The notes below the pieces were generated by a model that was not told the DNA's origin, ran no database searches, and was given only the letters and a program-made list of their open reading frames with translations. A stretch of 64,000 bases of DNA. Source: Cyclobacterium plantarum. Its GTDB lineage: Bacteria > Bacteroidota > Bacteroidia > Cytophagales > Cyclobacteriaceae. A program made the position numbers and the translations under genes. Shown here piece after piece: positions 1 to 64,000 of the stretch (position 1 is the first letter of the stretch; each line of letters begins with the position of its first letter). The DNA is taken from positions 62,001 to 126,000 of the forward strand of contig NZ_JAANYN010000005.1 in NCBI RefSeq assembly GCF_011290685.1. Direction: 5' to 3'.

Positions 1-1582
1 TATTTTTTTTCTTTTTCTGCCCCTGCGAATGCTCAGCAGCTATTTCTTCTGATGCAGCCTTTACGCTGCCTTTACTTTTTGCCAAAATCCTGTCATTTTC
101 CTTGTCAAAAAGGATTTTGCTGTAGTGTAATGGAAGTATAAAATCCCCGTTTTCCTTTATTATCCCGTAGGCGTCTCCTTTTCGGACCAACACCTGGTCC
201 GGACCTTCTCTTCTGATTTCTTCGTAGACCGCCGGGCTGATCAACTGCCCATCTGGTTTGGCCATTCCCATGAGTCCCTCATTTTCCAACAGAAAATACC
301 CTGTACCAGTCTTGCTGATTTGTTCGCAGGAGTTTTCCAACAACATTTCTCCTTGTTGATTGATCAGGTTAAACCTGCCATCCTTTACCACAATGGCCAC
401 ACCATTCGAAAATGGCCCAGCTTTTTCAAATGAAAAGGGGATGCGCATTTCATTGTTTGGATTGACATATCCCCATTGCTGACCTTTCTTCACTTCAGCA
501 AAACCCTCTGAGAAAGGTTTTACCTGGTCGAATACCGGGTCAATAATGGTATCGCCGCTTGTATTGATATATCCGAACTTTTCACCCATAAGGGCCCCAA
601 AAAGCCCCTCACTCCCGGGGAAGATCCTTTGAGCGGATAGGGTAGGCCGAACTTCCCACTTTCCCTGGGGGTTGAGAAGCCCTGTTTTCTGGTTTTTAAA
701 ATGGACATTATAATGTTGGCCCACCTTTCTCACGGAATCCATCCCCACAATATCCAACAGGATACCATCATTTTTCATGATTCTCCGCAACCTGCCATGA
801 ATATATTCCACCAACACATCATGCTCCAGGCTGATTTTATGAAAACTGTTGTACCGGATATCCGCATCCGTGGACAGGGCATTGATCAGCAAGTATTCTG
901 CTTCATTGCGGGCAAAGAAATAATTCTCTTCCAGGTGCCTGATTTCATCAATAATTGGTTTGAGAATATAATCCCCTTCCCGGTTGATCAAACCAAGACC
1001 GGAATTTTCTTCCGCAATAATCACGTCCAGGCAAGGGTCGCTCAGGGAAATATACCTGTGATCCGGATTTTCGGATAAGGGCAAGGCAAATGAGCCGTCC
1101 TCTCTTTTGGCGATCACCTGTCCGTTTTTAGCAAATCTGGCCATTGCAAAGGTTCCAATGGGTTGGGTGGTTCTTTTGCCCCTGTCGTAAACAAAATAGG
1201 CATTACCTTTTCTGGCAAGCAGCAGATTGTAATAGGTAGCTATCTCATCATAGACCGTTGGCATTACCTGTTCACCATATTCGTGAAAGGCACCAAATTT
1301 ATTTTCGTTTTTGATGATGATCCAGGGCTCAAGGTACTGGTAAAGGCTGGAACTGTCCACTGTGGCAAAAGACTCGTAGTCCGGTCCCAGAAACAACAAG
1401 TCGTTTTCCCAATTATTGATTCTGATGGAATTGCCTAAAAGTTGAATGTCTCCATTGGAGATTTTCTTTTCCAGGTTCAGTTGCTTGTCAAAAACCTCCC
1501 ATACCTGACATTTTGCTTTTTCAATGTTTCCGATCAATAAAAACACCACTACTAAAAATGGCCATGGATGAAATTTTCGCAT
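1..1582 (-). CDS. WG-repeat protein, 3' end outside the window
   Basis: An open frame of about 527 codons starts at the ATG complementary to 1580-1582 and is still open at base 1, so the C-terminus is missing. The N-terminus (MRKFHPWPFLVVVFLLIGN...) is a signal peptide, so the product is exported. The body has repeated WG-type units of about 50 residues, for example FGYINTSGDTIIDPVFDQV followed by WGYVNPNNEMRIPFSFEKA, with the usual pattern of G-[YL]-[IV]-[ND], a short turn, and then hydrophobic and proline residues. WG repeats (KWG family) form beta-rich surface or periplasmic proteins of mostly unknown function. The last visible residues are lysine-rich (QGQKKKKN), which suggests the stop lies close beyond the edge. 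It lies downstream of hemA on the same strand with 114 bp between them. No enzymatic motif is visible, so the function is unknown. Confidence 0.82.
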   Translation of the reverse strand, partial: MRKFHPWPFLVVVFLLIGNIEKAKCQVWEVFDKQLNLEKKISNGDIQLLGNSIRINNWENDLLFLGPDYESFATVDSSSLYQYLEPWIIIKNENKFGAFHEYGEQVMPTVYDEIATYYNLLLARKGNAYFVYDRGKRTTQPIGTFAMARFAKNGQVIAKREDGSFALPLSENPDHRYISLSDPCLDVIIAEENSGLGLINREGDYILKPIIDEIRHLEENYFFARNEAEYLLINALSTDADIRYNSFHKISLEHDVLVEYIHGRLRRIMKNDGILLDIVGMDSVRKVGQHYNVHFKNQKTGLLNPQGKWEVRPTLSAQRIFPGSEGLFGALMGEKFGYINTSGDTIIDPVFDQVKPFSEGFAEVKKGQQWGYVNPNNEMRIPFSFEKAGPFSNGVAIVVKDGRFNLINQQGEMLLENSCEQISKTGTGYFLLENEGLMGMAKPDGQLISPAVYEEIRREGPDQVLVRKGDAYGIIKENGDFILPLHYSKILFDKENDRILAKSKGSVKAASEEIAAEHSQGQKKKKN

Positions 1583-1696
1583 AAGGATTTCTTTTGGGTG
1601 AAAGTAAAAATAATTTGCAGTTTTCTCAATATAACCCTATTCCAGGTAAACCGTTTTTTTAAAAAATAAGGACTGGAAAAGAAAATCCAATAAGCC

Positions 1697-2971
1697 TTAA
1701 GCCTTTTTGGAATCTTGCTGTTTTTCCAGGTCAAATAAATCGTTGATAATGTCTATCATCTCTTCCGCCTGATCACGTTTACATGCTGCTCTTAATTGTA
1801 CCACCGGCACTTTTAAAATTTTCTGCATCATACTCTTTGTGATCTTATCAATAATATCAAATTGCTGGGTATCTGCATTTTTCAGGTACCTTTCCAATTC
1901 TTCTTTCCGGATCTGCTCCAGACTGTTTTTTAGTTTATTGATGGTTGGGGATACCATCATTTCTTTTTTCCAATCGTAAAACTCATTGATGTTTTCTTCA
2001 ATGATCTGTTCCACCTGTGGTATGGCAGCTGTCCTTTGGCTAAGGGTCTCGCTGGCCTTACTCCGGATATTGTCCACATTGTACAGAAGTACTCCGGGAA
2101 TGTCTTCCACTGCGGTATCAATACTTCTTGGGACAGAAAGATCTACCAGAAGCTTGTAGCTTTTGATATCAAAGGTACTGACCAAACCTTTGGTAATAAA
2201 AGGTTCGGATTTCATAACGGATGAAATGATGACATCCGCCTCTTTCATCGCCTCAAAACTATCTTCGAATGGGATGGCCTCAAAACCATATTCCAGCGCA
2301 AGTGTCTGGGATTTGGTATAGGTCCTGTTGGATATCTTTATCTTGGCACCGGTCAGGTAAACCAGGTTTTTGGCCACATCTTCACCGATTTCACCCAGTC
2401 CCACCAGCAAGACCCTTGGTTGATGTGTATTGGAAGTCAACTCTTCGATCAATTCTACCGCAGCGTAAGAAACTGAGGCTGCTCCATCCCGAAACTGGGT
2501 CTCCTGAACCACTTTTTTGTTGGTAAAAAAGATGGTATGCATGAGCCGGTGCAGGAAAGGACCGGCCATTTCCATGTCTGCCGATGCCTGGTAAGCCCTT
2601 TTGACCTGGTTGGAAATCTGCATGTCACCTACAACCTGTGCCTCTAGGCCCATGGCCACCCGGAAAAGATGGTTGATGGCGGATCTGTCATCCTGAAATA
2701 TGTCAAAGTACTCCAGGTAGGCAATGGTATTGGGCAATCCTTTTTCCAGCCCTACCAGCTTGATAATTTCGGTGGAAAGGTCCAATTCATGGCTGTAATA
2801 AACCTCTGTTCTGTTGCAGGTAGATAAAATTAGTGTATCTGTGAGACTGAAAAAATCCTTTAATTTGGTTAAGAGGGACCGTATGGCAGTATCATCCAAC
2901 GACACCAATTCTCTGATTTCTACAGGTGCATTTTTGTATGAGAGACTTAAAGCTTTAAACTTTGATTGCAT
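1697..2971 (-). CDS. hemA: Glutamyl-tRNA reductase
   Basis: This 424-residue enzyme makes glutamate-1-semialdehyde from glutamyl-tRNA(Glu) with NADPH, the first committed step of C5-pathway tetrapyrrole synthesis in the cytoplasm. The catalytic motif LSTCNRTEVY places the nucleophilic Cys at residue 52, close to C50 of the E. coli enzyme. A Rossmann NADPH site (VLLVGLGEIGEDVAKNL) lies near residues 187-203, and the helical dimerisation tail fills the last 100 residues. Length and domain order are normal for the family. The ATG at 2971 is preceded by a Bacteroidota-type -7 box only about 20 nt upstream, so the leader is short. It is transcribed divergently from the comEA-like gene. hemN, another heme gene, lies about 15 kb away and is not linked. 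Confidence 0.97.
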   Translation of the reverse strand: MQSKFKALSLSYKNAPVEIRELVSLDDTAIRSLLTKLKDFFSLTDTLILSTCNRTEVYYSHELDLSTEIIKLVGLEKGLPNTIAYLEYFDIFQDDRSAINHLFRVAMGLEAQVVGDMQISNQVKRAYQASADMEMAGPFLHRLMHTIFFTNKKVVQETQFRDGAASVSYAAVELIEELTSNTHQPRVLLVGLGEIGEDVAKNLVYLTGAKIKISNRTYTKSQTLALEYGFEAIPFEDSFEAMKEADVIISSVMKSEPFITKGLVSTFDIKSYKLLVDLSVPRSIDTAVEDIPGVLLYNVDNIRSKASETLSQRTAAIPQVEQIIEENINEFYDWKKEMMVSPTINKLKNSLEQIRKEELERYLKNADTQQFDIIDKITKSMMQKILKVPVVQLRAACKRDQAEEMIDIINDLFDLEKQQDSKKA

Positions 2972-2990
2972 AATGAACTACTTCCAATGA

Positions 2991-2998
2991 CAAATTTA
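2991..2998 (-). promoter_or_regulatory. Putative -7 box for hemA
   Basis: On the minus strand this reads TAAATTTG, a match to the Bacteroidota RpoD -7 consensus TAnnTTTG. It would give a start near 2985 and a leader of roughly 14 nt. The -33 element is weak: TTC rather than TTG, about 20 nt upstream. Confidence 0.45.
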
Positions 2999-3145
2999 TC
3001 ATAGAAAAGGGACGAATGGAATTAAATCACTGAAGCGAGTTTAATTTATAATCCTTCTAAATAAATTTTTTCATCATTTACCTACTTGCAATAATGCGAA
3101 TTTTTGGAATATAATTCCAATAATATTAATTTATGCTGTCAATAG

Positions 3146-3868
3146 ATGAAACCAATGGTAGATAAGTTGTTTTATTTTTTGAAATCCTACTTTGGCTTTT
3201 CCCGTCGGGAGGCCAGGGGTTTTGTATTTGTAGTCCCTGTTTTGGTCCTCCTTTATGCATTTGCCTATTGGGTCAGTGCCTACTACAGGGCCAGCAGCGA
3301 AGAAAGTTATTCCAGCTACCTGGAAAAGTTCCGGATGCTTGAGGAAGATTCCACTTTCTCTTCAAAAAATCCGCTTGAAACAAATGCCGGGACTACGATT
3401 CCTCAGGAAAAAGAAAACAGGGAAGCAAAGAAACAGCGAAGCACCCTGAGGGCACCCGTGAAACCAGGACTGAATACCATTGCTTTTTCTGAGACCACTG
3501 CGGTGGAGCTTCAACTGGTGAATGGGGTAGGGCCTGTGTTGTCCGAAAGAATCGTGGCATTTCGAAGCAAACTCGGGGGATTCAACAGGGCGGAGCAGCT
3601 ATTGGAGGTGTATGGGGTGGATGCGGCACTTGCGGAGAAAATCTATGCAACATTCCCCTTCAGCTCCAACATAACAAGCAAGATCGATATCAATGAGGCC
3701 ACAGTTCAGGAGCTTTCACAGCATCCTTACATAACCTTTGGTGAGGCCAAGGTAATTGTAGCTTACCGAAAGCAGCATGGGGCTTATAAAATGGCTTCAG
3801 ACCTGCTCCATATCCGGATTTTTTCTGAAGAATGGGTAGATAGAGTTGCCCCATATTTGAATTTTTGA
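3146..3868 (+). CDS. ComEA-like helix-hairpin-helix protein
   Basis: The protein has 240 residues. A membrane anchor lies at about residues 25-47 (GFVFVVPVLVLLYAFAYWVS), followed by a charged linker rich in Ser, Glu and Lys (about 50-110). Two helix-hairpin-helix modules follow: LQLVNGVGPVLSERIVAFR near 120-140, and a second set from IDINEATVQELSQHPYITF to the C-terminus. This is the arrangement of ComEA-type DNA-binding proteins, in which HhH motifs contact the DNA backbone non-specifically. In competent bacteria ComEA binds incoming DNA outside the membrane. Many Bacteroidota carry such a protein without proven competence, so a role in DNA uptake is inference. It is followed after 54 bp by the HsdR_N-type gene on the same strand. 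Confidence 0.85.
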   Translation: MKPMVDKLFYFLKSYFGFSRREARGFVFVVPVLVLLYAFAYWVSAYYRASSEESYSSYLEKFRMLEEDSTFSSKNPLETNAGTTIPQEKENREAKKQRSTLRAPVKPGLNTIAFSETTAVELQLVNGVGPVLSERIVAFRSKLGGFNRAEQLLEVYGVDAALAEKIYATFPFSSNITSKIDINEATVQELSQHPYITFGEAKVIVAYRKQHGAYKMASDLLHIRIFSEEWVDRVAPYLNF

Positions 3869-3922
3869 GAAAAATTTTATGGATCATTTTTTGTACCGGT
3901 AAAATTCATTCAATTTTGTTTT

Positions 3923-4402
3923 ATGGAAGAAGGGCTAAGAAAGCCGCAGATGGAAAAGCTTAACCTTCCTGCCCATGATTTTCGAATAGAAGAGGCAGGC
4001 AATGGGAAGTGGTATATATTTGATCCCCTGAGAAAGAAAAATTTACTTTTGACTCCAGAGGAGTGGGTCCGGCAGCATCTTGTGCAGTACATGGTAGGCC
4101 AACTCAACTATCCGAAAAGTTTAATTGCTCTGGAAAGGGGATTGACGTACAATGCCCTTCAAAAAAGATTTGACATCCTGGTATTGAATCGGGAAGGTGG
4201 AGCTTTTTTTCTAATGGAATGTAAAGCCCCGGAGGTACCATTGACCCAAAAAACCATTGAGCAGGTTGGGGTTTACAACCAAAAAATCAAGGCGACTTTT
4301 TTAGGCATCAGCAACGGACGCAAACATATTTGCCTTAGGATGGATAATAAATCGGGTAGTTACCGGCAAATCAATCATTTTCCGGTATTCTCTACTGATT
4401 GA
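3923..4402 (+). CDS. HsdR N-terminal-type (PD-(D/E)xK fold) protein
   Basis: This 159-residue stand-alone protein resembles only the N-terminal nuclease-fold domain of type I restriction subunit HsdR (HSDR_N_2 family). The PD-(D/E)xK residues appear as D84 in KRFDILVL and E99-x-K101 in MECKAP, followed by a conserved Gln-containing helix (EQVGVYNQ). No helicase domain and no hsdM or hsdS gene is nearby, so it is not part of a restriction system here. Homologues of this size are common as single genes in Bacteroidota, and their substrate is not established. The ATG at 3923 is used; Met10 is an alternative. It could be a DNA repair or processing nuclease. Its neighbour is the HhH DNA-binding protein, which fits a DNA-related role. 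Confidence 0.8.
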   Translation: MEEGLRKPQMEKLNLPAHDFRIEEAGNGKWYIFDPLRKKNLLLTPEEWVRQHLVQYMVGQLNYPKSLIALERGLTYNALQKRFDILVLNREGGAFFLMECKAPEVPLTQKTIEQVGVYNQKIKATFLGISNGRKHICLRMDNKSGSYRQINHFPVFSTD

Positions 4403-4504
4403 GCTTGAGTTTAATTATTAATATGCATTTTTCAGTGACTTTAGTCATGTAATTTGTTAAATTTACCCAATAATTTTAGAGAGAATTAAATTTCTTCCCT
4501 GAAC

Positions 4505-5218
4505 ATGAATAAGCCTGAAAAGAGCACCCCTTGCGAATTGTGTCTGAGCAGAAAGTTTTCCATGTTTTCTGAAGTGGGTCAGGAGCACCTATGCAATATC
4601 ACAGACAGTAAAAATTTCATCTCCCATAAAAAGGGGCAGATTCTTTATTACGAGAACACCAAACCTTTAGGTGTTTTTTGTATCAACAGCGGGATTGTAA
4701 AAATTTATAAAACTGCATCCAATGGGAAAGAGCAAATCATCAGGTTGGCCCAGAAGGGAGATTTTGTAGGGTATACCTCCATGATAGCAGAGGAGGCTTA
4801 TACCACTACCGCAACCATCGTAGAGGATGCCAGGATTTGTTTTGTTCCTAAGGAAGTATTTTTAAAACTATTGTCGGAAGACAATAATTTTCACCGAAGG
4901 CTTACCCGCTCCCTCTGTCATGATGTGGGTATGATGGAAAGCCAACTGACGGATGCCACCCAAAAATCCATCCGGGAAAGGCTGGCCTTAACCCTTTTAA
5001 AGTTGGGAGATAGCTATGGAGTAGATGGAGGAGACAAACAAAGGTTGGATATCAATCTTACCAGAGAAGAAATTGCGGGTATAGTGGGTACTGCTACAGA
5101 GACGGTGATCCGGCTTTTATCGGAATTCAAGAAGGATGGCCTGATAGACCTTCAGGGGAAAAAGATAATGTTACTGGACAGAAAGGCTTTGGTAAGGCTT
5201 TCCGATTTTTACGGGTAG
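4505..5218 (+). CDS. Crp/Fnr family transcriptional regulator
   Basis: The protein has 237 residues. A cyclic-nucleotide-binding-like beta roll covers about residues 20-140 (KKGQILYYENTKPLGVFCINSGIVKIY). A dimerisation helix follows, then a winged helix-turn-helix (LTREEIAGIVGTATETVIRLLSEF) near residues 178-201. The N-terminus has Cys10-x2-Cys13 and another Cys about 16 residues on, which recalls the Cys-rich N-terminus of FNR-type oxygen sensors. The spacing is not the canonical four-Cys FNR pattern, so an Fe-S sensor role is only a possibility. The beta roll lacks a clear cAMP-contact RxS motif. It lies alone on the plus strand and converges on the DUF1080 gene with 7 bp between stops. Targets are unknown. 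Confidence 0.92.
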   Translation: MNKPEKSTPCELCLSRKFSMFSEVGQEHLCNITDSKNFISHKKGQILYYENTKPLGVFCINSGIVKIYKTASNGKEQIIRLAQKGDFVGYTSMIAEEAYTTTATIVEDARICFVPKEVFLKLLSEDNNFHRRLTRSLCHDVGMMESQLTDATQKSIRERLALTLLKLGDSYGVDGGDKQRLDINLTREEIAGIVGTATETVIRLLSEFKKDGLIDLQGKKIMLLDRKALVRLSDFYG

Positions 5219-5225
5219 CCCAGTT

Positions 5226-5915
5226 TTATTTAGTAAGACCATCAATGGGTTCCAGGATTAGTTTTTTAAATTCCACTTCGGCGCCTTCCGCCTGAATAGC
5301 CACCTGACCTTTTCTGGCGGTTGCATGGAAGCCTTCATTGACCAAATCTCCATTAACCCAGACTTTGATCCGGTCCTGAAAGCATTCAATAATCATCTGA
5401 TTCCATTCACCGGGCGGGTTTTCTGATCCGTCAGTAAGGTTTAGTATCCTTCTGTTTTTACCTTCCACGATGCCCCAATCTTCTTTTTTACCCCTTCTTT
5501 CTACCATGTTTTCTACGGCAATATCTTCCACAATACACCAAAAATCCCCTGCATTTTCATGCATCATCTGGACTTCTATGGATTTGGGAAACATATCATA
5601 CAATGCCCTGGGGGTGGAGGCATGGACCAGAATCCCGCAGTTGCCGGTTTCACCGGGAAACCTGTATTCAGCGGTAATGCGGTAGTTTTCGTAAACATCA
5701 TCGGTAATCAGGTGTCCAAGCGGCCTGCCCAGGCTCACCAGCATGCCATCTCTTACGACGAATGAAGGACCTATTCCGGGATTTTCATCTTTCTCGGGTA
5801 CATCGGCATGCCATCCGGAAAGGTCTTTTCCATTGAAAATGGGCAATTTCTGGGCCTGAATGGCACCCGAAACCAGCATGAAATTCAATAAACAAAAGGC
5901 TGGGAAAAATTTCAT
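5226..5915 (-). CDS. DUF1080 protein, 3-keto-disaccharide hydrolase type
   Basis: The protein has about 229 residues from the ATG at 5913-5915. An in-frame TTG ten codons upstream is less likely because the signal peptide MKFFPAFCLLNFMLVSGAIQA starts at this ATG. The mature part opens with LPIFNGKDLSGWH, the typical start of the DUF1080 concanavalin-like fold, and contains GNCGILVHAS, EVQMMHEN and PPGEWNQMIIECFQDRIKVWVNG, all characteristic of the family. Members of this family are annotated as 3-keto-disaccharide hydrolases that cleave glycosides already oxidised at C3. The product would act in the periplasm. It lies 94 bp downstream of the gluconate-dehydrogenase-type small subunit and the GMC oxidoreductase on the same strand, an arrangement that supports oxidation followed by cleavage. 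The true substrate is not known. Confidence 0.9.
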   Translation of the reverse strand: MKFFPAFCLLNFMLVSGAIQAQKLPIFNGKDLSGWHADVPEKDENPGIGPSFVVRDGMLVSLGRPLGHLITDDVYENYRITAEYRFPGETGNCGILVHASTPRALYDMFPKSIEVQMMHENAGDFWCIVEDIAVENMVERRGKKEDWGIVEGKNRRILNLTDGSENPPGEWNQMIIECFQDRIKVWVNGDLVNEGFHATARKGQVAIQAEGAEVEFKKLILEPIDGLTK

Positions 5916-6009
5916 GGCAAATTTGGGTTTTGAAGGTAAGGGCAAACCTGCGGTGCCGAAATTAAACCAACCACCGCAGGTGTAAAGAACTATAGAACAG
6001 ATTTTGGGA

Positions 6010-6726
6010 TTATCCGATCAGGTTACCCTCATCGTCCCATTGGGCAATGGTGCCTCTGGTGGTAATGTCCAGGTAAACATCTTTGTATTTGGGATCATTC
6101 TGAAGGCCGTGCTTGGCAAGCACCTCATCGGGTACACCGTCCCAGGCGTTGGGTCTGTTGCCTACATAGCCCAGGTCTTTGAATCCTTCTTCGCTGGTAA
6201 AAAAGCCGGTTGCAGTAAGATTCCGGAGCATGTTAAAGAAACGTACCCCTCCTTCATTCTCCGCTTTTGCCTTATCGGGGTAGGCGATTTCATCAATGAT
6301 CTGAATCCTTTGCTCTTCGCTTATTTCCAGAAATTTACTGCCAAACAGCTCATCTGATTTATGGTCCAGCCAAAGCAGTCCGCCCCGCATGGGAGTTTGG
6401 TAAGCTGGAATATCTTTCATCATGAATTCAATGAAATCAGGTACTCCGGCTTCCGTGGCACTTCCGGAGGTCTCGTCAGCAGGGATGATGATATCTACCA
6501 GTACATCCAGTTTTTTACGCTCATCTTCGGTGAAAAATGTAGCGGATTTGAGCTTTTCATTGTAAATGATTTCCTCAGGAGTCCTGCCGTAACTGCCAAA
6601 TTCCCCTATGGTGGGATTGTGTGGGATTTCGGTGGTCTCAGGAGCTTCGGGACCACATCCTGTAAACAGGAAGCCTGAAGCAAGCGAACCGGTGAATAAA
6701 AGCTTTAAATTTTCTCTTCTGTTCAT
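6010..6726 (-). CDS. Gluconate 2-dehydrogenase subunit 3 family lipoprotein
   Basis: This 238-residue protein is the small subunit of a membrane-associated GMC dehydrogenase. The N-terminus MNRRENLKLLFTGSLASGFLFTGC has a twin-arginine motif (RRENLK), a hydrophobic stretch and a Cys in a lipobox-like context, so it is probably a Tat-exported lipoprotein. The family core (FFTEDERKKLDVLVDIIIPAD, then GVPDFIEFMMKD) begins near residue 64. In known dehydrogenases of this type the small subunit carries the Tat signal and the catalytic flavoprotein, which has none, is exported with it. The flavoprotein encoded just upstream indeed lacks a signal peptide. The stop of the GMC gene and this start are only 4 bp apart, so the two are surely co-transcribed. 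Confidence 0.9.
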   Translation of the reverse strand: MNRRENLKLLFTGSLASGFLFTGCGPEAPETTEIPHNPTIGEFGSYGRTPEEIIYNEKLKSATFFTEDERKKLDVLVDIIIPADETSGSATEAGVPDFIEFMMKDIPAYQTPMRGGLLWLDHKSDELFGSKFLEISEEQRIQIIDEIAYPDKAKAENEGGVRFFNMLRNLTATGFFTSEEGFKDLGYVGNRPNAWDGVPDEVLAKHGLQNDPKYKDVYLDITTRGTIAQWDDEGNLIG

Positions 6727-6730
6727 GGCC

Positions 6731-8470
6731 TTAAATGTTTTTCTTGTTTAATTGATCAATGATGTATTCGGAAGTCCTCCAGGAAAGGGCCAAAATGGTC
6801 CAGGTGGGATTTTTGTCTGCCTGAGAAACAAAGGACCCGCCGTCTACCACAAAAAGATTTTTGCAGTCATGGGCCTGGGAAAACTTGTTCAACACCGACG
6901 TGCTGGCATCGTCTCCCATGCGGGTAGTACCTACCTCATGAATAATCCGGCCGGGTTTGTGCAAGCCATATTGTTGTTCGGCCCCGGGTTTATTGCCCAG
7001 AATGATGGCACCCATACTTCCTAGTACTTCCTCAAATGTTTCGTGCATGTGCCTGGCCTGTTTCAATTCCTGATCCGTCCATTTGTAGTGAAATTTCAGG
7101 ACAGGAATACCGAATTTATCCACTACCTGATTGTCGATCTCACAGTAATTGCTGTATTGGGGGATGCTTTCCCCTCTGCCCGACATACCTACAGTACTGC
7201 CAAAAAATCTTCTGATATCCTTTTTCAAGCCCTGGCCATACCCCCCGTTTGGACTGGGTTTGCCAAACTCATCTTTTACATATTGCCTCATGGTATCCAT
7301 ACCACCGCCAAATCCATAGGAGGGCATGCCCATGCCTCCCCAGTATTCAATATGATAGCCCCTGGCAAAGTCCAGGTTTTTTTCGTTCAGCCACCATGGT
7401 GTGTAAATATGCATGCCGCCTACACCATCTTCATTGTACCGCTGCCTGTCCATCATATCAGGCAAGATACCCATCCGGTCAGCACCTGTAGAATCATGCA
7501 GATAGCGGCCCACATGCCCGGAACTGTTTCCAAGCCCATCCGGGTGTGTCTTGGACTTTGAATTCAACATGATCCGTGCAGACTCACAGGCTGATGCGCC
7601 CAACACCACCACCCTGGCATTGAGTTTGTACTCCTGCATGTCCAGTTTGCTGATGTAGGTTACGCCTGTGGCTTCCCCCTGCTCATTGGTGGTTACTTTT
7701 CTGACCATGGACATGGTGAAAAGATCCACTTTTCCCTTTTTCATGGCCGGCTTGACCAGGCAGGTCCCTGAGGAAAAATCCGCATATATCTGGCAGGCCC
7801 TGTTGCATTGGTTGCAAAAAAAGCAAGTACCCCGTTCATTGTTGACCGGCCGGGTCAATATGGATAATCTCGAAGGAATTACAGGGAGATTGATTTTGTC
7901 CGCACCTTTTTTGATGTGCAATTCATGCAGCCTGGGCTTGGGGGGCGGAAGAAAAAATCCGTCCGGCTCGTTGTTGATACCTTCCTTAGACCCAAAAACA
8001 CCGATCAATTTGTCCACCTTATCATAGTAAGGGGCTACATCTTCATAGCCTATAGGCCAATTGTCGCCCAGTCCGTCCAGGTTTTTTCTTTTGAAATCCA
8101 GTGGACCAAATCTTAGCGATATCCTTCCCCAATGATTCGTTCTGCCTCCCAGCATCCTGGACCTGAACCAATCGAATTCACTGTCCTGGCCACGCGTATA
8201 TGGTTCGCCCTCAATATCCCAGCCACCAATTGCTGCATCAAAATCACCAAATGGCCTGACTGTTCCGGCCCCTCTCCTTGGAGACTCCCAGGGAGGACGC
8301 AATTGGGTGCGATGCTCCTCTTTTGCAGGGTCAAAATCAGCACCTGCTTCTACAACGGCAACCTTTAAACCGGCTTCTGACAAAATTTTGGACGCCATCC
8401 CTCCACCGGCACCAGATCCTACGATGATGACGTCATAGGAATCCTCAGCGGACTGTATATGAATACTCAT
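6731..8470 (-). CDS. GMC family FAD-dependent oxidoreductase
   Basis: This 579-residue flavoprotein dehydrogenase probably oxidises a sugar or other alcohol. The FAD-binding Rossmann motif [17 protein letters not shown] is at residues 13-29, with the acidic ribose ligand at E41. The second GMC signature, [12 protein letters not shown], is near 108-119. The C-terminal catalytic domain has HEVGTTRMG and the final [11 protein letters not shown] motif. Residues 216-226 ([11 protein letters not shown]) form C-x2-C-x2-C-x3-C, at about the position where the catalytic subunit of bacterial FAD-glucose dehydrogenase carries cysteine ligands of an Fe-S cluster, so a cluster is likely (inference). No signal peptide is present; export probably depends on the adjacent Tat-type subunit. 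It is first in a three-gene set with that subunit and the DUF1080 protein. The substrate cannot be read from the sequence. Confidence 0.93.
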
Positions 8471-8593
8471 ATTTTTTTATTTGATTAAAATTTTTCAAAA
8501 AGTAAGACAATTTTCGTAAAATAAAAAACGAATTTATCTGGATCTACAAGGCTTTTTTAAACCTTCCAGTCATTTTTAAGGGTAAACTGATAT

Positions 8594-9271
8594 TTACAGT
8601 AGGGGTTTTAAATATTTCCATACAGTCTGAGCCACAATTTGATGGCCGGCTGCCGTAGGGTGAATGCCATCCGGTAAATTATATTCCGGATCACCGGCCA
8701 CGCCTTCCAAAAGAAATGGAATAAGTGCGACTTCCTCATCTTCCGCAATCTCGGCATACATTTTTCTGAAATTGTCCGTATAAGCCTGTCCCATATTGGG
8801 AGGGATTTGCATTCCCGCCAACAGAATTTTTGTATCAGGGTACTCCTCCTGAACCGAACGGATGATTCCCCGAAGGTTTTTTTCTGTTTCTTCCAATGAA
8901 ATCCCCCTCAAACCATCATTACCTCCCAATTCCAAAATAAAAATGGCCGGTTTTTCTTCCAGAAACCAGTCCAGTCGGCTCAAACCACTGGCAGTGGTTT
9001 CCCCACTTAATCCACCGTTGATCACCTGATAATCTGATTCTATACTGTCGAGTTTTTCCTGGATCAGTGCCGGAAAGGCTTCATAGTCCTCTATTCCATA
9101 GCCGGCAGTCAGGCTGTTGCCGAAAAATAAAATGGTTTTTCTTTCGCTCTTCTCCTGAACTTCTGTGCTTTCCGGGAAACTTTCTGCTTGTTTATTTTCC
9201 TTTTGGCTACAGGAAAATCCCAGGATAAGCAAAAACAGGTAAAACTGAAACAGGTAAATTGCGTTTTTCAT
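8594..9271 (-). CDS. SGNH/GDSL esterase (TesA-like arylesterase), lipoprotein
   Basis: The protein has about 225 residues from the ATG at 9269-9271. The longer frame would begin at a TTG and spoils the signal peptide. The N-terminus MKNAIYLFQFYLFLLILGFSC ends in a Cys suited to lipid attachment. SGNH blocks are all present: FGNSLTAGYG with the nucleophilic Ser, NGGLSGETT with the oxyanion Gly, ELGGNDGL with the Asn, and DGIHPTAAGH with the Asp-His pair. This matches TesA-type lysophospholipase/arylesterases, which hydrolyse thioesters or lysophospholipids in the periplasm of E. coli. Here it would be membrane-anchored. It is divergent from an ABC ATPase/permease pair, the same neighbourhood as tesA-ybbA-ybbP in E. 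coli. The native substrate is unknown. Confidence 0.92.
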   Translation of the reverse strand: MKNAIYLFQFYLFLLILGFSCSQKENKQAESFPESTEVQEKSERKTILFFGNSLTAGYGIEDYEAFPALIQEKLDSIESDYQVINGGLSGETTASGLSRLDWFLEEKPAIFILELGGNDGLRGISLEETEKNLRGIIRSVQEEYPDTKILLAGMQIPPNMGQAYTDNFRKMYAEIAEDEEVALIPFLLEGVAGDPEYNLPDGIHPTAAGHQIVAQTVWKYLKPLL

Positions 9272-9368
9272 TGGTATTGAATTTAATTTTAAGGGCAAGT
9301 GTTAAAATTACTAAACTTAATTCACTATTGTTTTTGTTGCCAAGGTTTTTATGTTTTATTTGAAAGCT

Positions 9369-10046
9369 ATGAATATATTGAAAGTTGAAAACCTGACCAA
9401 AACTTACCGGAGTGCAAACCGGGAACTCACCGTTTTGGACCAGGTTAGTTTTGAAGTGGGCCTTGGTGATACCTTGTCCATAGTCGGGCCATCCGGAAGC
9501 GGAAAAACCACACTTTTAGGGCTTTGTGCCGGATTGGATGTGGCCAGTTCCGGCAGCGTAATATTGGGTGACAAGGCCTTGGAAAAGATGAATGAAGACC
9601 AGAGGGCAGCTATCCGAAATCAGATGGTAGGCTTTATTTTTCAGAATTTTCAACTTTTACAAACCCTTACTGCACTGGAAAATGTGATGGTACCCCTGGA
9701 ACTCAAAAAAAGGAAGGATGCCAGGACAAAGGCAACTGCACTCTTGGAAAAAGTAGGTTTGGGAGACCGGATGACGCATTACCCCAACCAGCTGTCAGGA
9801 GGAGAACAACAGCGGGTATCCATCGCCAGGGCCTTTGCCAACGAACCGAAAATTTTATTTGCCGACGAGCCCACGGGCAACCTGGATACTGAAACCGGGG
9901 AAATGGTGGAGAACCTTATTTTTCAGCTCAATGAAGAAGAGGGCACTACCCTGATCCTGGTCACCCATGATCTGGAATTGGCCGCTAAAACCAACCATTC
10001 TATTCATATTAAAGGGGGAAAATTACAGGAGGCCGTCAATGGTTGA
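9369..10046 (+). CDS. ABC transporter ATP-binding protein (LolD/YbbA type)
   Basis: This ATPase of about 225 residues belongs to the MacB/LolD class. It shows Walker [10 protein letters not shown], a Q-loop (FQNFQLL), the signature [14 protein letters not shown], Walker B ILFADEP and the H-loop (LVTHD). The ATG at 9369 gives the typical opening [13 protein letters not shown]; an in-frame ATG at 9351 would add six residues and cannot be excluded. Such ATPases usually power mechanotransmission by an FtsX-like permease rather than classical transport. The permease gene overlaps its end by 8 nt, so the two are translationally coupled. Together with the divergent SGNH esterase this mirrors YbbA-YbbP-TesA. 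Confidence 0.95.
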
Positions 10047-12558
10047 TTGGAACTGGTCATTTTTAATGGCGAAAAGGGAGCTGAGGAAAACGGGGCTTAA
10101 GCTTGTTTTGTTTGTTTCTGCCATCGTCATCGGAATCGCTGCTTTGGTGGCCGTTACTTCCTTTGGCGATAACCTGAGCAAAGACATTGATGATCAGGCA
10201 AAAGAGCTTTTGGGAGCCGATTTGTCCCTGGAAAAGAGGCAACCCATAGATTTTCCTGAAATAGAAAGCCAGGCCAGTGCACAGGCCTTTGAGGTGAATT
10301 TTGCTTCCATGGTATATTTTCCGAAAGTTGGCCAGAGCAGGCTCACCCAGGTAAGGGCATTGGAGGGAGATTTCCCTTTCTATGGAGAGCTGGAAACAAT
10401 CCCTGAAGCCGGTGAGGCTGATTTCAGGAAAGGCAACAAAAGGGCTTTGGTGGAAAAAACGCTAATGGCCCAATTTGGAGCTGCAGTAGGTGATAGCATT
10501 AAAGTAGGCAATGTAACGCTTGAAATAGTCGGGTCATTGCAGAAGGTGCCCGGCCAAAATGGCATTACGGCCACAGTGGCACCGGCGGTTTACATTCCGA
10601 TGGACCAATTGGAGGCCTCAGGCCTGGTCCAATATGGCAGCCGGGTAGAGTACGTCCATTATTTTAAATTCCCGGAAGAACTGGAGATAGAGGCCCTGGT
10701 TTCCGAATATGAAGAGCAATGGGATGAGGACAAGGTAGATCATGAGACCGTGCAATCCCAAAAGAATTCTACAGGCAGGTCCTTTCAAAACCTCACCAAT
10801 TTCCTGAGCCTGGTGGCTTTCATTGCCGTTTTGCTGGGCTGTGTAGGAGTGGGCAGTGCCATCAATGTTTTTGTAAAAGAGAAATTGCCATCTGTTGCGG
10901 TTTTAAGATGTCTGGGGGTAAGGTCAAAAGAAATCGTGATCGTATATTTGGTGCAAATTTTCATCATGGGGCTTATCGGCTCCCTTCTGGGTGCTGCTTT
11001 GGGTGCATTTTTGCAATTTTTATTGCCATTCGTTTTCAGTGACTTTCTGCCCGTGGAGGTGAGCGTACAGATTTCCTGGAAAGCCATCGCCATGGGAACC
11101 ATCACTGGTGTACTGATATCCATTCTTTTTGCTTTGATTCCCTTACTCAAAATCAGGAAGGTTTCTCCCATGATGACATTGAGGCCCGATGATCAGACCA
11201 CAGGGCTGGGAAAGGATCCTTTGCGCTGGATGGTGTTGATAGCCATTTTGTTGTTTATTCTGGGATTTAGCTTTTTTCTGCTTGAGGAATGGGATGAAGC
11301 TTTATGGTTTACGGGATACGTGATTTTTGCATTCGGGGCTTTATGGCTGCTGGCTTTGGGCACCATGAAGGCCATCCGGAAATTTCTTCCGATTTCCCTC
11401 AATTATCCCGCCAGGCAGGCCCTGGCCAACCTATACCGGCCCAACAACCAAACCGTGTCGTTACTGGCTACCATTGGTTTGGGAACGGCCATGATCGGCA
11501 CCCTGTTTTTTATCCAAAACCAACTTTTGGATGAAGTTCGGTTTGCTGATAAGGAGGACCAGCCCAACATGTTGTTTTTTGATATCCAAACGCATCAGGT
11601 AGACAGCATGAAATCGGTGCTGGAAGAAAAGGGCTTGCCTCTTCTGCAGCACGTGCCTATAGTTACGATGGGGGTGTCGGAAGTCAATGGACTCACCAAA
11701 ACGGACAATGAGGAATTGCCCGATGAGGAAAGGAGGTCCAACTCCATGTATGACCGCGAATTCAGGGTGACCTACAGGGATACCCTGATCAAAACAGAGG
11801 AACTGATCGCTGGTAAACTGATTCCTTATGAGAGCGAGAATGACAGCATTTTCGTATCCATGGAAGAGGGCTATGCGGAAAGAAATCATGTGGAATTGGG
11901 AGATGAAGTGGTCTTTAACGTGCAGGGGAGGCCACTAACCACCTATGTGGGGAGTTTCAGAAAAGTTAACTTCAGACAAGTGTCTACCAATTTCCTGGTG
12001 GTTTTTCCGGATAAGGTTTTAGAAAATGCCCCAAAATTCCATGTGCTGATCACCAAAACCAAAAATGATCAGGAATCTGCAGACATACAAAACCTGATGG
12101 TGAGGCAGTTTCCCAACGTGTCCGTCATCAACCTGAGCATGATCGTCGAGACCCTGGAAGATATCTTGAGCAAGATCAGCTTTGTCATTCAGTTCATGGC
12201 TTTGTTTAGCATTCTTACAGGCGTATTGGTGTTGATCAGTTCCCTGCTGATCAGTAAGTTTCAACGCATCAGGGAAAATATCTTATTGAGGACCATTGGA
12301 GCAGAGAAAAGGGTTTTGTTGAAAATCAATGCACTGGAATACTTTTTTCTGGGAAGTCTTGCCGCGGGAGGAGGGGTGGTGCTATCTGTAATAGCCGCTT
12401 TCTTATTGAGCTATTATGTTTTTGAAATTAGCTTTCGAATGGAATGGCTGCCCTTATTGTTGGTCTTCGGACTGATCACTGCGCTCACTGTCTTTTTGGG
12501 TTGGATCAACAGCCTGAATATACTGAAAGCAAAAACCATGGACATATTGAGAACTTAA
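10039..12558 (+). CDS. FtsX-like ABC permease (YbbP type)
   Basis: The permease has about 839 residues. The chosen ATG at 10039 overlaps the stop of the ATPase; an earlier in-frame ATG at 9967 would lie far inside the ATPase gene and adds a non-family N-terminus. It has an N-terminal transmembrane helix (LKLVLFVSAIVIGIAALVAV), a large periplasmic domain, then three helices with an FtsX core (about residues 250-370), further helices in the centre, a second periplasmic domain and a final FtsX core ending near residue 835. This duplicated FtsX layout is that of YbbP-like permeases. The complex probably acts on lipids or lipoproteins in the envelope, with the neighbouring esterase as possible partner, but no substrate is established. 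Confidence 0.93.
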   Translation: MVDWNWSFLMAKRELRKTGLKLVLFVSAIVIGIAALVAVTSFGDNLSKDIDDQAKELLGADLSLEKRQPIDFPEIESQASAQAFEVNFASMVYFPKVGQSRLTQVRALEGDFPFYGELETIPEAGEADFRKGNKRALVEKTLMAQFGAAVGDSIKVGNVTLEIVGSLQKVPGQNGITATVAPAVYIPMDQLEASGLVQYGSRVEYVHYFKFPEELEIEALVSEYEEQWDEDKVDHETVQSQKNSTGRSFQNLTNFLSLVAFIAVLLGCVGVGSAINVFVKEKLPSVAVLRCLGVRSKEIVIVYLVQIFIMGLIGSLLGAALGAFLQFLLPFVFSDFLPVEVSVQISWKAIAMGTITGVLISILFALIPLLKIRKVSPMMTLRPDDQTTGLGKDPLRWMVLIAILLFILGFSFFLLEEWDEALWFTGYVIFAFGALWLLALGTMKAIRKFLPISLNYPARQALANLYRPNNQTVSLLATIGLGTAMIGTLFFIQNQLLDEVRFADKEDQPNMLFFDIQTHQVDSMKSVLEEKGLPLLQHVPIVTMGVSEVNGLTKTDNEELPDEERRSNSMYDREFRVTYRDTLIKTEELIAGKLIPYESENDSIFVSMEEGYAERNHVELGDEVVFNVQGRPLTTYVGSFRKVNFRQVSTNFLVVFPDKVLENAPKFHVLITKTKNDQESADIQNLMVRQFPNVSVINLSMIVETLEDILSKISFVIQFMALFSILTGVLVLISSLLISKFQRIRENILLRTIGAEKRVLLKINALEYFFLGSLAAGGGVVLSVIAAFLLSYYVFEISFRMEWLPLLLVFGLITALTVFLGWINSLNILKAKTMDILRT

Positions 12559-12642
12559 GTAAACCAAATTTTCCTGTAAATCAGGTTTTTATGGGGTTTT
12601 TAAAAATAATTTTCCATTTTTTGAAACCTTTTACCTGTAATA

Positions 12643-12656
12643 AATGTATATACATT
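12643..12656. promoter_or_regulatory. Palindromic operator in front of marR
   Basis: AATGTATATACATT is a perfect 14-bp palindrome 18 bp before the marR start codon. The same 12-bp core, ATGTATATACAT, recurs between marR and yceI. MarR dimers bind palindromes of this kind and usually repress their own gene. That this is the binding site is inference from the paired occurrence. Confidence 0.7.
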
Positions 12657-12674
12657 AAATACAAATTGAAATAA

Positions 12675-13124
12675 ATGAAAATCGAAGAGGAAATCAGGCA
12701 AAAGCCCTTTAAGGATGTTTATACCAAGGCGATGGTAAACTTGCTGTATACCCATAGTTACCTGGTTTCCCGCCAAAGCAGACTTTTCAAGCCTTACGGC
12801 TTATCTCCGGAACAATACAATGTGTTAAGGATTCTCCGGGGCAAGCATCCGGATCCCACAACGGTTTCCTCCATTCAGGACAGGATGCTCAATAAAATGA
12901 GCAACGCATCCCGTTTGGTGGAAAAGCTGAAACAAAAGGGGATGGTAGAAAGGAAAGAATGTGCAGAAGATCGCAGACAAGTGGATATCACCATTACGGA
13001 TAAGGGTTTAGAGACGCTCAGTCGATTGGAAAATGAAGTAAAGCTGTTCAATAAGGATTCCATACAACTCTCGGAGGAAGAAGCCATTCAATTGAATGGG
13101 CTTTTGGATAAACTAAGAGGATAA
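12675..13124 (+). CDS. MarR family regulator, probable quinone/electrophile sensor
   Basis: The protein has 149 residues with the MarR fold: helices at both ends for dimerisation and a winged HTH in the middle (LSPEQYNVLRILRG, then TVSSIQDRMLNKMSNASRLV as the recognition part). The wing contains AEDRRQVDITITDKG, the conserved D-R-R of the family. One Cys (C98, in KECAEDRR at the wing) could act in redox sensing, but this is speculative. Downstream lie yceI, a ring-cleaving dioxygenase and an alpha/beta hydrolase, which together resemble the MhqR regulon of Bacillus (MhqO and MhqD are a dioxygenase and a hydrolase). Identical palindromes flank the gene, so it likely represses itself and yceI onward. 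Confidence 0.93.
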   Translation: MKIEEEIRQKPFKDVYTKAMVNLLYTHSYLVSRQSRLFKPYGLSPEQYNVLRILRGKHPDPTTVSSIQDRMLNKMSNASRLVEKLKQKGMVERKECAEDRRQVDITITDKGLETLSRLENEVKLFNKDSIQLSEEEAIQLNGLLDKLRG

Positions 13125-13142
13125 AAATTTTTACTCAAAAAC

Positions 13143-13154
13143 ATGTATATACAT
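13143..13154. promoter_or_regulatory. Second MarR-type palindrome, in front of yceI
   Basis: ATGTATATACAT is a perfect 12-bp palindrome that lies 51 bp before the yceI start and 18 bp after the marR stop. It is identical to the core of the palindrome upstream of marR. It would let one repressor control marR and the downstream genes separately. Confidence 0.68.
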
Positions 13155-13205
13155 AAAATGTACTAACTTATAAAATAAATCTCTAAACAATTAAAATTCA
13201 ACATT

Positions 13206-13733
13206 ATGAGCACTACAAAATGGACCATTGATCCAACACATTCAGAAGTATCCTTTAAGGTAAAGCACCTGGTAATTTCTACCGTAACCGGTTATTTCAG
13301 GGAATTTGATGGGCAGGCAGCAACAGAAGACGACGATTTTTCCGGAGCAAGCGTTGGCTTTACCGCAAATATTGACAGCATTGATACCAACCAGAAGGAC
13401 AGGGACACACATCTGAAATCGGCCGACTTTTTTGATGCCGCCAACCATCCAAAACTGACTTTTGCCAATGGCAAGCTGGAAGAAAAGGAGGGTGAGTTTT
13501 TTCTGAATGGTGAACTGACTATCAAAGAGACAACCAAGCCGGTTTCTTTCAGGGTAGACCATGGAGGAGTGGCCGTGGATGGTTATGGACAAACTAAGGC
13601 TGGTTTTGAACTGGAGGGAAAAATTTCAAGGAAAGCCTTTGGTTTGACCTGGTCTGCCGTGACCGAGGCGGGAAGTGTTGTCGTCGGTGACGAAGTAAAA
13701 ATTCTGGCCAGTATACAGCTGGTAAAACAATAA
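13206..13733 (+). CDS. YceI family lipid/quinone-binding protein
   Basis: This 175-residue protein has the YceI lipocalin-like barrel: it opens with TKWTIDPTHSEVSFKVKHL and carries the family blocks FDAANHPKLTF and GELTIKETTKPVSF, ending in VGDEVKILASIQL. YceI proteins bind isoprenoid chains, and a member from Thermus was crystallised with polyisoprenoid. There is no signal peptide, so unlike E. coli YceI this one is cytoplasmic. Its place between a MarR regulator with operator-like palindromes and a hydroquinone-type dioxygenase suggests handling of quinone-like molecules, which is inference. Confidence 0.92.
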   Translation: MSTTKWTIDPTHSEVSFKVKHLVISTVTGYFREFDGQAATEDDDFSGASVGFTANIDSIDTNQKDRDTHLKSADFFDAANHPKLTFANGKLEEKEGEFFLNGELTIKETTKPVSFRVDHGGVAVDGYGQTKAGFELEGKISRKAFGLTWSAVTEAGSVVVGDEVKILASIQLVKQ

Positions 13734-13746
13734 ATCTGTACATTCA

Positions 13747-13778
13747 TTCCGGGTTCTGGAATTTTTCAGGGCCCGGAA
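13747..13778 (+). other. Intergenic hairpin between yceI and the dioxygenase gene
   Basis: TTCCGGG at 13747-13753 pairs perfectly with CCCGGAA at 13772-13778, with a small CTG/CAG helix inside the loop. No run of T follows, so it is not a classical terminator. It could stabilise the upstream mRNA or set the ratio of the products of the operon. Confidence 0.4.
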
Positions 13779-13793
13779 ATTAATCCTTGACCC

Positions 13794-14753
13794 ATGGAAA
13801 ATTTAATTTCAGGTATCCATCACGTAACAGCTATTGCTTCAGATCCACAGCGAAATGTTAATTTTTACACCCAGGTTCTGGGCTTGAGACTGGTAAAAAA
13901 AACCATCAATTTTGATGCTCCGGATGTGTATCATTTCTATTTTGGTACAGAAAAGGGAAGTCCCGGGACTATCCTCACGTTTTTCCCATTTAAGGCTGCC
14001 GCCAGGGGAAGGAGAGGATTGGGGGAAATGACTTTCACCTCCTTTTCGATTCCTGCCGGATCTCTTGATTTTTGGAAAGACAGGTTAAGTTCCCTGAATA
14101 TTGTACATTCTGATACGATAAGCAGGTTTGGGGAGCAATTGATCAGGTTTACCGACCATGATGGAATGGGCCTCGAGTTGGTGGCTGCAAAGGCAGACGA
14201 CAGGAAGGGATGGTCAGGTGGAAGTATTCCAGAAGATATGGCCATCAAGGGTTTTTTTGGTGCTACCCTGAATGTCAGGGATAGCAAGCCAACTGCTGCA
14301 GTATTGACAGAAGTATTGAACTACAGCTTGATCGATAAGGTACAGGACAATCGTTTCCGTTATGGGATTGCTGGAAAGCCAGGAGAGACCATAGACCTGG
14401 TCGTGGCCGATCCTGACTCACGATCCATCCAAAGTGCCGGTTCGGTGCACCATTTGGCTTTCCGGACAAAGGATGAAACGCAGCAATTACGCGTTCAGGG
14501 AATATTGCATGACTTTGGTTTACCGGTTACTGAAGTAAAAGACAGGAATTATTTTAAATCAATCTATTTCAGGGAACCCGGAGGGATATTGTTTGAAGTG
14601 GCCACTGATGAGCCAGGATTTTTGATTGACGAGTCCAGTGAGGGCCTGGGTAATGCGTTAAAACTGCCAGACTGGGCCGAGCCACAAAGAGCGCAAATTG
14701 AAAAGCAACTTGGGCCGATACAGGTTAATTATGATGTACGATGGAAGGAATAA
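13794..14753 (+). CDS. VOC-superfamily ring-cleaving dioxygenase (MhqO/PcpA-like)
   Basis: The 319-residue protein has two VOC (glyoxalase/bleomycin fold) modules. The first begins ISGIHHVTAIASDPQRNVNFYTQVLGL and the second holds GSVHHLAFRT and GGILFEVATDEPG. Metal ligands expected for this type I extradiol-like family are a His in each VHH/IHH motif and the Glu in LFEVA, and all are present. Relatives include MhqO of Bacillus and PcpA/LinE-type enzymes, which use Fe(II) and O2 to open hydroquinone rings. The downstream hydrolase gene overlaps by 13 nt. With the MarR regulator and YceI it forms a likely quinone detoxification operon. The ring substrate is not defined by the sequence. Confidence 0.9.
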   Translation: MENLISGIHHVTAIASDPQRNVNFYTQVLGLRLVKKTINFDAPDVYHFYFGTEKGSPGTILTFFPFKAAARGRRGLGEMTFTSFSIPAGSLDFWKDRLSSLNIVHSDTISRFGEQLIRFTDHDGMGLELVAAKADDRKGWSGGSIPEDMAIKGFFGATLNVRDSKPTAAVLTEVLNYSLIDKVQDNRFRYGIAGKPGETIDLVVADPDSRSIQSAGSVHHLAFRTKDETQQLRVQGILHDFGLPVTEVKDRNYFKSIYFREPGGILFEVATDEPGFLIDESSEGLGNALKLPDWAEPQRAQIEKQLGPIQVNYDVRWKE

Positions 14754-15349
14754 TTAAAACAGGAAAGGATTTAACAACAGCTGACAAGATAGCCATTCTG
14801 GTTCATGGCAGGGGGGCAACTGCAGGCAGCCTATTAGGCTTGGCAGATGCTTTGGCGCTGGATGATTTTGCGATTTTGGCACCTCAGGCACCGGGCAACA
14901 CCTGGTATCCCTATGGCTTCATGGCTCCGGAAAAGGAGAACGAGCCCCATCTGAGCCAATCCCTGGAAATAATCAATAATCTGGTGCGACATGTATTGGA
15001 TCAGAAAAAGGACCTTGATCAACTGTATTTTATTGGTTTTTCACAGGGGGCCTGCCTTTCACTGGAGTTTGTAGCACGACATCCTGCCAGATATGGTGGA
15101 GTGATTGCTTTTACCGGAGGCTTGATAGGGGAATCACTTTCACCCTACGAAGGAGACCTTAAAGGTACTCCGGTATTCATTGGGGCCAGCCTGGAAGATT
15201 TTCATGTTCCCTTTTCCAGGATTAAGGAAACCGAACGCATGTTGACAACTTTGGGGGCCAGGGTGAAAGCAGTCGGTTTTCCAGATCGGTTCCACAGCAT
15301 ACGAGAGGAAGAAATTCTTGCGGCAAATCAATTTGTGCTGAATTTTTGA
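14741..15349 (+). CDS. Alpha/beta hydrolase, phospholipase/carboxylesterase type (MhqD-like)
   Basis: The 202-residue cytoplasmic hydrolase has nucleophile elbow FIGFSQGACLS (GFSQG), an oxyanion region LVHGRGA, the acid in GASLEDFHVP and the catalytic His in DRFHSI near the C-terminus. This is the carboxylesterase/phospholipase family that includes MhqD of Bacillus, which is controlled by MhqR alongside a ring-cleaving dioxygenase. Its start lies inside the end of the dioxygenase gene, so translation is coupled. A plausible job is hydrolysing ring-fission products, but family members act on many short esters. It is the last gene of the unit. Confidence 0.9.
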   Translation: MEGIIKTGKDLTTADKIAILVHGRGATAGSLLGLADALALDDFAILAPQAPGNTWYPYGFMAPEKENEPHLSQSLEIINNLVRHVLDQKKDLDQLYFIGFSQGACLSLEFVARHPARYGGVIAFTGGLIGESLSPYEGDLKGTPVFIGASLEDFHVPFSRIKETERMLTTLGARVKAVGFPDRFHSIREEEILAANQFVLNF

Positions 15350-15630
15350 TATAACTTATTGTCAATTAGCCATTTCAATCTTACCCTGTTTATTTTTGAG
15401 GCAGGGATTCCAGTTGGTTTTTATTCTGGCCCATGATTTGTCATAACTTTATGGCAAGAGATACCGTAAAGGCTGTATCCATACATGAAATTCAGAAAGT
15501 CATGAAATCGATACGATTGAAATCATCGTTAAACACACAGGGCAATGATTATTTTAATCGGCAAAGATTCCCCGCTCGACTGGCATCATCCCGGCGGGCA
15601 TGTGGCCATTTAAATACAAATTATACACTT

Positions 15631-16335
15631 ATGAAACAAATCATTCTGTTCCTCTTTATTCTCCTTGTTAATACCTTTGGGGTTTTTGCCCAGGAATCAA
15701 ATCAAATAGCTGTACAGGGCACAAGTGAAATCAAGGTAATGCCGGACCAGGTTATGCTGACCGTTTCCCTTTCAAAAAAAGCGATGAAAACGGCCGAGGT
15801 GACAGCTGCATTAAATAAAAAGGCCAAACAGGTAACCAAAGCATTAGAGAAAAGTGGTGTGAAAGGTTACGAAATGACAGCGGATAATTACTTCGTAAAT
15901 GTAAACAGGATTTACATTAAAGGGACGACGAAAGACAGTGGGTACGTGGCCAGTCAAAACCTAAGCATACTGGTAAAGGATACTGGTGAAGATTTGGTCA
16001 AAATAATTCAGGCCCTTCATGAGGCCACCGATTTGGGCTTCCAAATGGAATACAGGTTGTCTGATGAAGTCAAGAAGACGTACCGGGAAAAATTATTGCA
16101 GCTTGCCATAGCCGATGCAAAAAGAAAGGCCGACATCATTGCTGCATCCCTGAATTTATCCAGGGTTTCGGTGCATAAAATCAATTACCAGTCCGGATCC
16201 TCCATTGAGCCTGTGGTTTACAGAGCAGAATCCATGAGGATGAAAGCCAGCGACCAGTATACTCCTCCAACACTTAGTCCCGACGAGCAAACGCTTACAG
16301 ATCAGATCAATATGGTTTTTACTTTTGAAATGTGA
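15631..16335 (+). CDS. SIMPL domain (DUF541) exported protein
   Basis: The protein has about 234 residues from the ATG at 15631. A longer open frame runs back to 15433, but the ATG at 15631 starts a clear signal peptide (MKQIILFLFILLVNTFGVFAQ). The mature part has the SIMPL pattern: IAVQGTSEIKVMPDQVMLTVSL at the start, ADNYFVNVNRIY in the middle, and AIADAKRKADIIAASL before a final DQINMVFTFEM strand. SIMPL/DUF541 proteins form periplasmic or surface oligomers of poorly defined role (BP26 of Brucella is one). It stands alone. A gap of 281 bp separates it from the hydrolase gene, so it is probably not part of that operon. Confidence 0.88.
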   Translation: MKQIILFLFILLVNTFGVFAQESNQIAVQGTSEIKVMPDQVMLTVSLSKKAMKTAEVTAALNKKAKQVTKALEKSGVKGYEMTADNYFVNVNRIYIKGTTKDSGYVASQNLSILVKDTGEDLVKIIQALHEATDLGFQMEYRLSDEVKKTYREKLLQLAIADAKRKADIIAASLNLSRVSVHKINYQSGSSIEPVVYRAESMRMKASDQYTPPTLSPDEQTLTDQINMVFTFEM

Positions 16336-16646
16336 GGGAGTTAATATGGTGTCCGGAAGGGCATTTGGAAGGCTTCAGATCATTTCTTTAACGGTTCTTT
16401 TCCGGACATTTTTGGAGGTAAAGGATTCCGGACGAAGCCTTGATGGTAGCCATGGCCTAGATCCGCTCGATATATAAAAAAGAGGTTATGGTTTTACTTT
16501 TCCGGCAAGTAACTTTAAGTGATAACGGTTAGGAAGATCGGGTTAAGTAGCCTGGAATGTTGAAACAATTTTTTATATTTAATTGCGCGAAGAACGCAGT
16601 TGAACAGAGAGAATAACATTTTCCGGATGAGTTGAGTTTTAAAACC
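16336..16646. other. Intergenic region with an inverted repeat and TCCGGA motifs
   Basis: This is 311 bp with no supportable ORF. AAGGCTTC (16369-16376) and GAAGCCTT (16434-16441) form an 8-bp perfect inverted repeat around 57 nt. The palindrome TCCGGA occurs four times (16352, 16401, 16427, 16622). It might hold a structured RNA or be a promoter region for the DUF2461 gene. No -7 box of the TAnnTTTG type was found. Confidence 0.35.
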
Positions 16647-17330
16647 ATGAGAAATACCCCTATTTTACATTTTCTTGAAGCATTGACCCAAAATAATTCC
16701 AAGGATTGGATGGATGCCAACAGGGATTGGTACCTACAGGTAAAGGAGCGTCTTTTGGAGGATGTGGCAGAAATCCTATCGGCTTTGAGTGAGAGGCAGC
16801 CACTTTTTTCCGAGCTGCGTCCAAAGGATTGTATTTTCCGGCAAAACAGGGATGTCAGGTTCAGTGCCAATAAGCAGCCCTACAAGACCAACATGGCGGC
16901 CTATTTTGCAATAGGCGGGAAAAAGTCACTAGGACCGGGATATTACCTTCATATGCAGCCTGGTGGAAGCTTCGTAGGAGGAGGGATTTATATGCCTGCT
17001 GCAGACACCTTGAAAAAAATTAGGCAGGAGATTGATTATTCAGGAGAAGAACTGGACAACATCCTACACCGACCCGAATTCCACTCCTTTTTTGGGGATA
17101 TGGAAGGTGAGCAGCTGAAGTCTTCCCCCCGGGATTATGATAAGGACCACCCCTACCTCAAGTATTTGAAGTACAAAAGTTTTATTGTTTCAAGACCTGT
17201 AAGCGATCAGGAAATTCAATCTGGAAATTATGTAAAACTGTCAATATCGGCCTTTGAAATGATGCATCCTTTCTATCGATTTTTGGAAAGGGCCATTGGT
17301 ACAACGGAAGACGAGGCCTTTTTACTTTAA
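16647..17330 (+). CDS. DUF2461 family protein
   Basis: The protein has about 227 residues from the ATG at 16647; an in-frame TTG 15 nt earlier is less likely. The sequence follows the DUF2461 (TIGR02453) pattern: FLEALTQNNSKDWMDANRDWY near the start, FRQNRDVRFSANKQPYKTNM, then GPGYYLHMQPGGSFVGGGIY, and a C-terminal helical part. The family is widespread in Bacteroidota and Proteobacteria; I know of no established function. It is cytoplasmic, without membrane segments. Its stop overlaps the stop of the convergent HAD gene by a few bases. Confidence 0.92.
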   Translation: MRNTPILHFLEALTQNNSKDWMDANRDWYLQVKERLLEDVAEILSALSERQPLFSELRPKDCIFRQNRDVRFSANKQPYKTNMAAYFAIGGKKSLGPGYYLHMQPGGSFVGGGIYMPAADTLKKIRQEIDYSGEELDNILHRPEFHSFFGDMEGEQLKSSPRDYDKDHPYLKYLKYKSFIVSRPVSDQEIQSGNYVKLSISAFEMMHPFYRFLERAIGTTEDEAFLL

Positions 17331-18142
17331 AGCAGGTGTTCTTCTATGGCCATGGCTACCCCATCTGCTTTGCTTTTGGCCGTGAGTTTTCTGGCTACTG
17401 CCTTTACCTCTTCCCGGGCATTTCCCACGGCTATGCCCAGTCCAACGCTTTTCAATAGTTCGATATCATTGAAATTGTCCCCAAAAGCCATGACCTCTTC
17501 CATGGCAATGTTGTAGCTTTTAAGAATCAGTTCCAAACCTGTCGCTTTGGAAATGGACCGGGGCGCAATTTCTATATAGGTGTCTTTGGAGCGGTAAAGA
17601 TGAAGCATGGTTGAAAAATTTTGCTCCAATTGACGGTAAAGCCATTGAATGTCATCAGCCTCTCCCATGCACATGACCTTGTGTGCACCCCGCTGCTCTC
17701 TTTGCCAGGAATCGATAACGACAGCATTTTTGAGGATGCCTGCTTTTACTTTGGTGGCTTTTTCTTCTTTTTCGGTCCATTTATCCACTTGTGGCGCATA
17801 CCATTCATTTGCGGAATAAAGACTGATATGGATATCCTTATTTCTGGCCAGTTCGACGATTTTTCCGCATATTTCTGCTTCAATCCAGGTAGAGCTCAGG
17901 GCTGAGTGCTGCTTTTTGGGAGGATGGATTACAAAGCCTCCATTGTAACAGATTATAGGATTGTTTTCTCTTTGAAGGTCTTTCTGTAAATGCGTCATGG
18001 CGGCAGGCATTCTGGATGAGGCCAGAATGACAGGGAAATTTGCAGGCAGAGCTGCGAAAGCTTCCCGGGTGCGTTTGGAGATTTCCCGGTTTTGATCCAG
18101 TAAAGTCCCGTCTATATCTGTACAAATTGCTTTGATGCGCAT
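17327..18142 (-). CDS. HAD superfamily Cof-type phosphatase
   Basis: The protein has 271 residues. The class II (Cof/YbiV) HAD motifs are all visible: DIDGTLLDQNR (motif I, nucleophile D9 and acid D11), VILASSR (motif II), a conserved Lys (K204, in SISKATGLELIL) for motif III, and FGDNFNDIELL for motif IV. The insert cap is of the C2 type. Such enzymes dephosphorylate sugar phosphates, nucleotides or pyridoxal phosphate; the actual substrate is unknown. A TATCTTTG -7 box lies about 20 bp upstream, just behind hemN, so it has its own promoter. Confidence 0.92.
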   Translation of the reverse strand: MRIKAICTDIDGTLLDQNREISKRTREAFAALPANFPVILASSRMPAAMTHLQKDLQRENNPIICYNGGFVIHPPKKQHSALSSTWIEAEICGKIVELARNKDIHISLYSANEWYAPQVDKWTEKEEKATKVKAGILKNAVVIDSWQREQRGAHKVMCMGEADDIQWLYRQLEQNFSTMLHLYRSKDTYIEIAPRSISKATGLELILKSYNIAMEEVMAFGDNFNDIELLKSVGLGIAVGNAREEVKAVARKLTAKSKADGVAMAIEEHLL

Positions 18143-18161
18143 TATTTACGAATGGTTTTCG

Positions 18162-18169
18162 CAAAGATA
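18162..18169 (-). promoter_or_regulatory. Putative -7 box for the HAD gene
   Basis: The minus strand reads TATCTTTG, a match to TAnnTTTG, 20 bp ahead of the start codon and just past the hemN stop. No clear -33 TTG was assigned, since it would lie inside hemN. Confidence 0.4.
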
Positions 18170-18174
18170 AGCAA

Positions 18175-19524
18175 TCAAATGGCTTTGCTAAAAAGGGGCT
18201 TTGATTTTTTGTTGTTTTGCATGTAGGGATCAAAAGCCGCACATATGTTTCGCACGAAAGGTTTGCCTTCCCTCGTGATCCTTACCCCATTTGCATCAAA
18301 AGCAACCATTTTCTCCTTCTCAAAAACCAATAGTTGATCCAACAGCTCTTCTGATAAGGATTCCAGATCTTTCCAGGAAGCTTTGTGGTTGCAAATCAGC
18401 TCCATGATCAGGTTTTTGATTTTAAGGTTTGCTTCGTTTTGTACGTGGCCCTTTACCAAAGGAATTGTTCCCCCTATTATTTTCTCTTTGTAAAGATCGA
18501 CGGACTTTTCATTTTGTCCATAGGCGTAATAAATGTCACTGATGGCACTGCAGCCCAGTCCTAAGAGTATTTTTGATGGAGAGGTGGTGTAGCCCATAAA
18601 GTTCCTGTGGAGTTTATTATTGTATTTGGCCTTTAACAATGGATCCCCGGGTAGCGCAAAATGATCCATCCCAATTTCCTCGTAGCCCATTTCGAGGAGC
18701 CAGTTTTTACCCTGCTCGTACAAATCCCTCTTTTGATTTTCATCTGGCAAATAAGCCTCAAATGATTTTTGTGCAGGAAAAGCAGCTGGCAGGTGGGCAT
18801 AACTGTAAAAGGCAATCCTTTCGGGCATCAACTCCTTCACTTTTTGGAAGGTGGCTTTCATGGTCTCCAGGGTCTGATGGGGCAAGCCGTAAATCAGGTC
18901 GAAATTTATGGAGCGATAGCCCAGTTGTCGGCTTTGTTCTGTTACTTCTTTAACTTTTTCAAAGGGCTGTATGCGGTGGATGGCGACTTGTACTTGCTGG
19001 TCAAAATCCTGAATACCATAACTCACTCTGGAAAACCCGAATTGGGCCAGCGTTTGCAAGTGGTCTTTGCTGGTATTGTTGGGATGACCTTCAAAGCTAA
19101 ATTCAAATTTCTCTGAGCGGGTGGAGGTTCTGCTGATGTGCTTGAGCAGGATTCCGAGGCTTATTGGAGAAAAGAAGGTAGGCGTGCCACCACCCAGGTG
19201 GATTCCTGCAAGTTTGGGCTTCTCGTCCAGTAGTTCAAGGTAAAGGTTCCACTCTTTCATTATGGCGGAAATATACGGTAATTCTACCCGGTGATTTTTG
19301 GTGATCCTTTTGTTACACCCGCAATAAGTACACAGGCTTTCACAATAAGGTAAGTGGATGTAGAGGGAAATTCCATCTGACTTGCCAAATTCTTCATATG
19401 CCTGAATGAAATGGTTCTTCCAATTTTCTGCGCTTAAGCTATTGTTCCAGTGTGGTAAGGCCGGGTAGGAGGTATATCTTGGGACCGGGACATTGTATTT
19501 TTTAATGAGGTCTGATGCCGACAT
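18175..19524 (-). CDS. hemN: Oxygen-independent coproporphyrinogen III oxidase (radical SAM)
   Basis: The 449-residue radical SAM enzyme decarboxylates coproporphyrinogen III to protoporphyrinogen IX without oxygen. The Fe-S/SAM motif is C61-x3-C65-x2-C68-x-C70 (YCESLCTYCGC), the arrangement specific to genuine HemN. The upstream region holds RYTSYPALPHW, and further on come HLGGGTPTFF and FDLIYGLPHQT, all HemN-specific. The C-terminal HemN domain is complete, so this is a real HemN and not the related HemW. A small hairpin separates it from the ald gene upstream. hemA lies in the same window but is not linked. Confidence 0.95.
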   Translation of the reverse strand: MSASDLIKKYNVPVPRYTSYPALPHWNNSLSAENWKNHFIQAYEEFGKSDGISLYIHLPYCESLCTYCGCNKRITKNHRVELPYISAIMKEWNLYLELLDEKPKLAGIHLGGGTPTFFSPISLGILLKHISRTSTRSEKFEFSFEGHPNNTSKDHLQTLAQFGFSRVSYGIQDFDQQVQVAIHRIQPFEKVKEVTEQSRQLGYRSINFDLIYGLPHQTLETMKATFQKVKELMPERIAFYSYAHLPAAFPAQKSFEAYLPDENQKRDLYEQGKNWLLEMGYEEIGMDHFALPGDPLLKAKYNNKLHRNFMGYTTSPSKILLGLGCSAISDIYYAYGQNEKSVDLYKEKIIGGTIPLVKGHVQNEANLKIKNLIMELICNHKASWKDLESLSEELLDQLLVFEKEKMVAFDANGVRITREGKPFVRNICAAFDPYMQNNKKSKPLFSKAI

Positions 19525-19601
19525 AGGGATAGAATAATTGTTTGAAGGTACAAATTACCCCATCCCTGCCTCCGGAAACTATGACAAGAGAAGTTTGAAA
19601 G

Positions 19602-19617
19602 CCTGATAAAAATCAGG
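19602..19617 (-). terminator. Weak hairpin after ald
   Basis: CCTGAT (19602-19607) and ATCAGG (19612-19617) form a 6-bp perfect stem with a 4-nt loop, 34 bp past the ald stop. The T-run after it on the minus strand is short, so termination is uncertain. Confidence 0.35.
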
Positions 19618-19650
19618 GTTTTACTGCAATTTGATTTTTAACCATAAAAC

Positions 19651-20772
19651 CTAGTTGTGGTTCAGGTAGTAACTTACGGGTACGTAGGGAAGGTTAAAAG
19701 TATTGGCGACTGCCTGATACACCACATCTCCTTTGATGATGTTTAGCCCGGCTTTCAGTTCAGGGTACCTGATACATGCATCTCTCCAGCCACTTTTGGC
19801 CAATTCCAATGCATAAGGCAAGGTAGCATTGGTCAGCGCGAGTGTGGAAGTATAGGGAACCGCTCCCGGCATATTGGCTACACAATAATGAAGTACGCCT
19901 TCTATGGTATAGGTGGGTTTTTCGTGAGTGGTAGGTTTGCAGGTTTCTATGCAACCTCCCTGATCAACCGCTACATCAACCAATACGGTGCCGGGCACCA
20001 TTTCCTTGAGCATATCTTTGGTGATCAGGTGAGGTGCTTTGGCTCCGGGGATAAGTACAGCTCCTATGATCAAGTCAGCCGTTGGAATTAGGTTTCTGAT
20101 ATTGTATTCATTGGACATCATGGTTTTGACATTCTTGGGCATGACATCAGAAAGGTAACGCATGCGTGGCAAGGACACATCCAGAATGATTACATCCGCC
20201 CCCAGCCCTGAGGCCATCCATGCCGCCTGGGTGCCAACAATACCCCCGCCCAGGATCAAGACTTTTGCAGGTAGAGTTCCCGGTACACCCCCCAACAAAA
20301 TTCCCCTTCCACCCAGAGGTTTCTCCAGATAGTTTGCCCCTTTCTGAACGGCCATGCGGCCTGCTACCTCAGACATTGGCACCAGGAGGGGTAAGCTGCT
20401 GTCTGGTTTTTCAACGGTTTCATAAGCAAGGCAGACCGCTTTGCTTTTCACCATGGCTCTGGTAAGCGGTTCATAAGAAGCAAAATGAAAATAGGTAAAT
20501 AGCAACTGGTCTTCCCGGATCAATTCATACTCCGAGGCGATGGGTTCTTTGACCTTCATAACCATTTCGCCTGTTTCATAGGTAGCTTCAATGCTGGGCA
20601 GGATCGTTGCTCCGGCTGTTTCGTAAGCCTCATCCTTGAATCCACTGCCTTCTCCGGCCGACTTTTGAACAAAAACCTCATGGCCGTTTTTGACGAACTC
20701 TTTCGCTCCTGCGGGAGTTAGGGCTACTCTGTTTTCATTGTTTTTGATTTCCTTGGGAACGGCTATGCGCAT
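19651..20772 (-). CDS. ald: Alanine dehydrogenase
   Basis: The 373-residue NAD-dependent enzyme interconverts L-alanine and pyruvate plus ammonia. The N-terminus MRIAVPKEIKNNENRVALTPAG is the AlaDH/PNT start. The catalytic Lys is in VMKVKEP (residue 75) and the His in TYFHFAS (about 96). The NAD-binding Rossmann motif is LGGGIVGTQAAWMASGLGA, followed by the Asp that binds ribose (ILDVS). Length is normal for hexameric AlaDH. It is divergent from the fused E1 gene with 364 bp between them. A -7 box (TATATTTG) lies 30 bp before the start codon. Confidence 0.96.
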   Translation of the reverse strand: MRIAVPKEIKNNENRVALTPAGAKEFVKNGHEVFVQKSAGEGSGFKDEAYETAGATILPSIEATYETGEMVMKVKEPIASEYELIREDQLLFTYFHFASYEPLTRAMVKSKAVCLAYETVEKPDSSLPLLVPMSEVAGRMAVQKGANYLEKPLGGRGILLGGVPGTLPAKVLILGGGIVGTQAAWMASGLGADVIILDVSLPRMRYLSDVMPKNVKTMMSNEYNIRNLIPTADLIIGAVLIPGAKAPHLITKDMLKEMVPGTVLVDVAVDQGGCIETCKPTTHEKPTYTIEGVLHYCVANMPGAVPYTSTLALTNATLPYALELAKSGWRDACIRYPELKAGLNIIKGDVVYQAVANTFNLPYVPVSYYLNHN

Positions 20773-20801
20773 GGTTGAAATGGTTTGGTTAAAGTCTTCA
20801 G

Positions 20802-20809
20802 CAAATATA
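20802..20809 (-). promoter_or_regulatory. Putative -7 box for ald
   Basis: The minus strand reads TATATTTG, matching TAnnTTTG, 30 bp before the start codon. A TTC in place of the -33 TTG lies about 20 nt upstream. Confidence 0.45.
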
Positions 20810-21031
20810 AGCAGCCTGCCCAGTGCAGGGAACTTTCACAGGAGAAAAGTTTTCAGATTCCATAAAAAGTTGGGAGATAATAAAAATAGCTGGGTTTTTT
20901 TGTTTTTTCAGGCCTGAGATAGAAGTATAAATAATATTGGCAGGCGCTGATTGATTGTTTGTTTCGTAAATTTAAATATTAAAGAATTTAATACTTTTTT
21001 TAATGTTTATTTCCGATAATTTAGAATAATA

Positions 21032-21060
21032 TTGTTTCTAATTGATTTTTTATACTTTTG
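21032..21060 (+). promoter_or_regulatory. Putative promoter of the E1 gene
   Basis: TTG at 21032-21034 and TACTTTTG at 21053-21060 are separated by 18 nt, close to the Bacteroidota consensus TTG-N19-TAnnTTTG. Transcription would start near 21067, giving a leader of about 70 nt. Confidence 0.55.
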
Positions 21061-21136
21061 AAAATTGGGATAACTCCAAAAAATGTGTATTTTTGAAAAC
21101 CTTGGTACTCCCCATGAGAAGAAAACAGTTTAATTG

Positions 21137-23557
21137 ATGAATACGGAATCCTTATCCACATTGACTGAAGAAAAAGCAGTAATTTCAGATAAAAGGCGGA
21201 TTTTAGCCGATTACAAGATGGTCATGATCAGCAGGCATGCCTCTTTGACGGTGAGGAAAGAAGTTTTCATGGGTAAGGCCAAATTCGGCATCTACGGAGA
21301 TGGAAAGGAATTGGCTCAGGTGGCGATGGCCAGGTATTTTGAACCAGGGGATTTCAGGTCAGGATATTACCGGGATCAGACCTTGATGTTTGCCATGGAG
21401 GAATTGGGATTGCAGGAGTACTTTGCACAGCTTTATGCACATACGGATATCAAAGCAGAACCTGCCAGTGGAGGTCGGTTGATGAATGGGCATTTTGCCA
21501 CCAGATCCCTGAATGATGATGGCTCCTGGAAGAATTTGATGGAGATCAAGAATTCTACCGCAGATATTTCTCCCACCGCAGCCCAAATGCCAAAGCTTTT
21601 GGGATTGGCATATGCTTCCAAGCTGTACAGGGAAAATCCCGCACTCCACAACATGAAGACTTTTTCCAATAAAGGCAGCGAGGTGGCCTGGGGGACCATC
21701 GGTAATGCCTCCACGGCAGAGGGAATGTTTTTTGAAACTTTCAATGCGGGAGGAGTTTTACAGGTGCCCATGGTGATTTCGGTTTGGGATGATGACTATG
21801 GTATTTCAGTTACCAATGAATTTCAGGTTACCAAGGCCAGTATTTCTGCTGCTTTGGAAGGATTTAGAAGAAATCACAAGGAGAAGGGATATGAGATCCT
21901 GGTTGTAAAAGGCTGGGATTATGAAGGTTTGGTGACTGCCTACAGGAAAGCTGCAACTTTGGCCAGGGAAAAACATGTTCCTGTTTTGGTTCATGTTACA
22001 GAAATGACCCAACCACAAGGCCATTCCACATCGGGATCCCATGAAAGGTATAAAAGCAAAGCACGGTTGGCCTGGGAAGCGGAAAATGATTGTGTGGTAA
22101 AATTTAGGGAATATATCCTGGATAATAATTTTGCCACCAAAGAGGAGCTCGACAAGATAGATGAAGCCACCAAACAACTGGTTAAGGACAGTAAGGACAA
22201 AGCCTGGAAGGCGTTTACTACTACGATAAAGGAAGAATTGGACGAAGCGGTCCTGCTGATCAGGGAGTTGGCAGGTAACAGTGCCTGCAAAAGTGAATTG
22301 AACCAGTTGGCCCAGGATTTAAGACAAATGCTCAACCCTGTCCGCATGGATGTCATCAGTTCTGTCAGAAAAGCATTGTTCCTGTCTAGAAATGAGCCAA
22401 CCGAGATAAAAGCCAAAATTCAGGAATGGTACCGCCTACAGAAGCAATTGAATGTGGAGCGTTACTCCAGTCATCAGTACAGTGAATCCAAAGCCCGCTC
22501 GTCTGAAATAGTTCCGGTGCCGGTAGAGTATACCGATCCATCACCTATGGTAGACGGCCGCGAAATATTGAAAGCTTGTTTTGATGAGATGCTTGCCAGA
22601 GACCCCAGGGTTTTTGCGATAGGAGAGGACGTGGGCAAAATTGGAGATGTGAATCAGGCCTTCGCAGGTCTGCAGGCCAAACATGGTGAACTGAGGGTAA
22701 CGGATACGGGAATAAGGGAGGTAAGTATCATAGGCCAGGGCATTGGTGCTGCCCTCAGAGGCTTGAGGCCTATCACAGAGATTCAATACCTGGACTACCT
22801 GATCTATGCCTTGATGACACTGTCAGATGACCTTGCTTGTTTGCATTACAGGACCAAAGGTGGACAAAAAGCACCTTTGATCATCAGGACCAGAGGGCAT
22901 CGACTGGAAGGTGTTTGGCATTCAGGATCACCCATAGGAATGATTTTGAGCAGTCTGAGAGGTATATTGTTATGTGTACCCAGGAACATGACCCAGGCCG
23001 CGGGAATGTACAATACGCTTTTAGAGGCAGATGAGCCTGCCATCATGATAGAAGTTCTCAATGGGTACCGGCTAAAAGAAAAAATGCCTTCGAATATTGG
23101 GGATTTTAAATTGACTTTAGGTCATCCTGAGATTCTAAGAGAAGGTGAGGACATTACCGTGGTGACCTACGGTGCCATGTGCCGAATAGTGTTGAATGCT
23201 GCCGAGGAGTTGGCTGCAATAGGGATTTCCGTAGAGGTGATAGATGTGCAAACCCTTGTTCCATTTGATGTCAATCAGGTCATTTCTGCTTCTGTCAAGA
23301 AGACCAATCGGGTCATTTTTGCCGATGAAGATGTTCCTGGCGGGGCATCGGCATTTATGATGCAGCAGGTAATAGAAGGGCAGAATGCTTATTTTCACCT
23401 GGATGCGAAGCCTGTAACCCTTTCCGCCAAAGAACACCGGCCTGCCTATTCATCAGATGGGGATTATTTCTCCAAACCCAGCAGTGATGATGTGATAGAA
23501 AAGGTTTATGAAATCATGCACGAAGCCAATCCGGGTAAATTTCCGGCCATCTATTAA
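21137..23557 (+). CDS. Fused 2-oxoacid dehydrogenase E1 alpha/beta
   Basis: The protein has about 806 residues from the ATG at 21137 (the codon before it is a TTG). It joins E1 alpha and beta of a branched-chain or pyruvate-type 2-oxoacid dehydrogenase. The alpha part (about 20-400) has the SGGRLMNGH loop, while the TPP-binding region reads GTIGNASTAEG and WDDDYGISV. The beta part (about 475-800) begins with REILKACFDEMLARDPRVFAIGEDVG and has the RTRGHRLEGVWHSGSP block. Such fusions are common in Bacteroidota and are often called 2-oxoisovalerate dehydrogenase; substrate specificity is not certain. The usual GDG...NN thiamine motif appears as GNA...DD, an odd variant. No E2 or E3 gene is next to it. 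It is convergent with a lipoprotein gene. Confidence 0.93.
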   Translation: MNTESLSTLTEEKAVISDKRRILADYKMVMISRHASLTVRKEVFMGKAKFGIYGDGKELAQVAMARYFEPGDFRSGYYRDQTLMFAMEELGLQEYFAQLYAHTDIKAEPASGGRLMNGHFATRSLNDDGSWKNLMEIKNSTADISPTAAQMPKLLGLAYASKLYRENPALHNMKTFSNKGSEVAWGTIGNASTAEGMFFETFNAGGVLQVPMVISVWDDDYGISVTNEFQVTKASISAALEGFRRNHKEKGYEILVVKGWDYEGLVTAYRKAATLAREKHVPVLVHVTEMTQPQGHSTSGSHERYKSKARLAWEAENDCVVKFREYILDNNFATKEELDKIDEATKQLVKDSKDKAWKAFTTTIKEELDEAVLLIRELAGNSACKSELNQLAQDLRQMLNPVRMDVISSVRKALFLSRNEPTEIKAKIQEWYRLQKQLNVERYSSHQYSESKARSSEIVPVPVEYTDPSPMVDGREILKACFDEMLARDPRVFAIGEDVGKIGDVNQAFAGLQAKHGELRVTDTGIREVSIIGQGIGAALRGLRPITEIQYLDYLIYALMTLSDDLACLHYRTKGGQKAPLIIRTRGHRLEGVWHSGSPIGMILSSLRGILLCVPRNMTQAAGMYNTLLEADEPAIMIEVLNGYRLKEKMPSNIGDFKLTLGHPEILREGEDITVVTYGAMCRIVLNAAEELAAIGISVEVIDVQTLVPFDVNQVISASVKKTNRVIFADEDVPGGASAFMMQQVIEGQNAYFHLDAKPVTLSAKEHRPAYSSDGDYFSKPSSDDVIEKVYEIMHEANPGKFPAIY

Positions 23558-23587
23558 GTAAAAAGGTGCCAGGAACTGTCTGCTTTT

Positions 23588-24259
23588 TTACCTTTCTATC
23601 TGGGCGAGGGTGAAATCGGGTGTAGTTACTACGTTGCTGCGGTTTAGTGCCCTGTCCTGAACCTGAAGTTCCAACCGGAGTGTATCCGTACGAAAAATGC
23701 TGTTCCATCCCAGGGAAAGCATGGAGTAACGGATATTCCCTTCTATGGCCCTTCCCCTTTCTTCCTCAAGCATTCTTGGAAATCTACCATTGAAAGTGGT
23801 GAAATAAGGAGGGTCTGACCATTTAAATTCTGTATAATTACCTCCTCTTTTGATAAAAAATTTCACAAAAATATTATAGTAATCTTCATTTTCTGAAACC
23901 CAAAGGGTATCCTCGATCTCCACATTGTTGATCAAAGGGAAGATAACCCAATCCCGGTTGTTAAATGAGGGGGCATCATCCGGCCTGTTGCTGTATGTGA
24001 TAAAGTTGCCCTCATCATCAGTGAGATAATTGAGTTCATTGAAGGGCGGGAATAAATCCCTGGCATTCAATCCCAGATCCCCCTCAGCATCCCTGAAATT
24101 TAGGGTGATGATCAAAGAATCAGCTCCGGAAGCCTGAACAAACTCCATATTGTTGAAACTGATATCCGGTATGGTTGGGAAATCATCTGGAGGTGAGATA
24201 CAGCCTCCCCAAACGGACAATATGATCAGGACGATGATATAATGATTTTTTAACTTCAT
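23588..24259 (-). CDS. Hypothetical lipoprotein
   Basis: The protein has 223 residues. The signal MKLKNHYIIVLIILSVWGGC ends in a lipobox-like Cys, so it is anchored in the envelope. After a Pro-rich stretch (ISPPDDFPTIPDISF) the body is predicted to be beta-rich: the segments SLIITLNFRDAEGDLGL, YNIFVKFFIKRGG and LRLELQVQDRALNRS resemble repeated strands of an immunoglobulin-like fold with an acidic D-x-E-G-D-x-G turn that may bind calcium. I do not recognise a named family, though similar lipoproteins are frequent in Cytophagales. It is convergent with the E1 gene and divergent from the LuxE-like gene. Confidence 0.85.
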   Translation of the reverse strand: MKLKNHYIIVLIILSVWGGCISPPDDFPTIPDISFNNMEFVQASGADSLIITLNFRDAEGDLGLNARDLFPPFNELNYLTDDEGNFITYSNRPDDAPSFNNRDWVIFPLINNVEIEDTLWVSENEDYYNIFVKFFIKRGGNYTEFKWSDPPYFTTFNGRFPRMLEEERGRAIEGNIRYSMLSLGWNSIFRTDTLRLELQVQDRALNRSNVVTTPDFTLAQIER

Positions 24260-24275
24260 GGGTAATCCGTAATTT

Positions 24276-24283
24276 TACATTTG
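24276..24283 (+). promoter_or_regulatory. Putative -7 box for the LuxE-like gene
   Basis: TACATTTG matches TAnnTTTG 52 bp before the start codon of the downstream gene. No convincing -33 element was found. Confidence 0.4.
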
Positions 24284-24335
24284 GATCGGTTGGGTGTAAA
24301 AATGATTAAATTTTAGGTTTTACCATAAAATAACG

Positions 24336-25331
24336 ATGAATTATTTTAAAAGTTTTAGCGAAAAAATAAATTCAGGTAAAATCGGGGATTTTACAGCGGC
24401 GGCGCTTGAGCTGTTTCATTTTCAGTCCAGAAACAACAAGGTTTATCGGGATTATATCACAGCCAGGAATATTCAGCCAGAAAAGATCAGTAGGTTGACC
24501 GATATTCCCTACCTGCCCATCTCATTTTTCAAATCAGAAAAAGTGGTTTCCGGTCCCGAGGAGCAGTTTGACCAATATTATTCCAGTAGTGGAACCACCG
24601 GAATGCAGCACAGCAGGCATTATATATGGTCCAAAGCTTTTTATCTTTCTCATGCTGTAAACTTATTTGAAGGGGTCTATGGTTCTTTGAAAGATTTCCA
24701 CATCCTTGCCCTTTTACCTTCCTATATGGAAAGAGAGGGGAGTTCTCTGGTCGACATGGCTGCGTGTTTTATAGAAAAAAGCCGATCCGAACATTCCGGG
24801 TTTTATTTGTACGAACATGAGGCCCTTTTGGAAAAAATCAGGGTGCTTAGGGCCGGGAAAAGAAAAGTATTGCTGATGGGTGTTACCTTTGCCCTTTTAG
24901 ATCTTGCCGAAAAAGTTGCGGATCATACTGATTTTGGCAATCTGATCGTTATGGAAACTGGAGGTATGAAGGGCCGCCGAAAGGAAATGGTCAGGGAGGA
25001 AGTTCATGATCATCTTAAAAAAAGTTTTGGGCTTGATCATATTCATTCAGAGTACGGAATGACGGAATTAATGTCCCAGGCCTATTCTCCGGGTGATGGC
25101 AGGTTTTGGGAAACACCCAGCTTACGGGTATTGATTCGTGATGCCTATGACCCTTTTCATATGGTGAAAGACAGATCCGGTGCTATCAATATCATCGACC
25201 TGGCAAATGTTCATTCCTGTGCTTTTTTGGAAACCCAGGATTTGGGCAAAAAAAATAAGGACGGGAGTTTTTCAGTGTTGGGAAGAATGGACAACAGCGA
25301 AATAAGGGGATGTAATTTAATGATTAATTAA
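24336..25331 (+). CDS. LuxE/PaaK-like acyl-protein synthetase
   Basis: The protein has 331 residues and belongs to the adenylate-forming LuxE/PaaK superfamily. The ATP-binding loop is YYSSSGTTGMQHSRH (about residues 85-99), and later motifs are METGGMKGRRKEM and the SEYGMTELMSQAY block that contacts the acyl-adenylate. The C-terminal IIDLANVHSCAFLETQDLG resembles the hinge region. LuxE activates fatty acids in luminescent bacteria; Bacteroidota homologues have no luciferase nearby, and none is seen here, so the acyl acceptor is unknown. It is about as short as the known single-domain members. It is followed by a 40-residue lipoprotein gene. Confidence 0.88.
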   Translation: MNYFKSFSEKINSGKIGDFTAAALELFHFQSRNNKVYRDYITARNIQPEKISRLTDIPYLPISFFKSEKVVSGPEEQFDQYYSSSGTTGMQHSRHYIWSKAFYLSHAVNLFEGVYGSLKDFHILALLPSYMEREGSSLVDMAACFIEKSRSEHSGFYLYEHEALLEKIRVLRAGKRKVLLMGVTFALLDLAEKVADHTDFGNLIVMETGGMKGRRKEMVREEVHDHLKKSFGLDHIHSEYGMTELMSQAYSPGDGRFWETPSLRVLIRDAYDPFHMVKDRSGAINIIDLANVHSCAFLETQDLGKKNKDGSFSVLGRMDNSEIRGCNLMIN

Positions 25332-25376
25332 TTTTGTATTTAAATACTAAATACACATATTTGGGCGTAATATAAC

Positions 25377-25499
25377 ATGACTATGAAAACAATAATGACA
25401 ATTTTGGTGGTAGGTGCGATTTTGATATTGTCTTCTTGTGCTTCCAGCAAGCCTTGTCCGGCTTATGCCAAGACAACGGATGTGGAAGTTAGAGGCTAG
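25377..25499 (+). CDS. Tiny lipoprotein, 40 residues
   Basis: The ATG at 25377 (or 25383) opens a 40-codon frame that ends at TAG 25497-25499. It encodes a signal with lipobox ILILSSC, so the mature protein would be a lipidated 20-mer beginning CASSKPCPAYAKTT. A second Cys in CPAY could form a disulfide with nothing else inside the molecule, or be used in a dimer. Small lipoproteins with a CPAY-like end are familiar to me from Bacteroidota genomes, but no function is known. It follows the LuxE-like gene by 45 bp and is convergent with the response regulator gene. Coding is supported by the lipobox and by an intact frame only. Confidence 0.7.
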   Translation: MTMKTIMTILVVGAILILSSCASSKPCPAYAKTTDVEVRG

Positions 25500-25511
25500 T
25501 AGTAAAGGGAT

Positions 25512-26669
25512 CTAATAATTTGCGTATTTTTTGATGTCATCGGCGGAGATGTTTTTTCCACCAAGGATCACCAACCTCTCGATCACATTTCTCAGTTCCC
25601 GGATGTTTCCTGTCCAGGGAAATTCCTGTAGTTTAAGGATGGCTTTGGCGTCAATCTCTTTTTTGGCTGTTCCATACTCTGCGGCGATGTCCCCCAAGAA
25701 TTTATCAACCAAAAGGGGGATGTCTTCTTTTCTGTCCCTGAGGGGTGGAACCTGAATCAATATGACGCTGATTCGGTGGTAAAGGTCTTCCCGGAAATTA
25801 CCTTCGGCTATTTCCTTTTTTAAGTCTTTGTTGGTGGCAGCCAGTACGCGCACATCTATTTTGATGTCTTTGTCCCCACCTACCCGGCTGACTTTATGCT
25901 CCTGCAGGGCCCTCAAAACCTTGGCCTGGGCAGAAAGGCTCATGTCTCCAATTTCATCCAAAAAGATGGTTCCTCCATTGGCTTGCTCAAACTTGCCCTG
26001 ACGTTGCTTCATGGCAGAAGTGAAAGCACCTTTTTCATGTCCAAAAAGTTCACTTTCTATCAGTTCGGAGGGAATAGCCGCACAATTTACCGCGATGAAC
26101 GGGGCCGCCACACGACTGCTTTTTTCGTGCACCCAGTGAGCGACAAGTTCCTTTCCGGTACCATTTGGTCCGGTGATCAAAACCCGGGCATCTGTGGGGG
26201 CAACCTTTTCAATGGTTTCTTTAACAATATTTATGGCCTGAGATTCACCTACCATATCCAGCTTTTTGGACAATTTCTTTTTTAAAACCTTGGTTTCGTT
26301 TACCAGGGTTTTCTTGTCCAGTGCATTCCTTACCGTCAGGAGCAGACGGTTAAGGTCTGGTGGTTTTGGGATAAAATCAAAAGCCCCCTTTTTGGTGGCT
26401 TCCACAGCGGTTTCTATACTGCCATGGGCCGAAATCATGATGAATTGAGGTTGTTTGGCTAGCTCTGCCGATTTTGTCAGGACCTCGATCCCGTCCATTT
26501 TTGGCATTTTGATATCACAAAGAACAAGATCAAATTCTTCATTTTTGATCATGTCAAACCCTTTCTCACCATCCGGGGCTTCGAAAATCTCGTATTTTTC
26601 ATATTCAAGAATTTCTTTCAGGGTGGACCTGATAACCTTCTCATCGTCTATTATCAATATTTTCGGCAT
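25512..26669 (-). CDS. Sigma-54 type response regulator without a DNA-binding domain
   Basis: The protein has 385 residues. An N-terminal receiver domain (phosphoacceptor D52 in LVLCDIKMPKMDG, with IDDE acidic pocket) is joined to an AAA+ sigma-54 activator domain: Walker A GPNGTGKE (about 167-174), then GHEKGAFTSA and Walker B GGTIFLDEIGDM. The loop that contacts sigma-54 is GAFTSA (214-219) instead of GAFTGA. The protein stops at DDIKKYANY, right after the AAA+ lid, so the usual Fis-type helix-turn-helix is absent. It may therefore act from solution or on a promoter without its own binding site. It lies 30 bp past the 3' end of rnpB. No histidine kinase is next to it. Confidence 0.93.
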   Translation of the reverse strand: MPKILIIDDEKVIRSTLKEILEYEKYEIFEAPDGEKGFDMIKNEEFDLVLCDIKMPKMDGIEVLTKSAELAKQPQFIMISAHGSIETAVEATKKGAFDFIPKPPDLNRLLLTVRNALDKKTLVNETKVLKKKLSKKLDMVGESQAINIVKETIEKVAPTDARVLITGPNGTGKELVAHWVHEKSSRVAAPFIAVNCAAIPSELIESELFGHEKGAFTSAMKQRQGKFEQANGGTIFLDEIGDMSLSAQAKVLRALQEHKVSRVGGDKDIKIDVRVLAATNKDLKKEIAEGNFREDLYHRISVILIQVPPLRDRKEDIPLLVDKFLGDIAAEYGTAKKEIDAKAILKLQEFPWTGNIRELRNVIERLVILGGKNISADDIKKYANY

Positions 26670-26699
26670 TTTCCTTTAGCTTTTTTTACTGTTAAAAAT

Positions 26700-27102
26700 G
26701 TGCAGGCCTGTAAGCCGGGTTCTGTGTCTTCTCTCGAAGCGTTTGCCATTTATCTGCTCTTTCCTTCACAGGAAAGATCTAACGACCTACCCACTTCGGT
26801 TTCCCGGATACCGGGATTGGACGAGCAGCCCTTGGACCGAAGCCTATTTGGTCTTTCAACCCATAAGGTTTGCCTTGCCATGCCAGTCACCTGACATGCG
26901 GTGGGCTCTTACCCCACCATTTCACCCTTATCCCCATACGGGCATTTGCCAGTATCGGGACGGTATTTTTTCTGTGGCACTATCTGTAGCCCTGGCGTCT
27001 CCCCCAGGACCCCTTCCCGTTAGGAAGTATGGCGCTCTATGTTGCCCGGACTTTCCTCTCTTCCTTAGTAGAGTAAGGAATAGCGACAAACCAGCCTGCA
27101 CC
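26700..27102 (-). ncRNA. rnpB: RNase P RNA
   Basis: This is the catalytic RNA of RNase P, about 403 nt, for tRNA 5' maturation. On the minus strand the 5' part contains the conserved GAGGAAAGTCCGGGC (about 27047-27061) and the 3' part the GTGGGTAGG-type CR-V region and ACAGAACCCGGCTTACAGGCC end. P1 is a clean 8-bp helix: GTGCAGGC at 27094-27101 pairs with GCCTGCAC at 26700-26707, which sets both ends. Overlapping open frames on the plus strand are by-products of the RNA. The response regulator gene follows by 30 bp, so readthrough is possible. Confidence 0.95.
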
Positions 27103-27105
27103 ATG

Positions 27106-27113
27106 CAAAAATA
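27106..27113 (-). promoter_or_regulatory. Putative -7 box for rnpB
   Basis: The minus strand reads TATTTTTG, a match to TAnnTTTG, placing the transcript start at about 27100, which agrees with the 5' end inferred from helix P1. The nearest TTG for a -33 element is 22 nt away, slightly too far. Confidence 0.55.
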
Positions 27114-27224
27114 AATGAAATATGCCCATTTATCCCAAGCTTTGGTGCTTTTATTATTTGATTGACATTATCTATCAATTTTTTTTTTCTTTTCGATTTT
27201 CCAATAAGAATAGGTCCTTTCTTA

Positions 27225-27256
27225 TTTGGATCAAATTTAAATAGGCTTTACTTTTG
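27225..27256 (+). promoter_or_regulatory. Putative promoter of the FecA-like gene
   Basis: TTTG at 27225-27228 and TACTTTTG at 27249-27256 are 20 nt apart, an exact fit to the Bacteroidota promoter. An imperfect inverted repeat, CCAATAAGAA (27201-27210) against TTCTTATTTGG (27219-27229), overlaps the -33 box and may be an operator for an unknown regulator. Confidence 0.6.
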
Positions 27257-27316
27257 CCTTATTAAAAAACAGTCTAAATAAAATCAGTCATACTTTCATA
27301 CGAAAAATATCATTTG

Positions 27317-29779
27317 ATGAAGATATACTATTCATTTACAAAAAAAGAGAGGTCCGGATTTGCTGGAGTATTGTTGGGAGTTATTTTTTTGATGGCCACT
27401 ACTTTTACTGGATTTTCGGCTACCGATACTGAAAAAGAGGGTCAAATTGTGATTCAAGGTAAGGTAAAATCAGATGAAGGGGAGCCCGTTCCATATGCCA
27501 ATGTACAGGTGATTGGAACAGTTAAGGGGGTTTTAACAGGTGTTGATGGTAGCTTTACAATCTATGATTTGGAAGATGGCGATTATACCCTTAAAATCTC
27601 TGCAATAGGGTTCAAACCAATATATAGGGAAGTCGTTCTACCTGGAGGAGAAGCAAAGGAATTAAACTTTTTTTTCGAAGAAATAGGGGTTGAAATGCCT
27701 CAAATCACAGTGATTTCCAATAGAGACAGGATTTTCAGCAGGGTGCCTGGATCTGTGTCTTACATTGACGAAAAGGAAATCAGAACCATTCAGCCTATCA
27801 GCGGAAACGAGGTGTTAAGAAGGTCGCCCGGGGTACACGTCGTTGATGAAGAGGGATTGGGAATGCGGGTGAATGTTGGTATTCGTGGTCTGGATCCTGA
27901 TCGCAGCAGATCAGTATTGGTCATGGAAGATGGTGTACCTGTGGCACTCGCACCTTATGGAGAACCGGAAATGTATTATTCTCCCTCAATAGACCGAATG
28001 GCAGGTATTGAAATTTTGAAGGGATCAGGTCAGATCCTTTATGGCCCCCAAACCATCGGCGGAGTAATCAATTATATTACACCCAATCCGCCCCGGGAAC
28101 AGGAAGGCTCAATACGTATTCAGGGGGGTCAGGGGGGATTTTTCAGTGGATTGCTGAATTATGGCAATACTTTTGGCAATACAGGCTTTCAGGCAAATCT
28201 AATGCGAAAAAGAGGCGATAATATTGGTCCTACATCATTTGATATCACTGATTTCAACACCAAATTTCTTTTTAATACTGGCAAGGATTCGGAACTGGGC
28301 GTTAAAATGGGCATTTATGACGAATCATCCAATTCTACTTATATTGGACTGAATCAGGTCATGTATGAACAGGGAGGGATGGATTATACCAGGTTGGCCC
28401 CTGATGATAACCTGGATGTGAAAAGGTATTCTCTTAGTTTTAGTCATAAGTACAAGATCAATAAAAACATAAATATCAGGACCATCGCTTACGGTTATAC
28501 CACCACAAGAAACTGGAACCGTCAGGATTTTTCCATTAACAATGACAACCAGGCTCCATCCAACTGGACAGGAGTAGTCTGGGGAGATTTGGATATCCCC
28601 GGAGGAGCTATTTTCATGAGGGATGGCACAGGCAACAGGAACAGGGAGTTTGAGGTTGCGGGATTTGAACCAAGACTGGAAATTGCCCATCAGCTTTTTA
28701 ATCTCAATAATTTTTTGACGGTCGGCACCAGGTTTTTATATGAAAGAGCCTTTGAGCAAAGGATCAACGGTACTAAAGCGGGGGTAAAAAGTGGAGCTTT
28801 GGTCGAAGATGAGGTCAGGACAGGTCGTGCCATAAGTGCCTATGCCCAAAATAAGATTAAACTGACAGAAAAATTTGAAATGAATGCCGGTTTAAGAATG
28901 GAAAGGTTCAATTACGAAAGGGATATTTTCAGAAGGAATTTCCCGGATGTTGGTTTAAGGGATACTTCCTTACTTGCCCGGAATAACATCATGGAGCTGA
29001 TACCAGGTTTGGGATTTAACTTCAAGCCAACTTCTGCGATGAATATTTTTGGTGGGGTTCATAAAGGTTACGCGCCTCCCCGAACCAAAGATGCCATTAC
29101 TTCTACCGGAGATGTGTTGGATCTTGAGGCAGAAAAAAGCTGGAACCTTGAACTCGGATTCCGCACTGAACCCAACAGTTGGATGTTTTTAGAATTGACT
29201 GGGTTCAGGATGGATTTCAGTAACCAGATCATACCCGTATCTGAATCATCCGGTGGGGTCGGTTTTGGTGTGGTCAATGGAGGTGCTACCCTTCATCAAG
29301 GTATAGAGTCTGCCCTGGTAGCTGATTTAAGCAGGCTTCTGGGTTTGAAAAGATCCAAACTGAATTATGATATCAATGCCACCTATATCAATGCCGAATT
29401 TTCAGAAGACAGGTTTAAAGGGGAAAGGAATATCAATGGGAACAGGACTCCCTATGCTCCCGAGTGGCTTCTCAATACCGCCTTTACTTTTGAAACCAAC
29501 GAAGGATTATTATTCAGGTTAGGGGCTAATTATATCGGTAGTCAATTTACTGATGAGATCAATTCCATCCAACCCTCAGTCGATGGAAGATCGGGGAAAA
29601 TCTCATCTTATTTTGTTTTGGATGGTACCTTAGCCTACCAGATTAAAGAATGGAACAGTCGATTTAATCTTTCAGTCAAGAATTTGACCAATGAAAGATA
29701 CATAGCAAGTAGAAGGCCTCAGGGAATAAGGGTAGGTCTGCCTCGGTTGATTACATTAGGATATGAGTTTAAATTTTAA
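27317..29779 (+). CDS. FecA-like TonB-dependent outer membrane receptor
   Basis: The protein has about 820 residues from the ATG at 27317 (preceded by an in-frame TTG). After the signal peptide (ending near FTGFSA) comes a CarboxypepD_reg-like domain (about 45-125: [22 protein letters not shown]). A plug domain follows (about 135-255: [55 protein letters not shown]), then a 22-strand barrel that ends in the aromatic ITLGYEFKF. The plug is most like FecA, the ferric citrate receptor, but the N-terminal signalling domain of FecA is missing and no fecI/fecR genes adjoin. The true ligand, iron chelate or otherwise, is uncertain. A terminator lies 80 bp beyond the stop. Confidence 0.93.
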
Positions 29780-29859
29780 AGAAAAATTCAAACAATTCTA
29801 AGTTCCTTTGGTTCTTAATATGTAAGGCTTTTACAAGCTTTTCTTCATAGTGCTGGGTT

Positions 29860-29895
29860 ATGCCGCCTCTTCGCAGAGGCGGCATTTTTGTATTT
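29860..29895 (+). terminator. Rho-independent terminator after the FecA-like gene
   Basis: ATGCCGCCTCT (29860-29870) and AGAGGCGGCAT (29875-29885) form an 11-bp perfect stem with a TCGC loop, followed by TTTTGTATTTT. It is the strongest hairpin in the window. Confidence 0.9.
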
Positions 29896-29947
29896 TAGCA
29901 AAACCTGAAAGGGATGTGGATTTTTAGGGACTATTTGAATAAAATAA

Positions 29948-29955
29948 TACCTTTG
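29948..29955 (+). promoter_or_regulatory. Putative -7 box for the DUF3109 gene
   Basis: TACCTTTG matches TAnnTTTG, 13 bp before the start codon, so the transcript would be nearly leaderless. The preceding terminator makes a separate promoter plausible. No good -33 was found. Confidence 0.4.
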
Positions 29956-29968
29956 CAAAAAAAAAGAA

Positions 29969-30538
29969 ATGATAGTAGTCGGTAATGCGGTAATCAGTGA
30001 TGATATCAAAGATCATTTTTTTGTTTGCGATCTGGAAAAGTGTAAAGGAGCATGTTGTGTGGAAGGCGATGCTGGTGCTCCTTTGACCGAGGAGGAGACC
30101 GGAATACTTGAAAAGGAATATGCCTCCATAGCCCCTTTTATTTCCGCTGAAGGACGGGCAGCAATAAGGAAAAAGGGGACATGGGAAATAGATCAGGAAA
30201 ACGAAAAAGGGACAACGACTATTGGCAAAAACGGTGCATGTGCCTACGCTGTTACTGATGAAAGGGGAATTTTGAAGTGTGGTATAGAACAAGCTTATAA
30301 TAAAGGGAAAACATCATTTAAAAAGCCCATCAGTTGTCACTTATATCCGATCAGAATTACCAAATACGATGAATACGATGCCTTGAATTACGACAGGTGG
30401 CAAATTTGTGACCCTGCTTGTCACTTAGGCAAAGCTTTGGGGGTTCCTTTGTATAAATTTTTAAAGGATGCTTTGGTAAGGAAGTATGGCTTGGCCTGGT
30501 ACCAAGATTTTTTAAAAGAAATTGAATGCACAAAATAA
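29969..30538 (+). CDS. DUF3109 family Cys-rich protein
   Basis: The 189-residue protein belongs to DUF3109, which is related to the Cys-rich YkgJ-type zinc or iron-sulfur proteins. Cysteines cluster as [11 protein letters not shown] near the start, GACAY and LKCGIE in the middle, and ISCHLYPIR and ICDPACHLG near the end, so metal binding by most of them is likely. The family is conserved in Bacteroidota, without a proven function. It is cytoplasmic: no signal peptide. It follows the FecA-like receptor but is separated from it by a strong terminator, so a link to iron uptake is only positional. Confidence 0.9.
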
Positions 30539-30937
30539 TTCATATTAACAAATTAGGTTTTATTCAAGTGCTTCTTTTTGAATTTCTTATAAAGGTTTTT
30601 GTATTTATCTATAAAAGTCATTTCAATTCTCTTCCTGCAATTTATATAGTATTGAAAACCCTGACCTCCAGGGTTTTTATTTTTTCTACAAGTCCTTTGT
30701 AAATATCAGATAATTATATTTATTACTTAAAGTAATTATATTTTACGATATATAATTTAATATATGTAAAGTGTACATTACTATATATCAAAAAATAAAA
30801 TGCCTTTAATTTGGGCTATAATACAAAAAATAAGGATCAAAATATAAGTGCTTATCTGAAAGGAAGATTTACCTGTTTCCGACAGAGAGTAGAATAACTG
30901 CCTGAGGGCTATTGCAATAAAGACATAATAAATCCCT
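30539..30937. other. AT-rich region before the giant adhesin gene
   Basis: These 399 bp hold a terminator for the DUF3109 gene and then an AT-rich stretch. ATTACTT (30722-30728) and AAGTAAT (30730-30736) form a palindrome with a one-base centre, and an 11-mer TAATTATATTT occurs twice (30711-30721 and 30733-30743). No consensus -7 box was found in front of the adhesin. The segment may be a regulatory region for the giant gene. Confidence 0.5.
30655..30685 (+). terminator. Rho-independent terminator after DUF3109
   Basis: AAAACCCTG (30655-30663) and CAGGGTTTT (30669-30677) form a 9-bp stem with a 5-nt loop, followed by TATTTTTT. It lies about 117 bp past the stop codon. Confidence 0.75.
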
Positions 30938-33900
30938 ATGTTAAACCGCTATCCAAATAGCTCACTTTTCATGTTGATTGCCCTATTATGGTTATCGGGT
31001 GCAAAAGAAGCGTGGTCGGCACCGATAATCCGGGATGTATTTGTTTTCTCTGAATGTGAAAAGATGGCCTCGATCCGCGTAAGAAATGGTGTGGCACCCT
31101 ATACCTATGTTTGGAGCTATGAAGGAAATATTGTCCAAACGGATGCGGGACTGGGTGAAAGTGACATGAGTACCATCGAACAGGCACAAGGTGGGGATTA
31201 CAACCTGACTGTGACTGACAGTGATGGAAACACCTACACGGAAACCATCAACTTTTCAGGTAGCACGAATTTTATCTTAAATATACTTTACGAGGAAAAC
31301 CAGGAATGTGAAGGTGAAACTTTTGGCCAGGTTTATGGGACCATAGAAAATGGGATTGCTCCATTTACCATTAATTTTTTTGATGAAAGTGATGCACTGG
31401 TTTTGACCACGGTTTTAAATGGTAGAAACCTGGATTTGAATGGTGTTCCGGCAGGAAGCTATCTGGTAGAAGTAATAGATGCCACTGGCTGTAAGGAATT
31501 GACAAGTGTTGAAATTGAGGAAGTGGAACCCCTGGTTCTGGCTCCCGGTGCTGGAGCCGGAACCTTTCCTGAAACCTGTGAAGCCAACGGGGGGGTGACT
31601 TTTGATGCAACGGATTTTTTTGGAGATGTGGCTTTTAGGATAAGAAGGGCCAATGGGAGCTATGCTACAGGTTGGCTACCGGCTCCGGGAGGGCAGATCA
31701 GGTATGATCAGCTTGAGGCAGGAGATTATGTCCTTGAAGTAACAGACGACTACAGGCTGGAGGATTGCCCCGAAGAGTTGGTTTTCAATATCGCAAACGA
31801 ACAGCTTCTGGAAGTGTCTTTTAATACTTCTCCCGTCAGTTGTTTTGGCGACGCTGATGGGGTCATTTATCTGGAAGCGGAACGTCTTTTTATGGGCTTT
31901 TCCTTTCCTCCAGATGAAATCATAGTAGATATACTTGATCCGGCAAACAATTTGGTTGTCAATGGACAGGTGATTTCAATCGGGGCTTTATCCGGGGAAG
32001 CAGATTTTCCCGGTCTTTCTGCCGGAGAACATACTGTTATCGTCCGGCATGGAGGAGTTGATTACCCAGAGTGTACCCTTACCTATACCGTAAATATTGA
32101 GGCTCCGCCCTCTGCATTAACTGCTTCAGTGAGCAGCACACCTGAAATTTGTTTTGGTGCAGCCGACGGGACCGCCACTGTTAGCAGGTCCGGAGGCTGG
32201 GGTGGGTACAGCTATTTGTGGAGTGATGGGCAGACCACCAGGACAGCTTCCGGGCTTTCTCCCGGGGATTATTCGGTCAGGATAAGTGATAGCGGAGGCT
32301 GCTACCTTGATTTGGATGTCACTGTGGAAGGGCCGGCAGAAGCCATATCCGGCGATATTACCCTGTTGTCCGGATTGACCTGCGTGGGCTCCAATGATGG
32401 CTCGGCAAGGGTATTTGATATTCAGGGAGGCTGGGGAAACTACAGTATTGAATGGAGCAATGGAGAGACTGGCCCGGAAGCCAGCCAGCTTCCAGCGGGT
32501 ATCAATACGGTTACTGTACGAGATGAAGAAGGCTGTGAGCATACATTTAGCGTTGATGTATCCGTTCCTGATGCCCCGGATATCAGTTATACAGCTACTG
32601 AGCCAAGCTGTTTTGGCGCTGCTGATGGCAGTATCAGGGTGCAAATTCATGAGGCTTCCACCACCTATACCGTTACAGTTGACGGGGAGGTGCAAACCGG
32701 CAATGACCTGCTATTTGAAGGACTTCCGGCAGGTCAGCAAGAAGTGAGGATATCCTATTCTTCGGTATGTAATATTACTTCATTCATTACCATAGATGCT
32801 CCCGATGAACTTCTGATCAATGAAGACAACTTAAATATTTCCCCCATCAGCTGTACCGGAGCGGAAGATGGTGCCATTTCCGGAATCACAGCCAGTGGTG
32901 GAACCGGCACCCTGACTTACCAATGGGAAAAAGAGATCAGTGGAACTTTTCAGGAATTGGTGGGAGAGTCCGGGCTTTCATTGGACAACCTTTCCGGAGG
33001 TACCTACCGGCTGCGGGTATGGGATGAGAATGATTGTTCTGTCTCCCGTGATTTTGTGGTTTACGAACCAGATCCATTACAGGCTGGTAATCCGCTGGTC
33101 ACCGATGTAAGTTGTTTTGGCGCTGCGGATGGGTCGGTAAGTTTTACCATTTCCGGAGGCACTGCACCCTACACCTATACATTGAATGGTGGGGTGTCGC
33201 AATCCACTTCCAACAGTCCGATCCTTCTTTCAGGGCTTACTGCTGCCACGGATAATTTTATTGTAGTAACAGATGCCAATGGCTGTACGGTTCCGAATAT
33301 TAACTTTGATATACTCGCACCTCCCGCCATTGTGATTTCGGATGTGGACATTCAGGCAGAGACTTGTTTTGGACAAGGAAATGGCAGCATCCAGTTGAAT
33401 GTCAGTGGAGGATCGGGCAGTTTTTCTTACGAATGGTTTAGGGCTTCAGACCCTTCCACAGTGATTGCAACCGATAAGGATTTGACCAACAGACCTCCAG
33501 GGCAATATATTTTAGAAGTGAGTGATCTGAATCACACTACCTGTACACTTCAGGAAACATTTGTTATTCCCATTACTCCGGAACTGGAGTTAAGCCTGGA
33601 TGGAGAACCAGTGGATGTACTATGTTATGGAGAAAGCACCGGGGCCATTTCCATTGCTGTGGAAGGTGGAACAGGAAACTATATCTTTGACTGGGAGGGT
33701 CCGGATGGCTATTCTTCAGACCAGCAAAACCCATCATCCCTTGCCGCAGGACTTTATCAGGTAAGGGTTACCGATGAAAACGGTTGCTGGGAACAATTAA
33801 GTGATATCCTGATCTCTGAACCTTCTTCTGCAGTTTCTATCAGTTTGTTGAACAAAGTAAGTCCAAAATGTCATGATTCGGAAGATGGGCGCATAGAAAT

Positions 33901-36900
33901 ACAGGTAGGAGGTGGCAGACCAGGCTATCAGATAAATTGGGAAAGGGCCGTTTCTCCCGGCGTTTTTGTGGCTATTCCGGGTTCATCTCTTACCCTTTCA
34001 GGCATAGGCTCAGGGACATACCGTGCACTGGTCCAGGATGCCAATACCTGTATTGCCGCCCTGGAAGTGGATTTGGATGGTCCGGAACCCCTGCAGGTAA
34101 ATCTGATCGACAAACAGGATGTTTCTTGTTTCGGAAGAAATGATGGTCAGATTGCGCTGGAAGTGACAGGAGGTTCAGGGGTTTATTTCTTTGACTGGGA
34201 CCATGGGTTTATCAATCAAAACCCTACCAACCTGGGTGAGGGGACATATGCGGTGACGGTAAGTGATGCCAATGGTTGCAGCTTCAGGTTGGACAATATA
34301 CAAATTGACCAACCAGACGCCCTTCAAATTGAATTGGATGAGGTGATTGCACCTAGCTGCGGCTTGGATGATGGGAGTGTGTCCGTATCATTTATTGGTG
34401 GCGATCCCCTGACGGCAAGCAGCAGGTGGGTAGAATTGTCTACTGAGACTGTGATAGCAGAGGACCAGAATGTCGTTTCCGGCCTGAGTCCTGGTTTTTA
34501 CAGAATAGAATACAGTACTGGAGGGAATTGTACCGTCACCAGAACAGTAAACGTGCCAGGTCCCAGTAGTCCACTGCAATTGGTGACCAACTCCCAGGAT
34601 GCAGTTTGTCCCGGAGAAAGCGGGATAATATTTCTTTCCGCTTCGGGGGGAGTGCCAGGCTATACCTATTATATATTGGATGGCGGTATTTGGGAAGTAG
34701 CTACTGGTTCGATTTTAGCAGGTTTGCCTGCAGGAGATTATGATGTCCGGGTAGATGATGCCTCAGGATGTCAGGATTTTGATGTCATTACCATCAATGA
34801 GCCCAACCCTCCTGTATTTGACGCAGAAGTAACATCACAGGTTTCTTGCTTTGGTGGGGATGATGGGACTATTACCTTCAGTATTTCGGGAGGTACCGGA
34901 ACTTATACAGTTCAGTGGTATAGAAAAACTGCTTTGGGAGGGAAAAGTCCCATAGCCGATAGCAGTCTTTCCAGCCTGATAACCGGAACCTATTTTATGG
35001 AAATAGTCTATGCGGGCGGTTGTACGGTGACTTCTCCCGACTATGAAATCACTTCACCGGATCCGATTATTCATTCCACTGACCTTGATCAACCTGTTTG
35101 CTATGATGATAGCGGGCTTTTTTCCATCACTTTTTCCGGAGGAAATCCGGGAAAAAGCCTGATCCTTACTGCTGACAATGGCTACTCGATGAGCCATAAT
35201 GATGAGGTTTCAGGAACATATACTTTTGAAGACCTGGAACCTGGTAATTATTCCTGGCTACTGGAGGATGTTTCCTGTACGGTGGTGGAAGGGAACTTTA
35301 CCATTGAGGATATTCTTCAACCAACTTTTTCCAGTAGCCATCAGGACATCTCCTGTTTCGGAGCTGCGGATGGCTCTCTGGAAATCAATGCGCCATCGAT
35401 ACATTCCGGCAGGACCTTTTCCGTATGGATCAATGGTGTGAGTCAGGGAAATCAAACTTCATTTTTCAATATGAACCCTGGTATTTACCAGGTTTGGTTA
35501 CAGGACAACAGAGGATGCCAATCTGAGCCACAAGTGATTGAAATCACTGAGCCGGAAAGCCCTTTGGCTGTTGAACAAGTCGTGGTTTCCCCGGTCATTT
35601 GTCATGGGGATAACTCAGGTTCTCTGAGCTTTGAAATAGTTGGGGGAAGGCCAAATTACCGGGCATTACTTATTCCAGATGGTGGGTCCGGAGTTTCTTT
35701 ATCCGGATTAAATGAGGGGGAAACCTACGAATTTTCCGGGCTTACAGCTGGGGAGTATACTTTGGAGGTTTGGGATGACAATGACAACTGCACCATTTCA
35801 GCATCCATTACCATTACACAACCTGAACTTTTGACAGCAGATCTTGCAGCAGGGCTGATTCTGTGCGAAGGGGGAACGACTTTTCTTGAACTCACGGTGG
35901 AAGGGGGTACGCTTCCTTATGTATTTACCTGGGAAAGGTTTGATGTTGTGGCTGGTTCCTGGCAAACCCTGCCGGAAACCGGAAATGGCCTTATTGGTAT
36001 TCAAGCCGGAGATTACCGGTATACGGTTACTGATGCATCTACCTGCCTGTTATTGAGCGAGGAGGTTACCATTGCCGATGCCCACGAAATTGAAATTGCA
36101 TTTGCTGCCGAAGAGATTTCTTGTTACGGCGGATCAGCACAGGTTAGTCTATCTGCCAGTTCACCCGGAAAGGATAGCTTCACCTTTTTTGTCAATGGCA
36201 GTCAGATATTTGGAGAAACGTTTCAGGCACAAGCGGGGACTTATGCAGTTTATGCACAAGATAACATCAATGGTTGTTTGTCGGATGAAATATTCATTAC
36301 CATGGATCAACCGGCTGCTCCTTTGGAAGTTAAGGATTTTTCCTGGCAGGACCTGAGTTGCTTTGAAGCTGCTGATGGAAGTATTTCCCTGGTCCTGGAA
36401 GGAGGCACAGCGCCATATACCATAGTGGTAAATGGAAATACCTATACGGCCAGTGAAAATGAAGTCCTTCTGATTGATGGCCTGTCTGCCGATGTGAGCT
36501 ACGATTTTGATGTGACCGATGCCAAAGGATGTATCCTCGATATACCGTCTAAAACCCTTCAACAACCCTTGCCGCTGCAGGCATTGGCTACTGCGCCCGC
36601 CATAAGCTGTTTTGGAGGGGCGACCTCAATAAACCTGCAGGTCACAGGAGGGCTAAAGCCGTACAGTATTTCCTGGGCCTATTCTACCGACGGAATTGAT
36701 TTTGTGCCTTTGCCATCGCTTGAAAATGAAACGTTACTTCCGGACAGGGACCCGGGCCATTACCTGTATTCCATTGGGGATGGAGCCTGCGGTTTCCTGA
36801 CCGATACAATACATGTCCAGGCACCGGCAGCGGTGGAGCTGGACGCAGAGAGTTTTGACGTATCATGTTTTGGAGGAAATGATGGTAGGGTGACATTGAT

Positions 36901-39900
36901 GCCATTCGGAGGTACAGGATCCGGGTTCAGGATATTTTTTAATGGGGTGGAGGTACCCGGAAGTGAAATTAGCGGTTTAACGGCAGGAACCTATACTGCA
37001 TTTGTTATGAATGGAACCTGCCGGTCGGAGGATATTTCCATAACAGTGTCTCAGCCTTCCGCACCATTGCTCGGGCTGGTGGATTATCCGGAGGAATTGG
37101 CTTGTCATGGAGATGAAGGTACAGTTACCCTGAGTCTCAGTGGTGGTACTTCACCCTACACCGTCTCCCTCAACGGGGAGGAGAGTACCCTGGCAATTGC
37201 AGGAGATCTTTTCTTTGCCGGAATGGCAGCCGGATCTTACCTTGTAGAAGTAGTGGATGAGGCTGGTTGTAGCTGGGAAGAGAACTTTACCATTGCTGAG
37301 CCGGACCCCTTGAGTATTTTTACTGAAGATGTAATTGATGTAAGTTGTTTTGGAGGGGCAGATGGATCTATTAGCCTTATGGCTTCCGGTGGTTCGGGAA
37401 GTTATACCTACCGTTGGTTTGATGATGCTGCTGCAGAAATTGGTACTGGCAGGCATATTTCAGGGCTAAGCGCAGGAAATTACCGGGTAGAGGTAATGGA
37501 CGAAAATGGCTGCCTGATTGCTCAGGACTATGAAGTTGAAGCACCTGAGCCGGTGGATTTTACTTTTTCGGTACAAAATGTCACCTGTGCCGGTTCCCAA
37601 AACGGACAGATTTCAGCAATTGGTTCCGGAGGAAGACCAGATTATCATTTGATTATCAATGGTATTCATTACCCGGGTTTGTTGGCCAATGGCCTGGCAT
37701 CCAATACCTATCAGGTACAGGTAATGGATGCCAATGGTTGTATTTCTCCTACCCGGGAAGTCAGGGTAGAGGAGCCATTGCCTTTGCAACTTGATGCGGA
37801 AATTCAGGATGTAAGTTGCTATGCGGCCAATGACGGTAGGGTTACTTTGCAGGTGGAAGGCGGCACAGCTCCTTATCAATACCGCTGGTCAGACGGCAAT
37901 ACCCTTTCCGAAAGATCCGGGATGGCTCCGGGAAATTATGAAGTGATCATCACAGACAGCAACGGCTGTACTGTACGGGATCAGGTACTGATCTTACAGC
38001 CCGAAGCTTTGCTGGTGCAGGCAGATATTCAACCGGTTAGTTGTTTTGGCGGCAGTGATGGCCAAATTCGCCTGGATATCAGTGGTGGTAACGGATCCTA
38101 TACAGTCGTCTGGGAAGCCCTTTCTACAGGTCTTGAAATCGGAAGCGGGGCCTTGATTGAAGGATTGGCGTCGGGCAGGTACCTGGCTTTGATCCAGGAT
38201 GATAATGGTTGTGTCATACAAAGAGAATACCTGGTTTCAGAACCTTCTTCTCCCTTGTCTGTGGTGCCTTTGGTAACCGATGTGCGTTGTGCCGGAGAAG
38301 GAAGCGGGGGGATTAATCTGGTGGTTTCAGGCGGAACTGCTCCTTATAGCTTCAATTGGTCATCTGGAGAGGTTACCAGTTCCATTTCCAATAAAAACGG
38401 TGGGATATATCAGGTTCAGGTAATGGATGCCAATGGTTGTATCTGGACCGATAGTATTGCCATAGATGAGCCCGACCCTGTTGGGGTGACGGCTGCCATT
38501 ACGGATGTTTCCTGTAAAATGGGCGCTGATGGAGCCATTGATCTGACCATCACCGGGGGAACAGGTGAACCGCGCGTTCAATGGAGCAATGGCATGACCG
38601 GCACCTCCATTTCGGGGTTAAGGGCAGGAGTTTACACAGCTTTTGTGCTGGATGAGCAATCTTGTTTTGACAGTTATACCTTTATTGTCAATGAACCAGA
38701 AGAGGAATTGACAGTAAGTGGAAATGGAAGCTTTGAACTTTGTTTTGTGGAAGATGTGGTTACCCTGGATTTAGAGGTTAGTGGAGGTACTGCTCCCTAC
38801 CAGTATGCCTGGTCAAATGGCGCTACTGAAAAAGACCTATTTGACATCGCGCCTGGAAACTACGAAGTAACTGTTACGGATGCCAAAGGTTGTACTGTAA
38901 TTCGGACTTTTGAAGTGCCTCCACCTACTTCTCCCATGGATGTGACCATTTCTGGAAAACTGGGTGTTTGTAGTGTCAATGAGAGGGGAGAAGCCAATGT
39001 TACAGTGAGTGGCGGATTGGCCCCTTATTCCTTCCTGTGGTCCAATGGAGCGACCACCTCTTCCACCGATAACCTTACTCCCGGTGTTTATAGTGTAGAT
39101 GTGACTGATGCAAAGGGTTGTGTGGTGAGAAGAGAAGTGGAAATTATCCGCTCAAGGAACCTGCAGATCAGTCTGGAGGATATACAGGGAGTTTCGTGTT
39201 TTGGTGCAAACGATGGAAGCATCAGCATCCGCGTTCAGCCGGAAGGGGGGGCTTTTCAAATTTTATGGAGCAACGGTGTAGCTGATCAATTGACCATATC
39301 GGATCTTGGGCCTGGAGTCTACACCGCAACCATCACCGATGAGGCTGGTTGTGTGACTTCTGCCGCTTACCAGGTACGTGAGCCGGAAATCCTAAATGTA
39401 TATGAAACCATAGCCGATGTAGACTGTCATGGCAACGGTAATGGAAGTATATTTCTTGAAGTAAGGGGAGGAACGGCCCCCTATAACTTTGCCTGGTCCA
39501 ATGGTGCCAACAGCAAGGATCTTCGCAATCTGGAGCCGGGAACGTATTCCGTGGTGGTGACCGATAGGATGGGTTGCTCCACCGGAGGTACTTATACCGT
39601 TGCCGAACCCGCGCCTCTCGAAGTAAACATATCTCAAACAGATATGCTGGCCTGCCACGGTGATGCCAATGGCTTTATCAATCTGGATATATCAGGAGGA
39701 GTTCAGCCCTACCGGATTACTTGGAGTGATGCACCTGATCTGGGAACCCAAAACAGGAATGGCCTTGAAGCCGGAAGTTATACGGTGCTGGTCACAGATG
39801 ATAACAATTGTACTCAGGTAAACACCATAGTAATCGAGGAGCCGGCTCCGCTGCGAGTGGAGCTGTTTACCCGCTTTGATGTGGATTGTGAGCTCAAGGT

Positions 39901-40627
39901 GTTGACGGGAGAGGCCTGGATCGAAATTCAGGGCGGGACTGGCGAAACCTATGAAATATCCTGGAATACAGGAGATCAAAATGTTTTGGAAACACAGTTT
40001 TTTGAGGATGGAGTAGTGGAAGTTAGGGTGACCGATGAGAGCGGATGCAGCATTGAAGTTGCGGAAGTGGTGACCATGCCGCTGGCTTTTTCTGAAGCAG
40101 AGTTCCTATATACCGTTTTATCCACCGGTGTGGAGGGAGAAATCCTTGTCAATGATCCTGTACAATTCAGGGACCAAACCCTGGGGAATGTATTTACCTG
40201 GGAATGGGATTTTGGTGATGGGAATAAAAGCAACGAGCAACATCCCATCCACAGTTATACCAAACCTGGTACCTATACGATCAGCCTGACTACTTTTGAT
40301 GTATTGGGCTGTGTCTCAGAAACCAGCAGAACAGTGGAAGTGGTAGCCTCATACAGGATCCTGATTCCGAATGCTTTTTCGCCCAATGATGATGGGTTGA
40401 ATGACTACTTTAAACCTAAATTAAGAGGCATAACAGATTTTGAAATGCACATTTTCAACAAGTGGGGAGAATTGGTGTATTCCGCCTTTAGTCAGGAGGA
40501 TGCGGGCTGGGATGGCAGATTGAAAGGTCAGTTGAGTCCGAACGGGAATTATGTGTACAAAATCAACTATGTTACTGTGGATGGAGAACCAGGTACCCAA
40601 ACAGGTGTGTTTACGCTCATTTATTGA
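30938..40627 (+). CDS. Giant SprB-repeat cell-surface protein with T9SS type B C-terminal domain
   Basis: The protein has 3229 residues. A signal peptide (about 1-27, LFMLIALLWLSGAKEAWSA) is followed by about 37 SprB-type repeats of 75-85 residues each, each with a core like DVSCFGGADGSISL, then GGTAPYTYxW, GxYxVxVTDxNGC and ExPxPL. A PKD domain (about 3055-3138, with FTWEWDFGDGNKSNEQHP) and a gliding-motility-associated C-terminal domain (3139-3229, IPNAFSPNDDGLNDYF, then FNKWGELVY and LSPNGNYVYKI) complete it. This C-terminal domain type is secreted and fixed to the surface by the T9SS with help from a PorP/SprF protein, and the next gene encodes one. SprB of Flavobacterium is a mobile adhesin for gliding. 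Here a role in adhesion or gliding is likely, but other uses such as polysaccharide binding are open. Confidence 0.95.
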   Translation: MLNRYPNSSLFMLIALLWLSGAKEAWSAPIIRDVFVFSECEKMASIRVRNGVAPYTYVWSYEGNIVQTDAGLGESDMSTIEQAQGGDYNLTVTDSDGNTYTETINFSGSTNFILNILYEENQECEGETFGQVYGTIENGIAPFTINFFDESDALVLTTVLNGRNLDLNGVPAGSYLVEVIDATGCKELTSVEIEEVEPLVLAPGAGAGTFPETCEANGGVTFDATDFFGDVAFRIRRANGSYATGWLPAPGGQIRYDQLEAGDYVLEVTDDYRLEDCPEELVFNIANEQLLEVSFNTSPVSCFGDADGVIYLEAERLFMGFSFPPDEIIVDILDPANNLVVNGQVISIGALSGEADFPGLSAGEHTVIVRHGGVDYPECTLTYTVNIEAPPSALTASVSSTPEICFGAADGTATVSRSGGWGGYSYLWSDGQTTRTASGLSPGDYSVRISDSGGCYLDLDVTVEGPAEAISGDITLLSGLTCVGSNDGSARVFDIQGGWGNYSIEWSNGETGPEASQLPAGINTVTVRDEEGCEHTFSVDVSVPDAPDISYTATEPSCFGAADGSIRVQIHEASTTYTVTVDGEVQTGNDLLFEGLPAGQQEVRISYSSVCNITSFITIDAPDELLINEDNLNISPISCTGAEDGAISGITASGGTGTLTYQWEKEISGTFQELVGESGLSLDNLSGGTYRLRVWDENDCSVSRDFVVYEPDPLQAGNPLVTDVSCFGAADGSVSFTISGGTAPYTYTLNGGVSQSTSNSPILLSGLTAATDNFIVVTDANGCTVPNINFDILAPPAIVISDVDIQAETCFGQGNGSIQLNVSGGSGSFSYEWFRASDPSTVIATDKDLTNRPPGQYILEVSDLNHTTCTLQETFVIPITPELELSLDGEPVDVLCYGESTGAISIAVEGGTGNYIFDWEGPDGYSSDQQNPSSLAAGLYQVRVTDENGCWEQLSDILISEPSSAVSISLLNKVSPKCHDSEDGRIEIQVGGGRPGYQINWERAVSPGVFVAIPGSSLTLSGIGSGTYRALVQDANTCIAALEVDLDGPEPLQVNLIDKQDVSCFGRNDGQIALEVTGGSGVYFFDWDHGFINQNPTNLGEGTYAVTVSDANGCSFRLDNIQIDQPDALQIELDEVIAPSCGLDDGSVSVSFIGGDPLTASSRWVELSTETVIAEDQNVVSGLSPGFYRIEYSTGGNCTVTRTVNVPGPSSPLQLVTNSQDAVCPGESGIIFLSASGGVPGYTYYILDGGIWEVATGSILAGLPAGDYDVRVDDASGCQDFDVITINEPNPPVFDAEVTSQVSCFGGDDGTITFSISGGTGTYTVQWYRKTALGGKSPIADSSLSSLITGTYFMEIVYAGGCTVTSPDYEITSPDPIIHSTDLDQPVCYDDSGLFSITFSGGNPGKSLILTADNGYSMSHNDEVSGTYTFEDLEPGNYSWLLEDVSCTVVEGNFTIEDILQPTFSSSHQDISCFGAADGSLEINAPSIHSGRTFSVWINGVSQGNQTSFFNMNPGIYQVWLQDNRGCQSEPQVIEITEPESPLAVEQVVVSPVICHGDNSGSLSFEIVGGRPNYRALLIPDGGSGVSLSGLNEGETYEFSGLTAGEYTLEVWDDNDNCTISASITITQPELLTADLAAGLILCEGGTTFLELTVEGGTLPYVFTWERFDVVAGSWQTLPETGNGLIGIQAGDYRYTVTDASTCLLLSEEVTIADAHEIEIAFAAEEISCYGGSAQVSLSASSPGKDSFTFFVNGSQIFGETFQAQAGTYAVYAQDNINGCLSDEIFITMDQPAAPLEVKDFSWQDLSCFEAADGSISLVLEGGTAPYTIVVNGNTYTASENEVLLIDGLSADVSYDFDVTDAKGCILDIPSKTLQQPLPLQALATAPAISCFGGATSINLQVTGGLKPYSISWAYSTDGIDFVPLPSLENETLLPDRDPGHYLYSIGDGACGFLTDTIHVQAPAAVELDAESFDVSCFGGNDGRVTLMPFGGTGSGFRIFFNGVEVPGSEISGLTAGTYTAFVMNGTCRSEDISITVSQPSAPLLGLVDYPEELACHGDEGTVTLSLSGGTSPYTVSLNGEESTLAIAGDLFFAGMAAGSYLVEVVDEAGCSWEENFTIAEPDPLSIFTEDVIDVSCFGGADGSISLMASGGSGSYTYRWFDDAAAEIGTGRHISGLSAGNYRVEVMDENGCLIAQDYEVEAPEPVDFTFSVQNVTCAGSQNGQISAIGSGGRPDYHLIINGIHYPGLLANGLASNTYQVQVMDANGCISPTREVRVEEPLPLQLDAEIQDVSCYAANDGRVTLQVEGGTAPYQYRWSDGNTLSERSGMAPGNYEVIITDSNGCTVRDQVLILQPEALLVQADIQPVSCFGGSDGQIRLDISGGNGSYTVVWEALSTGLEIGSGALIEGLASGRYLALIQDDNGCVIQREYLVSEPSSPLSVVPLVTDVRCAGEGSGGINLVVSGGTAPYSFNWSSGEVTSSISNKNGGIYQVQVMDANGCIWTDSIAIDEPDPVGVTAAITDVSCKMGADGAIDLTITGGTGEPRVQWSNGMTGTSISGLRAGVYTAFVLDEQSCFDSYTFIVNEPEEELTVSGNGSFELCFVEDVVTLDLEVSGGTAPYQYAWSNGATEKDLFDIAPGNYEVTVTDAKGCTVIRTFEVPPPTSPMDVTISGKLGVCSVNERGEANVTVSGGLAPYSFLWSNGATTSSTDNLTPGVYSVDVTDAKGCVVRREVEIIRSRNLQISLEDIQGVSCFGANDGSISIRVQPEGGAFQILWSNGVADQLTISDLGPGVYTATITDEAGCVTSAAYQVREPEILNVYETIADVDCHGNGNGSIFLEVRGGTAPYNFAWSNGANSKDLRNLEPGTYSVVVTDRMGCSTGGTYTVAEPAPLEVNISQTDMLACHGDANGFINLDISGGVQPYRITWSDAPDLGTQNRNGLEAGSYTVLVTDDNNCTQVNTIVIEEPAPLRVELFTRFDVDCELKVLTGEAWIEIQGGTGETYEISWNTGDQNVLETQFFEDGVVEVRVTDESGCSIEVAEVVTMPLAFSEAEFLYTVLSTGVEGEILVNDPVQFRDQTLGNVFTWEWDFGDGNKSNEQHPIHSYTKPGTYTISLTTFDVLGCVSETSRTVEVVASYRILIPNAFSPNDDGLNDYFKPKLRGITDFEMHIFNKWGELVYSAFSQEDAGWDGRLKGQLSPNGNYVYKINYVTVDGEPGTQTGVFTLIY
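31043..40090 (+). repeat. Array of about 37 SprB-type coding repeats
   Basis: About 37 units of roughly 240 bp are encoded in tandem. They were counted from successive Cys-x-G/D-G cores such as SCFGAADGSI, SCFGGDDGTI and SCYAANDGRV. Sequence identity between units is low at protein level except in the core, but some short DNA stretches are identical, for example a 26-nt segment at 37718-37743 and at 38417-38442. Each unit probably forms an immunoglobulin-like beta fold. Unit 1 starts soon after the signal peptide, and the final unit ends before the PKD domain. Confidence 0.85.
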
Positions 40628-40669
40628 GGAGGAAATAAATTTTTTGAAGCAATTTAAATTAATGGAGAG

Positions 40670-41695
40670 ATGAAAAAGTTTTGTGTATCATTTGTTTTTC
40701 TTTTGGCCTGGGGATTTTCCTGGGGTCAGGACATTCAATATTCTCAGTTCTATGCTGCTCCATTATATTTGAATCCAGCTTTTACCGGCTCAACCGAACT
40801 CACCCGGATAGGGGCAAATTTCCGAAACCAATGGCCGGGTTTGGACCATTCATTTGTTTCCTATTCGGCCTACATTGATCATTACATGTTTGACATCAAT
40901 TCCGGAATTGGACTAATCGTAAACTCCACCCGTGAAAGTCAATCGAGGTTAAGTACCAATGAAGTTGGCCTTGCCTATGCTTACAAACTTCATTTGGGAG
41001 TAGACACTTACCTTAGGTTTGGAGGACAGGCGAGTTTTATTTCCCGAGACGCCTATTTTGGAGATTTGATTTTCGGTTCCCAACTGGACATTGAGCGGGG
41101 ATATATTGATGACTTCAGTGGGGAGTTATTTGGGCATGATTTCAAACATAGTTTTCTGGATTATAATTTTGGCATGCTCTTCCATACCCAAATGTTTTGG
41201 TTGGGAATTTCGGGACATCACTTATCCGAACCCAATACCTCTTTTATTGATGGAAATATCAGCAAGCTCCCCATGAAGCTTTCAGCTCACGGCGGGATTA
41301 AATTTAACCTGGGGGAAGGGATGATCAATAATTATTACAGCAATACGAGGCAGGAAAGATCAGCTTTCTTTGCTTTTAATTATAAAAGGCAAGACCCATT
41401 TAATCAACTTGATCTCGGTGCCCAGATTTTCATAGAACCTTTAATATTGGGTGTTTGGTACCGGGGATTTCCGGTCAAATACCAACTCCCCAACAATGAG
41501 TCTATCGTCGGTTTGCTGGGTGTAGCACTCAACAGTGGCATAGATATAGGGTACAGCTATGATTTCACTTCCTCCAAACTCACACTGGGAAGTTCGGCAG
41601 GGGCTCATGAAATATCCATTAGGTATTCATTTTTGTATGGAGATCCCAAGGAAAGAAATAAAAGGAGCACCATAATTCCTTGTTTCCGGTTTTAA
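40670..41695 (+). CDS. PorP/SprF family T9SS outer-membrane protein
   Basis: The 341-residue protein has a signal peptide (MKKFCVSFVFLLAWGFSWGQ), then the family start DIQYSQFYAAPLYLNPAFTGS, and many amphipathic strands that would form a beta barrel, ending in an aromatic-rich strand. SprF of Flavobacterium is needed for secretion of SprB, and PorP/SprF proteins commonly pair with a neighbouring giant type B substrate. The gene starts 42 bp after the stop of the giant adhesin on the same strand, so the pair is most likely an operon in which this protein serves the adhesin. It converges on murA with 4 bp between stops. Confidence 0.94.
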   Translation: MKKFCVSFVFLLAWGFSWGQDIQYSQFYAAPLYLNPAFTGSTELTRIGANFRNQWPGLDHSFVSYSAYIDHYMFDINSGIGLIVNSTRESQSRLSTNEVGLAYAYKLHLGVDTYLRFGGQASFISRDAYFGDLIFGSQLDIERGYIDDFSGELFGHDFKHSFLDYNFGMLFHTQMFWLGISGHHLSEPNTSFIDGNISKLPMKLSAHGGIKFNLGEGMINNYYSNTRQERSAFFAFNYKRQDPFNQLDLGAQIFIEPLILGVWYRGFPVKYQLPNNESIVGLLGVALNSGIDIGYSYDFTSSKLTLGSSAGAHEISIRYSFLYGDPKERNKRSTIIPCFRF

Positions 41696-41699
41696 GGTA

Positions 41700-43007
41700 T
41701 TAATCAAACCGGACAATATCCGCCCCCAGATGATTGAGTCGTTGGTCAATATACTGGTAGCCCCGGTCTATTTGTTCCACATTGTCAATTATCGAAATGC
41801 CATCAGCCGAAAGGGCGGCGATCAGCAGGGCCACCCCGGCCCTGATATCCGGAGAGGTCATTCTGATACCTTTTAGGGGATATTTTCTGTCCAATCCAAT
41901 TACTGTCGCCCTATGGGGATCACACAAGATAATCTGAGCACCCATATCAATCAATTTGTCGACAAAGAATAGCCTGCTCTCAAACATTTTTTGGTGTACC
42001 AAAACAGTCCCCTTCGCCTGAGTGGCTACGACAAGTACTATGCTAAGCAAATCGGGAGTAAATCCCGGCCAGATGGCATCAGAAACAGTCAGTATGGACC
42101 CGTCTATAAAGGTCTCTATTTCGTAATGTTTCTGGGCTGGAATAAAAATATCATCTCCTTTGATTTCTAGCTTTATTCCCAGGCGCTGAAAGGTTTCCGG
42201 AATCAGGCCAAGTTTATCTACCCTTGCATTTTTGATGGTGATTTCGGATTGGGTCATGGCAGCCAGTCCGATAAAGGAGCCAATTTCAATCATATCGGGA
42301 AGCAGGGTATGGGAGGTGCCTCTTAAACTTTCCACTCCTTCTATTTCCAGAAGATTTGAACCGATGCCTTTGATTTTTCCTCCCATGCTGTTGATCATCA
42401 GGCAAAGTTGCTGAATGTAGGGTTCGCAGGCGGCATTGTAAATGGTGGTCTTGCCCCGGGCCATGCTGGCTGCCATGATAATATTGGCCGTGCCAGTGAC
42501 AGAGGCTTCATCCAGAAGCATGTAAGCCCCTGTGAGTTGGCTTCCATCAATTTTATAAACGCCTTTTTTGGAATCATAATGGAACCTGGCACCTAGTTTT
42601 TGAAAGCCGGTGAAATGGGTATCCATTCTCCGCCTACCGATTTTATCTCCTCCGGGTTTTGAGATTTTTCCTTTACCAAACCTGGCGAGAAGCGGGCCTA
42701 AAAGCATCACGGATCCCCTCAGACCCGAGGCTTTTTCCAAATATTCCCCGGTTTCCAGATAGGAGAGTTTGATATTTTTGGCCTTAAAGGAATAACTTTC
42801 GGGTCCTTTTTTTTCAACCACCACACCCATATCTGAGAGCAGTTCAATCAATTTATTGACATCCCTAATATTGGGGATCTTGTGGATGGTGACCTCCTCA
42901 GAAGTAAGCAGCACCGCACAAAGTATCTGAAGGGCTTCATTTTTTGCGCCCTGAGGAGTTATCTCACCTTTGAGTTGGGTGCCTCCTTTTACCCGAAATG
43001 ATGCCAT
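41700..43007 (-). CDS. murA: UDP-N-acetylglucosamine 1-carboxyvinyltransferase with Asp in place of Cys
   Basis: The 435-residue enzyme transfers enolpyruvate from PEP to UDP-GlcNAc, the first committed step of peptidoglycan synthesis. K22-N23 of the PEP/UDP-GlcNAc site (AKNEALQ) is present, and the active-site loop reads PGGDKIGRRRMDTH. Residue D121 occupies the position of the catalytic Cys115 of E. coli. An Asp here is known from mycobacterial MurA, where it makes the enzyme insensitive to fosfomycin. The other motifs (LRGSVMLLGPLLARF, AGVALLIAALSADG) are normal. The start codon overlaps the stop of the DUF4290 gene by one base, so the two are an operon. Confidence 0.96.
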   Translation of the reverse strand: MASFRVKGGTQLKGEITPQGAKNEALQILCAVLLTSEEVTIHKIPNIRDVNKLIELLSDMGVVVEKKGPESYSFKAKNIKLSYLETGEYLEKASGLRGSVMLLGPLLARFGKGKISKPGGDKIGRRRMDTHFTGFQKLGARFHYDSKKGVYKIDGSQLTGAYMLLDEASVTGTANIIMAASMARGKTTIYNAACEPYIQQLCLMINSMGGKIKGIGSNLLEIEGVESLRGTSHTLLPDMIEIGSFIGLAAMTQSEITIKNARVDKLGLIPETFQRLGIKLEIKGDDIFIPAQKHYEIETFIDGSILTVSDAIWPGFTPDLLSIVLVVATQAKGTVLVHQKMFESRLFFVDKLIDMGAQIILCDPHRATVIGLDRKYPLKGIRMTSPDIRAGVALLIAALSADGISIIDNVEQIDRGYQYIDQRLNHLGADIVRFD

Positions 43008-43684
43008 TAATTCCTTCTTTTTTTACTGTTTTGGTTGTTGTTTCTTCTTTTTCCCCCGCTAAAATTTCTCCTTCCTCCGTTGTTGTTGGAATTGGATGTG
43101 CTGGCATTGACATTGCTCTTGAAATCCCTTCTCATGCTGGTTTCAAAAAGTCCGTTTTCCTTAACCTTGTCCAGGTCAATGTGTAATTTGCCCTTTGAGA
43201 GGGTTTTGATATCCTCCAATATGATGGCGTCATCAAAATTTTCCCTGTTCCAGGTAGAATGGAAACTGCGCATTAACTGTCCGATATAAATCAGGGCTAT
43301 TTCCTGTTCCTCGTCATCTTCGATCTCTATGGCTTTTTCAATGAGCTTTTCTATGTTTCTGCCGTAGTGCTTGAATTTAACTTCACCTTCAGGATAGCCC
43401 ACAGTTTTAGGTTTCTTCCCCAGAAGTTCTTTGAGAGGCATGGGAAAAGGACCATCGACCTCCAATTCAAAATCAGACATGATATACATATCGTCCCATA
43501 ATTTCTGGTCACTTTCGCTTTTTAGCTGTGGGTTGAGTTGTTTCATCAATTCCACCAGAGCAAAGGCATATTCCGTCCTTTTTTCCTGATCAGGGACAGT
43601 TTTAATGTAATCCACTAATTTCTGGATGTTTTTTCCGTATTCTTTCAAAATAACTTTGTTTATAGGCTTTTCATTGTCTCTCAT
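43007..43684 (-). CDS. DUF4290 family protein
   Basis: The protein has 225 residues. The first 150 or so are a helical DUF4290 domain (LKEYGKNIQKLVDYIKTVPD, MKQLNPQLKSE, FKHYGRNIEKLIEKAIEI). The last 35 residues are low-complexity Ser/Asn/Gly and Arg/Lys (SNNNGGRRNFSGGKRRNNNQN), a tail that might bind nucleic acid. The family is found in Bacteroidota and is typically encoded just upstream of murA, as here. No function is established. The charged, flexible tail is visible in the sequence and suggests an RNA or DNA partner, which is inference. Confidence 0.9.
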   Translation of the reverse strand: MRDNEKPINKVILKEYGKNIQKLVDYIKTVPDQEKRTEYAFALVELMKQLNPQLKSESDQKLWDDMYIMSDFELEVDGPFPMPLKELLGKKPKTVGYPEGEVKFKHYGRNIEKLIEKAIEIEDDEEQEIALIYIGQLMRSFHSTWNRENFDDAIILEDIKTLSKGKLHIDLDKVKENGLFETSMRRDFKSNVNASTSNSNNNGGRRNFSGGKRRNNNQNSKKRRN

Positions 43685-43779
43685 GATACCTGCATTTAAG
43701 TTTCCTGAACTTTTGTCAATATACTAAAAAATATGCATTAGCCAGTCTCAAATGTTTTTGGTATCCGCAATCAAAATAT

Positions 43780-46023
43780 TTATTCTACTATGCGAAGCTT
43801 TGCAAAGCTAAGTAATAATGTTTTATCTCCAAAATGGTCGAAGTGAATATGTGCTTTTCTGTTGACGCCCTCGGTTTCTATGGACATGACTTTTCCAAAG
43901 CCAAACTTGGGATGCTCTATTTTATCACCGGCTGCCAGGTTATTGGTGTTGGAAGGTTTGAAGTCCGGGCTGGGGCTATGTACCCTGGCTGTGCTGTTTC
44001 TGACGGCAGGTCTTTTCAAGCCCACAAATCCACTACTTCCCTCGCTTTCCCTGAAGCTGCTGGAGAGTTGTGAATTCAGTTTTTTGTTTACTTTAATAAA
44101 AGCAGGATCAATTTCCTCCAAAAACCTACTGGGCTCGCAATTCAGCAGCCTGCCATATCTGTACCTGGTCAGCGCATAGCTCAGGTAGAGTTTGTCCATG
44201 GCCCGGGTGGAGGCCACATAGAAGAGCCTCCTTTCCTCTTCCAGATCTTCACGGCTCTGCATCATCATCTGAGAGGGGAAGAGATCTTCCTCCATGCCTA
44301 CTACAAAGACATATTTGAATTCCAGACCTTTGGAAGAATGGATGGTCATCAATGTCACGGTGTCCTGATTGTCCTTATTTTGGTCTTCATCGGTAAGCAA
44401 GGCAATTTCCTGTAAAAAAGCCCCCAGCGATTTGTCTTCATTCTCCGGATTGTCAACGTATTCCTTTATGGCATTCAGCAGCTCTTGTACGTTTTCATAC
44501 CGGTTCAGGCCTTCTATGGTTTTGTCTTCATACAATTCTCTCAGCAGCCCGGATTGTTTGGCAATACTTGTGGCGGCCTCAAAGGCATCTTTTCTTTCTA
44601 CTTCTATTTTAAAACTTCTGATCGTGGTACTGAAATCTTCCACAGCATTGGCAGCCCGGCCGGGAAGGAAGCTTTTGCTATTGGTGATGACTTCCCATAA
44701 AGGTATGTCGTGCTCATAGGCGGCCACCATCATTTTTTCCACGCTGGTATTGCCGATTCCTCTTTTCGGGTAATTGATGATGCGTTTAAAAGCCTCTTCA
44801 TCCTCTTGATTGACCACAAACCTGAAGTATCCCATCAAATCTTTGATTTCCCTTCTCTGGTAAAAGGAGAGCCCTCCCACAATCCTGTAGGCAATACCCA
44901 GCTTCCGGAGTGCCTCCTCCATTGACCTGGATTGGGAGTTGGTCCTGTAAAGGATGGCGAAATCACTGTTGTTGAGTTTTTTGTTGTTTTTTTCTTCAAA
45001 TATCGTGGTAGCTACCATCCTGCCCTCTTCATTGTCTGATGAAGCCTTCATCAGTTCGATCAGGTCTCCATGCTCGTTTTGTGTCCAGACGTTTTTTTTC
45101 AGTTGGGATTTATTTTTTGCTATAATGGAGTTGGCAGTATCCACGATGTTTTTGGTGGACCTGTAGTTTTGTTCCAGTTTGACGATGAAAAGATCGGGAT
45201 AATCCTTTTCGAAATTCAATATATTTTGAATATCCGCACCCCTGAAAGCATAAATGCTTTGTGCATCATCCCCCACCACGCAAATGTTTTGGTGTACGGC
45301 TGCCAGTTTTTTAGTGATCAGGTATTGGGAAAGATTGGTATCCTGAAACTCATCAACCATTACATACCTGAAGCGCTGCTGGTATTTATTAAGGACATCG
45401 GGATGATCTCTGAACAGCACATTGGTATTGAACAACAGATCGTCAAAATCCATGGCAGAGGACCTGAAAAGTCTTTTTTGGTAATTTTTATAGATTTCTC
45501 CCACCTTGGGCTTCATGGCAGCCTCATCATCTGCGAGAATGAAAGGATCGTTGATATAAGTTTCCCAGGAAATCAACCGATTCTTGGCTCCGGAAATCCT
45601 GGACAATACCGTATTGGCCTTGTAAACCTTGTCATCAAGGCGCATCTCTTTGACAATGGAGCGGATAAGGGATTTGCTGTCATCGGTGTCATAAATCGTA
45701 AAATTTCCCGGATAGCCTAATTTATGAGCCTCCACCCGCAATATTTTGGCAAAAACAGAGTGAAAAGTTCCCATCCAGGTGTTTCTGGCCTCCAGCCCAA
45801 TGAGTTTTTCAATGCGCTGTTTCATTTCATTCGCAGCCTTATTGGTAAAGGTCAGGGAAAGAATCTGAAAGGGATCCACTTGTCTGGCATGGATCAGGTG
45901 GGCAATCCGAATGGTCAATACCCTTGTTTTACCTGATCCGGCACCGGCAATGATCATAACAGGTCCTTCCGTCCTTTCTACGGCGGCTTTTTGCGGGGGA
46001 TTGAGGCTTGCTAGATAATCCAT
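43780..46023 (-). CDS. UvrD/PcrA-type ATP-dependent DNA helicase
   Basis: The 747-residue helicase is superfamily 1, 3'-to-5'. Motifs in order: Walker A IIAGAGSGKT (K32), TFTNKAANEMKQRI (Ia), VDEFQDTN (II), VGDDAQSIYAFRGA (III), QNYRST (IV), MTIHSSKGLEFKYVFV (V) and VASTRAMDKLYLSYA (VI). The C-terminal part has the PcrA-type tail with a Tudor-like end (GDKIEHPKFGFGKVMSIE), which in PcrA binds RNA polymerase. The likely roles are nucleotide excision repair, replication restart and removal of stalled polymerase. It is divergent from a sigma-54 response regulator. A TACCTTTG -7 box lies 50 bp upstream. Confidence 0.95.
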   Translation of the reverse strand: MDYLASLNPPQKAAVERTEGPVMIIAGAGSGKTRVLTIRIAHLIHARQVDPFQILSLTFTNKAANEMKQRIEKLIGLEARNTWMGTFHSVFAKILRVEAHKLGYPGNFTIYDTDDSKSLIRSIVKEMRLDDKVYKANTVLSRISGAKNRLISWETYINDPFILADDEAAMKPKVGEIYKNYQKRLFRSSAMDFDDLLFNTNVLFRDHPDVLNKYQQRFRYVMVDEFQDTNLSQYLITKKLAAVHQNICVVGDDAQSIYAFRGADIQNILNFEKDYPDLFIVKLEQNYRSTKNIVDTANSIIAKNKSQLKKNVWTQNEHGDLIELMKASSDNEEGRMVATTIFEEKNNKKLNNSDFAILYRTNSQSRSMEEALRKLGIAYRIVGGLSFYQRREIKDLMGYFRFVVNQEDEEAFKRIINYPKRGIGNTSVEKMMVAAYEHDIPLWEVITNSKSFLPGRAANAVEDFSTTIRSFKIEVERKDAFEAATSIAKQSGLLRELYEDKTIEGLNRYENVQELLNAIKEYVDNPENEDKSLGAFLQEIALLTDEDQNKDNQDTVTLMTIHSSKGLEFKYVFVVGMEEDLFPSQMMMQSREDLEEERRLFYVASTRAMDKLYLSYALTRYRYGRLLNCEPSRFLEEIDPAFIKVNKKLNSQLSSSFRESEGSSGFVGLKRPAVRNSTARVHSPSPDFKPSNTNNLAAGDKIEHPKFGFGKVMSIETEGVNRKAHIHFDHFGDKTLLLSFAKLRIVE

Positions 46024-46072
46024 AAAACGTTGTTCAAGTTTCTGTTTCCCGGGGATGGATAATTAGAGACTG

Positions 46073-46080
46073 CAAAGGTA
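46073..46080 (-). promoter_or_regulatory. Putative -7 box for the helicase gene
   Basis: The minus strand reads TACCTTTG, matching TAnnTTTG, 50 bp before the start codon. The -33 element is not clear. Confidence 0.4.
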
Positions 46081-46229
46081 CCATTTCTTTTTTACCTAAT
46101 CCTGCTCTGCCTTTGAAATGTCAGCATCTCATATTTAAGTGCAAAATTAATGGTATTGGGGTTTTGCTGTTTGAAAAATAGTGTTTATTTCCTTTTAAAT
46201 CATGTTTTGCTCATTTGGTAGAAAAAATA

Positions 46230-46261
46230 TTGTGAAAAGTATAAGTTAATCTTTAATTTTG
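46230..46261 (+). promoter_or_regulatory. Putative promoter of the sigma-54 response regulator gene
   Basis: TTG at 46230-46232 and TAATTTTG at 46254-46261 are separated by 21 nt, within the Bacteroidota range. It would give a start near 46268. Confidence 0.5.
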
Positions 46262-46405
46262 TCAATATCATAGTTAGAATGTGTCCAGTTCACCCTGGCA
46301 GTAATTACATAAAGGTACCTGCTTGCAGAAATTTGGAAATTTTTAATTTCAGGTCGTTTTATTCACTTTTTAGCTATTTGTATTCAAACCGACACCAATT
46401 TCTAT

Positions 46406-47794
46406 ATGAATAAGATCCTCATTATTGATGATGAAATTTCTGTTTGCAAACTGCTTTCAGGATATTTACAAAAGAAGGGTTTTGAAACTGAAACCACCAT
46501 TAGCGGCAGACAGGGACTAAAAAAACTTCAAAAGGAGCATTTTGACGTTGTCCTTTGTGATTATCGCCTCGGAGATTATGATGGGAGTACCATCTATCCT
46601 GAAATCCGGAAAGTGAACCCTGATGCGGTGGTCATTTTTATTACCGGCTATGTTAACCTTCAGGTGGCAATAGGACTGGTAAAAAAAGGGGTCTATCAAT
46701 ACCTTGAAAAACCACTGAGGCCGGATGATTTGCTGGATACCATAAAGATGGCATTGAGCTCCAAAGCAAAGGGGAAACATTATCCTGAAGAGCATAATGA
46801 GGTTTCCCCTGAGCAAGAATTGGTAATGGGGCGGGATGAATCAACGAAGAAATTGATGAAGTCACTTTCCCTTGTCGGTCCTACCAACTACTCGGTAGTA
46901 ATAGAGGGAGAAACGGGTACCGGTAAGGAATCCATAGCCAGATTGCTACACCAATGCAGCAAACGGTGCAATGGTCCTTTTATTCCAATCGATTGTGGAA
47001 GCCTTTCCAAAGAGATTGGGGCCAGCGAACTTTTTGGTCATGAAAAGGGTGCATTCACTGGGGCTTTTTCTGACAAGACAGGGGCATTCGAATTGGCGGA
47101 AGGTGGTACCATTTTTTTAGATGAAATCGCTAATCTTTCCCTGGACATTCAGGTGATGCTGCTAAGGGCCCTTCAGGAAAGAAAGGTTCGCAAATTGGGA
47201 AGTGTTAAATTGAAAGAGGTAGATGTCAGAATTATCGTAGCCAGCAACGAAAACCTTTTAGGCAAAGTAAAAGAGGGTCTTTTTAGGGAAGATCTTTATT
47301 ACAGGATCAATGAATTTAACCTCAAAGTGCCGCCACTAAGGGAGAGACCCCGAGATTTGGCGCTTTTGGTAAATCATTATATAGAAAAAACAGGTAAAGA
47401 ACTGGACAAATCCTTTTGTGGCTTAGATGAAGAAGTAGAGGTTCTATTCAATAATTATTCCTGGCCAGGAAATATCAGAGAGCTAAAAAACACCCTACGC
47501 AGGGCTTGCCTGTTAACAGAAGATGGGGCTAGTATTCACAGGGCTGCACTACCTGCTTCCCTACTGGCCCGGGATAATGAGATTTTAGCTGATAAAATCC
47601 CGCAGATCGGTCCATTAGTTGATGAGGAACTACCAGTGTTAGATCTTAAATCTCAGGCTCATTTGGCTGAGGCTAGACATATCAGGAAGGTACTTCTTGA
47701 AGTTGGATTTAACAAAACCAAAGCTGCTGAGTTATTAAACATAGACCGAAAGACCCTGTACCAAAAACTAAAAAGGTTTGAAGTAAAGGCCTAG
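46406..47794 (+). CDS. NtrC-type sigma-54 response regulator
   Basis: The protein has 462 residues. The receiver domain (D52 in VVLCDYRLGDYDG) is followed by an AAA+ domain with Walker A GETGTGKES (about 168-176), an intact sigma-54 loop GAFTGA (215-220) and Walker B GGTIFLDEIANL. A Fis-type helix-turn-helix forms the C-terminus (VGFNKTKAAELLNIDRKTLYQKLKRF). Unlike the regulator behind rnpB, this one has all three domains. It is convergent with the PAS histidine kinase gene, 15 bp apart, so the two are probably a cognate pair although they are on opposite strands. Target promoters would need a sigma-54 site; I searched by eye and found none that I could support. Confidence 0.95.
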   Translation: MNKILIIDDEISVCKLLSGYLQKKGFETETTISGRQGLKKLQKEHFDVVLCDYRLGDYDGSTIYPEIRKVNPDAVVIFITGYVNLQVAIGLVKKGVYQYLEKPLRPDDLLDTIKMALSSKAKGKHYPEEHNEVSPEQELVMGRDESTKKLMKSLSLVGPTNYSVVIEGETGTGKESIARLLHQCSKRCNGPFIPIDCGSLSKEIGASELFGHEKGAFTGAFSDKTGAFELAEGGTIFLDEIANLSLDIQVMLLRALQERKVRKLGSVKLKEVDVRIIVASNENLLGKVKEGLFREDLYYRINEFNLKVPPLRERPRDLALLVNHYIEKTGKELDKSFCGLDEEVEVLFNNYSWPGNIRELKNTLRRACLLTEDGASIHRAALPASLLARDNEILADKIPQIGPLVDEELPVLDLKSQAHLAEARHIRKVLLEVGFNKTKAAELLNIDRKTLYQKLKRFEVKA

Positions 47795-47809
47795 CTACTC
47801 ACCTTGACT

Positions 47810-48862
47810 TCAGGTGGTAGGGTCCACGTTTTTTCTATCAAAATAAAGTGAAAAAGTACTTCCGGTTTCTTTTTCACTATCAAGGTGGAAACCAATTTGA
47901 TGACCCATGAGAATTTCCCTTGCCGTATAAAGGCCCATCCCGTTTCCTTTGGGTTTGGTGGTATAAAAGGGTTTGAATAGATTGGTGCGCTCTTCATCAC
48001 TCATTCCAATCCCGTTATCCGCAATGCGTACGATGGATTTCTGATTGGCCAACCTGGAACTGATGCTGATGACTCCTTCTGTATTTTGAATGGATTCAAT
48101 CGCATTATTGATGATATTATTTAGAGCCATCAGCAACTTGTCCCTGTCTATTGGGTAGAAAAAATCATTTTCGTTCAGATTTACATTTAGCTGAATTCCC
48201 ATCAGCTTGAATTTATTGCGATTATTTTCTATGGCATCTTTGATCAATTCATTGATATTCAATGACCTGAAATTAAAATCAAAACTTTTGTCAAACTCCA
48301 GTAAGGACTTGATGGTCTGCCCCAAACGCTTGTTGTTTTCCTCAATAAAGTCGATACTACCGGATAAATATTTTGGTATTTTATCCATACTTTCTCTAAG
48401 CTCGGCTACTGCCAGCCCCATTCCGTAGGATAAATTTTTTATTTCATGTACGATAAGGTGGTTGAGTGACTTGGCAGCAGTAAGTTCATTCTTTCGAATG
48501 GCGGCTGTTGTCTCTTTCCTGATTTCACCAATGTTTTGGGCACTCAGCAAATAAATGTCTTCTTTTTCATGGATCTTATCCCCATTTAAAAGGACAGGAA
48601 TTGCCTGGCCCTCTTTATTTTTTAACAGGTATTCCCAATTGATGACATTATCCTTTTTGCAAATTTCTTTGGTGAAATTTTCACCTTGTGCTATATGGTA
48701 GAACAAATCAGGAACATTCATGCTGAAGAGAACCTCAGCAGAATAACCCAGTTGGCGGAGGGCGGTTTTATTGGCATCCAAAATCCTGTATTCACAATCA
48801 AGCAACAATAAAATCTGATGGGATTTTTGAAATGCATCCCTGTATGATTCAGGTTTTAACAT
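47810..48862 (-). CDS. Soluble PAS-domain histidine kinase
   Basis: The protein has 350 residues. An N-terminal PAS domain (about 10-115: ILLLLDCEYRILDANKTALRQLGY) is followed by a dimerisation helix with the phosphorylated His139 in VHEIKN. The ATPase domain has N-box NNIINNAIES, G1 DNGIGM, F-box FKPFYTTK and G2 GNGMGLYTAREI. There is no transmembrane segment, so it senses a cytoplasmic signal, perhaps redox, ligand or protein partner. No receiver domain is attached. It converges with the NtrC-type regulator gene, its likely partner. Confidence 0.93.
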   Translation of the reverse strand: MLKPESYRDAFQKSHQILLLLDCEYRILDANKTALRQLGYSAEVLFSMNVPDLFYHIAQGENFTKEICKKDNVINWEYLLKNKEGQAIPVLLNGDKIHEKEDIYLLSAQNIGEIRKETTAAIRKNELTAAKSLNHLIVHEIKNLSYGMGLAVAELRESMDKIPKYLSGSIDFIEENNKRLGQTIKSLLEFDKSFDFNFRSLNINELIKDAIENNRNKFKLMGIQLNVNLNENDFFYPIDRDKLLMALNNIINNAIESIQNTEGVISISSRLANQKSIVRIADNGIGMSDEERTNLFKPFYTTKPKGNGMGLYTAREILMGHQIGFHLDSEKETGSTFSLYFDRKNVDPTT

Positions 48863-49421
48863 ATCAATGAAGTATTGTTTTTAATCTTTATAAACCATAA
48901 ATCGTGCAATTTTACCCGTGATGGGAAAAAAACACCCCGGATAGAATTATTATTCATTTTTTTTGTTTCTGAGTTTACTTTTTTTTTAAAAATAAAAAAA
49001 CTAAATAAATTAATTTAATAAAATATTATGACTTCGATATTCGGATAAATAGAATTATATTTCATGTAAAAAAATATTAAAAAAACACAGGAATTTTTAA
49101 TAGGGAAATGGATTTCCTGGTCTGATATTTCTTGTAGGTAGTAAGAAACCAACTTACTCAGGGTGTTTCCAAGCCAATAACAAATCCGATCAGAATGAAA
49201 AAAAACAAGACCAAAAAGAAGTTTGAGTTTTTCCATGCGGATAATGTTTTCGCAGGTCAGGCGGCAAAAAACCAAAGATTTAAAAGAAACCTTAACCCGC
49301 AAGAGTTGAAGAAAAACCCAGAAAGGAAAAGTCATGGAATAGAATAGGTTTTCAATCCAATATATTGCAAATGGGCTTATTAAACCATTGGATATTGTCT
49401 CCCGGTGACATTACGGGATGA
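48863..49421. other. Long AT-rich gap with one small ORF
   Basis: These 559 bp lie between the histidine kinase and acyltransferase genes. The first half is strongly AT-rich with runs of A and T. A 50-codon ORF on the plus strand is listed separately. A palindrome GGAAATGGATTTCC lies near 49103. I found no consensus -7 box on the plus strand. Confidence 0.5.
49195..49347 (+). CDS. Possible small basic protein, 50 residues
   Basis: ATG at 49195 opens a 50-codon frame ending at TAG 49345-49347. The product is Lys/Arg-rich (starts MKKNKTKKKFEFFHADN, then FAGQAAKNQRFKRNLNPQE) with few hydrophobic residues, like a small nucleic-acid or ribosome-associated protein. A longer minus-strand frame that overlaps it (49015-49335) is Phe/Leu-rich and not like a protein. 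The first half of the gap is AT-rich, but this stretch has more mixed composition, as coding DNA would. I recognise no family and no strong ribosome site, so it is a candidate only. Confidence 0.4.
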   Translation: MKKNKTKKKFEFFHADNVFAGQAAKNQRFKRNLNPQELKKNPERKSHGIE

Positions 49422-50315
49422 CTATTTGGATTGCGGTTTGCGGGAGGTAGTGGGATTCTCAGGCTTACTGGTTTTCGCCTGGTTTTTCCACCGGTTATGG
49501 GACCATAGATACAAAGCTGGTTGATCTTCTATATTTCTTTCTACCAGACTTATGAATTTTTCGGTAATGGAATGAGGGGAATGGTCAGTGTAAGGGGGGC
49601 CGGATAAAATGTGATATTCAAAAATATAATGGCCTCTTTTGGGTTTGCTGGTGTAGGCATAAATTACAGTTAGGCCAAATTTTTTGGCAAGTTTTTCCCC
49701 TCCCTCAAAAAACACGGTTTGACGGTTCATGAAACTGGTCCGGTACCTGATGTCCATTTGATTGGGCCTTTGGTCGGCGGCCAAGACAATCAATCTTGGC
49801 AGATGTCTGTTTTTCAGAAAATTCCGTTGAAACGATTTGCGTTCACTGATTTTGGCCCCTAATCTGCTTCTGATGCTGAACATCAATTTTTCAAAAAAGG
49901 GATGGTTTATTTTTGTATAAATGGTTTCACATTTTTCCTGCACCTCTGAGGAAACGGTCAAAAGGTGCCCCTCCCAGTTGAAAAAATGGCCGCACATACC
50001 GATTACAATCTCTCCTTTGTTCACCCGGTCAAAAATCAGGTAAGCGTTTTTAGAGAGGAATCTTTTATTCAGCTCCTTTTTGCCCATGGTAAGTAACTTG
50101 ATGGTTTCTGCCAGGGAGTCCGTAAAGTTTCTGTAAAAATCCTTTTCAATTTGTTTTCTCTCTGCACAACTTTTATTTGGAAACGCATTGGCCAAATTTT
50201 CCTGTACGACTTTTTTCCGGTACCCTATCAGGTAATAGGCAACCAGGTAAAGCAAATCTGAAAAAACGTATAATACGCCCAGAGGAAGCATGGAAATCAG
50301 ACGGATTAAGATCAT
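49422..50315 (-). CDS. LpxL/HtrB-type lipid A acyltransferase
   Basis: The 297-residue protein is a lysophospholipid/lipid A late acyltransferase. An N-terminal hydrophobic helix (ISMLPLGVLYVFSDLLYLVAYYL) anchors it in the inner membrane. The HxxxxE catalytic motif is in MCGHFFNWEG, and later LVLAADQRPNQ and the FFEGGEKLAKKFG region match the family. It would add a secondary acyl chain to lipid A precursor. The C-terminal tail is Lys/Pro-rich. It is divergent from a sigma factor gene. Confidence 0.9.
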   Translation of the reverse strand: MILIRLISMLPLGVLYVFSDLLYLVAYYLIGYRKKVVQENLANAFPNKSCAERKQIEKDFYRNFTDSLAETIKLLTMGKKELNKRFLSKNAYLIFDRVNKGEIVIGMCGHFFNWEGHLLTVSSEVQEKCETIYTKINHPFFEKLMFSIRSRLGAKISERKSFQRNFLKNRHLPRLIVLAADQRPNQMDIRYRTSFMNRQTVFFEGGEKLAKKFGLTVIYAYTSKPKRGHYIFEYHILSGPPYTDHSPHSITEKFISLVERNIEDQPALYLWSHNRWKNQAKTSKPENPTTSRKPQSK

Positions 50316-50431
50316 TTGTTTTTCAACCGCATTAATTGGATGTCAAAAAGGAAAATCAAAATAATGAAATTATGATGACTTTCTTGGCTAAAATTAGTTA
50401 TAAATAAAGCCAATTTGTAATTTTAAGGCCT

Positions 50432-51022
50432 ATGTCCGAAGTACAGCGAAAAAAATATTCAGATAAAGAGAAAAACAGCATTTTTGATCATGAGTTCATG
50501 CCTCATATTGACTCTATGTACAATTTTGCCTTCAGATTGACCTTTGATGAAGATGATGCGAAGGATCTGGTGCAGGACACCTACCTGAAAGCATACCGTT
50601 TTATCAATTCTTTTGAGAAAGGGACAAATGCGAAAGCCTGGCTTTTCAGGATCCTGAAAAACAGCTTTATCAACGAGTACAGAAAGAAAAGCAAGCAACC
50701 CTCCAAGGTAGATTATCAGGAAGTTGAAACTTATTATAACTCGGATAATGTTGATTATAATATGACCTCGGATTTGAGGGTAGATGCCGTCAAAGACATG
50801 TTGGGCGATGAGATTTCCAATGCCCTTAACAGTTTGGCAGTTGATTTCAGGACTGTTATCATTCTTTGCGACCTGGAGGGTTTTACCTATGAAGAAATGG
50901 CCAAGATCCTGGATATTCCAATTGGGACAGTTCGTTCCAGGCTACACAGGGCAAGGAACCTTTTGAAGGACAAACTTCGTTCTTACGCCGAAAATATGGG
51001 CTATGATACAGAGGAAGAATAA
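50432..51022 (+). CDS. RNA polymerase ECF-type sigma factor
   Basis: The 196-residue protein has sigma region 2 (MYNFAFRLTFDEDDAKDLVQDTYLKAYRFI, with core-binding and -10 recognition helices; about 25-95) and region 4 (about 130-185: VIILCDLEGFTYEEMAKILDIPIGTVRSRLHRAR). Region 3 is absent, as in extracytoplasmic function sigma factors. The next gene, 22 bp on, encodes a small zinc-finger-like anti-sigma protein, which fits a regulated pair. The gene is divergent from the lipid A acyltransferase gene. An inverted repeat TTGGCT/AGCCAA (50384-50389 and 50408-50413) precedes it. Its regulon is unknown. Confidence 0.95.
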   Translation: MSEVQRKKYSDKEKNSIFDHEFMPHIDSMYNFAFRLTFDEDDAKDLVQDTYLKAYRFINSFEKGTNAKAWLFRILKNSFINEYRKKSKQPSKVDYQEVETYYNSDNVDYNMTSDLRVDAVKDMLGDEISNALNSLAVDFRTVIILCDLEGFTYEEMAKILDIPIGTVRSRLHRARNLLKDKLRSYAENMGYDTEEE

Positions 51023-51044
51023 TATTTGAATAGAAAAACGTGAA

Positions 51045-51317
51045 ATGGACAAAGATCTAAACACATCCAGCAAGAGAAAATTGAACTGTAACGATGAAAG
51101 TAAATGCTTCGAACTGTTGGAAAGCATTCTGGATGGGGAAGAATCCTCAGGTTCAAAGGAAATCTTGGATGAGAAACTGGCCAAGTGCCAACCTTGTTTT
51201 GAACACTATCATCTTGAAAAAGTAATTCGGGAGGTCTTAAAAAGCAAATGCACCAAACACATGGTGCCTGCAGAATTAAAAGACAGTATTCGGCAAAAAA
51301 TTCAGGAAATCAAATAA
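51045..51317 (+). CDS. Small anti-sigma factor, zinc-finger-like
   Basis: The 90-residue protein has the zf-HC2/ZAS-like pattern. A helix with CFELLESILDG is followed by the segment KLAKCQPCFEHYHLEKV, in which C-x2-C stands where the zinc site of anti-sigma factors normally reads H-x3-C-x2-C. Here the His is replaced by Lys, so zinc would need another ligand (a His in HYH or the Cys near the start). There is no transmembrane segment, so it acts in the cytoplasm. It is encoded just after the ECF sigma gene and seven bases before gmk. The likely role is to hold the sigma factor; the signal that releases it is unknown. Confidence 0.78.
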   Translation: MDKDLNTSSKRKLNCNDESKCFELLESILDGEESSGSKEILDEKLAKCQPCFEHYHLEKVIREVLKSKCTKHMVPAELKDSIRQKIQEIK

Positions 51318-51323
51318 AATTTC

Positions 51324-51905
51324 ATGTCTCAGGGCAAAGCCATCATTTTTTCGGCCCCGTCGGGTTCGGGTAAAACAACTATCGTCAAACACTTGCTTCA
51401 GGAAATGCCTCAACTTGGATTTTCTATATCTGCCTGTACCAGGGATAAAAGAGGAAGGGAAGAAGAAAACGGAAAGGATTATTATTTTTTAAGTCCGGAA
51501 GAGTTTCAAAATAAAATAAACCAAAATGCTTTTATCGAATGGGAAGAGGTCTATGAAGGTAATTTTTACGGTACCTTGAAAGAAGAAATCCAAAGGATAT
51601 GGGATGAGGGTAAACATGTGATTTTTGATGTAGATGTCAAAGGTGGTTTAAACCTGAAGCAATATTTTGGAGAAAAAGCGCTGGCAATATTCGTAAAAGT
51701 ACCCTCCATGGAGGATCTTGCCCAACGACTCCGGGACAGGGGTACCGATTCTGAGGAAAGTCTTTCGCGAAGGATTTACAAGGCCAAATTTGAGATGGGA
51801 TTTGAAAGTAAGTTTGATGTGACATTGGTGAATCAGGATCTTGATGCTTCCTTCAAAGAAGCGGAAACACTTGTCAGGAATTTTATTGAATCCAATAAGG
51901 TTTGA
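51324..51905 (+). CDS. gmk: Guanylate kinase
   Basis: The 193-residue enzyme phosphorylates GMP to GDP with ATP. Walker [12 protein letters not shown] is at residues 8-18, the GMP-binding region has [21 protein letters not shown], and the segment [15 protein letters not shown] and the lid ([16 protein letters not shown]) are conserved. Length is normal. It follows the anti-sigma gene by six bases, and the nadD start overlaps its stop, so sigma, anti-sigma, gmk and nadD may be one transcript. Confidence 0.96.
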
Positions 51906-52468
51906 AAGTAGGTTTGTTTTTCGGCTCCTTTAACCCGATTCATATTGGCCACCTGATCATTGCCGATTCCATGCAGGATCAGACCGACTTGGAAGAAGTT
52001 TGGTTTGTGGTATCTCCACAAAATCCCCTTAAGTCCAGCAAATCCCTCCTACATGAATTTGACCGGTTAAAAATGGTAGAATTGGCCACTGCGGACAATT
52101 TTAATTTCAGGGTGAAAGACGTGGAGTTTCATATGCCCAGGCCCAGTTATACGATAGATACCTTGACTTATCTCTCTGAGAAACATCCTGGGAATGAATT
52201 CCACCTGATACTGGGAGGTGATAACCTCAACCATTTTCACAAGTGGAAAAACAGCCAGGAAATTTTGAAGCAATATGGAATGTATGTATACCCCAGGCCT
52301 GGCAGGAACAAAAGTATTGACCATGAGCACATCCGTTACGTAGAAGCTCCTTTACTGGATATTTCGGCCACTTTTATCCGGAAAACGATACAGAGAGGGG
52401 GGTCGGTAAGGTACCTGCTGCATCCTCATGTTTTGGATTATATCCGGGACAAGAAATTTTTTCTCTGA
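51902..52468 (+). CDS. nadD: Nicotinate-nucleotide adenylyltransferase
   Basis: The 188-residue enzyme makes NaAD from nicotinate mononucleotide and ATP in NAD synthesis. The start is a TTG at 51902, which overlaps the gmk stop by four bases (TTGA) and gives the exact family N-terminus [19 protein letters not shown] with its HxGH ATP site. [17 protein letters not shown] and the C-terminal [10 protein letters not shown] motif (ISxTxIR) are as expected. The unusual start and overlap suggest translational coupling to gmk. It ends at the base next to the convergent haloperoxidase-like gene. Confidence 0.95.
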
Positions 52469-53854
52469 TCAGTCCTTTAGTGCAGTGTTGGTTGTATTTC
52501 CCTTCCGGGTGCTGATTTTTTCGTTAATTTGTTTCGCGATGGCTTTTCCCTGGTCAACACCATGATCAATGGCCGGAAGGTAATGTATTCCACCGTAAAA
52601 CCTGCTGATGGCAGCCTCCTCCGCAGCTTCCCTAAACGAATCAAATTCACGAATACCTAAACCATATTTTACCTCGGTGGAATCCATAAAATGGAAAGGT
52701 TCTCCCAGTAGCCTTGTCAGGGCGATAGATGCTGCCGTGGAGATTACACTATGCCCACTGGTGTATTCAGGAAAAGGAGGTGTTTGGAGAAGGGGCAGCC
52801 AATCCTGATCCATGTATTGGTTGATGTACGTTTCAGGCCTTATCAAAACACTTCTGTATTTTTCGTCCCAACAGGAGATGAAGGCATCAAAAAGATATAT
52901 TGATGTTACAGCCATGGCTTCAGCGGTTTGTTTCCAGTCCAGGTTTCCGGCTTTGGAGGCAATACCCGTAATGCCCATCCAATGTCCGCCCGGAGTAATT
53001 TTCTTTTCCGCATACATCACATGCCCCTTTACATTCATCTTATAGGGGTTGCAATCCCAGAAGTAGGCTATTTCTTCCTGATTCTCATTCATTTGGTTGC
53101 CAGCATCCATTACCGCCTTGGCATCCAGAAAAAACCGGCTTTCCGGAAGAGTGTCGAATGGTGGTGGAGGAGGCGGGATAAACTGGTCGGCTGAATCCAG
53201 AAAAAAAGTCCGGATCTTATTCCAATGAGGTTCGATCCCCTCAATATAGGCGGGAGGGGTGGGCTTCCAGGAACCCGGGTCATTGTTGATGGTGTATTTT
53301 TCAAAGGACCTGCTCTGATGGTAATTGTCCCTTGAAGCATAGACCATAATTTCATCTGCCACTACTTCCCCCAGATGAACAGAAGCATCAAATTCGGCTC
53401 TTGGCATCCCTGCCATTAGAATCTTTTCATAGGCGGCCTCCTTATATGCCTCCATGTCCTGTTCAGAAAAAATCAAATTAGTGGCTACTTTACAGTATGC
53501 CGCCAGTGCAGACAAATGAAAGTTGATTTTCTCCCTATTTTCAATAGTTATGGCAAGGGGTTTGGAATCATTTAACTGCCCCATTAGGGAAGTATATTGT
53601 TCCGGGTCAGCCAATGCAGCTACCTCATAGGCAGCAATGGAAGGATAGGCATAAATCCTGCTCGCAACCGGAGGGGAAAAAATATCGTGCACAATGACAT
53701 CCGTTAACGCTCCATTGGCATCTACTAAAAAATAATGTTCTTCCAGTAAACTTTTGTACGCTTCATTTTCTTTGCACGAAGCCGTGAAAAGCATCAGGAA
53801 CAGGGGAATCAGAAGATGCCTGACCGGAATATTTTTTGGTGAAGAATTCATCAT
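52469..53854 (-). CDS. Vanadium-haloperoxidase/PAP2-type lipoprotein, copy 2
   Basis: The 461-residue protein starts with a lipoprotein signal (RHLLIPLFLMLFTASC), so it is anchored in the envelope. Three motifs of vanadium-dependent haloperoxidases and PAP2 phosphatases are intact: K332-x6-RP (KYRSVLIRP), SGH at 366-368 and SR-x5-H (SRFYGGIH, H424) followed by D430. These residues bind vanadate (or phosphate) and act in acid-base chemistry. Whether it oxidises halides or is a phosphatase cannot be told from sequence alone. It is 23 bp downstream of a closely related copy and is the last gene of the locus, after susC, susD and a VCBS lipoprotein gene. The two copies share order and spacing of all motifs, so they are probably a tandem duplication. 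Confidence 0.88.
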   Translation of the reverse strand: MMNSSPKNIPVRHLLIPLFLMLFTASCKENEAYKSLLEEHYFLVDANGALTDVIVHDIFSPPVASRIYAYPSIAAYEVAALADPEQYTSLMGQLNDSKPLAITIENREKINFHLSALAAYCKVATNLIFSEQDMEAYKEAAYEKILMAGMPRAEFDASVHLGEVVADEIMVYASRDNYHQSRSFEKYTINNDPGSWKPTPPAYIEGIEPHWNKIRTFFLDSADQFIPPPPPPFDTLPESRFFLDAKAVMDAGNQMNENQEEIAYFWDCNPYKMNVKGHVMYAEKKITPGGHWMGITGIASKAGNLDWKQTAEAMAVTSIYLFDAFISCWDEKYRSVLIRPETYINQYMDQDWLPLLQTPPFPEYTSGHSVISTAASIALTRLLGEPFHFMDSTEVKYGLGIREFDSFREAAEEAAISRFYGGIHYLPAIDHGVDQGKAIAKQINEKISTRKGNTTNTALKD

Positions 53855-53877
53855 ATTAATTGTAAAACTATATTGTC

Positions 53878-55287
53878 TTAATCGGCCTGTTTTTCAGTCA
53901 GGTTTTTTCCCGAATTTAAAAGATGCTGTTCATATTGCCCAATTATCCAATTAGCCACCTTCTTGCCCTGATCCTGTCCCCTGGTAATGGCATCCATAAA
54001 GTGAATACCGCCATAAAGTCTGGAAATACTCGCTTCCTCGGAAGCTTGCATAAAGGAATCGAAATCCCTGGTGCCCAGACCATATTTTTCTTCCACCGTA
54101 TCCGTGTAGGCAAAATCATCACCAAAAAAATGACTGAGGATCACGGCGGAAGTTGTGGATATGGTGGAGTGTCCACTCAGGTATTCAGGGAAGGGTGGGG
54201 TTTGTAACATGGGTTGGTAGTTTGGATCCAGGTACTTTCGGATAGCCGTTTCAGGCCTGATACGATCACTCCTGTATTTTTCATCCCAACAACTGATAAA
54301 TCCGTCCATTAATCCTAAAGCCACCAAAGTATTGATTTTCATGGATTCTTCAAACCCAAGCTTTGCTTTTTGGCAGGCAATATCAGTAATTCCCATCCAA
54401 TGTCCTCCGGGTGAAATTTGTTTGATACCCACCATCAGGTGCCCCGTTTCCTGTAAAGCAAATGGATTACAGTCCCAAAAGGCTGCTATTTCTCTTTGTT
54501 CTTTATTCATCTCCAGCTGATAAACCTCTTCCATTAAATGAAAAAATCTGGAATTGGAATCTGTGGAAAAGGCTTCAGGAGGCAGGGGTTTAAACTGGTC
54601 AGAGGAATGAAGCACAAATGGCCTTACGGTGTTGAAATAAGGCTCTACCGGTGCAAAGTAACCGGGAGGTGTGGGGTACCATTTGCCCTCTTCTGTAGAA
54701 GCCTGGTACCGGGGATAGTTACTTATTTCCTTGTATTTATCCGCCTGTGCATAAGTCAGAATTTGTTGGCTGATATTTTCACCGTAAGTTGCTGCTTTAC
54801 TGATTTCCTCTTCGGTATATCCCCTGGCAGCAGCAGAGTCTGTCAGGGCCATTTTAAAAGCTTTCATTTCCATACCAGAAGGTTGCATGCTGGCAGAAGT
54901 ATGTATCATGGCAAAGGCAGCACTCAGGGATGGGGAAGGGCTTTTCTCACCAGGGGCTTCGATGGGGGGAAGGCCGTTAATAAACCCAGAGAAGGAAGGA
55001 TAATTCTCATTCTCAAGAGCGATTACCTCATACCCGGATAGGCAGGCATAAGCATAAAATCTGGCTGCCAAAGGGGGGTTAGTGATGTCGTGCACCATGA
55101 GGTCAGTCATCTTTTCCGTAATCCAACCGATGGTTTCAGCCTCAATTGGTTTTTTTTCCAAAGAAGTATTGCAGGACACCGCAAGGGCAAGGACCAAAGC
55201 CAAATGAAGCGGCCTGGCCGGCAATATATGTCGAATAAACATTACTTTCCATTTCATTAAAAAAGGATTCAATTTATTGTAAGCCAT
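53878..55287 (-). CDS. Vanadium-haloperoxidase/PAP2-type lipoprotein, copy 1
   Basis: The 469-residue protein is a paralogue of the next gene. The signal ends near LALVLALAVSC, so a lipoprotein. Motifs are K337-x6-RP (KYRSDRIRP), SGH at 371-373 and SRLYGGIH with H429. The ATG at 55287 overlaps the end of the upstream VCBS gene by 14 bp; a second ATG at 55257 and a third at 55242 are possible starts. Both copies have IHDI/VHDI-like and SRDNYH-like regions in the N-terminal half, which look specific to this Bacteroidota subgroup. The locus lacks a halide or sulfatase gene. Substrate and metal are inferred only. Confidence 0.88.
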   Translation of the reverse strand: MAYNKLNPFLMKWKVMFIRHILPARPLHLALVLALAVSCNTSLEKKPIEAETIGWITEKMTDLMVHDITNPPLAARFYAYACLSGYEVIALENENYPSFSGFINGLPPIEAPGEKSPSPSLSAAFAMIHTSASMQPSGMEMKAFKMALTDSAAARGYTEEEISKAATYGENISQQILTYAQADKYKEISNYPRYQASTEEGKWYPTPPGYFAPVEPYFNTVRPFVLHSSDQFKPLPPEAFSTDSNSRFFHLMEEVYQLEMNKEQREIAAFWDCNPFALQETGHLMVGIKQISPGGHWMGITDIACQKAKLGFEESMKINTLVALGLMDGFISCWDEKYRSDRIRPETAIRKYLDPNYQPMLQTPPFPEYLSGHSTISTTSAVILSHFFGDDFAYTDTVEEKYGLGTRDFDSFMQASEEASISRLYGGIHFMDAITRGQDQGKKVANWIIGQYEQHLLNSGKNLTEKQAD

Positions 55288-58200
55288 AAGCTATTACTGC
55301 TCCCTGATTGACACCAAACAGGACATTACCTTCCAAATCAAGGATACTTCTTACATCACCTTTAACCTTCAAACCAGAATACTTCTGAGGCAGGTAGCTG
55401 AAGTTTCCTTCTCCATCTCCCGTAAGCACCGTTCCAAAATTGGCATCATATTTACCAAAACGTAATCTGGCCCGTTCAATGTTCCCTCCCAAAATTAAAT
55501 CTTCGTGTCCGTCTGCATTGAGATCCATGCTTTCAATCGCAAAAACAGGCGAGGCCTGAACCTCTAAAGGTAAAGGCACCCGTTTAAATGGCTGGTCTTT
55601 GCGGTTGATAAATAGGCTTGTTTCCAGGAAGTTTGCCTTCAGATAACCTGCCCCCTCAAGTTCGTTTTTGGAAAAAATATTTTCCAATTTGGCCTCAGCA
55701 AAGCTTGCGTAATCATTGAAACGTGTTCGCATCATGGATATTTGATCCAGAAGCTCATCCCTTGTCAGGTAAGGATAGGAGACGCCCTCTATATAGAAAC
55801 TTAAAATGGGGTCCACGGCACCATTGTTGTCAAAGTCTTTAAAATGCATTTCAGCAGGGCTGTCCTCGCTTGCTTTTACCTGGCTGTTTAATCCGTGATT
55901 TCCCACTACCAAATCGGGGAGCTTGTCCCCATTGACATCTGTAATGTGGAGGGTGTTCCACCAGCCCAGGTAGGAATCATCAAAGTAATTGGAAGTGTTG
56001 TTTACCAGTTTATTATCGGATAATTCAAATACGGCAATTGGCATCCATTCTCCTGTGACTACCAATTCCGAAAGCCCATTGCCATTGAGATCTGCCCAGG
56101 CTGCGTCAGTCACCAGACCCAGGGAAGCCAAATCCGGGTTCCATGTTGCCGTTTGGTCTTCAAATTTTCCATTGCCATCATTGATCAGGAGGTAGCTTTT
56201 GGGTGTTTCGGGATACCTTCCGGGAATGACCCTCCCTCCAATGAACAGGTCTGGAAAACCATCATTATTGATGTCTTGCGCAGCAATGGCTCCTGTGCTG
56301 GTAAGCATTTGAGGTAGTAAATCTACCTTTCGGACGAGGTTGCCTGTGCCATCATTGAGGTACAGCCTGTCTTGTAAAAGGGGGTCTTCAGGGAGAAAAT
56401 CTCCATAACCTCCACTGGCTACGAACAAATCAATATATCCATCACCGTTGAAATCTTCAAATACAGCATCTGTATCCTGGTAATCCCGGTCTTTTTCAAA
56501 ATCAGCCACTGCCTTTTTGGTAAACCTCCCATCGGCTTGCTGCAGGTATAAACTTCCGGACTGCCCAGGTTCTCCGCCAATAAAAAGATCAGGCAAACCA
56601 TCACCGTTTGCATCTCCTTTAATCATCACAGGACCGGTAAAGGATATGGGGTTCACCATCAAAGGTTGCCTCTTGAAGTCATTGGTTGTGTTTTCGGGGG
56701 ATTGATGGGCAATGGGGGACGTGGTTTCGACCAACAGGGGGTTGATTTTCCTTGGTGGTAGGGAGTTGATTCCCGCATTTCCTTTTAACACCTCTATTGT
56801 TTGGTTGCCTTTTATATTTTGAATCTTTTCAATGGAACCATCAGGCCAGATTATGTGAAGGGAATCAATCTGACTATTGGCTCCAAGGCCAAAATGAAGC
56901 ACCGGAGAAACACTGGACTGGTACCCCCTTGCTGGCATTTGCTGCATGGATTGCATGTTGCTATCCTGGTAAAGCTTTACTTTTGTTCCAATCCCATAGG
57001 TATTACCGGGATTACCTTTGAGTTTTATTTTTAAAAAGTGGTGGTCTGAAAGGGAATCCGCATTGTTTTGATAGATAAATGCGGGCAGGTTGATGTTATT
57101 AACGATAAGGTCAAGGTCACCATCATTGTCCAGGTCTGCATAAGCTGCGCCGTTGCTATTGGCCTGCTGTTCCATCCCCCAACCTGTTACCTTTTTTTCA
57201 AAATTCAAGCCATCTATATTTTTATATATATAATTTACAAGATTTGATGAGGGCATCTGATAGACCAGATCGAGAATGTTTTTCCTTCTCAGACCATTTT
57301 CGTTGTTTTTCAGGTAGTCGGCCATGTATTTCAGGAAATCCTGATTGGTATAATCCCTGAAATAACCATTTGTAACATACAAATCTTTCAAACCATCATT
57401 GTCAAAATCTGCAAAAAGAGCGGCCCAGCTCCAGTCGGTATTCGAAATACCCGCCAATTGGCCCATTTCACTGAAAGTGCCATTGCCATGGTTGATGTGA
57501 AGCATGTTCCTCATGTACTGGTGATGAAAACCCACGTTCAGGTTAAACTCAAATTTTTCGTAGTTATCCGGGGCCATCAGCAGCTTTTGCCTTTTGTTTC
57601 CTTCCGGCAACATGTCCAGCGTGAAGATGTCGGGATAGCCATCATTGTTGATATCTGCAATATCATTACCCATAGAAAAATGGGAAGTATGCCCCATGGC
57701 CTCGGCGATCACATCTGTAAAAGTCCCATCACCATTGTTGAGGTAAAGGTAATCCGGCACGGTGTAATCATTGCAAATGTAAATGTCCATCCAACCGTCG
57801 CCATTGATATCAGCAATACCTGCCCCCAGACCATAGGAAAGGGCGACGCGGAGAATACCGGATGCTTCCGTTATTTCTGTAAAGGTCTCTCCGTCATTCC
57901 GGAAAAGTTGCGGTCCCGCCTGATCCGAATTTTTCATGATGGCTGCTGTACTGGCTTCATCCAATACAGGGAGGGATTTTGGGTTATGGTTGAGCAGAAA
58001 AAGGTCCAGATCCCCATCATTGTCAAAATCAAAAAAGCTGGCCTGAGTACTGGTAGCTTCGCTGTCAATACCATATTGAGCAGCCATTTCCTTAAATAGG
58101 GGAACACCCTTATCGTTATTGCCCTGGTTGATGTAAAGTTCGTTTTTTCTTTTTTCAGGGGGGAGACTTCCGGAATAGCAAACATACAAATCCAACAGCC

Positions 58201-58603
58201 CGTCCCCATTGACATCGGCCATGCTTACCCCTGTCTTCCATGGACTGGATCGGGTGGCTACCCCGGAAATTTGGGTGATATCCTCAAATTCCATGTTTCC
58301 TTTGTTGAGATAAAGTTTGTTGGCCACCATGTTTCCGGAAAAGTAGAGATCATCCAGGCCATCCCCATTCAGGTCGCCTGTGGCTACCCCTCCTCCATTA
58401 TAAAAATATTCATATACCAGAATGTTGGTGTTCAATCCTTCCGTAAGGGTGTTTTCGAAGTCAATACCGGTCTTTTCCGGACTTAATAAGGTAAATTGCT
58501 TTATCTCAGGTTCTTTTTGACTTTTCTTCTGACACGATTGGCAATAAAAGCCTAAAAGGAACAAACTGATTAAAGGTACTTTGAGGCGGAGATAATTGAA
58601 CAT
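55274..58603 (-). CDS. FG-GAP/ASPIC-UnbV (CRTAC1-like) repeat lipoprotein
   Basis: The protein has 1109 residues. The signal ends in a Cys-rich stretch (LLGFYCQSC), consistent with a lipoprotein. The body has about 14 VCBS/FG-GAP calcium-binding loops of type D-x-[ND]-x-D-G-x-x-D (DLNGDGLDDLYF, DVNGDGLLDLYV, DINNDGYPDIFT, DANGDGLPDLFI and others), expected to form two beta-propellers. An ASPIC/UnbV domain (about 527-604: YGIGTKVKLYQ to NQTIEVLKG) lies between them. A C-terminal part (about 880-1109) has no repeat signature that I recognise. CRTAC1-like proteins are secreted or surface proteins without a proven enzymatic role. The gene sits 189 bp after susD and overlaps the start of the haloperoxidase gene by 14 bp. 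Confidence 0.9.
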   Translation of the reverse strand: MFNYLRLKVPLISLFLLGFYCQSCQKKSQKEPEIKQFTLLSPEKTGIDFENTLTEGLNTNILVYEYFYNGGGVATGDLNGDGLDDLYFSGNMVANKLYLNKGNMEFEDITQISGVATRSSPWKTGVSMADVNGDGLLDLYVCYSGSLPPEKRKNELYINQGNNDKGVPLFKEMAAQYGIDSEATSTQASFFDFDNDGDLDLFLLNHNPKSLPVLDEASTAAIMKNSDQAGPQLFRNDGETFTEITEASGILRVALSYGLGAGIADINGDGWMDIYICNDYTVPDYLYLNNGDGTFTDVIAEAMGHTSHFSMGNDIADINNDGYPDIFTLDMLPEGNKRQKLLMAPDNYEKFEFNLNVGFHHQYMRNMLHINHGNGTFSEMGQLAGISNTDWSWAALFADFDNDGLKDLYVTNGYFRDYTNQDFLKYMADYLKNNENGLRRKNILDLVYQMPSSNLVNYIYKNIDGLNFEKKVTGWGMEQQANSNGAAYADLDNDGDLDLIVNNINLPAFIYQNNADSLSDHHFLKIKLKGNPGNTYGIGTKVKLYQDSNMQSMQQMPARGYQSSVSPVLHFGLGANSQIDSLHIIWPDGSIEKIQNIKGNQTIEVLKGNAGINSLPPRKINPLLVETTSPIAHQSPENTTNDFKRQPLMVNPISFTGPVMIKGDANGDGLPDLFIGGEPGQSGSLYLQQADGRFTKKAVADFEKDRDYQDTDAVFEDFNGDGYIDLFVASGGYGDFLPEDPLLQDRLYLNDGTGNLVRKVDLLPQMLTSTGAIAAQDINNDGFPDLFIGGRVIPGRYPETPKSYLLINDGNGKFEDQTATWNPDLASLGLVTDAAWADLNGNGLSELVVTGEWMPIAVFELSDNKLVNNTSNYFDDSYLGWWNTLHITDVNGDKLPDLVVGNHGLNSQVKASEDSPAEMHFKDFDNNGAVDPILSFYIEGVSYPYLTRDELLDQISMMRTRFNDYASFAEAKLENIFSKNELEGAGYLKANFLETSLFINRKDQPFKRVPLPLEVQASPVFAIESMDLNADGHEDLILGGNIERARLRFGKYDANFGTVLTGDGEGNFSYLPQKYSGLKVKGDVRSILDLEGNVLFGVNQGAVIAYGLQ

Positions 58604-58624
58604 AGAGATGATTGAATATTCCTA

Positions 58625-58632
58625 CAAATATA
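58625..58632 (-). promoter_or_regulatory. Putative -7 box for the CRTAC1-like gene
   Basis: The minus strand reads TATATTTG, a match to TAnnTTTG, giving a start near 58619 and a leader of about 16 nt. It follows a terminator behind susD, so the last three genes may be a separate transcription unit. No good -33 was found. Confidence 0.45.
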
Positions 58633-58729
58633 AGAAGAATTGACAAGCTTAGCAGTATTTTCACAGGGGACTAGAAAGACACTCCTTATCTATGACAATT
58701 CAGGGAACCCGGATATGAACCAAGAATAT

Positions 58730-58765
58730 GGACAAAAAAAGAAAGGACGACCAGCTGGCCGTCCC
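58730..58765 (-). terminator. Terminator after susD
   Basis: On the minus strand GGACGGCC pairs with GGTCGTCC (58764-58757 with 58752-58745; one G-T pair), with an AGCT loop, followed by TTTCTTTTTTT. It lies 28 bp past the susD stop and would end the susCD transcript. Confidence 0.65.
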
Positions 58766-58792
58766 TTCTTCAATTCATTAAAATGCGTCTTA

Positions 58793-60661
58793 TCAATCAG
58801 TATATCCAGGATTCTGAATGAGGTTTTCGTTTCGCTGTGTTTCATCGAAACTGATTGGCATCCAATACATTTTGTCCAGCCAGAGTCTGTTTTCCTTACC
58901 AGGGTCGATTTCTATCACCTCGTAGGAATAATCATAAAGGTCTGGATCGTAGCGGTAAATCTGAACCTCCTCACCTGGTTTTAAAGTGCCTACTATACTG
59001 ATGCCATTTGGCTGCCTGCCCAAAGTTTCAGGAGCAATCATCCATCTTCTGGCATCGTAATACCTTTGCTCTTCGTGAACCATCTCCTTACGTTTTTCAT
59101 TGATGAAGATGTTCCACAACTCTTCTCCTGATGCGGTAACGGCCGGCAAACCTGCCCTGAACCTGATTTTGTTCAGCCAATTTCTGGCCTCCTCATAATC
59201 TCCCAAGGCAATATTGGCTTCTACATAGTTGAAAACAACCTCTGTATAACGTAAATGTGGCCAGGGAATTTCCTGCCAGGTGTTCTGGTCTACAAAACCA
59301 GGATCTGGCTCAATGAATTTACGCAGATAATAACCTGTATAACTACCGTTCCAGTCTTCAATAGGGCTGTTTCTGGTATCCAGTCCAAAATGGGTAACTT
59401 TTTGTCCTTGTGCATTCACGACTTCATAAGTTCCGGTCTGGATTTGTCCTCTTGGATCTCTTGCCTGATTTGCTGAAGAGCGGGGTTTCCATTGCGCACC
59501 TTCAAAGAGGAAAGTCGCATAGAATCTGGGCTCCCGGCCCTCATATGGCGCGCTGGCATGATCTTCATTGTCCCAGTCAAAATCCGACCCATCCATCATT
59601 TGGTAGTCATCGATCAATAATTGAACCGGGGTATTACCAGCCCAGTTGTTGTATCCGTTAGGACCATTGTGTAGTCCGTGACGGCCACCTGTTTCAGGCT
59701 TTTGAGAAAGGAAATACCTGCCAAAGATCATTTCATTTTCCCCACCATTTCTGGAAAGGGAATTGTTGATATAAGTTTGAACAGCTTCTTCTTGAGGCAA
59801 TGGCTCGGTAAGATCAAGCATGTTGCCGCCTGTTTTGTCCAATACAGCTTTGGCAGCTGCTTCTGCCCGCTGATAGCGGTCAGCCTGGCTTCCTGAAGTA
59901 TATCCGATCAATTCTTTGTTTTGATAACCTGAGATTACATCGGAATTTGCTGATGCAGTAGGCATATCGTGGAGATCGGATGCCGCATAGATCAACACCC
60001 TTGATTTTAAAGCCAGAGCAGCGATTTCATTGGCCCGACCACGGGTAAGGCTAAGGCCTTCCAGCAATTGGGCAGAACGGTCCAAATCTTCAATGATAAA
60101 ATCTACCACCTCTTCAAAGGAATTTCTGGGAAGCGCGTAGGTTTCTTCTCCCAGTTCAAATACCCGGTCGGCCAAAGGCACACCGCCAAAGTTTCTCAGT
60201 AACTGGTGGTGAAAATAGGCTCTCATGAACAAGGCTTCGCCCAATAACCTGTCTACAATGCCGCCATCATTGGGGAATTGAGGATCACTCAGGTTGCTGA
60301 TGGCAATATTGGTAGCCCTAAGGCTATTGTACATATTCGGCCAGTTCCGTGTGCCATCCAGCCATCCCGGGTTTTGTGGGTTAGACCTTGCCTCAGTTAC
60401 TGTGGTAATATTTCTACCCGGATGGGTAAAGATGGCTTCGTCAGTCAAAGAGGCCAAAGCCTGCTCGCTGAACCCTCCCTGTCCCAAACCGGTATACAGG
60501 TCTGTGACAAAAGCTTCTGCAAGTCCTGCATCTGCCCAAACGGCAGATTCAGATACTTCTCCAAGAGGTTGGGTATTCAAAAACTCATCATTACAGGAAA
60601 AATGTAACAAAGAGATCGCCAGGCCCAACCCTAGATATTTTATATTTTTCATCATATTCAA
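58793..60661 (-). CDS. SusD/RagB family nutrient-binding lipoprotein
   Basis: The 622-residue protein has a lipoprotein signal ending at HFSC, then the SusD start NDEFLNTQPLGEVSESAVWAD and TPR-like helical pairs. The C-terminal region has the ERR/YDARRW and IPWPHLRYTEVVFNYVEAN motifs of the family. SusD binds a ligand at the cell surface and caps the SusC barrel. It starts 12 bp after susC, and the two are co-transcribed. No glycoside hydrolase, sulfatase or ECF-type regulator is in the locus, so the ligand cannot be guessed. The start may be the first ATG or Met4. Confidence 0.95.
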   Translation of the reverse strand: MNMMKNIKYLGLGLAISLLHFSCNDEFLNTQPLGEVSESAVWADAGLAEAFVTDLYTGLGQGGFSEQALASLTDEAIFTHPGRNITTVTEARSNPQNPGWLDGTRNWPNMYNSLRATNIAISNLSDPQFPNDGGIVDRLLGEALFMRAYFHHQLLRNFGGVPLADRVFELGEETYALPRNSFEEVVDFIIEDLDRSAQLLEGLSLTRGRANEIAALALKSRVLIYAASDLHDMPTASANSDVISGYQNKELIGYTSGSQADRYQRAEAAAKAVLDKTGGNMLDLTEPLPQEEAVQTYINNSLSRNGGENEMIFGRYFLSQKPETGGRHGLHNGPNGYNNWAGNTPVQLLIDDYQMMDGSDFDWDNEDHASAPYEGREPRFYATFLFEGAQWKPRSSANQARDPRGQIQTGTYEVVNAQGQKVTHFGLDTRNSPIEDWNGSYTGYYLRKFIEPDPGFVDQNTWQEIPWPHLRYTEVVFNYVEANIALGDYEEARNWLNKIRFRAGLPAVTASGEELWNIFINEKRKEMVHEEQRYYDARRWMIAPETLGRQPNGISIVGTLKPGEEVQIYRYDPDLYDYSYEVIEIDPGKENRLWLDKMYWMPISFDETQRNENLIQNPGYTD

Positions 60662-60673
60662 TGTTTTTTGGAT

Positions 60674-63600
60674 TTAGAATGTTACGGACAAACCAGCATT
60701 GATGACTCTCGCCTGCGGATAATATTGTCCGGTGGCATTGTCAGATTCCGGGTCATACACTTTTAACTTGTCCCAGGTGAGAAGGTTTAGCCCATTGGCA
60801 TAGAACCTCAGGTTGCTGATGCCAAATCTTTCTCCAAACTGCTGAGGAACAGTATAACCTATCTCCAGGTTTTTCAGACGGATGTAATCAGAACTCCTGT
60901 ACCAGAAATCATTTCCTCCGGAATAATACTGATCACTCCTGTTTGCAATTCTTGGATACTCAGTGCTTTCATTATCGATAGTCCATCGGTTTTCATAGAA
61001 TTCCAACAGGTAGTTACCAATGTTTCCGGATTCACCCAAACTCACCAAAGCAATGGCGCCGGCAGCACCCTGGAACAATACAGACATGTCCCAATTTCTG
61101 AAGGTGGCATTCATATTCACGCCTCCTTGAAACCTGGGGATGTTGTTTCTGTCCAATCGTACCCTATCCAAAGGTGTGATGGCACCATCACCGTCATAGT
61201 CCTTGAATCTCATATCACCAGGACGCAGCTGGTTAGTAATGTCGGTGTAATCCAATTCCTCTGCATCGATGGCCGCCTGGTTAGGGAAAACACCATCGTA
61301 AAGGTATACAGGATCCGGGGTATTCATAGGCTTGCCGGTAGCCAATTGCCAGTCTGGTGCTCCCGGAGGCTCATCCCAGAAAAGTATTTTGTTTTTGGCA
61401 TAGCCACCATTGGCACTGATGCTGTAGGAAAGGTCTCCCTTTTGCCCCCTGTAGCCAATATTAAAATCAAATCCTTTGTTTTCTACTTCCCCAATATTTT
61501 CAGCCGGAAGCAGGTCGGCCAGGCCACTGGACTGGGGAACAGAGGCGTTTTTTCTCCAAAGAATGTTGGTCCTGAGGTTATAGAAATAATCCAGTTCGAA
61601 AAATACCTGTCCCTGCAGCAATTGACCTTCTATACCAATATTGGTATTGTTGGCCACCTCCCAGGTAATTCCTGTATTGGGTACCCGGGTTTCAAACAGT
61701 GTTTTGGCTTCTGTACCTTCAAGTATATGGCTTCTGAACCCATAAGTAGATAGGAACTGGTATTCCTGAAGTTCATCATCATAGAAAATCTGGTCATTAC
61801 CCATTTGTCCCCAGGATCCCCTTATTTTGAAGAAATCCAAAGCAGGTATGTTGTTTTTCCAGAAATCCTCCTCAGAAACTACCCATCCTGCCATTACACC
61901 AGGAAAGAAACCAAATCTTGTGGCCTCGGGGAAAATATAAGACCCATCATATCTCCACAGAAATTCGAAAAGATACTTTTCCTGGAAGTTATAAGCCACC
62001 CTACCGAAATAGTTTAGACGGGCTCTCTCAAAAGCTCCACCGCCATTGTCTTTTTCGGCATCACCACCGGCAAACATCTGGTCGATCGCAGGAGAGATAA
62101 AGAACCTTCTGTAAGCAAAGAAATCATCCCCTTCTACTGTTTCCTGGTTCACCCCGGCCAACGCGGTAAACTGATGCTCACCGAATTGCTTTTCATAGGT
62201 AAATACACCACCCAAAAGGATGTTTAACTGGTTGATGTTTTCTTGCCTCAGCCTAGGCTCGGCAGGTCCTCTTAAGCTGGGTACCAGGACAGGAGTGACC
62301 CCGTCTGCTTCAAAACCACTGCCTCTTTGGTAAAGAGTCCAGGGGGTTTCCCACCTTTTCATGAACCTGCTCAGGTTATCGACTGCTGCAGTTCCTTGAA
62401 ATTTCAAACCTTCTACTCCGGGTATTTTAACATTTAAGGCACCATTGGTTTGGAAATAATTTCTGGTGTCCCTGTCATAGCCGGTAGCATTGGTAGTAAT
62501 GACTACAGGGTTTTCCCCGTTCTCAATGTCTGGTCCAGGTCTTCCATCAGGCCAGAATGCAGGCTCATGAGGCTTACCCCTCATTTGCATCCTGAAGATG
62601 GCTCCTGCACCTCTGGTTGGGAAAAAGCGGTACTCCTGACGGGCCAACACGCCCAACTGCAGGTCTACATATTCATTGATTTTTGCATCCAGGTTGATCC
62701 GCATATCATACTGCTTGAAACCTGTAGCGGAGTTTTTATAATAAGCATCCTGGTTTTGGTAACCCAAAGAAGCCATATATTGTACATTCTCTGATCCACC
62801 ATTCAGCTGAAGGTTATGCCTTACCTGAGGCGACCAGGTCTTCAGGGTTTCTCCATACCAATCTGTATTGGGGTAATTCCAGGGATCCGTACCGGCTCTG
62901 TGTAGAGCCAGGGCTTCAGGGCTGAAAGGCGCCGTTCTTTCCTGGCCGTCAGGAGTGGTATAGGTGCCTGTAGCCCGATAAGCATCCGTAGCGGCTCTCC
63001 ACTCCCCAACGGGAAGTTCGTACACACTGAGGTCATTCAGCATTTCTCCATACTGAGCGGCATCCGCCAATTCCGGAATAACGGTAGGTTGCGCAAATCC
63101 CTGATTGAACTGGTAGGTCAATTCGGGTTTTCCTTCTTTACCTCTTTTGGTGGTCACAAGGATTACTCCATTGGCGGCCCTTGCTCCATAAATGGCAGCA
63201 GATGCATCCTTTAGTACAGAGATGGTTTCTATATCATTCGGGTTAAGCCGGTCAATACCACCAGCCCTTGCAGGGATACCATCAATTACAATGAGTGCAT
63301 CATTGTTACCCAGGGTGTTTGAGCCCCGGATTCGAATGCCTGCACCATCATAACCAGGCTCACCGCTTCTGTTAACAGCGATGACACCAGACATCCTTCC
63401 GGCAATGGAATTGGTCAGGTTCATGGCAGGAGATTTAACCAGGTCTCCTCCTTTTACAGTAGCTACGGAGCCGGTAATGGTTTCCTTTTTCTGTTCACCA
63501 TAACCTACAACCACTACCTCACTCAGGGCCTGCATGTCTGGAGCTAAAATAATGTCAATATTACTTTGGTTGCCTACCACAACTTCCTGCTTGACAAAGC

Positions 63601-63850
63601 CCACAAAGGAATAGACCAAAGTCTCATCACCTGATTGAAGGGTAATCCGGTAGTTACCGTCAATATCGGTAACGGCACCACGTGTGGTGCCCTTTACCAA
63701 TACGGAAACACCCGGTAGTGGCAAATCGTCCTCAGCGGAAATGACTGTTCCCGTCACATCCCTGGACTGCGCATGTAATGTCAGGCTGCTTGCCAAAAGC
63801 AAGGCCAATCCCAACAAAAACAATTTTGTTTTGGGTAAATAGTTTTGCAT
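60674..63850 (-). CDS. SusC/RagA family TonB-linked outer membrane transporter
   Basis: The 1058-residue transporter has a signal peptide (about 1-28, LFLLGLALLLASSLTLHAQ), a CarboxypepD_reg-like domain (about 31-115: DVTGTVISAEDDLPLPGVSV), a plug (about 116-235: YGEQKKETITGSVATVKG, RIRGSNTLGNNDALIVIDG, DASAAIYGARAANGVILVTT) and a barrel that ends in an aromatic strand. SusC imports large ligands with energy from TonB. It is the first gene of this locus. Upstream 150 bp to the window edge show an inverted repeat GTTATT/AATAAC (63883-63899) but no TAnnTTTG box, so its promoter may lie further out. Confidence 0.96.
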   Translation of the reverse strand: MQNYLPKTKLFLLGLALLLASSLTLHAQSRDVTGTVISAEDDLPLPGVSVLVKGTTRGAVTDIDGNYRITLQSGDETLVYSFVGFVKQEVVVGNQSNIDIILAPDMQALSEVVVVGYGEQKKETITGSVATVKGGDLVKSPAMNLTNSIAGRMSGVIAVNRSGEPGYDGAGIRIRGSNTLGNNDALIVIDGIPARAGGIDRLNPNDIETISVLKDASAAIYGARAANGVILVTTKRGKEGKPELTYQFNQGFAQPTVIPELADAAQYGEMLNDLSVYELPVGEWRAATDAYRATGTYTTPDGQERTAPFSPEALALHRAGTDPWNYPNTDWYGETLKTWSPQVRHNLQLNGGSENVQYMASLGYQNQDAYYKNSATGFKQYDMRINLDAKINEYVDLQLGVLARQEYRFFPTRGAGAIFRMQMRGKPHEPAFWPDGRPGPDIENGENPVVITTNATGYDRDTRNYFQTNGALNVKIPGVEGLKFQGTAAVDNLSRFMKRWETPWTLYQRGSGFEADGVTPVLVPSLRGPAEPRLRQENINQLNILLGGVFTYEKQFGEHQFTALAGVNQETVEGDDFFAYRRFFISPAIDQMFAGGDAEKDNGGGAFERARLNYFGRVAYNFQEKYLFEFLWRYDGSYIFPEATRFGFFPGVMAGWVVSEEDFWKNNIPALDFFKIRGSWGQMGNDQIFYDDELQEYQFLSTYGFRSHILEGTEAKTLFETRVPNTGITWEVANNTNIGIEGQLLQGQVFFELDYFYNLRTNILWRKNASVPQSSGLADLLPAENIGEVENKGFDFNIGYRGQKGDLSYSISANGGYAKNKILFWDEPPGAPDWQLATGKPMNTPDPVYLYDGVFPNQAAIDAEELDYTDITNQLRPGDMRFKDYDGDGAITPLDRVRLDRNNIPRFQGGVNMNATFRNWDMSVLFQGAAGAIALVSLGESGNIGNYLLEFYENRWTIDNESTEYPRIANRSDQYYSGGNDFWYRSSDYIRLKNLEIGYTVPQQFGERFGISNLRFYANGLNLLTWDKLKVYDPESDNATGQYYPQARVINAGLSVTF

Positions 63851-64000
63851 TCTTTTTGTGAATTAGGTTAATACTCATTTATGTTATTGTTAAAATAACA
63901 CTTTAAATTTGAAGGTATTTTTTATCATATGCAATAGGGTCTTAAAAAGTGTTAAAACTGTGTGGAATCCTTTTATTAAAAAATGAATCCTTTACCAATA
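63851..64000. other. Region upstream of susC to the window edge
   Basis: This is 150 bp, AT-rich. GTTATT (63883-63888) and AATAAC (63894-63899) form a 6-bp inverted repeat, which may be an operator. No -7 consensus and no ORF were seen. Confidence 0.4.

What the first reader, a model, noticed from the sequence alone, without database searches (positions are those of the whole stretch)
52469..63850. SusCD locus with a giant CRTAC1-like lipoprotein and two haloperoxidase-type lipoproteins
Seen: susC, susD, an FG-GAP/ASPIC-UnbV lipoprotein and two PAP2/vanadium-haloperoxidase-type lipoproteins in one direction, with overlaps and short gaps. Known: SusCD pairs usually come with glycoside hydrolases or sulfatases, none of which is present. 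Inference: the locus may process a non-carbohydrate or halogenated substrate at the cell surface, or use halide oxidation outside the cell while SusCD imports the product. I know of no description of such a system in which all five genes have an assigned job.
Basis: partly seen in the sequence, partly recalled or inferred. Interest (0 to 1): 0.75.

Follow-up and report, generated by a model that had tools for sequence, protein, structure and literature searches.

The report
Sugar-uptake operon with built-in iodine-oxidising enzymes
A bacterial outer-membrane nutrient-uptake locus carries two enzymes closely related to a proven iodide-oxidising enzyme plus a giant CRTAC1-like protein, and these parts are inherited together in many related bacteria, so the enzymes look like real parts of the uptake machinery with a job still to be tested.

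Summary
The five genes are present as described (52469-63850, minus strand). Both 'PAP2' lipoproteins are full-length homologues of the solved Zobellia vanadium iodoperoxidase ZgVIPO1 (40% and 50% identity; 11 of 11 checked positions identical). The order is conserved: five genes contiguous in 8 of 80 named loci; SusC-SusD-ASPIC(1-3)-VHPO contiguous in 26 of 80 class-wide loci, 17 genomes, 7 families. Of 82 VIPO-like VHPOs, 65 have a giant ASPIC gene within 14 kb, against 1 of 23 more distant homologues. A gene 98% identical to ZgVIPO1 follows three ASPIC genes, though without SusCD in the DNA fetched. Where a genome has several such loci, VHPO and SusC or ASPIC best matches nearly always pick the same locus (28/29, 37/37; chance 10.0, 12.7). 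So the VHPO is a co-inherited part. Relatives carry glycoside hydrolases, sulfatases and sugar-type regulators, favouring a glycan over a halogenated substrate. A conserved terminator-like hairpin separates susCD from ASPIC-VHPO (59 of 64 gaps). Iodide oxidation in vivo, the substrate and the CRTAC1-like protein's job are untested. I found no description in the library searched.

The parts
60674..63850 (-). SusC/RagA-type TonB-dependent outer-membrane transporter, 1058 aa
   Evidence: TIGR04056 880 bits; coordinates
58793..60661 (-). SusD/RagB lipoprotein, 622 aa from TTG (an ATG lies two codons in)
   Evidence: PF07980 and PF14322; lipobox HFSC
58738..58771 (-). Terminator-like hairpin (15 pairs plus T-run) between SusD and ASPIC; a hairpin of this kind is in 59 of 64 such gaps
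   Evidence: (shuffled gaps at -10 kcal/mol: 0, 1, 1 of 64)
58625..58632 (-). TATATTTG, Bacteroidetes -7-like element (consensus recalled), its first base 29 bp before the ASPIC start; same octamer in this gap in 6 of 8 Cyclobacterium/Pleomorphovibrio loci
   Evidence: position reckoned from the offset
55274..58603 (-). Giant CRTAC1-like (FG-GAP/UnbV_ASPIC) lipoprotein, 1109 aa: CRTAC1-type propeller plus ASPIC domain (residues 34-613) and a second propeller (620-1109)
53878..55287 (-). VHPO1, vanadium-haloperoxidase lipoprotein, 469 aa; overlaps ASPIC by 14 bp
   Evidence: PDB 4cit E 2.7e-108; active site; subclade of 20 rows
52469..53854 (-). VHPO2, vanadium-haloperoxidase lipoprotein, 461 aa, in the larger branch that holds ZgVIPO1
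   Evidence: PDB 4cit E 8.3e-136; active site; tree

Best explanation
The locus is a SusCD nutrient-uptake unit of the polysaccharide-utilisation kind in which vanadium-dependent (most likely iodide-oxidising) peroxidase lipoproteins and a two-propeller CRTAC1-like lipoprotein are regular parts. SHOWN by sequence: the genes, the ZgVIPO1-type active sites, and conservation and co-inheritance of VHPO, ASPIC, SusC and SusD across several families of the class. INFERRED, strong: the VHPOs bind vanadate and oxidise iodide with H2O2, as their characterised homologue does. INFERRED, moderate: both are exported lipoproteins working at or near the outer membrane beside SusCD, and the substrate imported by SusCD is a glycan or glycoside, with hydrolases for this genome encoded elsewhere. 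INFERRED, weak: the CRTAC1-like protein binds ligand or the peroxidases at the surface, and the peroxidases use H2O2 and halide around the food (for example algal tissue) to destroy peroxide or to oxidise the substrate matrix so that uptake can proceed. The hairpin after susD and the -7-like element before ASPIC suggest that susCD is expressed apart from ASPIC-VHPO, probably more strongly.
For: Homology to ZgVIPO1 and identical active-site positions. 65 of 82 VIPO-like VHPOs (54 genomes, 18 families) have a giant ASPIC within 14 kb, 49 of 82 adjacent on the same strand, 47 of 82 with SusD too; 1 of 23 distant homologues has ASPIC. Tree: the VIPO clade (SH-aLRT 100, 95 rows) holds 76 ASPIC-linked, 15 unlinked and 4 unscored rows; the 23 rows outside hold 1, 19 and 3. 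Contiguous SusC-SusD-ASPIC(1-3)-VHPO in 26 of 80 loci. Co-inheritance: VHPO-ASPIC 37/37, VHPO-SusC 28/29, VHPO-SusD 30/32, against 12.7, 10.0, 10.2 by chance; the SusC-SusD yardstick is 28/29 against 10.6. The window's closest SusC outside Cyclobacterium/Pleomorphovibrio (57% and 56%) sit in the same four-gene unit. A gene 98% identical to ZgVIPO1 follows three ASPIC genes. Glycan genes near relatives. CRTAC1 fold. Hairpin.
Against: 17 of 82 VIPO-like VHPOs have no giant ASPIC in the fetched DNA, 4 of these 17 with under 5 kb upstream; L085, L172, L177 and L178, all close to ZgVIPO1, lack it. In 15 of 30 short loci of the Zobellia-containing family the next labelled gene is a symporter, not ASPIC, and the near-ZgVIPO1 locus L259 shows no SusCD in the 19.9 kb fetched (its kin L261 and L262 do show SusD). 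Only 25 of 75 listed giant ASPICs are near one of the 26 best VHPO rows, so ASPIC has other jobs. Lunatimonas L029 shows no SusCD in the DNA held, and the window has no glycan hydrolase. The lipobox regex fits only 50 of 82 VIPO-like proteins, so not all need be lipoproteins. The residue aligned with ZgVIPO1 Asp of WDEK varies among linked VHPOs, so halide preference may differ. Named relatives include genera from soil and soda lakes (habitats recalled), where the iodide story is less obvious. No activity, expression or location was measured.
Confidence: 0.55

Rival explanations
1. The VHPOs serve protection or iodine metabolism (peroxide removal, hypoiodite as a weapon or signal quencher, iodine uptake) and share the locus because the bacterium meets peroxide and iodide where it meets the SusCD substrate; they do not act on the nutrient.
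For: In Zobellia vIPO3 rose on Ascophyllum compared with alginate and is discussed under algal halogenated defence (PMC9296495, passages). Arenibacter C-21 takes up iodine with H2O2 and has at least five ZgVIPO homologues (PMC5064120, whole text). In many loci the VHPO seems to have its own promoter: TAnnTTTG in 52 of 67 ASPIC-VHPO gaps over 40 bp, shuffled mean 8.1, many of the loci being close kin.
Against: Tight co-inheritance with a particular SusC and SusD is more than general protection needs; several genomes hold several units, each with its own VHPO.
Confidence: 0.25
2. The proteins are PAP2 phosphatases that remove phosphate from the SusCD substrate before uptake.
For: Same superfamily and shared catalytic core; no haloperoxidase model of NCBIfam hits them. 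A convergent 1182-aa protein with a calcineurin-like phosphoesterase domain lies beyond the VHPO in L263, with similar-sized neighbours in some other loci of that family (not scanned).
Against: Full-length homology to a solved vanadium haloperoxidase at 40-50% identity and identical active-site positions.
Confidence: 0.12
3. The VHPO is a passenger: the neighbourhood arises from shared inheritance and mobile uptake loci, without functional coupling.
For: The 8 five-gene loci are close relatives at one chromosomal site beside nadD, so they count as about one event.
Against: 26 contiguous units in 7 families; 37/37 and 28/29 co-inheritance between paralogous units.
Confidence: 0.05

Closest known systems
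Zobellia galactanivorans vanadium iodoperoxidase ZgVIPO1 (PDB 4cit, 4usz)
   Same: Same family over full length; VHPO2 50%, VHPO1 40% identity; 11 of 11 checked positions identical; a 98% identical gene also follows ASPIC giants.
   Different: The window has two VHPOs from two subclades, one ASPIC, and SusCD directly upstream; activity of the window proteins is untested.
SusCD polysaccharide utilisation locus
   Same: SusC-SusD pair of TIGR04056/PF07980 type followed by exported proteins; relatives of the same unit have GHs, sulfatases and HTCS regulators nearby.
   Different: No GH, sulfatase or dedicated regulator in the window locus; peroxidases and a CRTAC1-like protein instead.
CRTAC1 (cartilage acidic protein 1; PDB 9etn, murine)
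   Different: A bacterial lipoprotein-type protein about twice the length with a second propeller; Pfam finds no EGF domain in it, which CRTAC1 has (recalled).
Arenibacter C-21 iodine accumulation (PMC5064120, whole text read)
   Same: A marine flavobacterium with at least five ZgVIPO homologues; a membrane-bound glucose oxidase plus haloperoxidase was proposed.
   Different: No gene neighbourhood is given there and no link to SusCD is made.

Membership tests
Vanadium haloperoxidase, VIPO type | Full-length homology and common clade with ZgVIPO1 | tested here: met
   tree (95-row clade, SH-aLRT 100)
Vanadium haloperoxidase, VIPO type | Vanadate-binding Lys, Arg, Ser-Gly-His, Arg, His | tested here: met
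   11 of 11 aligned positions identical to ZgVIPO1 in both proteins, (roles of the sites recalled)
Vanadium haloperoxidase, VIPO type | Vanadate-dependent iodide oxidation with H2O2 | not testable with these tools
   needs purified protein
Polysaccharide utilisation locus | SusC-SusD pair | tested here: met
Polysaccharide utilisation locus | Glycan-degrading enzymes in the locus | tested here: not met
   none in 52469-63850 or the genes directly beside it; present near relatives
Polysaccharide utilisation locus | Dedicated regulator (HTCS, ECF/anti-sigma, SusR) | tested here: not met
   direct neighbours are frr and nadD; the sigma-like ORF 50432-51022 lies beyond nadD and gmk and stays with them where they are away from VHPO (L059; by ORF size); HTCS stand beside the L217 and L277 units
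CRTAC1 / ASPIC-UnbV family | UnbV_ASPIC domain with FG-GAP propeller | tested here: met
   AlphaFold2 model and 9etn match
PAP2 phosphatase | Phosphatase activity | not testable with these tools
   needs assay

The most novel reading that the evidence does not exclude
A class-wide family of oxidative uptake loci: surface vanadium peroxidases held on CRTAC1-like scaffolds make hypohalite that attacks or unmasks the glycan (or its phenolic or sulfated matrix), and the dedicated SusCD pair imports the released pieces. The two VHPOs of the window, from two separate subclades, would act on different halides or steps. This would give bacterial iodoperoxidases a nutritional role.
Probability: 0.25. 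Interest if true: 0.85.

Novelty: new variant of a known kind. Interest (0 to 1): 0.66.

Why it matters
The physiological role of bacterial vanadium iodoperoxidases and of CRTAC1-like proteins is, as far as I know, open. Showing that both are co-inherited with specific SusCD pairs across several families of Bacteroidota turns each question into a testable one: find the inducing glycan, delete the VHPO. It would also add peroxidases to the enzyme repertoire of nutrient-uptake loci and tie carbon uptake to iodine chemistry.

Tried and rejected
Second haloperoxidase of the same genome (L012, VCPO type, behind SusC, SusD, ASPIC and a DsbH-like protein): tested as a second, independent recruitment. 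13 of 395 genomes, this one included, have that protein; in the short loci of the other 12 genomes no labelled partner gene was seen. The flanks are only 1.5 kb and could miss an ASPIC further off, so recurrence is neither shown nor excluded.

A general rule 'giant ASPIC goes with SusCD': it holds for 6 of 6 in this genome (three contiguous in the same order, two convergent, one with an opposite-strand gene between; the SusD of L015 is named by its place behind SusC, not by Pfam) but not elsewhere: G053 has seven ASPIC matches and no SusC above cut-off; G142 has nine, one of them near a SusC above cut-off by coordinates. Rejected as a rule.

Weak points of my counts. The score limit of 330 was chosen after seeing the data, and its profile came from three proteins of this genome, two of them in the window; the tree clade is the check, though its rows include 10 that I picked by hand, four of this genome or PDB, and it was a quick search. 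Loci are not independent: many come from related genomes. In one search the reference proteins were taken partly from the very loci counted (at least eight of them), so 31 of 63 against 2 of 20 is biased and I give it little weight.

Rows left out: this genome; a fragment in G120; four of the weakest rows, not fetched (G209, G212 twice, G351:C3); rows with E above 1e-15. L132 has an adjacent 630-aa ASPIC match, under my 700-aa limit, and was not counted.

Full report
One search gives five minus-strand genes at 52469-63850. Pfam and NCBIfam name SusC, SusD, an FG-GAP/UnbV_ASPIC protein and two PAP2-fold proteins (one of these below Pfam's cut-off). SusC and SusD are 12 bp apart, ASPIC and VHPO1 overlap by 14 bp, VHPO1 and VHPO2 are 23 bp apart. 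The 189 bp between SusD and ASPIC are different in kind (below).

The two PAP2 proteins are VIPO-type vanadium haloperoxidases. Against the PDB sequences the top hit of each is 4cit/4usz, the Zobellia enzyme (E 2.7e-108 and 8.3e-136); identity is 40% (VHPO1) and 50% (VHPO2), and 11 of 11 positions checked, including the vanadate-site Lys, Arg, Ser-Gly-His, Arg and His, are identical. The residue roles and ZgVIPO1's iodide specificity are recalled from Fournier 2014; that paper is not held and I saw only citations of it. VHPO1 and VHPO2 belong to different subclades of the VIPO clade: VHPO2 lies in a 32-row branch with ZgVIPO1 (SH-aLRT 96), VHPO1 in a branch of 20 rows (SH-aLRT 100), 19 of them ASPIC-linked.

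The order is conserved. A scan of species genomes gave 80 named loci (419 relatives, best 80 kept). Eight keep SusC-SusD-ASPIC-VHPO-VHPO with what by size are nadD and gmk beside it: seven Cyclobacterium and Pleomorphovibrio marinus. Two Litoribacter loci have SusC-SusD-ASPIC-ASPIC-VHPO at the same site; many loci of Algoriphagus and its kin have ASPIC, a ~195-aa protein, ASPIC, ASPIC, VHPO. 76 of 80 hold an ASPIC ORF of 300 aa or more. L085 and L092 hold none, L093 only a shorter one at its edge, and L027 is cut at the contig end.

Class-wide sampling lessens the bias towards close kin. Of 149 genomes of the class 64 have UnbV_ASPIC and 35 a VHPO-like match at E <= 0.001. Of 395 genomes 60 have a ZgVIPO1 match at E <= 1e-60. 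I fetched 100 loci holding 105 VHPO-labelled genes. Of 82 scoring at least 330, 65 have an ASPIC gene of 700 aa or more within 14 kb, 49 one adjacent on the same strand, 49 SusD within 14 kb, 47 both (54 genomes, 18 families). Of the 23 lower ones, 1 has ASPIC. SusC-SusD-ASPIC(1-3)-VHPO without any ORF between stands in 26 of 80 such loci, 17 genomes, 7 families.

The parts are inherited together. For each locus I took the best match of its VHPO in another genome and, where that genome has more than one such locus, asked whether the ASPIC, SusC or SusD best match within that genome falls in the same locus: VHPO-ASPIC 37/37 (12.7 expected), VHPO-SusC 28/29 (10.0), VHPO-SusD 30/32 (10.2); the known pair SusC-SusD gives 28/29 (10.6). 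Over all genomes at once the single best loci agree less often: VHPO-ASPIC 29 of 62, VHPO-SusC 17 of 41, VHPO-SusD 19 of 48, SusC-SusD 30 of 40. The window's SusC is closest, outside Cyclobacterium and Pleomorphovibrio, to L208 (57%) and L206 (56%), both SusC-SusD-ASPIC-VHPO.

ZgVIPO1's own neighbourhood fits in part. In 397 genomes of one family (presumably Flavobacteriaceae) the best match, 98% identical (G395, unnamed, surely Zobellia or very near it), lies after three ASPIC genes (L259). No SusCD shows in the 19.9 kb of L259; its congeners L261 and L262 show SusD beyond a symporter. Of the 30 short loci of that search, ASPIC is next to VHPO in 15 and a symporter-like gene in 15; longer stretches of some of the latter show ASPIC further off (L267, and a fragment in L264) or none (L268).

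What is the substrate? The window has no glycan enzyme. Units elsewhere have nearby GH65, GH37, GH13, GH30, GH35, GH3, GH16, GH43, GH2, GH29, sulfatase, LacI and hybrid two-component regulators. 31 of 63 ASPIC-linked loci match at least one such reference in the fetched DNA, against 2 of 20 loci of distant homologues, but the references come partly from the loci counted, so this is a rough figure. Together this favours glycans and glycosides over a halogenated compound, and differs between units.

Expression signals. A terminator-like hairpin lies in the SusD-ASPIC gap at 58771-58738. Hairpins of -10 kcal/mol or stronger followed by a T-run occur in 59 of 64 such gaps and in 0, 1 and 1 of 64 in three sets of shuffled gaps, with differing sequences; nine of the loci are Cyclobacterium, Pleomorphovibrio or the window itself. 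The looser scan saw such hairpins in 18 of 144 ASPIC-VHPO and 1 of 78 SusC-SusD gaps, but gaps of 20 bp or less were not tested there. A TATATTTG element stands 29 bp before the window's ASPIC start; 6 of 8 kin have the octamer in the gap. Over 61 gaps the enrichment of TAnnTTTG is modest (20 against a shuffled mean of 8.8; without the near kin 13 of 52 against 8.1). It is strong in ASPIC-VHPO gaps over 40 bp (52 of 67 against 8.1), many of them related loci. So ASPIC-VHPO and, in many species, VHPO alone may be separate expression units.

Literature. Searches for vanadium+iodoperoxidase+Zobellia+SusD, UnbV+SusD, haloperoxidase+SusC+SusD, CRTAC1+Bacteroidetes, haloperoxidase+TonB-dependent+Bacteroidetes, FG-GAP+SusC+SusD, haloperoxidase+polysaccharide utilization and UnbV+polysaccharide showed no description of such a locus; the library lacks most subscription papers. 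I read PMC5064120 whole, passages of PMC9296495, PMC12188728, PMC8490876 and PMC12758564, and found none of the terms in PMC5613140; the remaining papers I saw only as search listings.

Verdict: a real, widely conserved variant of the SusCD locus with a co-inherited vanadium peroxidase and CRTAC1-like protein; its chemistry in the cell remains to be tested.

Noticed in passing
window 58738-58771 (-) and 64 SusD-ASPIC gaps: Terminator-like hairpin after susD kept in structure but not in sequence, 59 of 64 gaps.
   Followed up: partly
window 30938-41695 (+): 3229-aa protein with 21 SprB-repeat stretches and a CHU_C type IX signal, followed by PorP/SprF: a gliding-adhesin type pair.
   Followed up: no
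L012:1966-16257: Second locus of this genome: two ORFs that I read as sigma factor and FecR-like (not scanned), SusC, SusD, ASPIC, a DsbH-like thioredoxin protein and a VCPO-type haloperoxidase of another family.
   Followed up: partly
window locus and L043, L076, L184: At the nadD site Litoribacter has SusC-SusD-ASPIC-ASPIC-VHPO and Cyclobacterium SusC-SusD-ASPIC-VHPO1-VHPO2; the SusC of L184 (28% to the window's) is far from it, which hints at a swap of the upstream unit.
   Followed up: partly
L053:2690-3277 and similar: A ~195-aa lipoprotein-like protein without Pfam match between ASPIC genes in Algoriphagus-type loci.
   Followed up: no
L259:3572-4471 and similar: A ~300-aa protein with a GyrI-like ligand-binding domain (scanned in L259) directly after VHPO in many loci of that family.
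   Followed up: no
L188:15028-18480: Two similar ORFs upstream of SusC in a SusC-SusD-ASPIC-VHPO locus; the one scanned is a GMC oxidoreductase, a possible H2O2 source.
   Followed up: no
L193:3046-4599 and similar: A shorter FG-GAP protein directly behind VHPO in several loci, with a CxxCH heme-type motif near its N-terminus by eye; beside L193 also a multi-CXXCH protein.
   Followed up: no
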